64,000 nucleotides of DNA from NCBI RefSeq assembly GCF_000715075.1, contig NC_134103.1, forward strand, positions 53,374,730 to 53,438,729. The letters run 5' to 3'. The notes under the pieces were generated by a model that saw only the letters and a program-made list of their open reading frames with translations, searched no databases and was not told where the DNA came from. The DNA comes from Nicotiana tabacum. Taxonomy: Eukaryota > Streptophyta > Magnoliopsida > Solanales > Solanaceae. Below, in pieces: positions 1-64,000 of the stretch. How positions within the stretch are numbered: the stretch's first letter is position 1; the number at the start of each line of letters is the position of its first letter. The translations under genes and the position numbers were made by a program.

Positions 1-1054
1 GTGCCCTCACACAACAAAAGAGTGTAGTTCCGCACGCCGTAAAAATTTGGAACAATCAGGAACTCAAGATAGAAAGAATTAACTCACTCTCATAAACAAC
101 ATTCATATACCACAAAAGATAAACTATAAGCTTGCCCATAATGTACTACTCTACTAATTGAGTTCATTCAGTAAAGGATCAAGTAGGACTTTAATTGGTT
201 GTAATGTAGGTTGCGGGATGTGTAGGATATATTTGGATATACGAGTGACTACACCTCCCTAAGCACTTTAATACATACAATTTAACATTCAAAACCCCAC
301 ACTTATGGCAAACCATACTCCACCTTAACATCAATATGCATTAACTCCCTTCTTCTTTAAGCACAGTTACGTCAAGAGTTACCACTTATCAAAGATCATT
401 TTTCACAATCATAAAACTACATTAATTTTTATTTTTATTTTTCAATTCAAGTGGCTCTTACTTTTTCATTTCAGTGCACCTTCTCCTTATTTCATTAGTT
501 CCACTCAAAAGCCAACCCAATCACCCCATACTTCAACTTTTACAAAGTTCATACAATTTCAAGTGCTCAAGAGAGGTAAATGGTTCAAATAAATGATCAA
601 TTCAAACAAATGGGTAAGGCTTATAATGTGATTGCCAAAGAAACAGGATTACAGGCTCAACGGGGTTAACTATGATACATAACAAGTTGTTGGGTAAACT
701 ATATAGTTGGCTCAATAAATAAAAGGCCTATATCACTTCCGAGACTGAACAAAACTACTATTTCGCTTTGCAAACACACGGGGCAAGTTCTAGACATCAA
801 ATGCGATGCACATCATACACCAAACCTCACATGCACATGGCACATAACTCACTAAAGATTGGATCATCACAACACTCTAGTCAAAGCAGTTAAGCAAAGT
901 TGAGATTATACGATTTAAGGCACTCATACAAGAGTCAAAAACTGAGCCTAAGCATTACAACCAAAGAACTCACTATTCTCAAGGCATGATCAAGTCAAGA
1001 AATATTGCTTCCATTATCATAGAACAAGGTCTTCCTACTTCTTAAAACAAAATT
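1..1054 (-). repeat. Array unit 1 spacer (partial 3'UTR)
   Basis: This is the spacer of a unit whose left part lies outside the window. Its first bases match positions near 2727 in the next spacer. It is noncoding, AT-rich, and corresponds to the region between the coding remnant and the 3' LTR of the parent element. It runs directly into the LTR at 1055, with no primer-binding site at the boundary. Confidence 0.85.
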
Positions 1055-2487
1055 TGATGAGCCGAAAACACAACACAAAATTATGCTTGCGTGTCGAATA
1101 TAGTATAGAATATATCATATCCACAGGGATTAGATTTAAACAGTGTTTTCGTAGCTTCTAGTTTTAAATGCTATCCAAGATCATCAATAATTTAGAGTTG
1201 TGTGATTTAAAACTAAAATTTACTAAAAGTCTAAACTATTGGCTAATGACAATCGCAACAAGAGTAAGCAAGAAGATATCAAAGGGAGAAAATAGGGGTT
1301 GGTTGGATAGGTGTAAGATGCTTGTTTGGGAATTTACTCTAGTTACTTCACTTCTATGGTTCAAGTGAGTTTCTCAAATTCACTCTATTATGTTCAAACA
1401 TTCAGTAGAAACTCCTCTCTCGATTAAGTCTCAACCTTACGATATGAACTAAGTTAAGCTTGGTGAATATATGCAAGAATTCGTAGTGGATTGATCCTTA
1501 GGAGAACCTCTTTCGATTATCCTCCTAACTAGGTCTAATCATTAATTCAACTAGCCTCTTTCGATTACTAACAAGAATCAATGAATTTAACTAATAAGAT
1601 AATGCAAAACATCACAAATTATACCTCTTTCTAATACATAAACAAGTGAAAATATATGCAACAATAAAAACACCAAAACGCTTGAATATATAAAACTAGA
1701 GTTAATATCCACAAACAATTCTCAAAACACCAAATCCATCAATCCCTAAGGAAGATTTACTCCATGCATATGGAGAAATTCATCACAATTAAGTTTAAGT
1801 CAAGGAAAACATAAAACATCCAAACCCTTATCTTAATTGAGGATGAATGGTGAAATCCTTATGCTCTTGCTTCCCTCTTCTTCTTAGCTTCCTTAGGTCT
1901 AAATTATTTCAAAAGTCCTCAAAATAAATTTTCCCCCTATATATATACCAAGTAGGGTCGGGCCCCAACAAATAAACCTTCTCCTATGCGAAATAGGACA
2001 CTTTTTTTGGACAGGACGTGCGTGGCCGCGCACCTGGCCGCGCACTTTTCACCATGTTCTGCATCATATGCGCGCCTAGTGTGCGGACACTTTTCATTTT
2101 GGAAAACATAAAACATGATAGTTGTAGACCTTTTTAATATCATTCCAACGATAGTTTGTGGAGCCCAAACGGAATTCTGAGCGAAATGTTATGTTCATTT
2201 TACTAGACCCTGCGAAATATGCCTGCTCGATTCTTCGTTTCATTCCACTATCATCCGTTGATCCCCGAACACGATCCTGACTTAATCCTTGTGCTTTTAC
2301 TCAGGCTTCAAAGCTCCCGATTAGCTTGAATTCATTCCATATCATCTACATAGATCGGAATCACTCCTACAAGGCATAAAATACACAATTATTGAAAACA
2401 CTTAGCGATTAAAGATCCAACTCTATTAAAGTGCAGTAAATTAGAGTGCGATAAGCGACTAAAACATGAAATTATAGCCTACCATCA
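1055..2487 (-). mobile_element. Array LTR 1
   Basis: An LTR of 1433 bp, minus orientation. Its plus-strand left edge reads TGATGAGC and its right edge ACCATCA. A TATA run (about 1939-1948) lies inside, preceded in LTR orientation by a CpG-rich palindromic block at about 2017-2090 containing GTGCGTGGCCGCGCAC. The order 5' end, CpG block, TATA, R/U5 agrees with a working LTR promoter layout. No coding potential is claimed. Confidence 0.87.
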
Positions 2488-3781
2488 GCACCCCACACTT
2501 AAACCATTGCTCATCCTCGAGTAATCAAAGTATACTTCATAATGACATGACCTTTTTAAACAACTCTCATAACTCATCATACCAAGAATATTTAAAATAG
2601 ACTAAGCACAATAGTGTAACATCTTCACCTCAAGAATTGATTCATAAGCACCACACATTATTCATAACTTACTCACTTACTCTAATACAGAGGTCAATGA
2701 TATTACCTTTCCTTCATTAATCAACTGCCTTTACACAACAAAAGAGTGTAGTTCCACACGCCATAAACATTTATAACAATAGGGAACTCAAGATAGAAAG
2801 AATTAACTCACTCTCATAAACAACATTCATATGCCACAAAAGATGAACCATAAGCTTGCCCGTAGTGTACTACTCTACTAATTGAGCTCATTCAGTCAAG
2901 GATCAAGTAGGACTTTAATTGGTTGTAATGTAGGTTGCGGGACAGGTAGGATATATTTGTATATAAGAGTGACTACACCTCCCTAAGCACTTTAATACAT
3001 TCAAATTAACATTCAAAACACCACACTTATGGCAAACCATACTCCACCTTAACATCAATATGCATTAACTCCCTTCTTCTTTAAGCACAATTACATCAAG
3101 AGTTACCACATATCAAAGATCATTTTTCACAATCATACAACTACATTAATTTTTATTTTTATTTTTCAATTCAAGTGGCTCTTACTTTTTCATTTTAGTG
3201 CACCTTCTCCTTATTTCATTAGTTCCACTCAAAAGCCAATCCAATCACCCCACACTTCAACTTTTACAAAGTTCATACAATTTCAAGTGCTCAAGAGAGG
3301 TAAATAGTTCAAATAAATGGTCAATTCAAACAAATGGGTAAGGCTTGTAATGTGATTGCCAAAGAAACAGGATTACAGGCTCAACGGGGTTAACTACGAT
3401 ACATAACAAGTTGGTGGGTAAACTATATAGCTGGCTCAACAAAGAAACGCCTATATCACTTCCAAGACTAAACAAAACTACTATTTCGCTTTGCAAACAC
3501 ACGGGGCAAGTTCTAGACATCAAATGCGATGCACATCATACACCAAACCTCACATGCACATGGCACATAACTCACTCAAGATTGGATCATCACAACACTC
3601 TAGTCAAAGCAGTTAAGCAAAGTTGAGATCATACAATTTAAGACACTCATAAAAGAGTCAAAAACTGAGCCTAAGCATCACAACCAAAGAACTCACTATT
3701 CTCAAGGCATGATCAAGTCAAGAAATATTGCTTCCATTTCAAATCATAGAACAAGGTCTTCCTACTTCTTAAAACAAAATT
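2488..3781 (-). repeat. Array unit 2 spacer (3'UTR, primer-binding site deleted)
   Basis: A spacer of 1294 bp. Its left edge, GCACCCCACACTT, is the reverse complement of the polypurine tract next to LTR 1. Its right edge (about 3768-3782) reads AAAACAAAATTTGATGAG, the deletion junction shared by units 1 to 4. No gene is present. Confidence 0.87.
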
Positions 3782-5234
3782 TGATGAGATGAAAACACAA
3801 CAGAAAATTATGCTTGCTTGTCAAATATAGTATAGAATATATCGTATCCACAGGGATTAGATTTAAACAGTGTTTTCGTAGCTTCTCGTTTTAAATGCTA
3901 TCCAAGATGATCAACAATTTAGAGTTGTTTGATTTAAAACAAAAATTTACTAAAAGTCTAAACTATTGGCTAATGACAATCGCAACAAGAGTAAGCAAGA
4001 AGATATCAAAGGGAGAAAATTGGGGTTGGTTGGATAGGTGTAAGATACTTGTTTGGGAATTTACTCTAGTTACTTCACTTCTATGGTTCAAGTGAGTTTC
4101 TCAAATTCACACTATTATGTTCAAACATTCAGTAGAAAATCCTCTCTCGATTATGTCTCAACCTTATGATATTAACTAAGTTAAGCTTGGTGAATATATG
4201 CAAGAATTCGCAGTGGATTGATCCTTAGGAGAACCTCTTTTGATTATCCTCCTAACTAGGTCTAATCATTAATTCAACTTGCCTCTTTCGATTACTAACA
4301 AGAATCAATGAATTCAACCAATAAGATAATGCAAAACATCACAAATTATACCTTTTTCTAATACATAAAGAACTAAAAATATATGTAACAATAAAAACAC
4401 CAAAACGCTTGAATACATAAAACTAGAGTTAATCTCCACAAACAATTCTCAAAACACCAAATCCATCAAGCCCTAAGGAAGATTTACTCCATGGATATGG
4501 AGAAATTCATCACAATTAAGTTTAAGTCAAGGAAAACATAAAACATCCAAACCCTTATCTTAATTGAGGATGAATGGTGAAATCCTTGTGCTCTTGCTTC
4601 CCTCTTCTTCTTAGCTTCCTTAGGTCTAAATTATTTCCAAAGTCCTCAAAATAAATTTTCCCCCTTTATATATACCAAGTAGGGTCGGGCCCCAACAAAT
4701 AAACCTTCTCCTATGCGAAATAGGACACTTTTTTCGGACCGGATGTGCGTGGCCGCGTACCTGGCCGCGCACTTTTCACCATGTTCTACATCATAGGTGC
4801 GCCTAGTGTGCGGACACGCACGTGGGTGGCGTTCTGTTTATCATTTTGGAAAACATAGAACATGAGAGTTGTAGACCTTTTAAATATCATTCCAACGATA
4901 GTTACTGGAGCCCAAATGGAGTTCTGAGCGAAATGTTATGAGCATTTTACTGGACCCTGCGCAATATGCCTGCTCGATTCTTCGTTTCGTTCCACTATCA
5001 TCCGTTGATCCCCGAACACGATCCCGACTTAATCCTTGCGCTTTTACTCAGACTTCAAAGCTCCCGATTAGCTTGAATTCATTCCATATCATCTACATCG
5101 ATCGGAATCACTCCTACAAGGCATAAAATACACAATTATTGAAAACACTTAGCGATAAAAGCTCCAACTCAATTAAACTGCAGTAAATTAGAGTGCGATA
5201 AGCGACTAGAACATGAAATTATAGCCTACCATCA
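3782..5234 (-). mobile_element. Array LTR 2
   Basis: An LTR of 1453 bp, minus orientation, nearly collinear with LTR 1. The TATA run is at 4667-4674 and the CpG-rich block at about 4740-4830. Confidence 0.87.
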
Positions 5235-6527
5235 GCACCCCACACTTAAACCATTGCTCATCCTCGAGTAATCAAAGTATACTTCATAATGACATGACCT
5301 TTTTAAAAAACTCTCATAACTCGTCATACCAAGAATATTTAAAATAGACTAAGCACAATAGTGTAACATCTTCACCTTAAGAATTGACTCATAAGCACCA
5401 CACATTACTCACAACTTACTCACTTACTCTAATATAGAGGTCAACGACATTACCTTTCCTTCATGAATCAAGTGCCCTCACACAACAAAAGAGATTAGTT
5501 CCACACAACATAAATATTTATAACAATCAGGAGCTCAAGATAGAAAAAATTCACTCATTCTCAGAAACAACATTCATATGCCACAAAAGATGAATCATAA
5601 GATTGCCCGTAGTGTACTACTCTACTAATTGAGCTCATTCAGTCAAGGATCAAGTAGGACTTTAATTGGTTGTAATGTAGGCTACGGACAGGTAGGATAT
5701 ATTTGTATATAAGAGTGACTACGCCCCCCTAAGCACTTTAATACATACAATTTAACATTCAAAACACCACACTTATGGCAAACCATACTCTACCTTAACA
5801 TCAATACGCATTAACTCCCTTCTTCTTTAAGCACAATGACATCAAGAGTTACCACATATCAAAGATCATTTTTCACAATCATACAACTACATTAATTTTT
5901 ATTTTTATTTTTCAATTCAAGTGGCTCTTACTTTTTCATTTTAGTGCACCTTCTCCTTATTTCATTAGTTCCACTCAAAAGCCAATCCAATCACCCCACA
6001 CTTCAACTTTTACAAAGTTCATACAATTTCAAGTGCTCAAGAGAGGTAAATAGTTCAAATAAATGGTCAATTCAAACAAATGGGTAAGGCTTGTAATGTG
6101 ATTGCCAAAGAAACAGGATTACAGGCTCAACGGGGTTAACTATGATACATAACAAGTTGGTGGGTAAACTATATAGCTGGCTCAACAATGAAATGCCTAT
6201 ATCACTTCTAAGACTGAACAAAACTACTATTTCTTTTTGCAAACACAAGGGCCAAGTTCTAGACCTCAAATGCGATGCACATCATACACCAAACCTCACA
6301 TGCACATGGCACATAACTCACTCAAGATTGGATCATCACAACACTCTAGTCAAAGTAGTTAAGCAAAGTTGAGATCATACGATTTAAGGCACTCATACAA
6401 GAGTCAAAAACTGAGCCTAAGCGTCACAACCAAAGAACTCACTATTCGCAAGGCATGATCAAGTCAAGAAATATTGCTTCCATTTCAAATCATAGAACAA
6501 GGTCTTCCTAATTCTTAAAACAAAATG
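5235..6527 (-). repeat. Array unit 3 spacer
   Basis: A spacer of 1293 bp, collinear with unit 2. It ends at the same junction (AACAAAATGTGACGAG, about 6518-6533), with the LTR base pattern TGACGAG rather than TGATGAG. Noncoding. Confidence 0.87.
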
Positions 6528-7952
6528 TGACGAGCTAAAAACACAACACAAAATTATGCTCGCTAGTCGAATATAGTATAGAAAATATCATATCCACAGG
6601 GATTGGATTTAAACAGTATTTTCATAGCTTCTAGTTTTAATTGCTATCCAAGATGATCAACAATTTAGAGCTGTGTGATTTAAAACTAAAATTTACTAGA
6701 AGTCTAAACTATTGGCTAATGACAATCACAACAAGAGTAAGCAAGAAGATATCAAAGGGAGAAAATAGGGGTTGGTTGGATAGGTGTAAGATACTTGTTT
6801 GGGAATTTACTCTAGTTACTTCACTTCTATGGTTCAAGTGAGTTTCTCAAATTCACTCTATTATGTTCAAACATTCAGTAGAAACTCCTCTCTCGATTAA
6901 GTCTCAACCTTACGATATTAACTAAGTTAAACTTGGTGAATATATGCAAGAATTCGTAGTGGATTGATCCTTAGGAGAACCTCTTTCGATTATCCTCCTA
7001 ACTAGGTCTAATCATTAATTCAACTAGCCTCTTTCGATTACTAACAAGAATCAATGAATTAAACCAATAAGTTAATGCAAAACATCACAAATTATACCTC
7101 TTTCTAATACATAAACAAGTGAAAATATGTGCAACAATAAAAATACCAAAACGCTTGAATACATAAAACTAGAGTTAATATCCACAAACAATTCTCAAAA
7201 CACCAAATCCATCAATCCCTAAGGAACATTTACTCCATGGATATGGAGAAATTCATCACAATTAAGTTTAAGTCAAGAAAAACATAAAACATCCAAAACC
7301 TTATCTTAATTGAGGATGAATGGTGAAATCCTTGTGCTCTTGCTTCTCCCTCTTCTTCTTAGCTTCCTTAGGTCTAAATTATTTCAAAAGTCCTCAAAAT
7401 AACATTTTTTCCTGTATATATACCAAGTAGGGTCGGGCCCCAACAAATAAACCTTCTCCTACGCGAAATAGGACACTTTTTCCGGACAAGTCGTGCGTGG
7501 CCGCGCACTTTTCACCATGTTTTGCCTCATAGGTGTTCCCAATGCGCGCCCAGTGTGCGGATGCGCACATAGGTGGCGTTCTGTTTGTCTTTTTGGAAAA
7601 CATAAAACATTAGAGTTGTAGACCTTTTAAATATCATTCCAACGATAGTTTGTGGAGCCCAAACGGAGTTCTGAGCGAAATGTTATGTGCAGTTTACTGG
7701 AACATGCACAATATGCCTGCTCGATTCTTCGTTTCGTTCCACTATCATCCGTTGATCCCCGAACACGATCCCGACTTAATCCTTGCGCTTTTACTCAGAT
7801 TTCAAAGCTCCCGATTAGCTTGAATTCATTCCATATCATCTACATAGATCGAAATTACTCCTACAAGGCATAAAACACATAATTATTGAAAACACTTAGC
7901 AATTAAAGCTCCAACTCAATTATTGAAAACATAAAATTATAGCCTACCATCA
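6528..7952 (-). mobile_element. Array LTR 3
   Basis: An LTR of 1425 bp, minus orientation. The TATA run is at 7415-7422 and the CpG-rich block at about 7491-7575. A small deletion close to its 5' end (around 7915-7935) removes bases seen in the other LTRs. Confidence 0.87.
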
Positions 7953-9164
7953 GCACCCCACACTTAAACCATTGCTCATACTCGAGTAATCAAAGTATAC
8001 TTCATAATGAAATGACCTTTTTAAACAATTCTCATAACTCATCATACCAAGAATATTTAAAATAGACTAACCACAATAGTGTAACATCTTCACCTCTAGA
8101 ATTGACTCACAAGCAGCACACATTATTCACAACTTACTCACTTACTCTAATACAAAGGTCAACAATATTACCTTTCCTTCATGAATCAACTGCCTTTACG
8201 CAACAAAAGAGAGTAGTTCCATACACCATAAAAATTTATAACAATCAGGAACTCAAGATAGAAAGAATTCGCTCTCTCTCAAAAACAACATTCATTTGCC
8301 ACAAAAGTTGAACCATAAGCTTGCCCGTAGTGTACTACTCTACTAATTGAGCTCATTCAGTCAAGGATCAAGTAGGACTTTAATTGGTTGTAATGTAGGC
8401 TGCGGGACAGGTAGAATATATTTGTATATAAGAGTGACTACACCTCCCTAAGCACTTTAAAACATACAATTTAACATTCAAAACACCACACTTATGGCAA
8501 ATCATACTCCACCTTAACATCAATATGCATTAATTTTTATTTTTATTTTTCAATTCAAGTGGCTCTTACTTTTTTATTTTAGTGCACATTCTCCTTATTT
8601 CATTAGTTCCACTCAAAAGCCAACACAATCACCCCACACTTCAATTTTTACAAAGTTCATACAATTTCAAGTGGTCAAGAGAGGTAAATGGTTCAAATAA
8701 ATGTTCAATTCAAACAATTGGGTAAGGCTTGTAATGTGATTGCCAAAGAAACTGGATTACAGGCTCAATGGGGTTAACTACGATACATAACAAGTTGGTT
8801 GGTAACTATATAGCTGGCTCAACAAAGAAATGCCTATATCACTTCCAAAACTGAACAAAACTACTATTTCGCTTTGCAAACACACGGGGCAAGTTCTAGA
8901 CATCAAATGTGATGCACATCATATACCAAACGTCACATGCACATGGCACATAACTCACTCAAGATTTTATCATCACAACACTCTAGTCATAGCAGTTAAG
9001 CAAAGTTGAGATCATACGATTTAAGGCACTCATACAAGAGTCAAAAACTGAGCCTAAGCGTCACAACCAAAGCACTCACTATTCTCAAGGCATGATCAAG
9101 TCAAGAAATATTGCTTCCATTTCAAATCATAGAACAAGGTCTTCCTACTTCTTAAAACAAAATT
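7953..9164 (-). repeat. Array unit 4 spacer with an internal deletion
   Basis: A spacer of 1212 bp, about 80 bp shorter than units 2 and 3. The missing segment is bounded by the short repeat ATTA (junction near 8530, GCATTAATTTTT), which fits deletion between short direct repeats after the units were already in tandem. The right junction with the LTR matches units 1 to 3. Confidence 0.85.
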
Positions 9165-10606
9165 TGATGAGCTGAAAACACAACACAAAATTATGCTTGC
9201 TTGTCGAATATAGTATAGAATATATCATATCAACAGGGATTGGATTTAAACAGTGTATTCGTAGCTTCTAGTTTTAAATGCTATCCAAGATGATCAACAA
9301 TTTAGAGTTGTGTGATTTAAAACTAAAATTTACTAAAAGTCGGAACTATTGACTAATGACAATCGCAACAAGAGTAAGCAAGAAGATATCAAAGGGAGAA
9401 AATAGGGGTTGGTTGGATATGTGTAAGATACTTGTTTGGGAATTTACTCTAGTTACTTCACTTCTATGGTTCAAGTGAGTTTCTCAAATTCACTCTATTA
9501 TGTTCAAACATTCAGTAGAAACTCCTCTCTCGATTAAGTCTCAACCTTACGATATTAACTAAGTTAAGCTTGGTGAATATATGCAAGAAATCGTAGTGGA
9601 TTGATCCTTAGGAGAACCTCTTTCGATTATCCTCCTAACTAGGTCTAATCATTAATTTCACTAGCCTCTTTCGATTACTAAAAAGAATCAATGAATTCAA
9701 CCAATAAGATAATGCAAAACATCACAAATTATACCTCTTTCGATTACACAAAAAAGTGAAAATATATGCAACAATAAAAACACCAAAACGCTTGAATACA
9801 TAAAACTAGAGTTAATATCCACAAACAATTCTCAAAACACCAAATCCATCAATCCCTAAGGAAGATTTACTCCATGGATATGGAGAAATTCATCACAATT
9901 AAGTTTAAGTCAAGGAAAACATAAAACATCCGAACCCTTATCTTAATTGAGGATGAATGGTGAAATCCTTGTGCTCTTTCTTCTCCCTCTTCTTCTTAGC
10001 TTCCTTAGGTCTAAATTATTTCAAATATCCTCAAAATAACGTTTTTCCTTGTATATATATTCCAAGTAGGGTCGGGCCCCAACAAATAAACCTTATTCTA
10101 CGCGAAATAGGATACTTTTTCCGGATAGGACGTGCGTGGCCGCGCACTTTTCACATGTTCTGCCTCATATGCGTGCCAAATGCGCGCCCAGTGCGCGGAT
10201 GCGCACGTGGGTGGTGTTCTGTTTGTCATTTTGGAAAACATAAAATACCTTTTAAATATCATTCCAACGATAGTTTGTGTAGCCCAAACGGAGTTCTGAG
10301 CGAAATATTATGTGCATTTTACTTGACCCTGCGCAATATGCCTGCTCGATACTTCACTTCGTTCCACTATCATCCGTTGATCCCCGAACACGATCCTGAC
10401 TTAATCCTTGTGATTTTACTCAGACTTCAAAGCTCCCGATTAGCTTGAATTCATTCCATATCATCTACATAGATCGGAATCACTCCTACAAGGCATAAAA
10501 CACACAATTATTGAAAACACTTAGCGATTAAAGCTCCAACTCAATTAAAGTGCAGTAAATTAGAGTGCGATAAGCGACTAAAACATGAAATTATAGCCTA
10601 CCATCA
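9165..10606 (-). mobile_element. Array LTR 4 (also the 3' LTR of the full-length copy)
   Basis: An LTR of 1442 bp, minus orientation. The TATA run is near 10052-10060 and the CpG-rich block at about 10130-10215. It serves both as the last LTR of the short-unit array and as the 3' LTR of the longer element at 10607-14852, so array and full-length copy share it. Confidence 0.87.
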
Positions 10607-10623
10607 GCACCCCACACTTAAAC
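10607..10623 (-). other. Polypurine tract (3' PPT)
   Basis: On the minus strand the bases just before the LTR start read AAGTGTGGGGTGC. The same tract borders LTRs 1 to 3 at 2488, 5235 and 7953. This is the usual site for plus-strand DNA priming in LTR retroelements. Confidence 0.75.
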
Positions 10624-12127
10624 CATTGCTCATCCTCGAGTAATCAAAGTATACTTCATAATGACATGACCTTTTTAAACAACTCTCATAACTCATCATA
10701 CCAAGAATATTTAAAATAGACTAAGCACAATAGTGTAACATCTTCACCTCAAGAATTGACTCATAAGCACCACACATTATTCACAACTCACTCACTTACT
10801 CTAATATAGAGGTCAACGATATTATCTTTCCTTCATGAATAAACTGGCTTTACACAACAAAAGAGAGTAGTTCCACACACCATAAAAATTTATAACAATC
10901 AAGAACTCAAGATAGAAAGAATTCACTCACTCTCATAAACAACATTCATATGCCACAAAAGATGAACCATAAGCTTGCCCGTAGTGTACTACTCTACTAA
11001 TTGAGCTCATTCAGTCAAGAATCAAGTAGGACTTTAATTGGTTGTAATGTAGGCTGGGGGACAGGTAGGATATATTTGTATATAAGAGTGACTACACCTC
11101 CCTACGTATTTTAATACATACAATTTAACATTCAAAACACCACACTTATGGAAAACCATACTCCACCTTAATATCAATATGCATTAACTCCCTTCTTCTT
11201 TAAGTACAATTACATCAAGAGTTACCACTTTTCAAAGATCATTTTTCACACTCAAACAACTATATAAATTTTTATTTTTATTTTTCAATTTAGTGCACAT
11301 TCTCCTTTTTTCATTAGTTCCACTCAAAAGCCAACCCAATCACCCCACATTTCAACTTTTACAAAGTTCATACAATTTCAAGTGGTCAAGAAAGGTAAAT
11401 TGTTCAAATAAATGGTCAATTCAAGCAAATGGGTAAGGCTTGTAATGTAATTGCCAAAGAAACAGTATTACAGGCCCAGCAAGGTTAACTACGATACATA
11501 ACAAGTTGGTGGGTAAACTATATAGTTGGCTCAACAAAGAAACGTCTATATCTCTTCCAAGACTGAACAAAACTACTATTTCGCTTTGCAAACACACGGG
11601 GCAAGTTCTAGACATCAAATGCAATGCACAGAATACACCAAACCTCACACGCACATGGCACATAACTCACTTAAGATTGGATCATCACAACACTCTAGTC
11701 AAAGCAGTTAAGCAAAGTTGAGATCATACGATTTAAGGCACTCATAAAAGAGTCAAAAACTGAGCCTAAGCGTCACAACCAAAACACTCACTATTCTCAA
11801 GGAAATTTCAAGTCAAGAGATTTTTCTTCCATTTCAAATCATAGCACAAGGTTTTCCTACTTCTAAAAATAAAAATCTAACTACACCCGGTTCAAACGAA
11901 ATCCTTGGAAAAAAACTGCGGCACAAATAAAAATCAAAGGGTAATTAATACACTAACTTCAAAATAAAATCATTTTTTCTTTTTCATTCAACTTAATTCC
12001 CTCATGAAACCCATCGAATGAGATCCATTGTCGGGAAAAGTCAAAAATTTTAAAATTTTATGTTTTTCTTTCCAATTTTTTTCTCTATCTCTACTACTCA
12101 AACTAACAAAAGAAAACTAAAACTAAT

Positions 12128-12232
12128 ATACATACATACATACATACATATAACATATCCCCCACCCTACACTTTAAATTGTGGCATGTCCCCATGACAC
12201 ATAACTAAAAAGCATAAGGTAAAGAAACTTCC
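12128..12232 (-). other. Conserved block: TGTA repeat, PPT-like tract and hairpin
   Basis: Minus-strand order: ATGTGTCATGGGGACATGCC (an imperfect hairpin), then AAAGTGTAGGGTGGGGGA, then a (TGTA)n run. The same block recurs in the plus-oriented copy at about 63370-63475 with only a handful of differences over about 105 bp, although surrounding sequence differs more. The G-rich run resembles the true PPT at 10607, so it may be a second polypurine tract upstream of the 3'UTR. Confidence 0.6.
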
Positions 12233-12291
12233 CTGAATTTTCTTTTTTTCCGAGAACTTATGAACTCCACCCCTGATTCTGAATTTATTCC

Positions 12292-13154
12292 TCATTTTCG
12301 CTCCTTGGGATTCTTTATGGAGCTCATTAAGCCCAATTCTTCAAAGGATACTTGCAAGACCCGCTCTTTTCTTTCTTTCTTGTCCTCATCTTGAGCGGTG
12401 AATTGCTCGTTCATGATGATCCTTAACTTATTTCTGCATTCTTTGACATGATCAATCCATACATATTCCTGTAAATCCCCAAAAATAAAATACACATGAT
12501 CAAGGTTAGAATAAGAAAACAAAGAAGAAATGTCAAGTGAATAATCTTATGGTATGTCCAAGACTATTTGTTTTTCATTCTCTTCTACCAAATGTTGCAA
12601 ATGTGGAAAGGTGGATGGGAGTTTGAACTCTTCTTTCGTTGCTTCACACTCAACCATAACCTTATTTTCAATCATCTCAGTTGAATCAGAGTCATCTTGA
12701 ACAGTGAAAATCACTCTCTGTGGATGCTCATCCTCTTGGGTAGGCTCATTTTTACAGGGTATCTCCTCCATATATTCACCATCATAACGCAATGAGCTTT
12801 CTGAAAGTGTACTTATTATTTGACTTTCTTGCATTGTAAGGTTGTTCATGACTTCATCATCTTGTGTAAACTTCCATTCTCCCGTTGACGTGGTTTTCTC
12901 AATTCGCTTCCATTCCAGTTATAATAAGGGTATTCATCCCAACCAGAGTCAAGATTGTGCCCATATGAATCCTCATACCTATATGGACTAGAAATAGAGT
13001 GAGACTGTTCAAATTAGGAACCGTAGGAGGAACACATACCTGCTTGATAGTTAAGCCATGGATGATTTCCACCGTATTAAAAACACATAGCAGACCGCTG
13101 ATAATATTCAGCTGCTAACTCTTCAAACATTTTCTTAGGCTGGTTGCACTCCAT
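12292..13154 (-). pseudogene. Degenerate short coding region of the non-autonomous element
   Basis: A minus-strand reading frame starts at an ATG (13154), MECNQPKKMFEELAAEYYQR, and runs with two in-frame stops to about 12850. It continues in a shifted frame as a 100-residue acidic stretch (12849-12547, MNNLTMQESQ...) and, in a further open stretch, 76 residues at 12522-12292 rich in Lys and Glu. The middle is rich in Tyr, Ser and Gly (positions around 12900-13050). I do not recognise a catalytic domain. By position, directly after the primer-binding site, it should be what remains of gag or a gag-like leader protein. It cannot be translated as one protein. The function is unknown. Confidence 0.5.
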
Positions 13155-13341
13155 CTTCACAACATTTAGAGTTCAATATCTACAGTATCTTCTCCAACTT
13201 ATTAGGAACTACAAAACAAATCTTGAAAAGAAGTTAACTAATAATGAAAATAAAATAGAAATGGAAAAATAAAAGAAAAAAAACTAAAACTTAATTCCTG
13301 AATTAGCACTACAAACTATTTCAAACAGTATTAACTGCCAA

Positions 13342-13359
13342 TCCCCGACAACGGTGCCA
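13342..13359 (-). other. Primer-binding site, tRNA-Asp type
   Basis: On the minus strand this reads TGGCACCGTTGTCGGGGA, five bases downstream of the LTR end. It differs at two positions, both C-to-T or G-to-A type, from TGGCGCCGTTGCCGGGGA, which is complementary to the 3' end of plant tRNA-Asp and typical of Athila/Tat elements. It occurs once in the array; the four short units have lost it. Confidence 0.85.
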
Positions 13360-13364
13360 AAATT

Positions 13365-14852
13365 TGACGAGATGAAAACACAACATTAAATTATGCTCGC
13401 TAGTCGAATATAGTATAGAAAATATCGTATCCACAACGATTGGATTTAAACAGTATTTTCGTAACTTTTACTTTTAATTGCTATCCAAGATGATCAGCAA
13501 TTTAGAGTTGTGTTATTTTAAACTAAAATTTTCTAAAAGTTTAAACTATTGGCTAATGACAATCGCAACAAGAATAAGCAAGAAGATATCAAAGGGAGAA
13601 AATAGGGGTTGATTGGATAGGTATAAGATACTTTTTTGGGAATTAACACTAGTTACTTCACTTCTATGGTTCAAGTGAGTCTCTCGAATTCAATCTATTA
13701 TGTTCAAACATTCAGTACAAAATCCTCTCTCAATTAAATCTCAACCTTACGATATGAACTAAGTTAAGCTTGGTGAAGATATGCGAGAATTCGTAGTGGA
13801 TTGATCCTTAGGAGAACCTCTTTCGATTATTCTCCTAACTAGGTCTAAACATTAATTCAACTAGCCTCTTTCGATTACTAACAAGAATCAATAAATTCAA
13901 CCAATAAGATAATGCAAAACATCACAAATTATGCCTTTTTCGATTGCATAAATAAGTGAATATATATGCAACAATAAAAACACCCAAAATACTTTAATAC
14001 ATAAAATTAGAGTTAATATCCACAAACAATTCTCAAAATACCAAATCCATCAATCCCTAAGGAAGAATTACTCCATGGATATGGAGAAATTCATCACAAT
14101 TAAGTTTAAGTTAAAGGAAAACATCAAACATCGAAACCCTTGTCTTTAGTGAGGATGAATGGTGAAATCTTTGTGCTCTTGCTTCTCCTTGTTCCCCTTA
14201 GCTTCCATAGGTCTAAACTATATCAAAAGTCATCAAAATACCGTTTTTCCCTGTTTATATACCAAGTAGGGTCAGACCCAAACAAATACACCTTCTCCTA
14301 CGCGAAATAGGACACTTTTTCCAGACACGACGTGCACGGCCGCGCACCTGGAATTGTGCTCGCGCACCTGGCCGCGCACTTTTCACCCTGTTCTGCCTCA
14401 TATGCGCGCCCAATGCGCGCCTAGTGCGTGGCCGCACAAGTGGGTGGTGTTATATTGGGAATTTGGGAATATGTAAAACATGAAGGTTGTATCCCTTTTA
14501 AATATCTTTCCAACGATATATTGTGTATCTCAATCGGAGTTCCTAGCGAAAAGTTATGTGCATTTTACTGGACACTGCGCAATATGCCTGCTCGATTCTT
14601 CGTTTCGTTCCACTATCACTCGTTGATCCCCAAACATGATTCCAACTTAATCCTTGGGCTTTTACTCTGACTTCAAAGCTCCAAAATAGCATGGATTCAT
14701 TCCATAACATATACATCGATCGAAATCACTCCTACAAGGTATAAAACACACAATTAGTGCAAAACACTAGCGATTAAAGCTCCAACTCAATTAAAGTGCA
14801 GTAAATTAGAGTGCGATAAGCGACTAAAATATGAGATTATAGCCTACCATCA
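13365..14852 (-). mobile_element. Array LTR 5 (5' LTR of the full-length copy, right end of the array)
   Basis: An LTR of 1488 bp, minus orientation, with edges TGACGAG and ACCATCA. The TATA region is weaker than in the other copies (TTATAT, about 14255-14260). The bases just outside (14853-14857) are ACAAT, the candidate right target-site duplication of the whole array. Confidence 0.87.
14328..14440 (-). promoter_or_regulatory. CpG-rich palindrome cluster in array LTR 5
   Basis: Several GC-rich self-complementary words lie in about 110 bp, including CACGGCCGCGCACCTGG, TGGCCGCGCAC and ATGCGCGCC. The cluster sits upstream of the TATA region in LTR orientation. The surroundings are strongly AT-rich, so it stands out sharply. 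It is present in all five array LTRs. A role in promoter control is inference. Confidence 0.6.
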
Positions 14853-17337
14853 ACAATTTAATTTTGCGAAAGTGCAAATTTAGATATATAAACTCACACA
14901 CTATGATATATACTACTAACTCCCACTGACCCATAATGATATTTGAAAATGAAAGAAGGGAGTATGAAATATGAAGTACAGCCAAAGTGCCAAGAATGAT
15001 ATTGCGTTATGAAAAATGGTGTCAATGAAATGAATGATATGTAAAAGAATATGAGATGAGTGGTAAATCATGTTAATAGCCTGGGGAGCATCGTTTAGCC
15101 ACCGAGGAAGGGTAGGTCAAAATAATCCAACCCCGAAACTACACGTGCTGGTGTAGGAGTGATTGAGGGGTAAATCCCCGTGTTAATATGACGAGGGTGT
15201 TTCCACTTATATGGGATGAGATTGATGAATTGATATGTTTACCCTCAAGTGGGATGAGATTATTGCTAGCGATATGTGATGTGATGTCGATCCACACGAA
15301 ATTGTGGTGAGACAACTTAGCCGATCGGGCTGAGATCGGATGCCTTGCCGCGCACATGGTAGTATTATGAGTGGATGTCTCGAGGTGAGACGCCTTAGAC
15401 GATCGGGATAAGATCGGACTCCGTGCTAAAAACACGGTGGTGTATCGGTGCTAAAGATCTCCCAACTTAAAAAGATTGAAATTTACTTGAAATTTACTTT
15501 TCCCCTAATTCGACACCTTGAAACTGTTTGAGTCTCTTAATGATTTTATGTTTCCTTCTCCATTTACTATTATTCATTCTATAAAGACTGTGTTTAGTTT
15601 TACATACTAGTACTATTCCATATGTACTAGCGTCCTTTTTGCCGGGGGTGCTGCATCTTTAATGGATGCAGGTGGTTCCACAGCAGGTGGTATTGATCAG
15701 TGGTAGCAGCACACCCTCTCCTTAGCTGACTTGGTGAGCCCCACTTCATTTCGGGGTCCTGTATCTCTCGTCCTTTGTACATAGTATTTTGAGGTATAGT
15801 CGGGGCCTTATTGCCGGCCCTGTCTTAACACTCTTTTGTTTATGTCAGAGCCTCTGCAGACATAGTGTGGGATGTATCCTATTTTGGGAAGACTAATATA
15901 AAAATATTATAATCGTATCATCTATTCCACTTTAACTATGATTATATAGTGTACTATTTTGGAGACTTGTTAATGATGTAACCTATGGAAATGAACCGGT
16001 GTTGTACACATGACCTCTTACCGTCTAATTAATGAAATGTATTTTTATCTTTATTCATGGGTGAGTAGGGTAGACGGCATTGTGCAGGCTTGCTCAGATT
16101 ATCCAAGTTGCGGCTAAATCGTTGAAGCTAGAACTTGTGAGATTTCTATTGAAAGGCTAGTTAGTAATGTTGTTGGTTGGTGGACTATTTTGGGAGGCTT
16201 AATATCATTATTATTGATGTTGTTTGGGCTGTTTTGTGATTTTTTAAACTTATGGGAAGTCATATAAATAAGGGAGGTACTGTTGGTATCATCATAAAAT
16301 AGGTTGCGGTCAATATATAATAATTACGACACTTAAACGATAATGATAGTGTAATTTCTCTTATTGTAGACTAAGGAGTCGTGACATTTGCATAGCTTGA
16401 GGTTGGGTAGTATATACAAGATATGTGAGGCTATCCCTTTTCTTCTTTTGCACAACTCCGATTGTACATAATGTAATGAATGAGCTTCCAAAGGTACTCC
16501 ACTCTTAGAAGCTAGCAGTACTTATATTGTTTCCTTTCTTAAGAAACACTTGATGTTGATGCTGATTCCCTTATTCTTATGTTAATAATGTTGTTGGTAC
16601 TTCATGATTCTTATAATATTCATGATGAAGGGTTATTCCTAATAACGGGTGCGGAGGATACCGACCCTACGTCACTCTGAGAGGTTTAGAATGTGATTCT
16701 AATGTGTCCAGCATGAATTTTATATATGTACCTATTTTACTCTACCGAGTCATGCTATAATTGGCCAGGTACGGCACCTATTGTGCAATGACTGATCAGT
16801 TGGTTTTTACCGAGCTCCACGTGGCCGGGTACAATTCTATCGAGCCTTATAATAGCCGGGTACGTTTTTACCGAGCCTATTACGGTAAGGTACGATATGA
16901 TGATGATGATGCCCACAGAGGAGTATGTTTTTAAAAGTATATGTGTGTATATATATATATATGTATGTATCATGCATTTCATGTTAGTCCCCCTCAGAGG
17001 CACTTAGATGCTAGAGGTTGTATATTCTCTATCCCTGCTTATATTATTGTTCTTATTTACTCAGTACATTCTTGATATTGATGTCCCTTTTATTTGTGGA
17101 CGTTGCATGTCATGCTGCAGGTCCTGGTAGACAGGTAGACGCAGCTCCCCCACCATAGTAGGCTGCCCAGTTCAGCAGTTATTGGCGAGATCCCTTCTCT
17201 GGACTTGTCGTGGTCTTGGTATGCATTTTTGTTATCGACGTTATGGGTATGTCGGGGCCTGCTCCGGGAATGTTGCAGCACTTATGTTCCTTTAGAGGCT
17301 CATAAACAGGTGTCAACTCATGTATAGTTTGGATTGA
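14853..17337 (+). mobile_element. Plus-strand LTR 'P', left part (Ty3/gypsy type)
   Basis: This noncoding sequence has the character of long Solanaceae gypsy LTRs: blocks such as CCGATCGGGCTGAGATCGG, GTGAGCCCCACTTCATTTCG and AGTCGGGGCCTTATTGCC, and the late-LTR phrase around 17095-17300. Its start is cut by the array at 14852. It is interrupted at 17337 by the solo LTR and resumes at 21287. No coding sequence is visible; open stretches on the minus strand are low quality. Confidence 0.7.
15600..15860 (+). repeat. Conserved LTR module, copy 1 (plus)
   Basis: About 260 bp containing TGGATGCAGGTGGTTCCACA, GTGAGCCCCACTTCATTTCG and a CGGGGCCTTATTGCC phrase. The same ordered words occur in reverse complement at about 17640-17930 inside the solo LTR, although flanking LTR sequence is much less alike. 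Confidence 0.65.
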
Positions 17338-17639
17338 TGTCACGCCCTGGCCTCGGGGAGCGCGACCGGTGCTCAACCGAGATAACCCGGTCAAGAAAGC
17401 CTGCTAGGTACTTTCTACTCGACCTTGCCCATGAATAGAGTCGAGATGTATCCCATTATATAAACATTGAGAGGATTTCATAATCAACACCAATCATATT
17501 ACCATTTATAAATTCGTTCACGATTTGTTTTTCTTCCAAAATATTTTTACACATTCATAGTTTAGCAGTGAAAATATGTGACACAAATCCAACATTTCTA
17601 GTTTGATTTTTGTTTGCCAAAACCAAGATATAACCCACA

Positions 17640-17930
17640 CTATATCTACGGAGCCTCTAAGTACAACATAAGAGTTGTATGGAAGTGTCGGTGACAAGGC
17701 CCCGGCTATACCTCAAAACACTGTACACATGAAGCCAAAAGAGACAAGACCCCGATATGAAGTGGGGCTCACCATGTCTGCTGAGAGGAGTATGTACTGC
17801 TATCACTAATCAATACCGCCTGCTGTGGAACCACCTGCATCCATTAAAAAATGCAGGGCCCTCGGCAAAGTGGACGTGAGTACATTTGGAATAGTACTCA
17901 TATGTAAGGTAGACAGAACAACATATGAAA
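17640..17930 (-). repeat. Conserved LTR module, copy 2 (minus)
   Basis: This is the reverse complement of the 15600-15860 module, with matching phrases such as AGTGGGGCTCACCATG and GTGGAACCACCTGCATCCAT. It lies near the 3' end of solo LTR S, a comparable place to its position in LTR P. Confidence 0.65.
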
Positions 17931-18194
17931 ATACGGTAACTCAAATAAGAGGCAAATGAAGTATATCAAGAAACTATGGAACGACCCATAGAATCACATG
18001 TCAAGACTTATTATACTTACATTATTCTGCACTTCTTTTGAGATCAAGTGAGCTATATGAACTATGCATGGGATACAAAATATAATGTAAATGTAACAAC
18101 ATGTACAAACAAAGGAAATGAAAGCGGCACCTATTATTCGTGCTACCTATGTGTCTCACTAGACCGTCCATAGCCCTCTCTCAACATGCACCTA

Positions 18195-18780
18195 TGCATT
18201 TCACAAACCGTTCATAGGATCACATATACAATACACTTATGTGTTTCATAGACCGTCCATAGGATCACCTATACAATACACCTATGCATTTCATAGACCA
18301 TCCATAGGATCACCTATACAATACACCTATGCGTTTCATACACCGTCCATAGGATCATCTATACAATAGGATCACATATACAATACACCTATGCATTCCA
18401 TACACCGTCCATAGGATCACCTCTACAATACACCTATGCATTTAATAAACCGTCCATATGATCACCTATGCAATACACCTATGCGTTTCATAAATCATCT
18501 ATAGGATTACCTATACAACTATGCATTTCATAGACCGTCCATATGATCACCTATACAATACACATATGCATTTCATAGACCATCCATAGGATCACCTATA
18601 CAATACACCTATGTGCTTCATAGACCGTCCATAGGATCATCTATACAATACGCCTATATATTTCATAGACCGTCCATAGGATAACCTATACAATACACCT
18701 ATGAATTTCATGCATCGTCCATAGGATCCATTCATACCATACACAATGCACCTATGCGTTCAAAGACCGTCCATAGGGCT
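18195..18780. repeat. 45 bp minisatellite inside solo LTR S
   Basis: About 13-14 degenerate copies of a roughly 45 bp unit containing CACCTATGCATTTCATAGAC and CGTCCATAGGATCACC. The CGTCCATAGG landmark recurs near 18253, 18298, 18343, 18405, 18451, 18536, 18581, 18627, 18670, 18716 and 18768. Each unit includes CCTATG and CATAGG, so it can fold into a short stem. It is shorter around 18361 and 18495, where units are partly deleted. Confidence 0.85.
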
Positions 18781-19975
18781 CATAAAACATAATTATGCAC
18801 ATGACCATATATAAGCTCAAGTGACATGATTAACATTACATTTAAGGTCGTAAGTTCTCGGATCATTGGAATACTTCATGTTCATTCTCATCATGGAGAA
18901 ACACAACTCATTACATTAGCACATGTATGGTAGATAAATGAGTAGATTTCAATGGCACATGGGCCAAATTCTTTTTCCATAAGATTTATCATCATTAGCA
19001 TAAGACATCTCTCTTTCATCTCGTTATATACTCTATTGCCATCTTAAGGTCATTAGCTTAGTTCATATTTCTTGGGGACATAACATCGAAGTCATTTACA
19101 TTTATTATTTTATAAGCATACATACTATGATTGAAACCATTAGAACATATAATGCCTCAAAATTCTCATTTTGGCAAGCAACCACATTTCATATTCATAC
19201 TATCAATTCCTTTTACTTGCCATGGGTGACCAGAGATCAATAAGAGCATTTAAAACATTTATAAACTCTATATCCTTTACTCATGAGAACGTAAGAGTTT
19301 ATAACACATAGGAAATGCTTATAAAAGAGAGCATGGTGATTTACGACTGAAACACTGGTTCAAATCATTGGTATTAGTTTAGAACAACCACATTTGAACA
19401 CGACTTGAGTACATGAGCCTTTTAGGCAAATCTATTTTCGAAGTCAATTTAGAACAGTTGAATCAAGGCTCATTTCATAATCTTTCACATATCAATTCAT
19501 TTCATTGGCACCATTGGCCATAAGTATAACTTTCATTCTTGGCACTGTGGCCACACTATATATCTCCAACACACTTCTCTCACTTTCAAGCATCTTTATA
19601 GATTATCAACCATAGGAGAATTTAAAATCAAGGCCTTAAGTATATATATGAGCAATAGGAGTTTTAGGCGCATTGAGTATTCTTTCCAAATTAAGCAAAA
19701 TGGACTTTCATTTGAAATATGAATTGAAGTTATAACGCTTTAACACATAAACCATACTCAAAAACACATTCTCGAAGGAGATCATGGTGATATAGGAGTT
19801 AGAACACATTTTGAGTACATACATCTTTCGACACTTTGCTTACTCGGGATAATCAAATTTATTAGGAATAACTCGGAATATGGGAATTAGGGACCTGGGC
19901 CAACTATACTTGAAACTTACGGGAACATCATGGAATTCAATTCTAAGAAAGAAGTTTTAGCCAACATACCTGAAG

Positions 19976-19987
19976 CCCCCCCCCCCC
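19976..19987. repeat. Homopolymer (C)12
   Basis: Twelve consecutive C bases inside solo LTR S. The true length may be uncertain because of sequencing of homopolymers. Confidence 0.8.
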
Positions 19988-20027
19988 TAATAATACTACG
20001 ATGGTCCACCACACCAAACAACTTTAA

Positions 20028-20276
20028 TCTATAACAATGCAACATAATTGCACCAATATTAGCAGGATTTCTATACATTAAGTCATTTAGACTTTTTATC
20101 AAACATCTAGTGTGCATATTTTTCTACAACCTCTAGGAATGGTATCAAATTCAATCTACAACAATGCAACATAATTGCACCACTATTAGCAAGATTTCTA
20201 TGCTTTAAGTCATTTAGACTTTTTATCAAACATCTAGTGTGCATTTTTTTTTTCTACAACCTCTGGTAATGGTGTT
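20028..20276. repeat. Tandem duplication, period about 127 bp
   Basis: The segment beginning TCTATAACAATGCAACATAA at 20028 is repeated at 20155 (TCTACAACAATGCAACATAA) and carried through ATCTAGTGTGCAT and TTCTACAACCTCT. The two copies differ by a few substitutions and a longer T run in the second. It lies within solo LTR S. Confidence 0.85.
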
Positions 20277-20782
20277 TCTTCATCCAACAATCCCTCCTTT
20301 CCAGGAACAAGAGATACTACAACATCCTCCATCCACTAACTACCTTATTAGCACCATTATAATCATCAATGAACTCACGTCCACTAAATTTTACTAATTA
20401 ACTCATTACAAAATCTATACAACACCCAATTATCTAGTTTAAGCACTTATTGTTTCCAATCACCATCCCATAAGTGCTAGTACGTACTTCTTGCTCATAA
20501 ATTCACTAACAATCCATGCATATAGGTTTAAGGGTGAAAGATTACCTCTTGTTGACCAAATCTTGAAAGATAACTTTTGGGTGTTCTTGAGATTGGAAGA
20601 AATCCTATGGAATCCAGTCAAAACCTTGCTGTAACTAGTGATTGAGAAGTGAAATTATCATAAAAACACACTTTAAAACTCACCTTAGGTGTGTATTGGA
20701 AGCCTTGGCCGGATGGGTGATGGAGAGAAAGCCCTAGTCTTGAAGAAATGACTTAACCACTCTCTCTCCTCGACCTTGGGGG

Positions 20783-20900
20783 CATTTATAGGGTTCCTAT
20801 GTGTGCGGCCACGCACCTGGGGAAGTTATCGTGCATCTGGCAGCGCACACAAGGCAAAAATCCCCCTTCTGTGTGCGGCCGTGCATCTGGGCGCGCATAT
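20783..20900 (-). promoter_or_regulatory. TATA box and CpG-rich palindromes of solo LTR S
   Basis: On the minus strand CTATAAATG (20791-20783) follows a GC-rich block at 20900-20800. The block contains GTGCGTGGCC and GCGCGC words, including CCAGGTGCGTGGCCGCACAC. This is nearly the same as CCAGGTGCGCGGCCACGCAC in the array LTRs, which appear otherwise unrelated. The distance from the LTR 5' end to TATA is about 500 bp, similar to the array LTRs. Confidence 0.6.
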
Positions 20901-21286
20901 GGCATAGGTATGGTAAAATAGCCATAACTTTCTGTATACATATCCAAATGACAAACGGTTTGATGTGTTGGAAACTAGACTCAAATGTATTTAATTGTAT
21001 AGGTATAGAACCACTTAAGTTTTTATAGTTTGGTAGATGAATGTGTTTGAAGTCAGATTGTGTGTGAATTTATTTGAAACTTTAGCCCATTGCATAGCTC
21101 TCAACTTGGCTTAGTACTAGGGATCTCTTTAGACCCTAACAACATCAAATACACCTCCTACACTTAATATCATGATCATCTAAGTTTTTCCAGTGTTTAA
21201 CCTCTCGTTGAAGTAAATACAACCCTTAAGCGACTTATGAGCGTGCTTATGGCCTCGGACTAATAGGAAATTCGAAGGGCCTCACA

Positions 21287-21557
21287 ATTGCCTTGTCGGC
21301 TGATTTTTGTTGTATAGTCTTCCATGGCAGCTTGTGAGCTCGTACCTTATATATAGCTTCATGACAGACTTGTCAGCCCATGTTATGTATGTTCATACCA
21401 TTATCTGTCATTGTTGGTTGTTGATGATTCATGTCTACCATTTATTTTGATCTAGTTGGCCATTATAGATAATAAGAAAGGTTAGATAAAATGTACGTTG
21501 GTGCTCGGCAGGTATGGCTCGGGTACCAGCCATGGCCCTCCAGTTTGGGTTGTGACA
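21287..21557 (+). mobile_element. LTR 'P', right part (3' end of the LTR)
   Basis: This continues LTR P after the solo LTR, with phrases CCTTGTCGGC, CCATGGCAGC and the terminal GGGTTGTGACA. The end at 21557 is a typical LTR 3' end (TGACA). No primer-binding site follows, so P is a 3' LTR or a solo LTR. Confidence 0.68.
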
Positions 21558-22141
21558 CATACGAACATGCTCATGCCATCAAAATAGAGAAATAACATCT
21601 ACAAACCGAACACGAAAACGCATAAGTTTCAAAGTAAATTTGAAGAACATTTAGAATTGCAACTAGGCGTCTGAATCCTATCAATTCAACTCCAAATGAT
21701 ACCAAATTTTGCAGACAAGATCTAAATAGCATAACAGACCTATTTTAAGTCCCAAAATCAAATTCTGAACTCGATAGCTAAAAGCCAACCTACGGTCAAA
21801 GTTTTCAAGTTCAAATTGCCAAATTTCGGCAAAACAACACAAATCAACCTACGAACTTCTGAATTCAATTCCGGCCATACGCCTAAGTCCAAAATAACAA
21901 GAAGAAGCTATCAGAGCCATCAAAACACCGTTCCAAGATAGTTTTTACAAAAGTCAAAGTTTGGTCAACATTTCTAATTTAAGCTTCTAAGTGATGAGTC
22001 AAAGTGTCCAAATCAACCCGTAATCTTCCCGGAACAAAATTAACCGGCCACATAAGTCATAAAACCATAAACACACATACGCGAAGCATCAAAAATGGAA
22101 ACGGGATGCAATTACACAAAACTATCGGTCGCGTCGTTACA
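21558..22141 (-). mobile_element. Minus-strand LTR fragment 'M'
   Basis: Noncoding. It ends at 22141 with CGTCGTTACA, which on the minus strand is an LTR start TGTAACGACG. Internal words such as ACGCCTAAGTCC and CAAAGTTTGGTCAAC are shared with other minus LTR 5' parts here (for example 33900-34020 and 52480-52580). The left side is cut at the end of LTR P. I infer that P inserted into M. Confidence 0.55.
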
Positions 22142-22310
22142 TTGAGATACTTGAACAATGAGGTTCTTGTGGTTTGATGAATTGTTATTGGCTTGAACGT
22201 TGTGATTTATGTTCATTTGTAATATTCTCTTAATCACTCTCCTTGATGTTATTCATCCTTCCTACCTTGTTTGATATTGATATACATGTGCATGGTGAGG
22301 AAGAGTATAA

Positions 22311-22535
22311 AGCACGGAGGGTGATGCCGTGCCATTACATATACATTGCTATGTGAGGAAGAGTGCAAAGCACGAATTATGATGTCGTGCCATGTGAGTT
22401 AAGCACGAAGGGTGATGCCGTGCCATTTTATTTACATTATCATGTGAGGATGAGAGTAAAAGCACGAAGGGTGATGTTGTGCCATTGTTATTATAACATC
22501 ATGTGTTCATGGAACGAAGGGTGTTTCCGTGCAGG
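22311..22535. repeat. Hairpin-containing degenerate tandem repeat in LTR H
   Basis: Units of about 35-60 bp share GCACGAAGGGTGATGCCGTG at 22312, 22371, 22403, 22462 and 22513 with variation; one more diverged copy is at about 23092. In each, GCACG can pair with CGTGC. They are separated by GTGAGGAAGAGT-type text. Confidence 0.75.
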
Positions 22536-23680
22536 CGAGGACGAGAGAGATGCATTATATTGTGATATATTTTCCTTGTGTATACATTCATTCCTTTATC
22601 TTCAGCTATTACTGTTGCACCTATGTTTATTATGTGACTTGTCATTGTTGTTCTGCCTTTGTCCTCTACATCAATTGTTGTCGTATTATCCATGCCTTCT
22701 GTCTGTTTAGCCTGTAAATATCATGCTTTCCTTATTGTTTGTCATATCTACATCTATGTCGTATCTCAATTGTAGCACTTTTCATATAAGCTTTCTGCCA
22801 TGTTAGTTATCCATGCCCTCTATTTGTTTAGCCTATAAAGATCATGCTTCCTTCATGTTTGCTCTATCTACATCTAAGCCTTCTACCATGTTAGTTAGTG
22901 AAATTTATGTTCTTCCATCTTAATTGCTATCATTACTTCTATGCCTCCCACATAGTTTGTTACCATTGTCCATATGTACTGCCTTGTTAGTTATTGCTAC
23001 CCGTGTAATTCCCACTTTGTCATTACAGTTATTGGAATTTCTTTCACTTCGTTGGTACTGTTATACGTATATTTGGTTAGGATGAGATAAATGCATGAAG
23101 GGTATTGCCGTGCTATTTGATTTAATATCTTGAGTACACTTCCCATGCTGTGAAAGTTTTGAATTTACTATATTAGGTTCGATGGTCATCGTGACAAGGA
23201 AATGATTCATTATGATATTGAGGAATATCGACCGTAATTTCTTCTAATGATTCTTTTACTGCTTCGCATATTTATTTTTGTACTCTTCTCTGTTATATTT
23301 TAGTATTGTTTCTATTGCTAGTCTATTGCACATGTTATATCAGTGAGTATCTTTTAACTAAAAAGCCTCGTCACTACTTCACTGAGGTTATACAATATAC
23401 TTACTGGGTACATGGGGTTGGTTGTACACATACTATACTTCTGCACCTTGCATGCAGATTTTGGAGCTAGAGTTGATGTGTATGGCGGGAGCTGGCATCA
23501 AAGATGTACCTGTGTTCCAGTTATAGCTGCCATTTGTCCTTTGTAGCTTTAGATTTTGCAAATCTGTTTATGTATATTTCGAGCAAATGATTTATTTATT
23601 TCGTACCAGCTTTTGTAAATTCTAAATCTTTGAAGCTCATGATTTGTACTACTAGTCCTTGGGTTATTATATAAAAGTTC

Positions 23681-23685
23681 AGATA
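23681..23685. other. Left target-site duplication of element 1 (AGATA)
   Basis: AGATA directly precedes the 5' LTR start TGTTACACC. The same five bases follow the 3' LTR end at 38890-38894. A 5 bp duplication is the rule for Ty3/gypsy integration. Confidence 0.88.
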
Positions 23686-26037
<2,352 letters not shown>

Positions 26038-26041
26038 AAAG

Positions 26042-26053
26042 TGGTATCAAAGA
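26042..26053 (+). other. Primer-binding site of element 1, initiator-Met type (decayed)
   Basis: TGGTATCAAAGA lies four bases after the LTR end. The family site is TGGTATCAGAGC, complementary to initiator tRNA-Met; two positions differ. Confidence 0.7.
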
Positions 26054-26230
26054 AGTTTGTTCCTATGGTTTTCTATAGACCGTGTCTAGTATAGTCTTGT
26101 TTATGAGTGTGTTATACACCACACTTATAAATATGAGGCTGCGGGATATATAGGATGTTATCTTCCCTTCTTATCTTAGATTGTGCGATATAAGGATTCA
26201 TTTTCCTAACAATATGTTATGTTTTTAGAA

Positions 26231-26886
26231 ATGCCTAAGAAGGCTACAGCCACCTAGAAGGGCAAGTTCGTGGCTAATGAAACTACGAGTCGAGCACCAC
26301 GAGTTACTAAGGGTCGGGGAGAATCTCAGAGTGAGACTCCATCTTAGACTTCACATACCTTGCCCTCTCCATAGGAGATCCGCGGGGCATCCGCTCCAGC
26401 ACCTGCCCCAGTTCCCCCAGCTCCGCAACCAGATGCACCGGGTGAGAAGATGAGAGATGCTATTCAGCTATTGACTCGATTAGTGGCTGCACAGGCTTGG
26501 CGCCAGGAAGAAGGTATTGGTCATGCAGATAGGGCCATCAGTGTAAGGGTTCGTGATTTCATTAATTTGGACCCTCCGGTATTCACTAGAGCAGATCCAA
26601 ACGAGGACACTCATGTATTTATAGATAGGATGTAGAGGACTTTGAGGGTAATGAAGGCCACTACGACTGAGTCAGTTGAGCTAGCTTCTTCTAGACTTTC
26701 GGATGTTGCAGTTAATTGGTACGAGTTTTGGGAGTTGTCCAGAGGGAGTATGCCCTTCCAGCAGTATGGTAGGAGTTTACAGAGGCTTTCATCATCATTA
26801 TTTGCCACCAGAGCTTAGACGGGCCAGAGTTGATAGGTTTGTGACCCTTCGGCAGGGTAATATGAGTGTTCGGGAGTACAACCCTC
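26231..26886 (+). pseudogene. gag fragment of element 1
   Basis: It starts at ATG 26231 (MPKKATAT) with several TAG stops where Gln or Trp would be expected. A Pro-rich stretch (26390-26430) leads to the gag core: DAIQLLTRLVAAQAWRQEE, then RVRDFINLDPPVFTRADPNE and FIDRM, a stop, RTLRVMKATTTESVELAS, and NWYEFWELSRG. After a frameshift near 26745 it continues as HYLPPELRRARVDRFVTLRQ and GNMSVREY. Gag forms the virus-like particle. The C-terminal part with the zinc knuckle is missing because the sequence switches at about 26886 to antisense integrase of element 2. Similarity to chromovirus gag is clear by eye. Confidence 0.82.
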
Positions 26887-27690
26887 AAATGGGGCCATCT
26901 CGATACTGGACTGATAACTGTTATTGTAAGCAAACTTGGCCAATGGCAAGAACTAATCACATTGTCCCCCAAAGTCAATCATTCATGCTCTCAGCATGCC
27001 CTCCAATATTTGAACTGTCCGCTTTGACTGCCCTTCGGTCTGTAGATGAAACGTTGTGCTGAGCTCTATACGGGTCCCCAACTCACTCTATATGGCTCTT
27101 CAGAAATGTGAAATGAACTGAGGGCCTCTATCTGATATGATGGAAATAGGCACACCATGCAACCGAAGTATGTCCCTAATATAAATCTGAGCCAATTTCT
27201 CTTAAGTATGTGTAGTCACAACCAGAATGAAGTGTGCCGACTTGGTCAATCTGTCGACAATGACCTAAACTGCATCAAACTTCCGCAAGGTCTGCAGAAA
27301 TCTAACTATGAAGTCCATAGTGATGCGCTCCCATTTCCACTCAGGTATAGTCATCTTTTGATGTAGGCCACCTAGCCTTTGGTGCTCTTACTTGACCTGC
27401 TGGCAATTTAGACACCTAGCTACATACTCCACTATGTCTTTCTTCATCCGCCACCACCAATAATGTTTTCTCAAGTCACGATACATCTTCGTAGCACCTG
27501 GGTGAATAGAATACCGAAAACTGTGTGCCTCCTCTAGAATCCTCTCCCTCAAGCCATCAACATTAGGAACACATAGACGACCTTGGAGTCGCAGAACACC
27601 ATCCTCGTCAATAGAAACTTCTATAGCACCACCCTATAGTATCGTCTCTCTAAGAACTGCCAAGTGCAGATCATCAATCTGTCAGGCCTT
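26887..27690 (-). pseudogene. Integrase fragment of element 2
   Basis: The minus strand encodes the second half of the zinc-binding region and most of the catalytic core, with many stops and shifts. Recognisable pieces are the Cys-containing CLNCQQ-type end near 27400, AHFI-type text near 27235 and PISIISDRGPQF near 27130. The third catalytic region reads poorly (about 27040). Homologous intact text lies at 44561-45526 in element 3. It ends abruptly at the fusion with element 1 gag. Confidence 0.75.
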
Positions 27691-27693
27691 GAT

Positions 27694-28257
27694 CTACCCC
27701 AATAATGAAGACTGAGCAACAAAACATACAAGAACTCGGCTGGGCTCTGAAATATCCAACCTCACATGTCTGTTAGCCAAGGACTGAATGTCCAAATCTA
27801 GTGGCCTCTTCTCCGCTGAAATAAATGCCAAGCTACCCACACTCTCTGCCTTCTTGCTTAAGGCATCCGCGACCACATTTGTCTTGCCCGGATGATAAAG
27901 AATGGTGATGTCGTAATCCTTCAGTAACTCGAGCCATCTACGCTGCCTCAAATTGAGATCCCTTTGCTTGAATAAATGCTGTAAGCTGTGATGATCAGTA
28001 TAAACCTCACATGACACCCCATAAAGATAATGCCTCCATATCTTAAGAGCATGAACAATCGCGGCTAACTCCAAATCGTGCACAGGATAATTCTTCTCAT
28101 GAATCTTCAGCTGACGTGAAGCATGTGTAATAACTCGCCCCTCCTGCATCAATACACAACCCAAGCCAACGCGTGAAGCATCGCAATATACTGTATACAT
28201 CCCTGAGCCGGAAGGCAACACTAGAACTCGTGCTATAGTCAAAGCTATCTTGAGCTT
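27694..28257 (-). pseudogene. RNase H region of element 2
   Basis: An open stretch of 182 residues. The RNase H core shows [18 protein letters not shown] (first Asp), [20 protein letters not shown] (Glu), [13 protein letters not shown] (Asp) and [10 protein letters not shown] (Asp), so all four acidic positions are kept. The linker to integrase follows ([17 protein letters not shown]). RNase H would degrade the RNA strand during reverse transcription. The frame closes at 27694, where integrase should continue. Confidence 0.82.
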
Positions 28258-29046
28258 CTAGAAGCTCGACTCACAATCCTCAGACCAACGGAATGGAGCA
28301 CCCCTCTGGGTCAGTCTAGTCAAATATGTTGCAATGGATGAAAAGCCCTTCACAAACCGACGATAATAGCCTGCTAACCCCAAGAAACTCATGATCTCAG
28401 TCGCCGAAGTGGGACGAGACCAACTATAAACTGCCTCAATATTCTTGGGATCCACTTTAATACCCTCTCCTTATATAACATGCCCCAAGAATGCCACAGA
28501 CTCTAGCCAAAACTCACATTTGGAGAACTTAGCATATAGCTCCTATTCTCGCAATGTCTGAAGTACCACTCTCAAGTGCTGCTCGTGGTCCCCCAGACTA
28601 CGTGAGTAAATCAAGATGTCATTAATGAAGACAATAACAAAAGAATCAATATAAGGCCTGAACACCCGGTTCATCATAAAAGCCATTAGGGCATTAGTCA
28701 AATCGAAGGACATCACTAGAAACTCATAATGACCATATCTGGTACGGAAGGCAGTCTTTGGAACATCTGAGTCCCGAATCTTCAAGTGATGGTACCCTGA
28801 TCTCAAGTCGATCTTAGAAATCACCCTAGCACCCTACAACTGGTCAAACAAATCATCGATACGCGACAACTGGTACTTGTTCTTGATGGTAACCTTGTTC
28901 AACTGGCGGTAATCAATGCACATCCGCATAGTCCCATCTTTCTTCTTCACAAATAACACTGGTGCACCCCAAGGTGATATATTGGGTCTCACAAACCCCG
29001 TTGCTAACAACTCCTCAAGCTGCTCCTTCAATTCTTTCGGAGCCAT
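28258..29046 (-). pseudogene. Reverse transcriptase of element 2 (catalytic Asp lost)
   Basis: Three open pieces in order: 29046-28834 ([40 protein letters not shown]), 28824-28543 ([35 protein letters not shown], then [14 protein letters not shown]) and 28455-28258 ([20 protein letters not shown]). They are separated by single stops. The catalytic box reads FIND instead of FIDD, so the first Asp of the metal-binding pair is Asn. This copy could not polymerise even if the stops were suppressed. Family similarity is very clear. Confidence 0.85.
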
Positions 29047-29070
29047 ACGGTACGGTGGGATAGATATAGG

Positions 29071-29690
29071 CTAGGTGTCTGGAGCCAAATCAATATGAAA
29101 ATCAATATCACGATCTGGCGGCATGCTTGGAAGGTCAGAAGGAAACACATCGGCAAACTCCCAGACTATTGGCACTGAATCAATCGTCGGAGACTCTGCG
29201 GTGGTGTCCCGAACATAAGCTAGATAAGCCAAACAACCCTTCTCGACCATATGTTGATCCTTTATAAAAGAGATGACCCGACTAACTGTACTAACCGAGG
29301 AACCCTTCCACTCAAATCTCGAAAATTCTGGCATCGCTAAGGTAATAGTCTTGGCATGGCAATCAAGAAGGGCGTGATATGGAGATAACCAGTCCATGCC
29401 CAGGATGACCTCAAATCGATCATATCAAGCAACAGAAGGTCTTCTCTAGTCTCGTAACCAAAGAACGTGACCACACAGGACTGGTAGATCTGATCCACAA
29501 CCATAGAATTGCCCATAAGAGTGGAAACATAAACAGGAGTACCCAAGGACTCACAAGGAATATCCATAAATTGAGCAAACAGAGATGATACATATAAATA
29601 GGTAGACCCTGGATCAAATAATACCGAAGCATCACTACTGCATATAGAAATAGTACCTGTGATCAATGCATCTGAGGCTAATGTATCTGG
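29071..29690 (-). pseudogene. Aspartic protease of element 2
   Basis: Minus-strand text includes the active-site loop ASVLFDPGSTYLYVSSLF, VDQIYQSCVVTFFGYE, then the frame-shifted partner of VILGMDWL (29400-29380), MDWLSPYHALLDCHAKTITL and the linker to RT (SLPSMPPDRDIDFHIDLAP). Protease would cut the Gag-Pol polyprotein. Two overlapping frames (29666-29337 and 29397-29071) show a single frameshift near 29400. Confidence 0.8.
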
Positions 29691-29699
29691 TTTGTCCTA

Positions 29700-31282
29700 A
29701 AAAGCATAGAATCTGGCTGGAGCACCGGTGGGCTGGGCCCCGCTTGACTGAACAGTAGGTGACTGGCCTCCCCCCGCCTGACCTCCACCTCTAGGATGGC
29801 TCCTACCAGCCTGCCCTCCACCTCTGGGCGGTCGGACAGTCGGTGATGAAATCATGTGCTGCTGTCCCTACTGCACTACTTTGCCCCGAAGCCTGGGGCA
29901 GAATCTCCTCATGTGACAGAGATCTACGCACTCGAAACAGCCCCTCGGTGCGCTGATCTGCTGCCCTGATGTGTGACCTTAATGGCCTGTCGATCCAATT
30001 GAAGAAGCCTGAATAGCCGGTGGACGGTATGAACTCTCCGGCATGGCACTGAAATAGGAGCTGGAAGAACCTTGGTGACCTGAGTACCCACTGGATGAAC
30101 CCTGGATGGCTGGTGAGGGGTAAGAACTCTCTGGCATAACGCTAAAATAGGGGCACGCTGGAGCACCTCGATGAGGTAGTGGTGATGAATATGGGGGCAT
30201 TCTAGGTTGACCCCTCCCAAACCGTCCTCTGCCCCTAGCCGGGGCACCTCTAAACTCTCCAGAGAAACGTGCCCTCTTGTCCTGCTACCTCTGCTCTCTC
30301 CCCCTCTGACGGTAGCCCTCAATCCTCCGAGCAATCTCCACTACCAGTTGATAAGAAGTCCTCATCTCAACCTCTCGGGCCATATTGGCCCTAATACCGG
30401 AGTGCATCCCCGCAACAAACCTCTACACTCTCTTATGCGTCCGTAGGAAGTATCATAAGTGCATGGCGAGACAACTCAGAAAACCTCGCCTCATAGTCGG
30501 TCACTGACATCTGACCCTGCTGAAGCTGCTCAAACAGATACCGCAAGTTAAATATACCTATTCAAGAAAAGTTGTATGAACTGGCTCCAAGTCATGGGAG
30601 GAGAACCTGCTGGTCTGTCAAGAAGATAAGACTGCCACTATCTACGGGCCCGGCCCTCCAGCTGGAAAGTAGTGAAGTCAACCCCATGAGACTCCAATAT
30701 CCTCATGTTCTGCAGTCTGTCCCTGCACCTATCAATGAAATCTTGGGCATCCTCATGACTCTCGCCTCCGAAGATAGGAGGGTGTAACCTAGTCCATCTG
30801 TCTAATAACTTCTGCAGATCGCCGTCCGCAGTCAGTCTAGGCTCAGGTACAACTGCCGCAACTGGCTGGGCTCCGCCCACGGGTAGTGCACCCGAAGTCT
30901 GATATATCGTAGTTGCATGCCCAAGAGCATGACCAGTAGGGGTCTATGCTCCCCCTCCTACCTGAGATGTGGCTGGGTCCGCTGGAAATAAACCAGCCTG
31001 AGTCATGGTGTCCATGAACCGCATCATACGGCCCACGACCTCCTGAAAGCCCGGTGCTGTCATGAAATCTACCGTGGCTGGCTCTGCGGCAGGCACCTCG
31101 CCCTGCTCCTCAAAAATGGGATCCTCCACTGGATCTGCTGGTGGTGCTACTGGAGCAGCTTTGGGTCGCCCTCGTCCCCTACTTCGGGCCAATGCCCTCC
31201 CCCGGCCTCTGCCTCAGCCTCTAGCAATGGGGAGAGCAGCTCCTCCCAGGGCTGGAACATCCGTCGTGTGCGTCCTCACCAT
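29700..31282 (-). pseudogene. gag of element 2
   Basis: ATG at 31282 (MVRTHTTDVPALGGAA), then PIARG followed by a TGA at codon 23 (31216-31214). Beyond it come GRGRGRALARSRGRGRPK, an acidic stretch and DFMTAPGFQEVVGRMMRFMD. The gag core continues with LLDRWTRLHPPIFGGES and FIDRCRDRLQNM (30880-30640), is then badly broken (30640-30340), and ends with a Pro/Ser/Gly-rich region and a zinc knuckle CFECVDLCHMRRFC near 29945-29900. That knuckle keeps the CX2CX4HX4C spacing. The same codon-23 TGA occurs in element 3. Confidence 0.8.
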
Positions 31283-31459
31283 CTGTGAGAGAATAGAAGA
31301 AGGAAATTTAGTATATCATCAATTGCACGATAGAAGATGAATAATGAGTAGTTTCCTAACAACCCATAGCCTCTCGAAGATAAGTACGGACGTCTCCGCA
31401 CCGAACCGCAAAACTCTACTAGGCCTTCCCATAACTTGTGAGACCTACGTAAACCTAGT

Positions 31460-31471
31460 GCTCTGATACGA
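31460..31471 (-). other. Primer-binding site of element 2, initiator-Met type
   Basis: Minus strand TCGTATCAGAGC, one mismatch from TGGTATCAGAGC. It lies three bases beyond the LTR end at 31475. Confidence 0.78.
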
Positions 31472-31474
31472 TAT

Positions 31475-34176
31475 TGTCACGACCCAACTCCATGTCAGGT
31501 CGTGATGGCGTCCAGCACCGTTGCTGGACAAGCCAACAGTGAACAACTTAGTAATTTCCCACTTTTAATTTATTAAGCAATTCCAACATTTAGCTTTACT
31601 TAAATTTAAAGCATTTGATAAATAAAGGATTTTTAAGGCAAACAAACGGAAACATCTAAAAGCAGTTATTACTATTGAATTACAACCCAGAAATCAAAGT
31701 CTACTAATACGTGCCAAGATCTGCTGTCACAAGTGTGTAGGCAAGTAGTAGAATATACAAAAGATGACTATCCTACTGTCTGAAACAGAATAGACAGATA
31801 AAAACAAAAGAGAAACTCCGGCATGCTGCTGAACAGCTTAGAAGGGGCAGCTCATCATGAAGTCTCGGTCCAAGATCAGGTATGCGCGCCAGGTGGGTAA
31901 CTAGATGCACCAGCCTCAGATCTTGTATAATTAAGTACAGTAGCATAGTATGAGTACATAAACAATATGTACCTAATAAGTATCCCGCCTAACCTCAAAG
32001 AAGTAGTGACGAGGGGTCGACTTGACACTTACTAGGCCAATAATAAAGTAATAAAAGTATTGTGCTAAGCATGGATATCATGAATGATATTGTCAGATCA
32101 ACAACAAGAAGAGATGAGTCCTTCTTTCATTATTATAACTTAAATTTCAGTAATACCATCTAGTACCTTACATTTCAAGGCATTTAAGCAGAATAAATCA
32201 TGGAGAATTTCCAAATAATTAGCATGCGCAATTATGTCGAGGTCGTACGACCCGGTCCAACATAATATTAAATTGTGCACTGCCGGAGGGTCGAACGGCA
32301 TGAACCATAGATGCATCTATTTACTACCGAGGCGCTCGGCCAGATCCACAAATAACAATTATTTTCAAGAAAACACAAGTTTCTCCTTTACATTCAAGTA
32401 TCTCATACAAACCTTCAAGTAAGTGAATTCAACCTTATACAATTCTTTTATCAATTTCTATCATGACTAAGTGATTATATTAGCAAGTAAGGGCACAAAC
32501 ATTCCAAGTATAGTATGATACGGGTCCTAGACTACCCGGACAATAGCATAATAGTAGCTACGTACGAACTCTCGTCACCTCGTACGTACGTAGCCCCCAC
32601 AATTAGGCACAAACATTTATTTAATTCACCTATGGGGTTAATTCCCTCTTACCTCATCTCAAAGCCTACTTCCCAATTCAAGAACGCGCTCAAACCTCCA
32701 AATTTGATGCCAAACTACTCGAAGCTAGTCAAACATTACATAAACAAATCAATCTATGCTCAAAAGTTCATAATTCCACCATTTAAGTGATTACCCAACC
32801 TAAATTGCAAGATTCCTAAATTGTGTGATTTTAGGAACATAAATATGTGATTTTTCCTAAATCCCATAACGAATTTTGTGGTTAAATCGCATTTTTATTA
32901 AAAACCTAGGTTTTTACCTAAACCCATGATTTTCACTAATTTATATGTTATTATCAACCCATAAACTATGTATTTAACTCACATTGTGTATAAATTACTT
33001 ACCTCAAAGCGCTAAGTGAAATCCCCTCTCTAAGAGATCCAAGAATCGCCCAACAATGGAAGAAACGAGCTAAAATATCCTATGTCCCGTCTTTTTAAAA
33101 GGTTTCTGCCCAGGTCTACCTTCTTTGCTATCGCAAAAGAGGCCTCGCGATCGCGAAGGCAAATGGCCTAGGCCCAGGAAAATTTACCTATCGCGATGCG
33201 ACAGGAGCAACGTAGATGCGGAGGCTCCCTTGGCCTACCCTACGCAAACATGAGGCTTCTTTATGAACGCGAAGAACGAACGACGGCCACCCAACTCAGC
33301 CTCTTCTACACGAAAGCAGGCCAGGTCACGCGAACGCGAGGCTAGAGGACCCAGACCTCCGCGAACGCGGTCCTGCGCACGCGAACACGAAGGGAAAATG
33401 CTCCCAAGCCCACAGTACCCCAAATCCTTCATCGCAAACGCGAGGGTCTGATCGCATTCGTGAAGAAGGAAACTAGAAGCAGAAATCTGGTGTGTTTCAA
33501 CTCAACTCCGGGTAGTCCGAAATGCACCCGAGCCCCTCGGGACCCCGTCCAACTACTCCAATAAGTCTATAAACATAATACGGACTTGCTCAAACTCTCA
33601 AAACATGTAAAACAGCATTAAAACCAAGAATCGCACCGCAAAACCAAATTGAATTAATCTTTGAACTTCAAGTTTCTAAATCGCTCCGAACGCGTCGAAT
33701 CATACTTAGACTACTCGGAGTGACACCAAATTTTGCGTACAAGTCTTAAATGACATTACAGAACTATTCCCAGTCTCGGACGTTCATTCGGACCTCGGTA
33801 TCACCAAAACCTACTCCAAACTAAATTTAAAGAACTTCAAAAACCTTAAAGAACCAATGTTCACTATTAGGAGCCGAAAAGCTCCCAGATCACCCAAAAC
33901 CCGATCCGAACATACGCCCAAGTCCTAAATTATCATACGAACATATTGGAACCGTCAAATCCCGATTCCAAGGTTGTTTACTAAAAATATTGACCAAAGT
34001 CAAACTTGGCCTTTCAAGCCAACCTTAAGGAACTAAGTGTTCCGATTTCAACCCAAACTCTTCTAAATCCCGAACCGACTATCCTCGCAAGTCATAAATC
34101 AGTAAAAACAAGTACGGGAAGTCTTATTTAGGAAAACAGCGTTCTAGAAAGCAAAACGACTGGTCGGGTAGTTACA
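31475..34176 (-). mobile_element. 5' LTR of element 2
   Basis: 2702 bp, plus-strand edges TGTCACGACCC and GTAGTTACA. It aligns with the element 3 LTR (41695-44460) throughout, with shared phrases such as GACGAGGGGTCGACTTGACA and GCCCAACAATGGAAGAAACG. The body is noncoding. A stretch at about 33120-33460 is CpG-rich. Confidence 0.85.
33125..33460 (-). promoter_or_regulatory. CpG-rich palindrome cluster in the element 2 LTR
   Basis: Repeated self-complementary words such as CCTCGCGATCGCGAAGG, ATCGCGATGCGA, GAACGCGAGG and CGCGAACGCGGTC occur in about 330 bp. It lies roughly 720-1050 bp from the LTR 5' end. On its downstream side in LTR orientation is a TTTTAAAAAG run (about 33100) that may act as a weak TATA element. 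Function is not shown. Confidence 0.55.
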
Positions 34177-34864
34177 ACTTTTCTTCTCTTTCAGCACCAT
34201 TGACAAAGTTGACTCAAAAGGCAACTAAGTTTCAGTGGAATGATGCTTGTGAGTTGAGTTTCCAGGCATTGAAGGAAAGATTGACTTCAGTACCAGTTCT
34301 GACACTCCTATAGGAGACCGATGGTTATGCGATATATTATGATACTTTGGGCGTGGGATTGGGTTGTGTATTGATGCATCATGGTAAGGTTGTCGCTTAT
34401 GCTTCTAGACAACTAAGAAAGCATGAGAAGAATTACATGACCCGCGATTTAGAGTTAGCCACGGTGATTCTTGCACTAAAGATATTGAGGCACTATTTGT
34501 ATGGTATAGATGTTAATATCTATATAGATCATAAGAGTTTTCAGTAATCTTCAAGGAAAAGGAATTGAATATACGTCAGAGGTGATGGTTGGAGCAACTG
34601 AAAGACTATGATGTTGATATTTTATACAATCCAAGGAAGGCGAATGTAGTAGTCGACGCCCTCAGCCGTAGATCTATGTGTAGCCTATCATATTTACAGC
34701 CAAAGAAGAGTGAGATAGCCCATGAGATTCATCAGCTAGCTAGTCTTGGAGTTCGATTACTGGATTCAGGTTATACCAGAGTTACTATTCAGGACACGAT
34801 AACATCCTCTTTAGTAACTGAAGTGAAAGAATGCCAGTATGAGGATCCTGTGCGAGCTCATTAA
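34177..34864 (+). pseudogene. RT end and RNase H of element 1
   Basis: The plus strand resumes mid-RT with FSSLSAPLTKLTQKATKFQW and SFQALKERLTSVPVLTLL, then a stop. The RNase H part shows [51 protein letters not shown], a short frame break at about 34540-34590, and NVVVDALSRRSMCSL. All four acidic residues expected for RNase H can be placed. The N-terminal half of RT, including the polymerase active site, is missing. It was probably lost in the same deletion that truncated gag. Confidence 0.83.
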
Positions 34865-36180
34865 ATAGATACAACCCCTCAAAATGAGAAGACACCATTT
34901 GACATTATAGGAGATGGAGTCCTCATATATTGAGGTTGATTATGTGTTCCTAATGTGGCAGGGTTGCGCTAGCAGGTTATGGGAGAAACTCACTATTCTC
35001 ATTATTCTGTTCATCCAGGAGCGATGAAGATGCATCATATACTAGTGGGACGAAATAAAGAAGGATATAGCAAAGTTTGTTGCTCAGTGTCCAATTGTCA
35101 GCAGGTTAAGATTGAGCATCAGAAACCCGGTGGATTATTGTAGGTTATAGAGATTCCGACTTGGAAATGGGAAGTAATTAATATGTATTTCATCATAGGC
35201 TTACCTCGTACCCAGCGTAATTTCGATTCTATATAGGTGATTGTTGATAGACTTACAAAATCCACCCATTTTCTGCATGTCAGGACTACGTATTCAGAAG
35301 AGGATTATGAAAGGCGTTACACTAAGGAGATAGTACGAATTCATGGTGTCCCTATATTTGTTATCTCATATAGAGGTTCTCAATTTACATCTAATTTCTG
35401 GAGGTCCTTCCAAAAAGGATTGGGGACTCAAGTAAGTCTTTGTACAACATTTCACCCACAGACAGATGGTCAGGCTGAGCGTACTATTCAGACACTTGAG
35501 GATATGCTACGGGCTTATGTGATAGACTTCGGGGGTAGTTGAGATGATCATCTTCCACTTATTGAGTTTGCATATAATAATAGCTATCATTCCAGCATTC
35601 AGATGGCCTCATACGAAGCTCTTTACGGACGAAAACGTAGGTCACCTATCGGATTGTTCGATGTTAGGGAAACTAAGTTAGTAGGACCATAGTTGGTATA
35701 ATAGGAAGTTGAGAAGTTTAAGCCTATTAGCAGCTCAGAGTCGTCAGAAGTCCTATGGAGAAAATCGACGACAAGTCTTGGAGTTTCAGGTAGATGACTG
35801 GGTATTCCTAAAGGTATCATCGATAAAGGTGTTATGAGATTTGGTAAGAAAGGAAAGCTTAGTTGTCGGTACATTGGACCTTATAAGATTATATGTAAAG
35901 TAGGTTAGGTAACATATGAGTTAGACTTGCCTTCAAACTTGGAGTATGTACATCCAGTGTTTCATGTGTCTATGCTCCATAAGTGTATCGAAGATCCATC
36001 TAGAGTCGTTCCAATTGACGATGTTCAGGTCACAGACAAACTATCATATTTGAATGCTCCCATTGTGATAATAGATAAACAAGTTCGGAGATTGAGAACT
36101 AAGGACGTAGCTTCGGTTAAAGTACTTTGGAGAAATAAGAATGTGGAGGAGATGACTTGTGAAGCTTAAGAAAACATGAT
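34865..36180 (+). pseudogene. Integrase and chromodomain-like tail of element 1
   Basis: The zinc-binding part is decayed (HYSHYSVHPGAMKMHH, CSVSNCQQVKIEHQKPGG, with frame breaks). The catalytic core is open at 35237-35542: MIVDRLTKSTHFLHVRTTY (first Asp), VISYRGSQFTSNFW where the second catalytic Asp is Tyr, and TDGQAERTIQTLEDM (Glu). The C-terminal part (35927-36169) reads NLEYVHPVFHVSMLHK, APIVIIDKQVRRLRTKDVAS and VKVLWRNKNVEEMTCEA. This resembles the chromodomain-like tail of plant chromoviruses, in which such a domain is thought to steer integration to heterochromatin. Inactive. Confidence 0.85.
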
Positions 36181-36443
36181 GTCTAGGTATCCTTACTTGT
36201 TTTCCGCTTCCGGACGAGGAGCCGGCTGAGACATCACAGCCTTTAGGTGCGTATACGATACTGGATTTTTATGTTAGTTACTGTCATTGGTCGTATGAGA
36301 CCATTGGTGTTATTTATGATTGTGGACCCATGTGGCTTTGTATTGTTGGGTTTTCTGTGTGATAGGTTGGTAGTAGTACTGTTACAGAGGAGACTCTACA
36401 AAAATTTATATAGATCTCTTAACATTCGAGGATGAATGTTTCT

Positions 36444-36455
36444 AAGGAGGGGAGA
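36444..36455 (+). other. Polypurine tract of element 1
   Basis: AAGGAGGGGAGA lies immediately before the 3' LTR start (TGTTACACC at 36457). Upstream is the phrase ACATTCGAGGATGAATGTTT, familiar from this element group. Confidence 0.8.
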
Positions 36456-36831
36456 TTGTTACACCCTGTGCATCCCAAGGTGATGTATAATGAATATGAG
36501 ACTTGTTAATAATGATTTAAATGAGCCTAAAGTTATAATATTACTATATATGATGTTTGGATATAAAATATAAAGTTTGGAAAAAATCGGATTTAACTTG
36601 CGGAAAAACCGACTAAGGATTTGCCTTGTAAGGAAGTTTTTTGTGCAATACATTTTGTGTGTTATATAAGGTCCTTTTGGGACATATTATATACCACATT
36701 GAATTTCTTGGAATGTAGTTTTCATCACTCTTAATCGTTCATTCATACAACGTCCGTATAAAAAGATATAAGCTTCGAACAAAGGGCCAATGCTAGGGTG
36801 CCAAACGAGCACCTCTTTGACTTTTCAAAAG

Positions 36832-36834
<3 letters not shown>

Positions 36835-36874
<40 letters not shown>
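36835..36874. repeat. Microsatellite (AT)n only in the 3' LTR
   Basis: About 20 AT repeats. The matching place in the 5' LTR holds GGATATATATATCC, so expansion took place after insertion, or contraction did in the other copy. Confidence 0.88.
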
Positions 36875-36881
<7 letters not shown>

Positions 36882-38619
36882 CTTAAGTCTTATTTTTCTT
36901 CATTTTTCAAGATACCACGAACAGATATGACCCATAAACTTAACCTTAATCTTTCTACAAGGTTTAAAAAAAAGATTAACATCTCGGGTATGAAATCAAG
37001 AAGCAATAACATTAGAACGTTCCTTACGACGTAAGTATCATTATATAGCCTCTCTTTTTATTTGTAGTTTGAGTTTTGGAAGGTACTTCATGGTTAAAAA
37101 AATACCTACTTGCTGTATTTAAGATTTTTAAATATCAAGGAAGGTTAATAAATTCGTTTTCTAATAGTTAGAAATTACAGGACGGTGATCGGAAGTCGTG
37201 AGTTCGATTTATTCCACTTGTAGTGGACTGTTTTGTAGTCCACTCGTGTTGACCTCTTGTGATGCTGATTTATGGAGTTTGGAAGGACAAAGGGCATGGA
37301 GAAATACCACATGTGATAGGGTAGTGGACTGGTCGCTCGTCATTGCAATTTCAGGCTAATTGATAACTTATTGATTAGGTGTGTTATGGTATATCTGGGT
37401 TTTTGATTGTATTAAAGGTCCCAAATTATAGTTAGGTTGTTTTGAGTTGTTTATTGTATAGTGTTGTTGTCTCGCCTATAGTAGGCTTGAGGAAGCAGTA
37501 AAATCTGGGGAAATGCTGCCCGTTGTTTAACAGATTAAGTTACTTTTGTTATATAAATGAGAGAGTCAGTCGTAGCTTGACAATAGCTTCACGATTGTTG
37601 TTGTAAATTAAGGTACAGTGAGCTGCATTTTGCATTGTTATTGGACAAATTTGTATAAGGTAAGTTAAGGTTGTCCCTTCTTTTCTTTTGGCACGATCCA
37701 TATGATACAGCGAAACGAGCAAACACGCAATTTTCACAAATGACTCTATTCTAAGAAGTACTAGGGTTGCCTATGTTCTTGATTCCCCATATGTCCTATT
37801 ATTATATCGTCTGTTCATGGGTCTTGGAAAATACGTATGTTGATAAAGTTTATTTTGTGATGTTAACCGAATGCATATTGATCTTATGACATTCCGAGAG
37901 ATCTTATTGACTTACTTCTTATGCATTGCATTCATTTATACATGTACATTGACCCATGACCAGATGGCGTTATATACATATATATTATATGAATATAGGG
38001 TATGGGGAAAGGTTACGACGTTATATATGCACCACCACCTGATCAGTTGATATATGTTGAGGATTTCGCCCACTGAGGCCGAGATGATATGATGGGATAC
38101 CCTCAGAGGCTTGATGATGTTATGTACGCATATACCTATACATGATATGACATTTATACGCATATGCATGACATTATAATTGTTTCAAGATACATAAAGA
38201 TATTCATACTTACAAGTTGAGTCTGTTACTCTATGTTACTTTCATGTCTTTTATATACTGCTTTTTATGCCTTACATAATCGGTACATTATTCGTACTGA
38301 CGCCCCAATTACCGGGGGCCTGCGTTTCATGCCTGCATGTGTAGGTAGACATGCTGACGGTCCCCCTTCTTAGGATTCTTGCCCAGCGAAAGTTGGTGTG
38401 CTCCATTTGATCCGGAGCTGCTATTGGGTTTTGGTACGATATTTTTGTATACATATATGGGTATGAATGGGCCCCAGTCCCATCCTTCATACAGTTGTAT
38501 ACTCTATCAGAGGTCTATAGACAGTCATGTATAGTTGGATAGTATGTGGCCTTGTCGGCTTCTATTTTGATATATAGTTGTCCATAGTAGCCTTGTCGGC
38601 TCGCCCTACCGTATTTTGT

Positions 38620-38720
<101 letters not shown>

Positions 38721-38889
38721 TTTTGGGCATGTTTCATCACGTATGTTATTCATATGATTCAGTAGTTTATTGACAGATGTTATGCATAACCTACCCCAAT
38801 TTTATTTTTATATCTTAGACGTATGCTTAGGGATGTTCGACAGGTTGGACTCGAGCACTCGTCATGGCCCATCGGTTTGGGTCGTGACA

Positions 38890-39003
38890 AGATAGTTCTT
38901 CACTATTCTTATAAATCTCAGTAGGATTGTATTGACTGTTTGTTGGCTTACCCAGCGGGTTGGGTTAGGTGCCATCACGAATAGTGGATTTTGGGTCATG
39001 ACA
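38890..39003 (+). mobile_element. LTR 'H', right end, including the right AGATA duplication
   Basis: 38890-38894 is AGATA. From there the sequence matches the end of the element 4 LTR (GGTTGGGTTAGGTGCCATCA; compare 58719-58738) and finishes with GGGTCATGACA at 39003. No primer-binding site follows, so H is a solo or 3' LTR. Confidence 0.75.
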
Positions 39004-41160
39004 AGAGCTGATGACAATAAAACATCTGAAAAGGAAAAGAAGAGAATGTGACGAGCTAATAACCGTTGGACGGCGACACGATTAGCTACCGTGGTCGCAA
39101 CCAAGTGGTTCCCGTTCTCATGTCTAGACGGAAATTGAAAATCATAATCTGAGCCTCCGATATTGTTAAACTATTTTCAAAAACAATTTTACATAAATAC
39201 ATTTCAAAAATATAAAACAATCTTCCAAAACAATTTCAAATATAAATCAGTTTTACATTGTATTATTTCACTATAATCTTCTCCTTTTATCTTGTGAGGT
39301 ACTATCACACGGAGTTTCTTTCGAAAGATGATATTCGAGACGAAAAGACAAATCCCCGTCAAGCTCCTTGCTCCGCACTTCCTATTCTAGGATGTATTGA
39401 AAATCGCAAGTATATTAAAAAAATAGATATATGTTGTATTGTTTGTTTACTTTGATATTTGTCTACTTGTTGAACACGCAGGGTGCGCATCTAATTAATA
39501 ATCCAGTCAACTTATGGCATTAGGTGCTAGATATTTATGCGAAGCTTGTATGTCAAATATATTTAATAACTTGTTTGATTAATTAGGGTCGGTATACACA
39601 TAGTTAATTAAATTAGTTACATAAAAAATGAAAGGCATGTCATCCTCTTTCCAAAATAAATAATTTTTGCCTCTTTTTACAATTATACTAGCATGTTTTC
39701 GAACCATTCTACTTGTGTATTATTCTTTGACTATTTCACTTCAAGTAGGCATAAGTTGTAAAAATTAAGTTGGACTATTATTTGTAAATTCTTAGACACC
39801 CTTTTGAGCTTGACCCGAACAGTGTGGATTTCTAAAAATAGTCATTAGCTATTAATTGTATTATAACTCATCTTTTTATCACAATTTTTTTCTTATATAT
39901 GTATATATATTTTATCAAATCAATTCTTTAATCACTAAGACCATTCGAAGAAAATTCTTTTCTCACTTTCGGTCAATTATTTTTGAAGTGAGATTCCTTA
40001 CCTTACATTCAGCATTTCATTTGGAATAGTTAATCTTTGTTTATAAGTCAAATTCTTTCCAAGGGCATTCTTTAATCAATATTCATTTAGTCAACTTACG
40101 AATATTCCACTTGCCACTGTATATCCTCTTATATTTTCATTTCTTATACATGTTCATTCATTTTAAAACAAAATTCTTTCATACTTTATTTATTAAATTA
40201 AAAATGTAAGGCACAGTGTTCGTACATCCTTTAACCTTGTCTTGTATTGTTTATTACCCTTTATTAAATTTTATATTTTAGTCAAATGCATACATTTTTC
40301 ACCTCTTCCTTAACCTATTATTCGAAATATTAAATTGTATTCTCCATATCTTATGCACCCATTTTGAAAGGAGAGTCATTTCATACGTTTTATTATTTAC
40401 CTTCTACTACACATGTACATTAATATATATATATTTTATTATTCATTTGTCATAATTAATTGTTCTTTAGTTAATTCATTTTTATAATTTTCTTATAAAT
40501 AATAAATCAACTCTCTTCTTACCTTATTCATTACATAAGAACTATTCAATGATAATTCGTTATTCCCACTTTAGATTAATCATTTTCTAAATAAGTTTTC
40601 TTACAATTGAGTCTTTCAATAGTTGACCTTGATCATAATTACATTCTTTCGAGATTATTCCTTTAAGCTCAAAGTCATTTTGGTTAATTTGTCAATACTT
40701 TGCTTGTTGATACACTTTCCCATATTTCACTTATTCATCAAAAAACTAACTTTTTCACGTACTTTATCTATTCATGCCCTTGTTCATATTCTTTCGCACA
40801 TAAATATTCTTATTTTTTACTTTGTGATTTTTACACTCAATCATTCCTCATTCCAAATTATTTTCATAATTCTTTTGAAATATTAAATCAATTATTCTTT
40901 ACCTAATCCCTCCTTTATTTGATCGAGTCCACCGGAATCACATTTTGTGGATCTTCGAGAATGCGTAATACCTTCCCTCGAGATAATTGGAACCCTTACC
41001 CGAAATTTCAATAGTTCCACAGACCATAATTTAGTATACATTATGTAGTGTAGTATAGGTGTAATAGTATACCTTTAATGCTAGATTGCAACTCTAAATT
41101 TTAAATAATCTTGTAGAGTACTATAAGTTGTTGTTTGTATTGACTTGTGCAAAATAGGGT
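39004..41160 (+). mobile_element. AT-rich Ogre/Tat-like LTR, left arm
   Basis: No gene is visible. The left 200 bp (39004-39200) has no clear match in the window and may be older flank. From about 39900 the sequence is very AT-rich. Its last 250 bp (CACATTTTGTGGATCTTCGA, ACCTTCCCTCGAGATAAT, GTGCAAAATAGGGTACAACA) match the reverse complement of about 52950-53170. A primer-binding site follows at 41170. The left LTR border could not be fixed. Confidence 0.6.
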
Positions 41161-41169
41161 ACAACAACA

Positions 41170-41184
41170 TGGCGACTCTGCTGG
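41170..41184 (+). other. Primer-binding site, tRNA-Arg type (Ogre/Tat-like)
   Basis: TGGCGACTCTGCTGG, two mismatches from TGGCGACTCCACTGG, complementary to the 3' end of plant tRNA-Arg. A tRNA-Arg primer is a trait of Ogre-type elements. The inverted arm has CCAGCAGAATCGCCATG at 52922-52938. Confidence 0.65.
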
Positions 41185-41327
41185 ATATACTCCGAGGGAT
41201 AACAGATTCTCCAATACATCAATTTCTATTCTTTATGTCACATGTTTCAAGTCATATATTCTTTGCTTTAAGTCATATATTCTTTGCTTTAAGTTGTTTA
41301 TTCTTTGCTTCAAATTGTATATTCTTC
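41185..41327 (+). repeat. Leader of the Ogre-like element with a 21 bp tandem repeat
   Basis: After the primer-binding site, about four copies of a 21 bp unit (AAGTCATATATTCTTTGCTTT) occupy about 41247-41327. Related units in the same orientation appear at 51935-52175, and in reverse at about 52770-52830. Confidence 0.75.
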
Positions 41328-41694
41328 TATCACGACTATAATTTCCCTCCGTAGGATGTCGTGATGGCACCTAATCTCTACGACTAGGTAAACCTAACGT
41401 TCAATATAAATTGATAGGAATAATCAATAAAATACAAACACAAGTCTAAATAACTGATATAAACTGCTAAAAAAAGAATCAACAACGGTACACTCTCCAA
41501 GACTGGTGGAACGGAGTCATAAGCTCTACAGAGTAAAACAAGAATAACTACTACATCAATGTCTGAAAGAAAATACAACATTAAATGTGAATAAGGGAAG
41601 GTGACTCTGAGGCCTGCGGACGCCGAGCAGGCATACCTTGAAGTCTCCGAAAAGTAGCTAACAAATGATCTCTCACGACTGGCACGAGCAGACG
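41328..41694 (-). mobile_element. LTR fragment 'M2' (minus)
   Basis: It begins TATCACGACT (TG changed to TA) and carries CTCTACGACTAGGTAAACCT, the reverse complement of the 3' end of the LTR at 50219-51922. It is cut at 41694 by the start of element 3. No coding; the 107-residue minus frame here is chance. Confidence 0.68.
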
Positions 41695-44460
41695 TGTCAC
41701 GATCCAATTCCAGTTTAGGTCGTGATGGCTCCCAGCACCATTACTAGGCAAGCCAACAGTAAAAAAATCTAATGGTTTTCCGTTTTAATTAAGTTTTCTA
41801 ACTGAATAACATTCCTCATTGTTAAAAGATTTAGGAATTTACAGATGTAAAATAATTAAACGGATGCAACTGAGTGCAAATCGTAATCATAAAAATAAAT
41901 CCAAAATCATGAGTCTACTAGTATGTGCCAAGACATGGTGTCACAAATATATGAGCATTCTAGTAGAATATACAAAAGAATACTAGTCTATTGTCTGAAA
42001 GAAAATAGACAGAAAATAAATCAAAAGGAAGACTTTGGCTGCTGTTGAACGGCTCGGAAGGGCAGCTCACCGTGTGGTCTCGGGCCAGAAATCAAGCGTG
42101 CGCGTCGGACTGATAACCACATGCACCTGTATCAGATCCTGCATATCAAGTGCAGAAGTGTAGCGTGAGTACATAAACAATATTTACCCAGTAAGTATCT
42201 AGTCTAGCCTCGAAGAAGTAGTGACGAGAGGTCGACTTCGACACTTACTATGGGCCAAAAACATAATAGTATGAAGTTCTAATTAAACATGATATATAAA
42301 ATGATAATAAAACTCAGAGCAGGAAAATAAGTAAACAGTCATTTCATTTTAAGTGAGAAACAAGTCATTTCTCTCGTCTAATCCTTTCATCTTTCAAGTC
42401 CATGGAATAATATTAAATATAAAAGGGGTTCCAATATCTTTACGCACGAATTATGCCGAGAACATATGGCCAGATCCAAATATACATATAAATATATTGT
42501 GCACTGCTGAGGGTCGAACGACCCGAACCATAAATACATCAATTAACCTGACGAGGTGAACGGCCCGCTCCCATGAGAGTAGTTAAAATTTACCCCGCTC
42601 GCGAAATATACTTGCGAAGCAGTTGAATATAGATTTTCTCAACTTATCGTAATATTTTCTCAATTCTTTTTCAAAGTAAGAAATTCAGCTAGGAACCTTT
42701 AAAATATTGAAATCCTCAACCTCCGCTTTAATCCAAACAATTAGTAAGCATAAACAAGCAACGGTATCAACAAAAAAACATGGTGTAAGCCTAAATCTAC
42801 CTGGACATAAGCATGAATAGTAGCTACACACGGACTCTCCTCACTTCGTACGTATGTAGCCCCCCCACAAATAGAAGTACATAATGATTAAGTTCACCTA
42901 TGGGGTTAATTCCCTTTTACAAGGTTAGAAAAGAGACTTACCTCGTCTCAAGGCCTATTTTCCGGTCCAAGATTGTGCCCAAACCCTCAATTTGGCTCCA
43001 AACCACTCGCAACTAGTCACATGTTATTTAAAATAGTCAATACACGCTTAAAAGTTCATATCCCAACTATCAAAGTGATTTTCCAATCCTATTTGCAAAA
43101 ATTCCTAAAATTTACCCTCGTTCCCACGTGCCCGGATTCCGAAAATATTTGAAGAAAGTTGTTACCCATAACCTCATCAACTCAAATATATGATTTTTAC
43201 TAGATTCCGTAATGAATTCCGTGGTTAAATCTCATTTTTGTCAAAAACCTTGGTTTTAAACTAAACCCATAATTTTCACTAATTTACATGTTATAATCTA
43301 CCCATGAACTAGGTATTAAACTCACATTGTGTGGAAATTACTTACCTCAAAGTGCTAGGTAAAATCCCCTCTCCAAGAGCTCCAAGAATCGCCCAACAAT
43401 GAAAGAAATGAGCCAAAATAGCCTAAGTCCCATTTTTTTTTAAAAGATGATTCTGCCCAGGGGTCCTTATACGCGATCACGGTAAATCTCTTATGATCAT
43501 GATGGCTAAACTGAAGAGCCCAATAAAAGGCTCTACGCGAACGCGAGAGGACCTATGCAAACACGATGCACTGGGCCGCCTACTCCTTGCGAATGCAGGG
43601 CCCAAAACGCGAATGCCTAAGGCAACTGGGTTGCCCAAGCCCAGGTTTCTACGCGAACGCGGTCTGCTCAATGCGAACGCGAAGGGCTAAAACCTCCATT
43701 TCCCAAATTCTTCACCGCGAACGCGAGGATCTGTCCGCGTTCGCGTAGAAGGAAACCAGAATAGAAAATCTGGTGTTTTTCAACTTGACTCCGGGTGGTC
43801 TGAAACACACTCGAGCCCCTCGGGACCCCGTCCAACTATACCAACATGTCTATAAACATAATACGGACTTGATCGAACTCTCGAAACGCGTAAAACAACA
43901 AAAAAATCAAGAATCACACTCCAAAACTGAATTGGACCAAAATATGAATTCCAAGTTTCCAACTTGCTCCGAGCGCGCCGAATCATACTTAGACTACTCG
44001 GAATGACACCAAATTTTACGTGCAAGTCTTGAATGACATTACGGAATAATTACCGGTCTCATAATCCCATTAGGACCTCAATAACATAAAAACCTACTCC
44101 AAACCACATTTAGAGAACTTCAAAACCTTCCAAAAAACAAACTTTCACTATTAAGCGCTGAAACGCTCCTGGGTCATCCAAAACCTGATCCGAACATAAG
44201 CCCAAGTCTGAAATCATCATATGAACCTATTGAAACCGTCAAATATCGATTCAGAGGTCGTTTACTCAAATCATTAACGAAAGTCAAACTTAGCCTTTTT
44301 AGCCAACCTTAAGGAACCAAGTGTTCCGATTTCAACCCGAACTCTTCCAAATCCCGAACTAACCATCCCCGCAAGTCATAAAACAGTAAAAGCACGTACG
44401 AGAAGTCTTATTTAGGGGAGCGGGGTTCTAGAAAATAAAACGACCAGTCGGGTCTTTACA
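41695..44460 (-). mobile_element. 3' LTR of element 3
   Basis: 2766 bp, plus-strand edges TGTCACGATCC and GGTCTTTACA. It is collinear with the element 2 LTR. It includes the CpG-rich block at about 43465-43760. Confidence 0.86.
43465..43760 (-). promoter_or_regulatory. CpG-rich palindrome cluster in the element 3 LTR
   Basis: Repeats of TACGCGAACGCGAGAGG, TACGCGAACGCGGTC, CCGCGAACGCGAGGATC and CCGCGTTCGCGTAG lie about 700-1000 bp from the LTR 5' end. Downstream in LTR orientation is a T/A run (CTTTTAAAAAAAAATGGG, about 43450-43430) where a core promoter could lie. It is in the same position as in element 2. Confidence 0.58.
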
Positions 44461-44473
44461 TTCTCCGCCTCTT
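44461..44473 (-). other. Polypurine tract of element 3
   Basis: Minus strand AAGAGGCGGAGAA, abutting the 3' LTR at 44460. The phrase CGAGGATGAGCATTTG comes just before it. Confidence 0.75.
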
Positions 44474-45574
44474 AAACAAATGCTCATCCTCGAACATGTT
44501 CAGAATCATACCTGGAGTGCTGAATAAGTGTGGATATTTGTTCCGCATTTCCTCCCTGAACTACCAAGTTGCCTCTTTGTCTGGTTGGCCCCACCACTGG
44601 ACCTTTACCACATAAATCTTCTTAGACCTTAACTGGCGAACCTGCCTATCTACAATGGCAATTGGCTCTTCCTCATAACATAAGCTCTCATCTAATTGCA
44701 TCATGCTGAAGTCTAACACGTGTGACGAGTCGACATGATACCTTCGGAGTATAGACACATGGAAAATCAGATGAACTTCCGATAGATTGGGAGGCAAAGC
44801 AAGCTCATAAGCAACTTCCCCAGCTCGTCTCAACACCTTAAATGGGCCAATAAACCTTGGGCTCAACTTGCCCTTCTTCTCGGATCTCATAATCCTTTTC
44901 ATCGGCGAGACTTTCAAGAAAACCTTCTCGCCCACCATAAATGATAAATCACGCGCCTTTTGATCCGTATAACTCCTCTGTTTGGACTGTGCTGTGCAAA
45001 GTCTCTCCTGAATCAACTTTACCTTTTCCAAGGCATCCTTCACCAAATCAGTGCCATATAATTTAGCCTCGCCGGGCTCAAACCACACTATTGGAGAACG
45101 ACATCGCCGACCGTATAAAACCTCAAATGGAGTCATCTCGATGCTGGACTGATAACTGTTGTTGTAAGCAAACTCAACCAAAGGCAAGAACCAATCCCAC
45201 TGTCCCCCAAAGTCAATCATACATGCCCTGAGAATGTCCTCCAAGATCTGAATTGTCCGCTCCGACTGCCCGTCGGTCTGTAGATGGAATGTTGTGCTGA
45301 GCTCTACACGGGTCCCCAACTCACTCTGTACTGCTCTCCAGAAATGTGAAGTAAACTGAGGACCTCTGTCTGATATGATGGAAACAGGCACACCATGAAG
45401 CTGAACTATCTCCTGGATATAAATCTGGGCCAATCTCTCTGAAGTATACGTAGTCATCACAGGAATGAAATGTGCTGACTTGGTCAATCGGTCTACAATG
45501 ACCCAAACAACATCAAACTTCCGCAAGGTCTACGGCAACCCAATTACGAAGTCCATAGTAATGTGCTCCCACTT
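44474..45574 (-). pseudogene. Integrase core and chromodomain-like tail of element 3
   Basis: A 321-residue open frame at 45526-44561. The catalytic triad is all present: VIVDRLTKSAHFIPVMTTY (Asp), SIISDRGPQFTSHFWRA (Asp), TDGQSERTIQILEDIL (Glu). Then come FAYNNSYQSSIEMTPFEVLY, GPFKVLRRAGEVAYELALP and the tail EEPIAIVDRQVRQLRSKKI, VVKVQWWGQPDKEATW. A TAG at 44560-44558 follows; beyond it FREEMRNKYPHLFSTPG continues in frame to about 44480, so the natural end was longer. Upstream, a TGA where Trp is expected (about 45574) separates it from the zinc-binding part. The domain looks structurally complete but this copy is not translatable as a whole. Confidence 0.87.
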
Positions 45575-46114
45575 TCACTCAAGTATAGTCATCTGCTGGA
45601 GTAGGCCTCCTGGCCTCTGGTGCTCATACTTAACCTGTTGGCAATTTAGGCATCTGGCTACATACTCAACTATGTCTTTCTTCATCCGCCGCCACCAATA
45701 ATGCTGCCGTAGGTCATGGTACATCTTCGTAGCACCTGTATGAATGGAATATCGATAACTGTGCGCCTCCTCTAGAATCCTCTCCCTCAAGCCATCAATA
45801 TTTGGAACACATAGACGACCTTGGAGTCGCAGAAAACCATCCTCGCCGATAGAAACCTTTTTGGCACTACCCTGCAGTACCGTCTCTCTGAGAATCGTCA
45901 AGTGTGGATCATCATATTGTTGAGCCTTGATCTTCGCCAATAGTGAAGACTGGGAAATGACGCATGAAAGAACTCGGCTAGGCTCTGAAATATCCAACCT
46001 CATAAGTCTGTTAGCCAAATACTGAATGTCCAAGGCTAGTGGCCTCTCCTCCGCTGATATGAATGCCAAGCTACCCATACTCTCTTTCTTCCTACTCAAG
46101 GCATCTGCGACCAC
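45575..46114 (-). pseudogene. RNase H end and integrase zinc-binding region of element 3
   Basis: 179 open residues. [20 protein letters not shown] is the RNase H end. The integrase N-terminal zinc-binding motif has two His (EEAHSYRYSIHTGATKMYHD) and two Cys (YVARCLNCQQVKYEHQRPGG). The frame ends at ILE followed by TGA, where the family has ILEWKWE. Before it, a stop between 46180 and 46115 interrupts RNase H. Confidence 0.85.
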
Positions 46115-47300
46115 ATTCCCCTTGCTCGGATGATAAAGAATGCTGATGTCATAGTCTTTCGGTAACTTAAGCCACCTACGCTACCTCAAATTGAGATCCT
46201 TTTGATTTAACAAATGCTGCAAGCTGCGATGATTAGTGTAAACCTCACAGGACACCCCATAAAGATAGTGCCTCCAGATCTTAAGATCATAAACTATCAC
46301 GGCCAACTCCAAATCATGTATGGGGTAATTCTTCTCGTGGGGCTTCAGCTGACGTGAAGCATATGCTATAACTCGCCCCTCCTGCATCAATACACAACCC
46401 ATGCCAACGTGTGAAGCGTTGTAATACACAGTATACATCCCTGAACCGGAAGGCAACACTAACACCAATGTTGTAGTAAATGCAGTCTTGAGCTTCTGAA
46501 AGCTCGCCTCGCAATCATCGAACCAACAAAACTGAGAACCCTTCTGGGTTAATCTATTCAAAGGTGCTGCAATAAATGAGAAGCCATCCACGAACCGGTG
46601 ATAATAACCTGTTAACCCCAAGAAGCTCCTGATCTCAGTCGCTGAAGTAAGATGAGGCCAACTCTGAACTGCCTCAATCTTCTTGGGATCCACCTTAATA
46701 CCCTTGCCTGATACAACATGCCCTAGGAAGGTCAAAAAATCTAAACAAAACTCACACTTGGAGTACTTAGCATATAGCTTCTGTTCCCACAAGGTCTGAA
46801 GCACCACTCTCAAGTGTTGCTCGTGCTCCTCCATGCTATGTGAGTAAATCAAAATGTCATCAATGAAGACAATGACAAACGAATCAATATAAGGCCTGAA
46901 CACATTTTTCATCATGTCCATAAACGCTGCTAGGGGCATTAGTCAAGCCAAACGACATCACCAGAAACGCATAATGGCCATATCTAGTAAGAAAAGCAGT
47001 CTTCGGAACATTCGAGTCCCGAATATTCAAATGATGGTACCCTTACCTCAAGTCGATCTTAGAGAACACCCTAGCTCCCCGCTTGGTCAAACAAATCATC
47101 AATACGTGGCAGCGGATACTTGTTCTTGATGGTAACTTTGTTAACTGGCGGTAATCAATGCACATCCGCATAGTCACATCTTTCTTCTTCACAAATAACA
47201 CTGGGGGACCCCAAGGTGATACACTTGGCCTAATGAACCCCTTTGCTAGAAACTCCTCAAGCTACTCCTTCAACTCTTTCGGAGCCATATGGTACGGGGG
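46115..47300 (-). pseudogene. Reverse transcriptase and RNase H of element 3
   Basis: The N-terminal third of RT (47300-46940) is frameshifted but shows [20 protein letters not shown] text and [13 protein letters not shown]. The open part (46939-46181) has [20 protein letters not shown] with the catalytic Asp pair intact, [37 protein letters not shown], then RNase H. There [13 protein letters not shown] has Asn at the first catalytic Asp, [19 protein letters not shown] keeps the Glu, and [13 protein letters not shown] has Asn at the third. So the polymerase box survives but RNase H chemistry is lost. Confidence 0.86.
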
Positions 47301-47312
47301 AAAAGATATAGG

Positions 47313-47960
47313 CTAGGTACCTGGAGCCAAGTCAATATAGAAGTTGATATCACGATCTGGTGGCCTGCCTGGAAGATCAGGAGAAAACACATCGGAGAAC
47401 TCCCTGACTACTGGTACTGAATCAATCATCGGAGACTCTTCAGTAGTATCCTGAACATAGGCTAGGTAAGCCAAACAACCCTTGTCGACCATGTGTCGAG
47501 CCTTAATAAAATAGATAACCTGACTAGATGTAGTGACAGACGAACCCTTCCACTCTAATCTAGGAAACTCTGGCATCGCTAAGGTAACAGTCTAGGCATG
47601 GCAATCAAGGATGGCGTGATATGGGGATAGCCAGTCCATGCCCAAGATGACCTCAAAGTCGGTCATATCAAGCAACAGAAGATCTGCTCTAGTCTCGTAT
47701 CCACAGAATGTGACCACACAGGACCGATATATCTGATCCACAACAACAGAATCACCCACAGGAGTGGACACATAAATAGGAGTACCCAAGAACTCACGAG
47801 GAATATCCAGAAAATGAGAAAATATAGATGACGCATACGAATAGGTAGACCCTGGATCAAATAGTACTGAAGCTCCCCCACCGCAGACAGAAATAGTACC
47901 TGTGATCATGGCATCTAAGGCCACTGCATCTGGTCTGGTAGGAAAAGCATAGAATCTGGC
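47313..47960 (-). pseudogene. Aspartic protease of element 3
   Basis: Active-site loop GASVLFDPGSTYSYASSIF, then YVSTPVGDSVVVDQIYRSC and FEVILGMDWLSPYHAILDCH. After a TAG at about 47592 comes the linker MPEFPRLEWKGSSVTTSSQV, ending PPDRDINFYIDLAPGT before RT. Apart from the one stop, the protease fold region is open, continuous with gag upstream (frame 48362-47592), as in a single Gag-Pol polyprotein. Confidence 0.84.
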
Positions 47961-49522
47961 TAGAGCGCCACCTGGCTGGCCCCCGCCTGCCTGACCTCTA
48001 CCTCTAGAATGACCCATACCTATTTTCCCTCCGCCTCTGGGTGGCCAGACGGCGGGTGCGACTACTGGTGCTGAAATCATGGGCTGCTGAGTCTGCTGCA
48101 CCGCCTTGCCCCGTAGACTGGGAAAATGTCTCTTTATGTGACTAGGATCCCCGCACTCATAACAACCTCTTGGAGCGGTGGACTGCTGCTCTGAAGTTTG
48201 ACCTTGATGGCCCGAATACCCACCAGGAGAACCCTGAAGAGCGGGTGGGTGGTATGAACTCTCTGGCATAGCACTGAAATAGGCACTGGAAGAACCTTGA
48301 TGACCGGAGTGCCCACTGAAAGAACCCTGAATAGCTGGCGGGCGGTAAGAACTCTCCGGCATAGAACTAAAGTAGGGTCATGCTGGAACACCCCGAGGAG
48401 GTGGTGGTGCTGAATATGGGGGTCTGCTCGGCTGACCCCTCCCAAAATGACCTCTGCCCCCAGCTGGGGCACCTATGAACTCTCCAGAGAAACGGGTCCT
48501 CTTGTCTCGCTGCATCTGCTCTCTAAATCTCTGGCGGTAGCCCTCAATCCTCCGAGCAATCTCCACCACTAGATGATAAGAATTCCCCATCTCAACCTCC
48601 CGGGCCATACTAGCATGAATACCGGAGTGCAACCCCGCAACAAACCTCTGCACTCTCTCTACGTCAGTAGGAAGTATCATAAGTTCATGACGAGACAACT
48701 CAGAGAATCTCGCCTCATAATCGGTCACTGACATCTAACCCTGCTCGAGCTTCTAAAACTGACATCGCAACTCTTCCCTCTAGGAGGGTGGGATATACCT
48801 ATCCAAGAAAAGCTGTGTAAACTGGTCCCAAGTCATGGGAGGAGAACCCACTGGTTTGCCAAAAAGATAAGACTGCCAACACCTTCGGTCCCTACCCTCC
48901 AACTGGAAAGTAGTGAAATCAACCCCATGGGACTCCAATATCCTCATGTTGTGCAGTCTGTCCCTGCACCTATCAATGAAGTCCTAGGGATCCTCATGTC
49001 GCTCACCTCTAAAGACAGGAGGGTGTAGCCTAGTCCATCTATCCAAAAGCTTCTGTGGCTTGCCGGCCGCAGCTGGTCTAGGCTCAGGTACAACCGCTGT
49101 AACTGCTGGGGCCCGCCCACAGGTAGTGTACCCGGGGTCTAATATACGACAGTTGCATGCCCAGGTGCCTGTGCAGTAGGGGTCTGCGCTCCCCTTCCCA
49201 CCTGAGATGTTGTTGGGTCTACTGGAAATAAACCAACCTGGGTCATAGAATCCATGAACCGCAGCATACAGCCCATGACCTCCTGAAAGCCCGGTGCTGA
49301 CATGAAATCTACCGGGGCTGGCTCTGTTGCCGGCATCTCGCCCTACTCCTCATCAATGAGATCATCTACTGGATCGGCTGGTGGTGCAACTGGGGCAACT
49401 CTGGGACGTCCTCGTCCCCTACCTCTAGTTGTTGCCCTCCCCCGGCCTCTACCTCAGCCTCTAGCAATAGGGGGAGCAACTCCTCCCGGGTCCGGAACGT
49501 CTGCTGCATGCGTTCTCACCAT
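47961..49522 (-). pseudogene. gag of element 3
   Basis: ATG at 49522 (MVRTHAADVPDPGG), PIARG, then TGA at codon 23 (49456-49454), the same place as in element 2. Next are DFMSAPGFQEVMGCMLRFMD, the core (decayed, 49100-48740) and an open C-terminal core at 48734: MSVTDYEARFSELSRHELMI, ERVQRFVAGLHSGIHASMAR, IARRIEGYRQRFREQMQRDK. Repeated MPESSYRPPAIQGS-type units follow (48362-48230). The zinc knuckle CYECGDPSHIKRHF (about 48160-48120) has Phe where the last Cys should be, so zinc binding is probably lost. Confidence 0.84.
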
Positions 49523-49698
49523 CTATGAGAGAATAAGAGAAAGAACTTAGTATACCATCAACTGCACGATAGGAGATGAATAAAGAGTATTTTCCTATCA
49601 TACTATAGCCTCTCGAAGATAAGTACGGATATCTCCGCACCGATCCGCAAGACTCTATTAGGTCTGCCCATAACTTGTGAGACGTACGTGAACCTAGT

Positions 49699-49710
49699 GC
49701 TATGATACCA
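49699..49710 (-). other. Primer-binding site of element 3, initiator-Met type
   Basis: Minus strand TGGTATCATAGC, one mismatch from TGGTATCAGAGC, directly adjoining the LTR end at 49711. Confidence 0.82.
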
Positions 49711-50218
49711 TGTCGTCACAATCCAATTCCAGTTTAGGCCGTGTTGGCGCCCAGCAACATTATTAGGAAAGCCAACAGTGAACAATCTAGTGGTTTCCCG
49801 TTTTAATTAAGTTTGCTAAGTGAATAACATTCCTCAGTGTTAAAAGATTTAGGAATTTACAGATGTAAAATAATTAAATGGATGCAAATGAGTGCAAATC
49901 GTCATCATAAAAATAAATCCAAAATCATGAGTCTACTAGTGTATGCCAAGACCTGGTGTCACAAATATATGAGCATTCTAGTAGAATATGCAAAAGAATA
50001 CTAGTCTACTGTCTGAAAGGAAATAGACAGAAAATAAATCAAAAGGGAGACTCCGGCTACTGCTGAACGGCTTGGAAGGGCAGCTCACCGTGTGGTCTCG
50101 AGCCAGAAGTCAAGCGTGCGCGCCCGACTGATAACCAGATACACCTGCCTCAGATCCTGCACATCAAGTGCAGAATTGTAGCGTGAGTACATAAACAACA
50201 TGTACCCGTAAGTATCTA
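49711..50218 (-). mobile_element. Truncated 5' LTR of element 3
   Basis: It aligns with the first 500 bp of the 3' LTR (from 41695), up to AAGTATCTA near 50218. There it switches to another LTR (AGTTTGACCAATG). Confidence 0.82.
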
Positions 50219-51922
50219 AGTTTGACCAATGTTTGAGTTTATTGATATCGGGTCCGTATTTTGGTTTCGGAACGCGGTATAGGTCTAGTACTATATTTAT
50301 GACTTGTCTGTCAAATTTAGTGAGAAACGGAGTTGGTTTGACGTGATTCGGACGTCCGGTTGTGAAAATAGAAGTTTCAAAGTTTTATTGAAAATGTCAT
50401 TTGATTTGGTGTTCAATTAATAGTACTAGGTGTTATTTTGGCGATTTGATCACGCGATCAAGTTCGTATGATATTTTTAGACCCAAGTGCATATTTGGTA
50501 TAGACCCTCAAGGGGTCGGGTGAGTTTTGGATATGCTACAAAGTGAAATTGGACTTAGAAACATTGCTGGCGTGTTTCAGTTCTGGTGCAGGCCTCTGAT
50601 CTCATATTTGCGAGGTCAGGCTTCGCATTTGCGACCTCTGTCAGGTTCGCATTTGTGAAAAGGGGTGAGTCAGCACTGAGTTCGTATTTGCGATCATTTG
50701 GTCGCAATTGCGAGGAGACCATTGTTCGCATTTGCGAACAAGTCATCACAATTGCGATGATAGCAGTGAGACTTTGCATTTGCGAAGAAAAACTCGCATT
50801 TGCGGGGTTCGCAATTGCGAACCCCTAATCGCAATTGCGACTAACAACTGAAAGACGGGATTTTCTCCCATTCTTCAAATTTTCAAATCAAGAAAACCCT
50901 AGAGGCGATTTTTCAAAGAACTCTTCTTCCCCAAATCATTGGTAAGTGATTCTAACCTATTTTCTTTCAATATTTCATTAAATTTCCTAAGATTTCAACC
51001 TAAAGTCTAGTTTTTCATGGTGGAAATTAGGGGTTTTAGGTGGAATTAGGGAATTTTGTAAAATGGGGATTTAGACCTCAAATTGAGGTCGCATCCCAAA
51101 AAAAATTACATAACCGGGCTTGTGAGAGAATGGATGTTCATATTTTGTGACTTTTACCCGATTCCGAGACGTGGGCCCGGGGAGGCTTTTTGGGGCGATT
51201 TTCTAATTTCTTGCTTTAGCTTTGATTTCTTTGATTAGATTTGTTTGTTATAGTTGTATTTATGGTATGTAATTGATTCTGTCTAGATTGGGCCAGTCAG
51301 AGTCTGATATTCGTGGCAAAGGCGTTGTTACCGATTGATTGAGCTTGGTTCGAGTTCAGTGGCTTGCTTCATTTTATTATATCATCTGTCTAATTATTAT
51401 ATCCCCAGTAGGGCTTGGACCTGACCTTATCACTACTCTACTGAGGATAGGCTTGGCACTTACTGGGTACCGTTGTGGTGTACTCATGCTACTCTTCTGC
51501 ACATGTATTGTGTGCAGTTTCAGGTGCTTCTTATCAGCCCCGCTATTAGCTGAGAGTGCTTGCTGTTGTACAGAGACTTCAATGTATATCTGCCACGTCC
51601 GCAAACCTCGGAGTCCCCCTCTATTCTCTCCTATGTCATTTACCTTCCGTATTTCTTTTATTAGACTCTGGTGTATAGAGATTCTAGTTTCCTTCTGTAG
51701 CTTGTGACTTATGATGTTCCGGGATTTGGGAATACTGTGTATTACTAGAGTATTGGTTATTGTACATGTCAAGCAACTTTGTTACCAGTTATTAGTTATC
51801 TGTTGCAGTTAGTTGTTAAGTTTTACTTTCATTTTGTTATTTCCGCATTTTGTTAGGCTTACCTAGTCGTAGAGACTAGGTGCCGTCACGACGTCTTACG
51901 GAGGGAGAATTGGGTCGTGACA
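50219..51922 (+). mobile_element. LTR fragment 'P2' (plus)
   Basis: It begins inside an LTR 5' region (TTGATATCGGGTCCGTATTT), then a CpG palindrome cluster, an R/U5-like part (51360-51500, TGGCACTTACTGGGTACC) and the terminal GGGTCGTGACA at 51922. It is the same family as M2 (41328-41694) in opposite orientation. Its 5' end was lost at the break with element 3. No primer-binding site follows. Frames of 122 and 131 residues near 51340-51770 overlap each other and match nothing I recognise. Confidence 0.68.
50590..50845 (+). promoter_or_regulatory. TCGCA-N-TGCGA palindrome cluster in LTR P2
   Basis: At least eight imperfect palindromes of the form TTCGCATTTGCGAA or TCGCAATTGCGA, spaced about 20-30 bp apart, lie in 255 bp. 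Clear examples start near 50614, 50690, 50709, 50733, 50756, 50774, 50803 and 50829. This is the most regular of the clusters. Downstream the sequence enters a likely leader (GGGATTTTCTCCCATTCTTC). Confidence 0.68.
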
Positions 51923-52200
51923 AGTATATTATTCACCACATGTTTCAAGTTGTCTATTCTTTGTCATGTTCTATGTCGTATGCTCCAAGTCGTATATTCT
52001 TTATCATTGACTTCAAGTCGTATATTCTCTGTTACATGCTTCATGTTGTATATTCTTTGTCATGCCCATGTTATATATGCTTTGACAAACACCCATGTTG
52101 TATATTCTTTTGCACATACCCATGTTGTATATGCTTTCAAAAATGTCCATGTTGTATATTCTTTGTCACATGATTATGGTATTGCCTTAATAAATTGTCA
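51923..52200 (+). repeat. Degenerate roughly 30 bp repeats related to the Ogre-like leader
   Basis: Units such as CATGTTGTATATTCTTTG and TTCAAGTCGTATATTCT recur at about 20-35 bp intervals. Orientation is the same as 41247-41327, so this may be the continuation of that leader after the insertion of the 41328-51922 block. Confidence 0.65.
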
Positions 52201-52752
52201 TCACTTTTCTATTGACTCTTGATCGTACACAATCACACAGGAGTCACGGAAGGGTTGTCTTTTTACCCCTCCGAACCTTCTTTCAAAATTATTTAGTTTC
52301 AGAGATTGGCATACATGGTTAACCACGTACCATCTCGCAGTTGTTCCAAACTCATGCTCGAATATAGGTAAATCTACTCTTAAAATTCCGAGGTCACTGT
52401 ACACACAAGTAATTAAGCTTTCAAACTTTCAAATTTCAACATAGTCCGATAACTCGGGCTAGGGACCTCCGAATTTGATTTCGGACATACGCCCGAGTCC
52501 AAAATCATGATACGGACCCACTAGATCGTCAAAACACGAATCCGAGTCTGTTTGCATAAAACGTTGACCAAAGTCAACTCAAATGGATTTTAAGGCAAAA
52601 ATTTCATATTTTCTCAGTTTTTAAAATAAAAGCTCTCCGAAAAACGAATCCGAATTGTGCACGCAAATCGAGCAAAGTTTAAATAAGGTATTTAAGGCTT
52701 TAAAGCACAGAATTAGGTTCTAAAATATATGATGACCTATCGAGTCATCACA
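52201..52752 (-). mobile_element. Minus-strand LTR fragment
   Basis: It ends GAGTCATCACA at 52752 (LTR start TGTGATGACTC on the minus strand). Words such as ACATACGCCCGAGTCCAAAA and TTGACCAAAGTCAA are shared with the 5' parts of other LTRs here. The left border is uncertain. No coding. Confidence 0.5.
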
Positions 52753-53718
52753 ATACTAATTAAAGGGAAGATTATACGACTTAAAGCAAAGAATATACAA
52801 CTTGAAGGAAAGAATGCATGACCTGAAGCATGTGACAGAAAGAATAGATGTTGGAGTATTGGAAAACCTGTAATCCCTCAGGTAATTGATCAAGTCCGCT
52901 ATGGTTAGAACCTGAAATATCCCCAGCAGAATCGCCATGTTGTTGCAACCTATTTTGCACATTTCAAAACAAATTACAATTTATATTACTCTACAGGGTC
53001 ATTTAAAGTTTAGAGTAGCCACCTAGTACTTATGGTCTGCGAAACCTTTGAGATTCTAGGTAAGGGCTTAGATTGTCTCGAGGGGAAGGTATTAGGCATT
53101 CCTCAAGATCCACAAAATGTGGTTTCGATGGACTTGACCAAACAAGGGAGGGATTAGGTAAGAAGCTATTAATTTTGTATTTACAAAGAATTATAAAAAG
53201 TGATTTAAAATGAAGGGTGATTGAACGAGAGTGTCACATGCTAGAATATAAATATCTATGTATAATAAATTATCTACAAAAGGAGAATGAAGTATATGAG
53301 AATTATATTTTAATAAATTGATGAAATGCAAAGCAAATATGTAGTAATAAGTGAGGTATTTAGTAAATTAACTAGATGAATTATAGTTAACGAATGCACT
53401 TGAAAGGATGTAATTTATGTCTAAGGGTAAATTGTTTTGAGTGAGATGCTAAAGTGTAAGAAGATAAAACTTACCTTTAAAATGATTGGCTAGGAGGAGG
53501 AGAGAATTATTTTTTAATATTTTTATGTAATGAATAGGGTAAGAAAGGAATTAACTTAATTATTTACAAAAATACATTAAATAATGGACAATTAATTGAG
53601 ACAAAAGAATAATAAAATATTTATATTTATGTGCACATGTAGTAAATCTTATATGAACAAAATGTTTGAAATAATTTACATTTTTTAAAATTGGTGCACA
53701 AGACACAGAGAGAAGCCT
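52753..53718 (-). mobile_element. Ogre/Tat-like LTR, primer-binding site and leader, right arm (inverted)
   Basis: Read on the minus strand: AT-rich LTR (about 53718-52955), GTGCAAAATAGGTTGCAACA, primer-binding site TGGCGATTCTGCTGGGGAT (52938-52920), then leader with TATATTCTTTGCTTTAAGTC. It matches the left arm (39900-41327) in reverse. No gene. Confidence 0.65.
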
Positions 53719-53730
53719 TGCATTCGTTCA

Positions 53731-53762
53731 GTCGTATGAAGCCTTGTGTAGCTTCATATGAC
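53731..53762. repeat. Short hairpin, partly duplicated at 53824
   Basis: GTCGTATGAAGC and GCTTCATATGAC form a 12 bp stem (one G-T mismatch) around an 8 base loop. About 93 bp further on, text from GCATTCGTTC to GCTTCATATGATG is repeated within the start of the element 4 LTR. Confidence 0.6.
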
Positions 53763-53941
53763 ACAATCATTGATATATTGTAACGACTCGGCATGTCGTT
53801 TTGAGCAATTGCATTCGTTCATCCGTATAAAGCGTTGTGTAGCTTCATATGATGTATTATTACTTGTGTGAATCGTCGTTTTTGGTTTTCAGGTGTTTCG
53901 GAACTAGTTTGGAAGAATGAATTTCATGTTTGAAGCTTTAA

Positions 53942-54192
53942 GAGCCCGTTTGAACATAAGAAAATTTTCAAAATAATTTTTGAAAATAATGTTTGGTTAT
54001 CAAAATCTTAAAATTTTCCAATCTCACTTGAAAATACATTTTCAAATTTGAAAAATTGGTGAGAACCGATGTTTCAATTGAAAATGGGAACGTTGCTAGT
54101 GTTTAGTTGCAAAATATGTTGAAAAAAAGACATCCAAATATGTTGCATTCAAATTTGAAATATTTTTTTGGAATTTATGTCGAAACGCCCAC
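53942..54192. mobile_element. MITE-like element with TAA duplication
   Basis: 251 bp, AT-rich, ends GAGCCCGTTTGAACA and TGTCGAAACGCCCAC, which pair as imperfect terminal inverted repeats (about 11 of 15). TAA flanks it on both sides (53939-53941 and 54193-54195), as in PIF/Harbinger-derived MITEs. The flanks join to GCTTTAAGTTGGAAGAG, normal LTR text. A different superfamily is possible. Confidence 0.6.
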
Positions 54193-54739
54193 TAAGTTGG
54201 AAGAGTTGACCAAGTTGTACTTTTGAGAATTTAACCTCGGATCGGAGTTTTGATTATTTACATTAAGTTCGGATAGTGATTTTGGACTTGGGCGTTTCCC
54301 CGAATTTGTATTTGGATATTTTTAGAAGGTATCAGCACTTTTTGGCGAAAGATGGAAATTTGAAGGTTTGGAATGTTCATAAGTTTGACCGGGGGTTGAC
54401 TCTGATGATATCGGGTCCGGATTGTGGTTCCGGGAATCGTTATAGCTCCGTTATATTATTTGGGACTTGTGTGCAAAATTTAAGTTCCTTTCGAGTTGAT
54501 TTTATATGGTTCGGCACGATTTTTAGAAGTTGCAAGTTCATTAAGTTTGATTTGAGGTACGATTCGTGATTTTGATGTTGTTAAGTGTGATTTGAGGCCT
54601 CTAGTAGGTCCGTGTTATGTTATGGGACTTGTTGGCATGTTTTGATGGGGTCCCGAGGGGCTCGAGTGAGTTTCGGATATGGTTTAGATCATATCGGATG
54701 GTTTTGTATTGCTGGTTTTCTGCTGTTACCTATTGCTTC

Positions 54740-55090
54740 TGGTAATCTTCGCAATCGCAAAGGTCCAGCCGTGATCGTGAAGGTTTTTTTTAGTGTTCTA
54801 TGAATTTGTTTTTCACGTTCGCGTGAGGATGAACGCATTTGCATAGAGTTTGGGCTGGTCTTCATTGCGTTCGCAGCTGATTCTACGCGTTCGCGTAGTA
54901 ATTGGGCTGAGCTGGGTAGGATGCTGATTTCCTCTTCGCGTTCGCGATGTTGTTCCTGCATTTGTGTAGTTTTGTCAGCTTTGTGTATCGCGTTCACGAG
55001 GCTTGTGCTGCGATTGCGTAGAGTTTTTCAGGGGCAGTGTATTTTTCTTCTTCGCGATCACGATTGTATTTCTGCGATCGTGATTCATTG
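54740..55090 (+). promoter_or_regulatory. CpG-rich palindrome cluster in the element 4 LTR
   Basis: Words such as CACGTTCGCGTGAG, CTACGCGTTCGCGTAG, TTCGCGTTCGCGATG, TTCGCGATCACGA and CTGCGATCGTGA lie about 700-1050 bp from the LTR start once the MITE is removed. A TATA-like GATTATAAGTAC is at about 55102, just downstream. Confidence 0.58.
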
Positions 55091-56973
55091 ATTTGTCCAG
55101 TGATTATAAGTACTACATTTTCGGAGGTTTCAGCAATTTTAACATATTTGGAGCTATGGAGCTCGGATTGAGGCGATATTTAGGCCAGTTTCACCACATG
55201 TAATTGGGTAAGTGTATTCTACTCGGTTTTGATTATATTTCATGAATCTATCTTCATTTTGGCAATTGATTGATGATTTTGAAAGAGAAATTGGGGGATT
55301 TTGTTTAAAATTTCATAATGTGAATTTTTAAGTTTTGAACATCGATTTGGAGTGGGATTTAAGTGAAACTAGTATGGTTGGACTCATAATTGAATGGTTT
55401 GTCAGATTTTGTGAATTTTTTCGGGTTCCGAGGTGCGGCACAGGGTTTGACATTTTGGTTGACTTTGGACTTTTGATTAAAGATTCCACCTTTATTGATT
55501 GGATTTATTTCCTTTGGCATTATTTGATGTTCTTGAGTTTCTTTTGGCTAGTTTCGAGCCGTTCGGAGGTCGGTACTCGCGGGATGGCATTTCTAGAGTA
55601 TTATTTGGCTTGCTCGGTATTGGACTTGGCTTGTTCGAGATAAGTAACACTTGTAAACTTGGTGCTGAGGGTACGAATCACTAAATATACATGTTATGTG
55701 TTGGTGTTGAGGTAATGCACATGCTAGGTGACGGGCGTGTTGGTGTGCCCCGAGTGAATTGTAACTCGATTGATTATGCGGTACTGTGTAGTTACCTAAT
55801 ATTGTTTTATTCCATGAAATTTCTACGTGCTAGAGTAATTGAGCTGTGATCCATGTTAGAAGCCATGTTTTGGCTATATGATTATCTTGTTAGGACCCGC
55901 TGAGATCATTATTGTTGTTGAGTTATTTGCTTAAATTGCAATTATTTACTCAGTCACATTCGTCATTTGCATATCATATCTCTGTCTCTGTTATCATTTA
56001 TTGTTACATGATGTATCATTGTTTGGGCTAATTTACATGAGATTTGTGAGCTTGAGAGACTGGAGAGATTGATGACTGAGTGAGGCCGGGGGCCCGATTG
56101 TGAGTGATATTTATAGGATCAGGTTGCACGTCGCAACAGGATTTATTGATTGATGTTAGGATCAGGATGCACACCGTAGCATGCCATGTTGGCTTATGTT
56201 AGCGCTCGGGCTGGATCTGCCCCTCCGGAGTCTAACATACCAGTAGTGAGCGCATGTACCGAATGCCGAGTGCCAAGTGATTGAGTGTGAGATAGTGAGG
56301 TTGAGTACTCTAAGAGTGTGAGTACATTAGTTTGTCACTGTGATGCATTACATTTGACATGCATACTTGGCATGTAGGCATAGAAATGCATTTCCTCCTG
56401 CTATACGGTATTGTGACTTTCATGACTTCACATACACATTGACATGTAGGCATAGAGATGTACTTTCCTCATGTTATCTGATAATGAAAGATCTTATATG
56501 TTGTTGAAAGTTTTTGGGAAAAATCACAATTTTATGATATACTCATATTTTGGTGATTTCGATGAAAGATTTGGGTTTTACAGTTATATATGAGAAGCAT
56601 GCCTATTTTCCGTAACTGTGAACAAGCTGAGCATCATATCTTGGTGTTATTACTTGTACTGCATCTATTTTATTGTTACGAGTTGTTCTTGTTTATTTGT
56701 GTTGGACTCTGATCGTTTCTCCAAGATCGTCACTACTTTCAACTAAGGTTAGGTTTGTTACTTATTGAGTACATGGGGGCGGTTGTAACTATACTACACT
56801 TCTGCACCTTGCATGCAGATTTTGGAGTTGATATTGTTGTGTTAGGCGGGAGCTGGCATTTGAAGATGTACCTGCGTTCTGGTTGTAGATGCCTCTTGTT
56901 AATGGTAGTTTTAGATTTATAAAAATCTGTTGATGTACATTTCGAACAAATGATGTATTTATTTCATACCATC

Positions 56974-58564
56974 TTTACAACAACAACAACAACAACTCCC
57001 AGTGAGTTCCAGCAAGTGGGGTCTGGAGAGGGTAGAGTATGCGTAGACCTTACCCCTACCCCGAAGAGTAGGGAGGCTACTTCAAAAAGACCCTCGACTC
57101 AAGAAGACTAAAAGAGAAAATATATTAGTACCATCAATAGAACCATGGGACTAATAGCAACATCATAAGAACCAGAAAATGGCTAAAAAGCAATAACAAA
57201 AACCAGTGAATAAGGCCCGGTACTACGAAAAACAGAAGAATAGTATGGACATAACAATAATCGCTAGCAACCTAGGACAAAACCTTATCAGACCAGCCTC
57301 CCACCCGGAATGAAGTAGAAAAATGCTCAACTACCTCCTTACCTACCACCCTAATGCTCGACCTCGACACCTTTCTATCAAGGGCCATGTCCTCAGAAAT
57401 CTGAAGCCGCGTCATGTCCTCCCTGATCATGACCGAACCATCTAAGCCTCACTTCCCGCATCTTGTCATCCATAGGGGCCACACCCACCTTCTCCTGAAT
57501 ATCTTCATTCCTAATATTATCCATCCTAGTGTGCCTGCACATCCACCTCAACTTCCTCATCTTTGCTACTTTTATCTTCTGGATATGTGCGTTTTTAACT
57601 GTCCAACACTCTGCCCCACACAACATGGCTGGTCTGACCACTGCTCTATAAAACTTACCTTTGAGTATCAGTGGCACTTTCTTGTCACACACGACTCCAG
57701 ATGCTAACTTCCATTTCATCCACCCACCCCTATAAGGTATGTGACATCCTCGTCAATCTGCCCATCCCCCTGGATAACTGACCCAAGGTACTTGAAACTG
57801 CCTATCTTGGGGATCACCTATGATCCAAGCCTCACCTCCAAGCCCGCTTCTCTCGACTCAACGCTGAACATGCACTCCAGGTATTTTGTCTTAGTCCTGA
57901 TCAACTTGAAACCCTTAGACTCAAGGGCCTATATCCAAACCTCCAGCCTCTCATTAACGTCGCCTTGTGTCACATCAATCAGAATTATATCATCATCGAA
58001 CAACATACACCATGGCACCTCCCCTTGAATATACAGTGTCCGTGCGTTCATCACTAGAGCAAATAAAAATGGGTTGAGCGCATATCCTTAGTAAAAACCC
58101 TTAACAACTTGGAAGTGCTCCGAGCCTCCTCCCATAGTCCTAAATCGATTCTTCGCTCCATCGTACATGTCCTTAATCTCCCTGATGTAGGCAACCAGCA
58201 CATATTTTGCCACTTGGCATCTCCAAATAACCTCCCTAGGGACCTTGTCAAACACTTTCTCTAGGTCAATAAACACCATGTGCAGACCCTTCTTCCTATC
58301 CTTGTACCGTTCCACCTACCTCTTAATAAGGTGGATCACTTCCGTAGTCTAACGCCCCAGTATGAATCCAAACTGGTTGTCAGATATAGACAACGTCTTC
58401 CTCACCCTCACTTTCATCACCCTCTCCCACACTTTCATAGTATGGCTTGGTAACTTGATATAACTATAGTTGTTGCAACTCTAAATATCACCTTTGTTCT
58501 TTTAAAATGGTACCACCATACTCCACCTTCACTCATTCGACATCCTCTTCGTCATGAAAATAAT
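56974..58564 (-). mobile_element. RTE-type LINE, 5'-truncated
   Basis: Its 3' end on the minus strand is a (TTG)n tail (plus strand ACAACAACAACAACAAC at 56978). The preceding 3' region carries AGACCCCACTTGCTGGAACT, and coding follows upstream. Target duplication: ATTTCATACCATC (56961-56973) and ATTTCATACCAGC (58565-58577), one mismatch. A TTG tail and this RT type fit the RTE clade. It lies inside the element 4 LTR, whose text rejoins across it. Confidence 0.82.
57393..58560 (-). pseudogene. RTE LINE reverse transcriptase remnant
   Basis: Minus-strand pieces: [20 protein letters not shown] (RT motif with the first Asp), [29 protein letters not shown]-like NPFLFALVM, MLFDDDIILID (usually FADD; the Asp pair remains), GFKLIRTKTKYLEC, then [40 protein letters not shown] and [40 protein letters not shown]. 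Stops occur between pieces. The endonuclease domain and RT start are missing through 5' truncation. RTE proteins copy their own RNA at a nicked target site. Inactive. Confidence 0.85.
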
Positions 58565-58768
58565 ATTTCATACCAGCATTGTAAACTCTAAATCTTAGAA
58601 GATAAAGATTTGCGCTACCAGCCCTTGGGTTGTTGTATAAAAGTTCAATCATTTCATCATTATTCTCTCAGTAAATCTCATTTGAAATTCGATTATTTTT
58701 TAATTTGCTTACCTAGCAGGTTGGGTTAGGTGCCATCACGACTAGTTGGATTTTGGACGATGACAAGT

Positions 58769-58780
58769 TGGTATCAGAGC
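58769..58780 (+). other. Primer-binding site of element 4, initiator-Met type
   Basis: TGGTATCAGAGC, a perfect match to the family site, three bases after the LTR end. Confidence 0.87.
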
Positions 58781-61581
58781 CCTAGGTTCATAGGTTCTAT
58801 GAGTCATGAGTAAGTGTCTAGTAGAGTCTTACGTATCGGTATGATGGCGTCTATACCTATCTTCGAGAGGCTACGAGGCATCTAGGATAAACTTCATGTC
58901 TTTCGTGCCTTATCATGCGACATTGATTCAGCTTGAAGCGTATCTCATTGAATCTCTTCCACTCACTCGTATGCGTATGTGAGCGCTTGGTATCAGCTGT
59001 GCATCGACAGCTTGTGTATTCCATGGATGAGATGTGAGACGTATTTCTATGTTTTGGAGTTGGGCCACTCTGGAGGACTCGAGGCCGGGGTTTGACCGCA
59101 ACTTGGACTTGGTGGTTTTAGTTGCGTGAGTATGTGCTTTGGACTCATATGTCTGGTGGAGTTTCTAAGAGCAGAATTGATGGCTAAGTGAGTGGTTGGA
59201 TGATTATATGATGAGTATGATGTGACAGCGGGATGTGTTAAGATGGCTTAGGTATGACGAGAAGGGTTGCTTGGGATGTGGAAAGGACTATTAGGATCTT
59301 TATTTCTGTCTTGATGTATTGTACAATTGTGATTTATGAGGATGTTGAGAGACCTTTCAGATGTACATTTATGGAATGAAGTAGATTCTTATGTCTTGTC
59401 AATGAGTTTAGACTCGGGAAGATTAAGTGATTGCGTAGTAGTTGTGGCTGTGAAAGGGCATGAAGATATGTTAGTTTGAGTCTAAGCGAGTGGGTTATCT
59501 CTTGTGTGACATTCTGAGGTTGTGTAATTCTTAAGATGATTATGTGGAGAGCTTCTTTCTACCAGTGAGTTACAAGTGTTTCAATTTGAGTTTGGATCCG
59601 TTGAGAAAGTCTAATTGCCTGACACGAGAATGAGTGCGAGCCTAGCAAATGGTTTGAGGTATTCTATTGTTTGTGTTGCAAGAAGTTACGAAGGATTTAG
59701 TTGAATTTGAGTATTGGATTATGGCGGTAATAGAGTATGGGTATTGTGAGTTATCAGATGTTTTGTTCTATTGCTTTAAGCCAAGTTGGGGAGTTTGCCA
59801 TCGGCGATTTGATTGCATGGCTATGTGTTGTACTGGTTTCGGTTAGAGGCATACTTGTGGATCGGTTATGACTTGTAGAGGTTGGTTCTGAGGATGACTT
59901 GAGTAAGGAATTTCTTGATACATGATGTATTACACCTTATGGATATGTGGAAGTCTTGGGAGTGGTTTAGGGTTGCTGTCCATGACGGATGTAATGCACT
60001 AAGAAAAAGGGATTCGCTCGGTTGCTTAGATGTGTGGATTACTTCTTTGGGTGTTGGTATTCTAATGGAGCACAGGTCGTTCGGCCCGTTTGGGCGGTGC
60101 AAATGATATCTGAGAAGAGTAGATGACTCTTGAGAAGGCTCTAATGGATTCAATATTTATATGTGGCAATTGAGAATTTTTCGAAGTTGTATATGGCTAA
60201 GATTTAAGATTTATACTGGATGGTACCAGGACTTGTGGTACTACTGTATCATTATGGATTCTATATTTCAGTATCAGGAAGGTAAAGTAAACATTTTTAG
60301 ATTCACATAATGTCTCTTCAGAATGGGTGTCCCAGTGTTGGTACTTTAGGGGTTCTAAGAGAGAATACAACAGTTTATGGGCCTTAGGGCGGTGTGGTTT
60401 TGTGCTAGGATATCTTGTGGTAAGCTTTGGGTAAGGACTATGGTGTTCTGGCAAGGAGAAGTGTTAACTTGAAGGCAATTCGGAAGGAACTCTGAGAAAT
60501 AGGACAGCTTGGTGGTAGGTTGGATCAGTATGGTAATGGTATGCTCGGTTCTTTTGGTTCTTATGATGAGTTGAGGCTTTACGGGTGTTTTGTAGGAATA
60601 CTCTTAGATTTGGTGACCTGCATGGCTTGGTTGAGTTAGAGGGATTCAGTTCTGATAACATGGTTATATGCATATAGATTTCAATGTGTTCTTAATGGTT
60701 TCTACACCCGGTTTGAGATGGATATTTTCTACCAGCGTGAGGAGCATGTTGCGTGTTATGATTTTCTATTGGATGTGATCAAATAGAAGGTTTCTAGCTA
60801 ATTGAGTATGTATTCTACTTGTGACTCAGAGTTGATTATGAGATTCACACTCTTTTCATATGATGGCATGATAGATGTGGTGCGTCCTGTGGGATTGAGA
60901 TTTGCATGTACAAGGTGGAGGTTTAGTTTTGAAGGGAAGGTCATGAATTCTTAGACGGCATGGACGGTTTCAAGTGATTAGATGAATGCTATTACTACTT
61001 GGTATGACTTGAGAAGGGTGTGCATTTCAGAAGGCGCAATGTGTTTTTACTTTCGGACGCTTCATTGGTATTGCGGTACTCGACTGGTTGATTGACTACT
61101 GATGTTCAGATTTTGCTATGTGGTACGGAAGAATTATAGAAATATTTCTCGTGGGAGATGATCATGTATGAGAAATTTGTTAGACATTTGGGTGGTGGAG
61201 TTGGGATCGGCTATGGTGATTTGTGTGTTCTACGGATTTGGAGACTGGAAGTTCTCAAAAGCAGATTGTTTCTCGGTTGTGGACTATGAAGATGTGGAAA
61301 GCATTAACCAGCTGGTGGTGCATGTTATGGTTAGATCATTGTGGACCTGGGGAGGGCTAATTATCCATTTGGGGATGATCAGAGTTGATTTGGGGGCCCA
61401 TTGGTAAGCCAATGAGGATGAGTCACTTTCCATGTTTGAGTACATTTTAATTGTTTCTTTTTAGTGCACGGATTGCACGGTTTGTGGCTTAAGGTTGTAT
61501 TGGTGTGGCATGGTTCGATTACGTTATATTTTGAAGAATAAAATCGAAAATCGGCTAAGAATTTGGCTTTGGTTCTTGTCG

Positions 61582-61615
<34 letters not shown>

Positions 61616-61913
61616 CCATGACTTGTTGATCTGACAAGTGGTTATGAGTTTCTCCATGTTTCTTTCATCATTGGTGGAGTACAGAGGTTTTGAACGAGGT
61701 TTTATTTGATATGAGGTTTATTACCGGTATTGGGTTTGTTTTGAGCAGCTACTGTGATAGAGAATTATTGCTATGAGTATGGGAGTTTATGTAGTATATC
61801 CTGTGAATACATCTTGGATTATGGATATGACTTGATACAGCTTGTTCAGACTTATACAGTGTGTAAGTGCGAGATTCAGGTCTTGTGAGGAATTTCGGAT
61901 GTAGGAAGTTGAG
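58781..61913 (+). mobile_element. Internal region of element 4, no recognisable coding
   Basis: 3.1 kb between the primer-binding site and the next element. I find no gag, protease, RT, RNase H or integrase motif in either strand. The longest frames (79-95 residues) lack family character. It may be a non-autonomous element with a large noncoding interior (LARD type), or a coding region decayed past recognition. It is cut at 61913 by the insertion of the right-hand Athila-like copy. Confidence 0.55.
61584..61613. repeat. Microsatellite (GA)n
   Basis: About 15 uninterrupted GA repeats within the noncoding interior of element 4. Confidence 0.92.
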
Positions 61914-62830
61914 TGATGATAGGCTATAATCTCATGTTTTAGTAGCTTATTGTACTCTAATTCATTGCACTTTATTTGTGTTTGAGCATTAATTGCTAAT
62001 ATTTTGCACTTAATATGTGTTTTATGCCTCGTAGGAGTGATTTCGAGCTATGTAGATGTTATGGAATGAATTCTAGCGATTTGGAGATTTGAAGTCTGAG
62101 TAAAAGCCCAAGGGGTTAAGCCGGGATCGTGTTCGGCGGTCGAAAACCAAGTCTGGATGTCAAAAATTCGAAGTTTGAGTCGTACTCTTAGAAAGCCCCA
62201 CTGGTGCGGCACGTGGAGCACCGCGGCTATACAAAACCTGCTGCCTGTAAAATTGTTAGCTCTCTGAATTTCCCCACTAATGAACCGCATGGCGCGTCGC
62301 CCCATGCAGCGTGCTTGTGTAATATTTACAGTTACAATGTCCTATTTTCTCTAGGAAAAGATGGTTTCATCTCCGCTCGACCCTACTTGGTATAAATACA
62401 TGGAAAAACGTTATTTCCTGTACTTTTGATATATTTTAGACCTAAGTAGGCCAAAGAGGAGAGTGAAGAACACAAGCACAAGGATTTCATCATTCCTTCC
62501 TCACTCAAGACCCGAGTTTGGATTGAATTTATGTTTTCCTATTCTTTAATTTTATTCGTGATGAATTGCTCCATATCTATGCAGTAGTTCTCTTTAGGGT
62601 TTGATGGATTTGGTGTATTGATGATTGTTTGTGGATTATAACTCTAGTTTTATCTATTAAAGCATTTTTGGATGATTTAATAGTTGCATCTATATTCACT
62701 TATTCATGTAATCGAGAGAGGCATGACTTGTGGTATCTTTGAATTATATTGTTGGTTGAGTTCATAGATTTTTCTTAGTAATCAAAAGAGGCTAATTTAA
62801 TGCCTTTATCTATTTACATGTAATAGATTA
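61914..62830 (+). mobile_element. LTR 5' part of the plus-oriented relative of the array family
   Basis: It starts TGATGATAGGCTATAATCTC, equivalent to the minus-strand start of the array LTRs. It continues with family phrases (GCTCGACCCTACTTGGTATA, CATATCTATGCAGTAG, AATCAAAAGAGGCTAATTTA). It breaks off about 900 bp in. After a roughly 100 bp patch of short repeats (TTTAATGCCTNTATCTATTT at about 62795 and 62877) it meets protease coding. Confidence 0.75.
62205..62398 (+). promoter_or_regulatory. GC-rich block and TATA box of the right-hand LTR
   Basis: GC-rich words (GTGCGGCACGTGGAGCACC, GCATGGCGCGTCGCCCCATG) at 62205-62310 are followed by GGTATAAATACATGG (TATAAATA at 62391-62398). The layout is the same as in the array LTRs, but the GC-rich words differ. 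Confidence 0.62.
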
Positions 62831-62927
62831 TTCATGTAATAGATTTTTCTTTGTGATTCTGGTGCCCCAATTAATTTAATGCCTCTATCTATTTATATGA
62901 AACTAGAGAAAGAGATCAGAGAGATAA

Positions 62928-63358
62928 GGTCTGCACCAATATCTTTGTAGCTGGCAGACCAAACGACTCTGATACACGAGGGGATAGTGGAAGATGTGTT
63001 AGTTCGAGTGGATAAGTTCGTATTTCCTGCGGATTTTATAGTGGTGAAAATGGAGGAAAACAAGGAGGTCCCCCTTATCCTAGGAAGACCATTCTTAGCA
63101 ACGAGTAGATCGATATTGGATATATATGAGAGAAAACTCATGCTTAGAGTGGGTGAGGAAACTGTGACGTTTAAGATGGATGTAGAAAAAGGGGTGCAAA
63201 AATGAAAACCAACTGCAAGTGTTGAATGGAAAGTGAAGGGCTCGAAAGATACGTGTGAGGTGTACCCCAAAAAGTCTGAGAAGAAGCCGTCTTCATGGAT
63301 GTGTTCATTAGTTCGGGTGCGAGGAATGGAGCCCGAATTCGACTCAGACCCCGACTAG
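62928..63358 (+). pseudogene. Protease remnant of an Athila/Tat-like element
   Basis: The frame reads SAPISL, a TAG where Gln is usual, LADQTTLIHEGIVEDVLVRV, then DKFVFPADFIVVKMEENKEV, PLILGRPFLATSRSILDIYE and RKLMLRVGEETVTFKMDVEK, and a stop. It carries on as SVEWKVKGSKDTCEVYPKKS and ends with RVRGMEPEFDSDPD and TAG at about 63358. The ILGRPFLAT motif is the second half of the retroviral-type protease in Athila and Tat elements. The active-site Asp half is missing, and no RT, RNase H or integrase follows: the frame goes straight to the 3'UTR. Confidence 0.78.
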
Positions 63359-64000
63359 ATGTTCATGAAAGTTTCCTCTACCTTATGCTTTTTAATTGTG
63401 TGTCATGGTGACATGCCACAACTTAAAGTGTGGGGTGGGGGATATGTTGTATGTATGTATGTATGTATGTATATTAGTTTAATTTTTTTGTTTTGTTAAG
63501 TTTTAGTAGTTAGAGATAGAAAAAATGTTGGAAAAAAACATAAATAATTTAAAAATTTTTCTTTTTCCCGACGATGGATAACATCGACAAGTTTCTTGAG
63601 GGACTAAAGTCGAAAGAAAAAGACAAAAAGATTTTCTTTTGTTAGGTAGTGTAACAAGTCCCCCTTGGTTTTTCTTTGTGCCGCGGTTCTTTTCCAAGGG
63701 TTTTGTTTGAACTGGGTGTAGTTAGTTTTTATTTTTGTTAGGAGTAAGAAATCTTGTGCTGTGATTTGAAGTGAAGGAAATATCTCTTGACTTTATTATA
63801 TCTTGAGAACAATGAGTGCTTTAGTTGTGATGCTTAGGCACAGTTTTTGACTCTTGTATAAGTACCTTAAATTGTATGATCTTAACTTTGCTTAACTGCT
63901 TTGACTAGAGTGTCTTGATAGTCCGATCCTGAGTGAGTTATGTGCCATGTGCGTGTGAGGTTTTGTGTTATTCTGTGCATTGCATTTGATGTCTAGAACT
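63359..64000 (+). mobile_element. 3'UTR of the right-hand Athila/Tat-like copy
   Basis: This includes the hairpin TGTCATGGTGACA, the G-rich run AAAGTGTGGGGTGGGGGA and (TGTA)n (63370-63475), all shared with 12128-12232. From about 63740 it matches the reverse complement of the array spacer (for example TTGCTTAACTGCTTTGACTA against 840-910). It continues past the right edge. No gene. Confidence 0.82.

Follow-up and report, generated by a model that had tools for sequence, protein, structure and literature searches.

A closed composite with four amplified LTR-3'UTR units lacking a primer-binding site in Nicotiana tabacum

Among the published cases consulted, the nearest to the locus described here are the maize repeats CRM1TR and CRM4TR, the tandem LTR elements of rice and the Nicotiana repeat NicCL3. 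In CRM1TR/CRM4TR, nothing but LTR and UTR sequence from a Ty3/gypsy element makes up the tandem unit, and the authors favour gene conversion while leaving unequal exchange or rolling circles possible (PMC3648361). Tandem LTR retrotransposons of rice and other plants alternate LTRs and internal segments and have an LTR at start and end; a perfect 5-bp duplication accompanies 10 of 28 rice tandems and is hence not required, and this 2025 survey left undecided whether such elements are inserted ready-made or arise by later recombination (PMC11899658). NicCL3 is a 2.2-kb tandem repeat of Nicotiana tomentosiformis that is partly Ty3/gypsy-like and makes up 1.6-1.9% of the genome (PMC3351487). An initial annotation of the DNA analysed here rightly pointed out that satellites can derive from LTRs, as in Sobo of Solanum bulbocastanum, for which PMC3648361 and PMC9659126 cite a 4.7-kb unit extending over about 360 kb.

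We analysed a 64-kb stretch of the Nicotiana tabacum genome (the window) and the DNA to its left, given in negative coordinates. The head-to-tail LTR+3'UTR array that had been proposed is real: direct repeats spaced 2.6-2.75 kb apart extend from base 1 as far as 11.9 kb, a further copy of the LTR part lies at 13.36-14.86 kb, and the self-alignments of the array (for example, 93.6% over 5.85 kb) are not chance. On the minus strand, which is the sense strand of the array, the order is LTR1-PBS-internal-U1-LTR2-U2-LTR3-U3-LTR4-U4-LTR5-U5 (U denoting the 3'UTR) and then LTR6, that is, an LTR at each end and five internal segments in alternation. Three complete units (LTR2+U2, LTR3+U3 and LTR4+U4) lie in the window and a fourth, LTR5+U5, is cut by its left edge. 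The features are as follows.

13365..14852, minus strand: LTR1, outer 5' LTR of the composite (TGATGG...CTCGTC(A))
about 13342..13359, minus strand: PBS, two differences from TGGCGCCGTTGCCGGGGA; the only PBS-like site in the window
11881..13364, minus strand: unique internal part of the fuller element, with a decayed ORF at 12547-12918 that has Nicotiana homologues
10607..11880, minus strand: U1, chimeric 3'UTR, first part family-type and second part array-type (20 diagnostic sites, split trees)
9165..10606, minus strand: LTR2, first inner LTR
7953..9164, minus strand: U2, 3'UTR fused straight to LTR2 (PBS-less junction), with an 81-bp gap
6528..7952, minus strand: LTR3, inner, sharing a deletion of ~32 bp with LTR2
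5235..6527, minus strand: U3, 3'UTR
3782..5234, minus strand: LTR4, inner, sharing a different deletion of ~20 bp with LTR5
2488..3781, minus strand: U4, 3'UTR
1055..2487, minus strand: LTR5, inner
1..1054 and on to -236, minus strand: U5, chimeric 3'UTR, first part array-type, second part patchy and mostly family-type
-1711..-237, outside the window to the left: LTR6, which closes the array

A second retrotransposon-derived array, of nine units, lies about 1.2 kb from this one, which spans 53.373-53.390 Mb and which we call the C24 array. The second array is chromovirus-derived, and its 1.65-kb unit comprises the end of pol, the 3'UTR and part of an LTR.

Extension leftwards beyond the window showed that U5 is followed by LTR6 and then by unrelated flank. 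A junction-spanning query of the 4.0-Gb genome gave 2022 candidates, of which 40 were scored; both sides were joined at four of these 40 places, all in the C24 array. Since LTR6 closes the array 1.7 kb left of the window and, among the scored places, the junction was found only here, we describe the locus as a closed composite of 16.6 kb in which four units are amplified, and not as the satellite of unknown copy number that had been envisaged.

The breakpoint is the same at all four LTR/UTR junctions, none of which has a PBS. The LTR, ending in AAATTTTG, passes straight into TTTTAAGAAGTAGG, with one copy reading ACATTTTG and AATTAGG instead; the breakpoint falls where LTR and PBS meet, some two bases inside the PBS, and the polypurine stretch TTTAAGTGTGGGGTGC precedes each of the four inner LTRs. 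That the short units have no PBS was thus borne out, the single PBS-like site in the window (defined by at most three edits to a tRNA-Asp-type motif) being located beside LTR1. The exact motif occurs in another copy of the family (L005), and we take the PBS of the fuller element to be of the tRNA-Asp type. Self-priming in place of the PBS was rejected, as the 30 bases past the LTR end contain no reverse-complement match of at least 8 bases to the LTR in any of the four units. Multiplication by exchange at the DNA level, and not by reverse transcription in the present form, is supported, as had been argued. With regard to a possible place in the OTA (Ogre/Tat/Athila) group of Ty3/gypsy, tRNA-Asp is listed among non-chromovirus primers (PMC6317226). 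A protein search gave at least 120 matches, spread over several plant genera. The ORF at 12547-12918 matches a hypothetical protein of N. attenuata (84% over 87%) and a related element contains a protease-like fragment, as judged by eye; no reverse transcriptase was seen in the fuller element, the Pfam match of P0001 falls under the Pfam cut-off and no Rfam families occur in the window. The composite probably belongs to a Ty3/gypsy-like, non-autonomous family.

The first and last UTRs reveal the limits of the repeated segment. At 20 array-specific UTR sites, U1 has eight family-type states and one gap followed by 11 array-type states, and U5 has eight array-type states followed by a mosaic of seven family and five array states; the first switch falls after U position 254 in both. 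The tree of the 5' part of the UTR (16 rows) groups U2-U5 and places U1 outside (97/94), and that of the 3' part (17 rows) groups U1-U4 with U5 outside (99/98), as the next branch (91/92). The two chimeras are thus reciprocal, U5 being patchy in its second part, and the true repeat unit is 3'UTR(3' part)-LTR-3'UTR(5' part), with a probable crossover inside the UTR as its boundary. A point against the course of events preferred below is that the five array-type states in the second part of U5, together with its branch position, call for one or more additional conversions or exchanges.

The inner LTRs (LTR2-5) form a single clade (100/100) with a stem of 0.037. Divergence (K) among them is 0.046-0.068, with a mean of 0.0585 compared with 0.106 across the 406 pairs of 29 family LTRs, and they coalesce at about 55% of family depth, which argues that amplification took place after insertion. 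Neighbouring units share deletions: pairwise alignment shows two different ones, one common to LTR2 and LTR3 and another to LTR4 and LTR5, and replaces the single 32-33 bp deletion that a first alignment had placed in all of LTR2-5. The units also differ by private substitutions, and three of the four by private gaps (LTR2 has one of 13 bp and U2 one of 81 bp, LTR3 one of 29 bp and LTR5 one of 20 bp; LTR4+U4 has none that reaches 4 bp), so that a simple assembly duplication is unlikely. An assembly artefact, or short elements that inserted independently next to one another, is hardly credible for the locus as a whole. With 9469 LTR candidates counted genome-wide at first look, clustering is possible in a manner that is not specific to this locus, whereas the identical breakpoint at 4/4 junctions, the direct passage of LTR into UTR, the divergence among inner LTRs, the private gaps and the occurrence of the junction nowhere else among the 40 scored places all speak against it. 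Nor did we find a duplication between units, as separate insertions each with its own target duplication, the counter-reading named in the initial annotation, would have left.

A further possibility is that the whole tandem was formed during reverse transcription or by read-through transcription and entered the genome in one step with all its LTRs, the alternative left open for rice tandems. The regular head-to-tail layout agrees with this, and, given the position of the breakpoint at the LTR/PBS boundary, an aberrant plus-strand transfer might account for the first deletion. However, the inner LTRs join at 55% of family depth after their stem of 0.037 and are younger than their split from LTR1 or LTR6, the outer ends lack a duplication, and a related tandem (C18, see below) has a middle LTR that is a crossover product of already diverged LTRs. 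We consider a ready-made tandem very improbable, as it is already contradicted by the current data.

Array-specific LTR states number 0/37 in LTR1 and 3/37 in LTR6. Either outer LTR may be the source of the inner ones: rare states in common with inner LTRs number 1-6 in LTR1 and 7-9 in LTR6 (family median 3, 90% value 7). No 5-bp target-site duplication links the two: the flanks ATTGT/GGATT agree at 1/5 positions, whereas in controls of the same family at least three flank positions agree in 6/6 solo LTRs and 5/5 LTR pairs, and all five agree in 6 of those 11. The fuller element is consequently not the simple parent that had been supposed, its U1 being a chimera, its LTR1 lacking the array states and the outer LTRs lacking a duplication. 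LTR1 and LTR6 sit in a fork without resolution in the LTR tree, and their K of 0.105 (CI 0.087-0.123) overlaps that of true pairs (0.070-0.097); the case for two insertions therefore draws mainly on the absent duplication.

The same chimeric U1 and U5 would result if a circular LTR+3'UTR DNA, either single or a rolling-circle multimer, had recombined homologously with the 3'UTR of an element already in place and so become integrated. It predicts exactly such a first and last UTR, reciprocal and with switches in overlapping intervals, and the distance of the inner LTRs to LTR1 (K 0.121-0.130) and to LTR6 (0.104-0.118) is roughly that between family copies (mean 0.106). On the other hand, the resident element should bear one target-site duplication, and none is seen; a donor with the junction was not found elsewhere among the 40 scored places; and the divergence of the inner LTRs and the deletions common to neighbours require later exchanges anyway. 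We regard this route as unlikely. Of the two routes named in the initial annotation, unequal exchange is thus favoured and a rolling circle is not required.

The C18 locus, a tandem of the same family with the duplication ATGCT at both outer ends, offers direct support for the unequal-crossover step. Its two copies are 98.07% alike over 5241 bp, and the middle LTR, which has one switch point, agrees with LTR a to LTR c at 71:3 on the left side of it and at 0:33 on the right, a pattern reached by 0/20000 shuffles. The middle LTR derives by crossover from two diverged LTRs, which differ by 7-10 per 100 in their last part.

Taken together, we think it likely that the C24 composite grew in place, through a microhomology deletion and unequal homologous exchange. 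A deletion would first have fused the LTR end to the 3'UTR over a TTTTG microhomology, with loss of the PBS and of the internal part; this joint can be seen in the sequence, and we infer the repair route. Recombination in an LTR may then have placed the deleted segment behind a fuller element, giving LTR1-internal-Ua-LTRx-Ub-LTR6. The sources were probably two different insertions, as suggested by the missing target-site duplication and by LTR1 and LTR6 not being sisters. Much later, unequal crossovers between two mis-paired 3'UTR copies would have raised the copy number of "3' part of U - LTR - 5' part of U" to four; that U1 switches once, that U5 has the reciprocal, patchier switch and that the inner LTRs form one younger clade is observed, and crossover is the presumed cause. 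Finally, local exchange may have held neighbours alike, as the shared deletions suggest.

Compared with known systems, the C24 unit resembles CRM1TR/CRM4TR in being LTR plus UTR in tandem; however, the CRM units contain part of the LTR only and come from centromeric chromoviruses, whereas the C24 unit has a complete LTR without PBS or internal part, in four copies between two outer LTRs of the same family (PMC3648361). C18 is of the rice-tandem kind, with its matching duplication. The 28 selected tandems of that survey hold coding domains and their mechanism was left open by the authors; by comparison, the C24 repeat is PBS-less, older and without duplication, and its crossover points are visible (PMC11899658). 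NicCL3 shares the genus, a long unit and partial Ty3/gypsy likeness, but occupies 1.6-1.9% of its genome, while the C24 array was found at one locus. Identity with NicCL3 was rejected: matching its four primers to any place in the 16.6-kb array takes 5 to 7 substitutions, and its single BamHI and SpeI sites compare with no BamHI and one SpeI site (in LTR1) in the array (PMC3351487). Sobo is likewise a long, LTR-related unit in Solanaceae, but of 4.7 kb over about 360 kb, as opposed to 2.7 kb and four copies (PMC3648361, PMC9659126). In common with satellites, the C24 array has head-to-tail units with local homogenisation (the well-supported inner clade and the neighbour-shared deletions). A long array, or many arrays at high copy number, was not found, and a genome-wide satellite is not supported, the array being closed and the junction being seen at no other place among the 40 that were scored out of 2022 candidates. 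The array seems to be small, closed and limited to one locus.

Tentatively, the genome might hold successive stages of satellite birth, with the C24 neighbourhood as a hot spot of recurrent exchange, a reading we consider possible. In the first stage, crossing over between the diverged LTRs that flank a single insertion would double the element (C18); in the second, a PBS-less LTR+3'UTR segment would be multiplied by crossovers inside the 3'UTR (C24); and the nearby nine-unit array, with a similar layout and higher copy number, would represent the third. The two loci of one family favour recombination after insertion, and at C24 a switch in the 3'UTR delimits the repeated segment, which is younger than the spread of the family. 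The tests for a recombinant middle LTR and for a reciprocal switch in the first and last UTR are simple and applicable to tandems in other plant assemblies. The C24 array illustrates how retrotransposon-derived satellites can begin.

The window lies at 53374730-53438729 of contig C24 in the 3.996-Gb assembly G000. Self-comparison detected repeats arranged head-to-tail at a spacing of 2.6-2.75 kb across its first 11.9 kb, plus an additional LTR at 13.36-14.86 kb. The sense strand of the array is the minus strand, along which its parts follow one another as listed here (negative coordinates lie left of the window):

14852-13365, minus strand: LTR1, the first outer LTR
below 13365, minus strand: PBS, internal part and first 3'UTR copy (U1), which with LTR1 form the fuller element
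onward to the window edge, minus strand: LTR2, U2, LTR3, U3, LTR4, U4, LTR5, U5 (inner LTRs and 3'UTR copies)
-236, minus strand: end of U5
-237 to -1711, minus strand: LTR6, the second outer LTR
beyond LTR6: unrelated DNA

LTR length is 1.42-1.49 kb, and a complete 3'UTR is 1.21-1.29 kb long. The breakpoint is identical at all four LTR/UTR junctions, the same polypurine stretch precedes all four inner LTRs, and the only PBS-like site in the window follows LTR1. The repeat spacing and common breakpoint thus bear out the head-to-tail LTR+3'UTR repeats of the initial annotation, and the position of the PBS-like site its short units without a PBS. The copy number, in turn, had been left open at the left edge; the 40 kb fetched leftward show instead that LTR6 closes the array, and LTR, internal and UTR queries found no further family sequence in those 40 kb. 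The complete locus spans 16,564 bases. Of three candidates matching its decayed internal ORF, the best is from Nicotiana attenuata (84%), followed by one at 73% from N. tomentosiformis. Together with NicCL7 primer sites in the left flank, this makes N. tabacum the probable genome, although a second protein from the window, used as a query, matched several plant genera.

Several other repeats surround the array. About 1.2 kb beyond LTR6 is a second, unrelated head-to-tail array on the plus strand (-18641 to about -2899; L031-L033), with nine units of 1.59-1.65 kb that are 87-95% alike, the edge unit R9 being the most diverged, and with partial ends. Each unit joins C-terminal pol, in which a chromodomain-like stretch was recognised by eye, to a 3'UTR, a polypurine tract and ~0.76 kb from the start of a chromovirus-type LTR; a further partial stretch occupies -36904 to -34589. 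A young chromovirus-like element (-30380 to -20071) has 2.5-kb LTRs that are 99.6% identical, each with exact sites for the published NicCL7 primers, and a tRNA-Met-type PBS at -27848. At the opposite end, 61914-64000 and on to 66319 (L035), a related element is oriented opposite to the array: a truncated LTR is joined to what looks by eye like a protease fragment, and the family 3'UTR and another LTR follow, the two LTRs being 87% alike across 900 bp. The window also holds diverged Ty3/gypsy copies (23681-26038 with 36453-38890, 84% alike; 26880-31984 with 45118-50216, 81% alike), Pfam matches to RT, RNase H, integrase and protease pieces at 44.6-48.4 kb and to RNase H at 27.7-28.3 kb, a minisatellite at 18218-18728 (TRF: 45-bp unit, 11.1 copies; 18096 to 18785 by self-comparison), and an imperfect inverted repeat (15600-15906 and 17599-17907; arms of ~310 bp, 78% alike, ~1.7 kb apart).

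A 161-base query spanning the LTR/UTR joint gave 2022 candidate places, of which the best 40 were scored; a two-sided match should rank above a one-sided one. Both sides matched at four of these 40, all within the array, and the other 36 matched on one side (UTR half 25, LTR half 11). When fetched, all 25 UTR-half places ran from the UTR into an ordinary internal part rather than into an LTR end, and the junction was found in none of the 29 other family LTR loci that were fetched (L002-L030). Among the best 40 of 2022 junction candidates, the PBS-less array was therefore found at a single locus. One family copy (L046, C24:25522246, with L003, C24:25525098) has a 3'UTR followed by another internal-part piece; the internal end and UTR may have been duplicated there with no LTR between them.

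At the breakpoint, those family copies whose retrieved sequence extends over the site carry TTTTGTTTTTAGAAG in the 3'UTR (sense strand), and the LTR end plus PBS reads AAATTTTGG. Since both share TTTTG, the sequences point to a microhomology deletion as the origin of the joint, a route through repair and one through aberrant strand transfer during reverse transcription fitting alike.

The repeated unit differs from the visible LTR+3'UTR unit. Using 20 diagnostic UTR sites (fixed in U2-U4, rare among 12 family UTRs), we found U1 to be chimeric: its first 8 sites are family-type, the next is a gap and the remaining 11 are array-type; one such clean switch has a chance of 2.6e-5 in random order. 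U5 begins with 8 array-type sites, followed by a mosaic of 7 family and 5 array states. The trees agree with these switches: the 5' UTR tree (16 rows, one of 17 dropped for gaps) unites U2-U5 and leaves U1 outside (97/94), and the 3' UTR tree (17 rows) unites U1-U4 (99/98), with U5 as the next branch outside (91/92). With the repeats taken out, the outer pieces stand in the order of one plain element. Thus the unit is a segment with both ends inside the 3'UTR, from about U position 254 to 586-750, present in four copies.

The inner LTRs are younger than the family's spread. A 35-LTR tree groups LTR2-LTR5 in one clade (100/100; stem 0.037, tips 0.019-0.030); it holds 6 LTRs from the array and 29 family copies that were not drawn at random but rank with the top matches to LTR1. 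Had the array been inserted as a ready-made tandem, inner and outer LTRs would be expected to be of one age; mean pairwise divergence (K) is 0.0585 among the inner LTRs versus 0.106 among the 29 family LTRs (406 pairs, sd 0.013). The ratio of 0.55 makes amplification within the array roughly half as old as the spread of the family. At a rate of 1.3e-8 the two ages would be about 2 and 4 million years, but the argument uses the ratio and not these dates.

LTR1 and LTR6 have intact ends, yet their sense flanks, ATTGT before LTR1 and GGATT after LTR6, agree at 1/5 positions. Flanks of family solo LTRs match at 5/5 positions (L009, L012, L013), 4/5 (L022, L030) or 3/5 (L028), and those of LTR pairs at 5/5 (L005/L016, L006/L010, L004/L019) or 3/5 (L017/L018, L021/L025). 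All five family LTR pairs are sisters in the 35-LTR tree; LTR1 and LTR6 are not, but both are placed in an unresolved fork, and their K of 0.105 (CI 0.087-0.123) overlaps that of the family LTR pairs. LTR1 and LTR6 are likely, if not proven, to come from two parental insertions.

A sister tandem of the same family was recovered on a second contig:

C18:4363501-4375500 (L066/L067): tandem element, LTR(a)-U-internal-LTR(b)-U-internal-LTR(c)

Its repeats are 98.07% identical across 5241 bp, and ATGCT at both outer ends makes a perfect 5-bp duplication. A single switch, lying between columns 1013 and 1021 of the alignment, divides LTR(b): on one side it agrees with LTR(a) at 71/74 informative sites, on the other with LTR(c) at 33/33; six more sites are private to LTR(b), and 0/20000 shuffles equalled this pattern. 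The duplication arose through a crossover between LTRs, and it came long after insertion, since the final parts of LTR(a) and LTR(c) differ by 7-10 per 100. The C18 period of 4.29 kb is close to the LTR1-LTR2 spacing of 4.25 kb, so the fuller element falls into that internal length class. Internal length varies within the family: of the other five LTR pairs, four are spaced at 5.7-5.85 kb and one at 3.9 kb.

We propose that a deletion would have founded the PBS-less segment, that recombination within an LTR would have placed it behind a fuller element, and that exchange between mis-paired 3'UTRs would then have multiplied it. The sequences show the joint, the chimeric U1 and U5, the inner clade and the relative ages; which of the first two steps came earlier is our inference, and crossover as the probable cause of multiplication draws direct support from the C18 tandem. 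Local exchange between neighbouring units may have followed, because LTR2 and LTR3 share one deletion and LTR4 and LTR5 another; both fall in a hypervariable GC-rich stretch with short direct repeats (alignment columns about 376-625).

Neither the family nor a PBS-less LTR+3'UTR array in tobacco appeared in titles or abstract starts among the matches listed, most subscription journals lying outside coverage. Set beside the accessible parts of the comparison literature (PMC11899658, PMC3648361, PMC3351487, PMC6317226, PMC11963269, PMC9659126), the array is one more case of an already known type, for which the evidence on how it formed is unusually direct.
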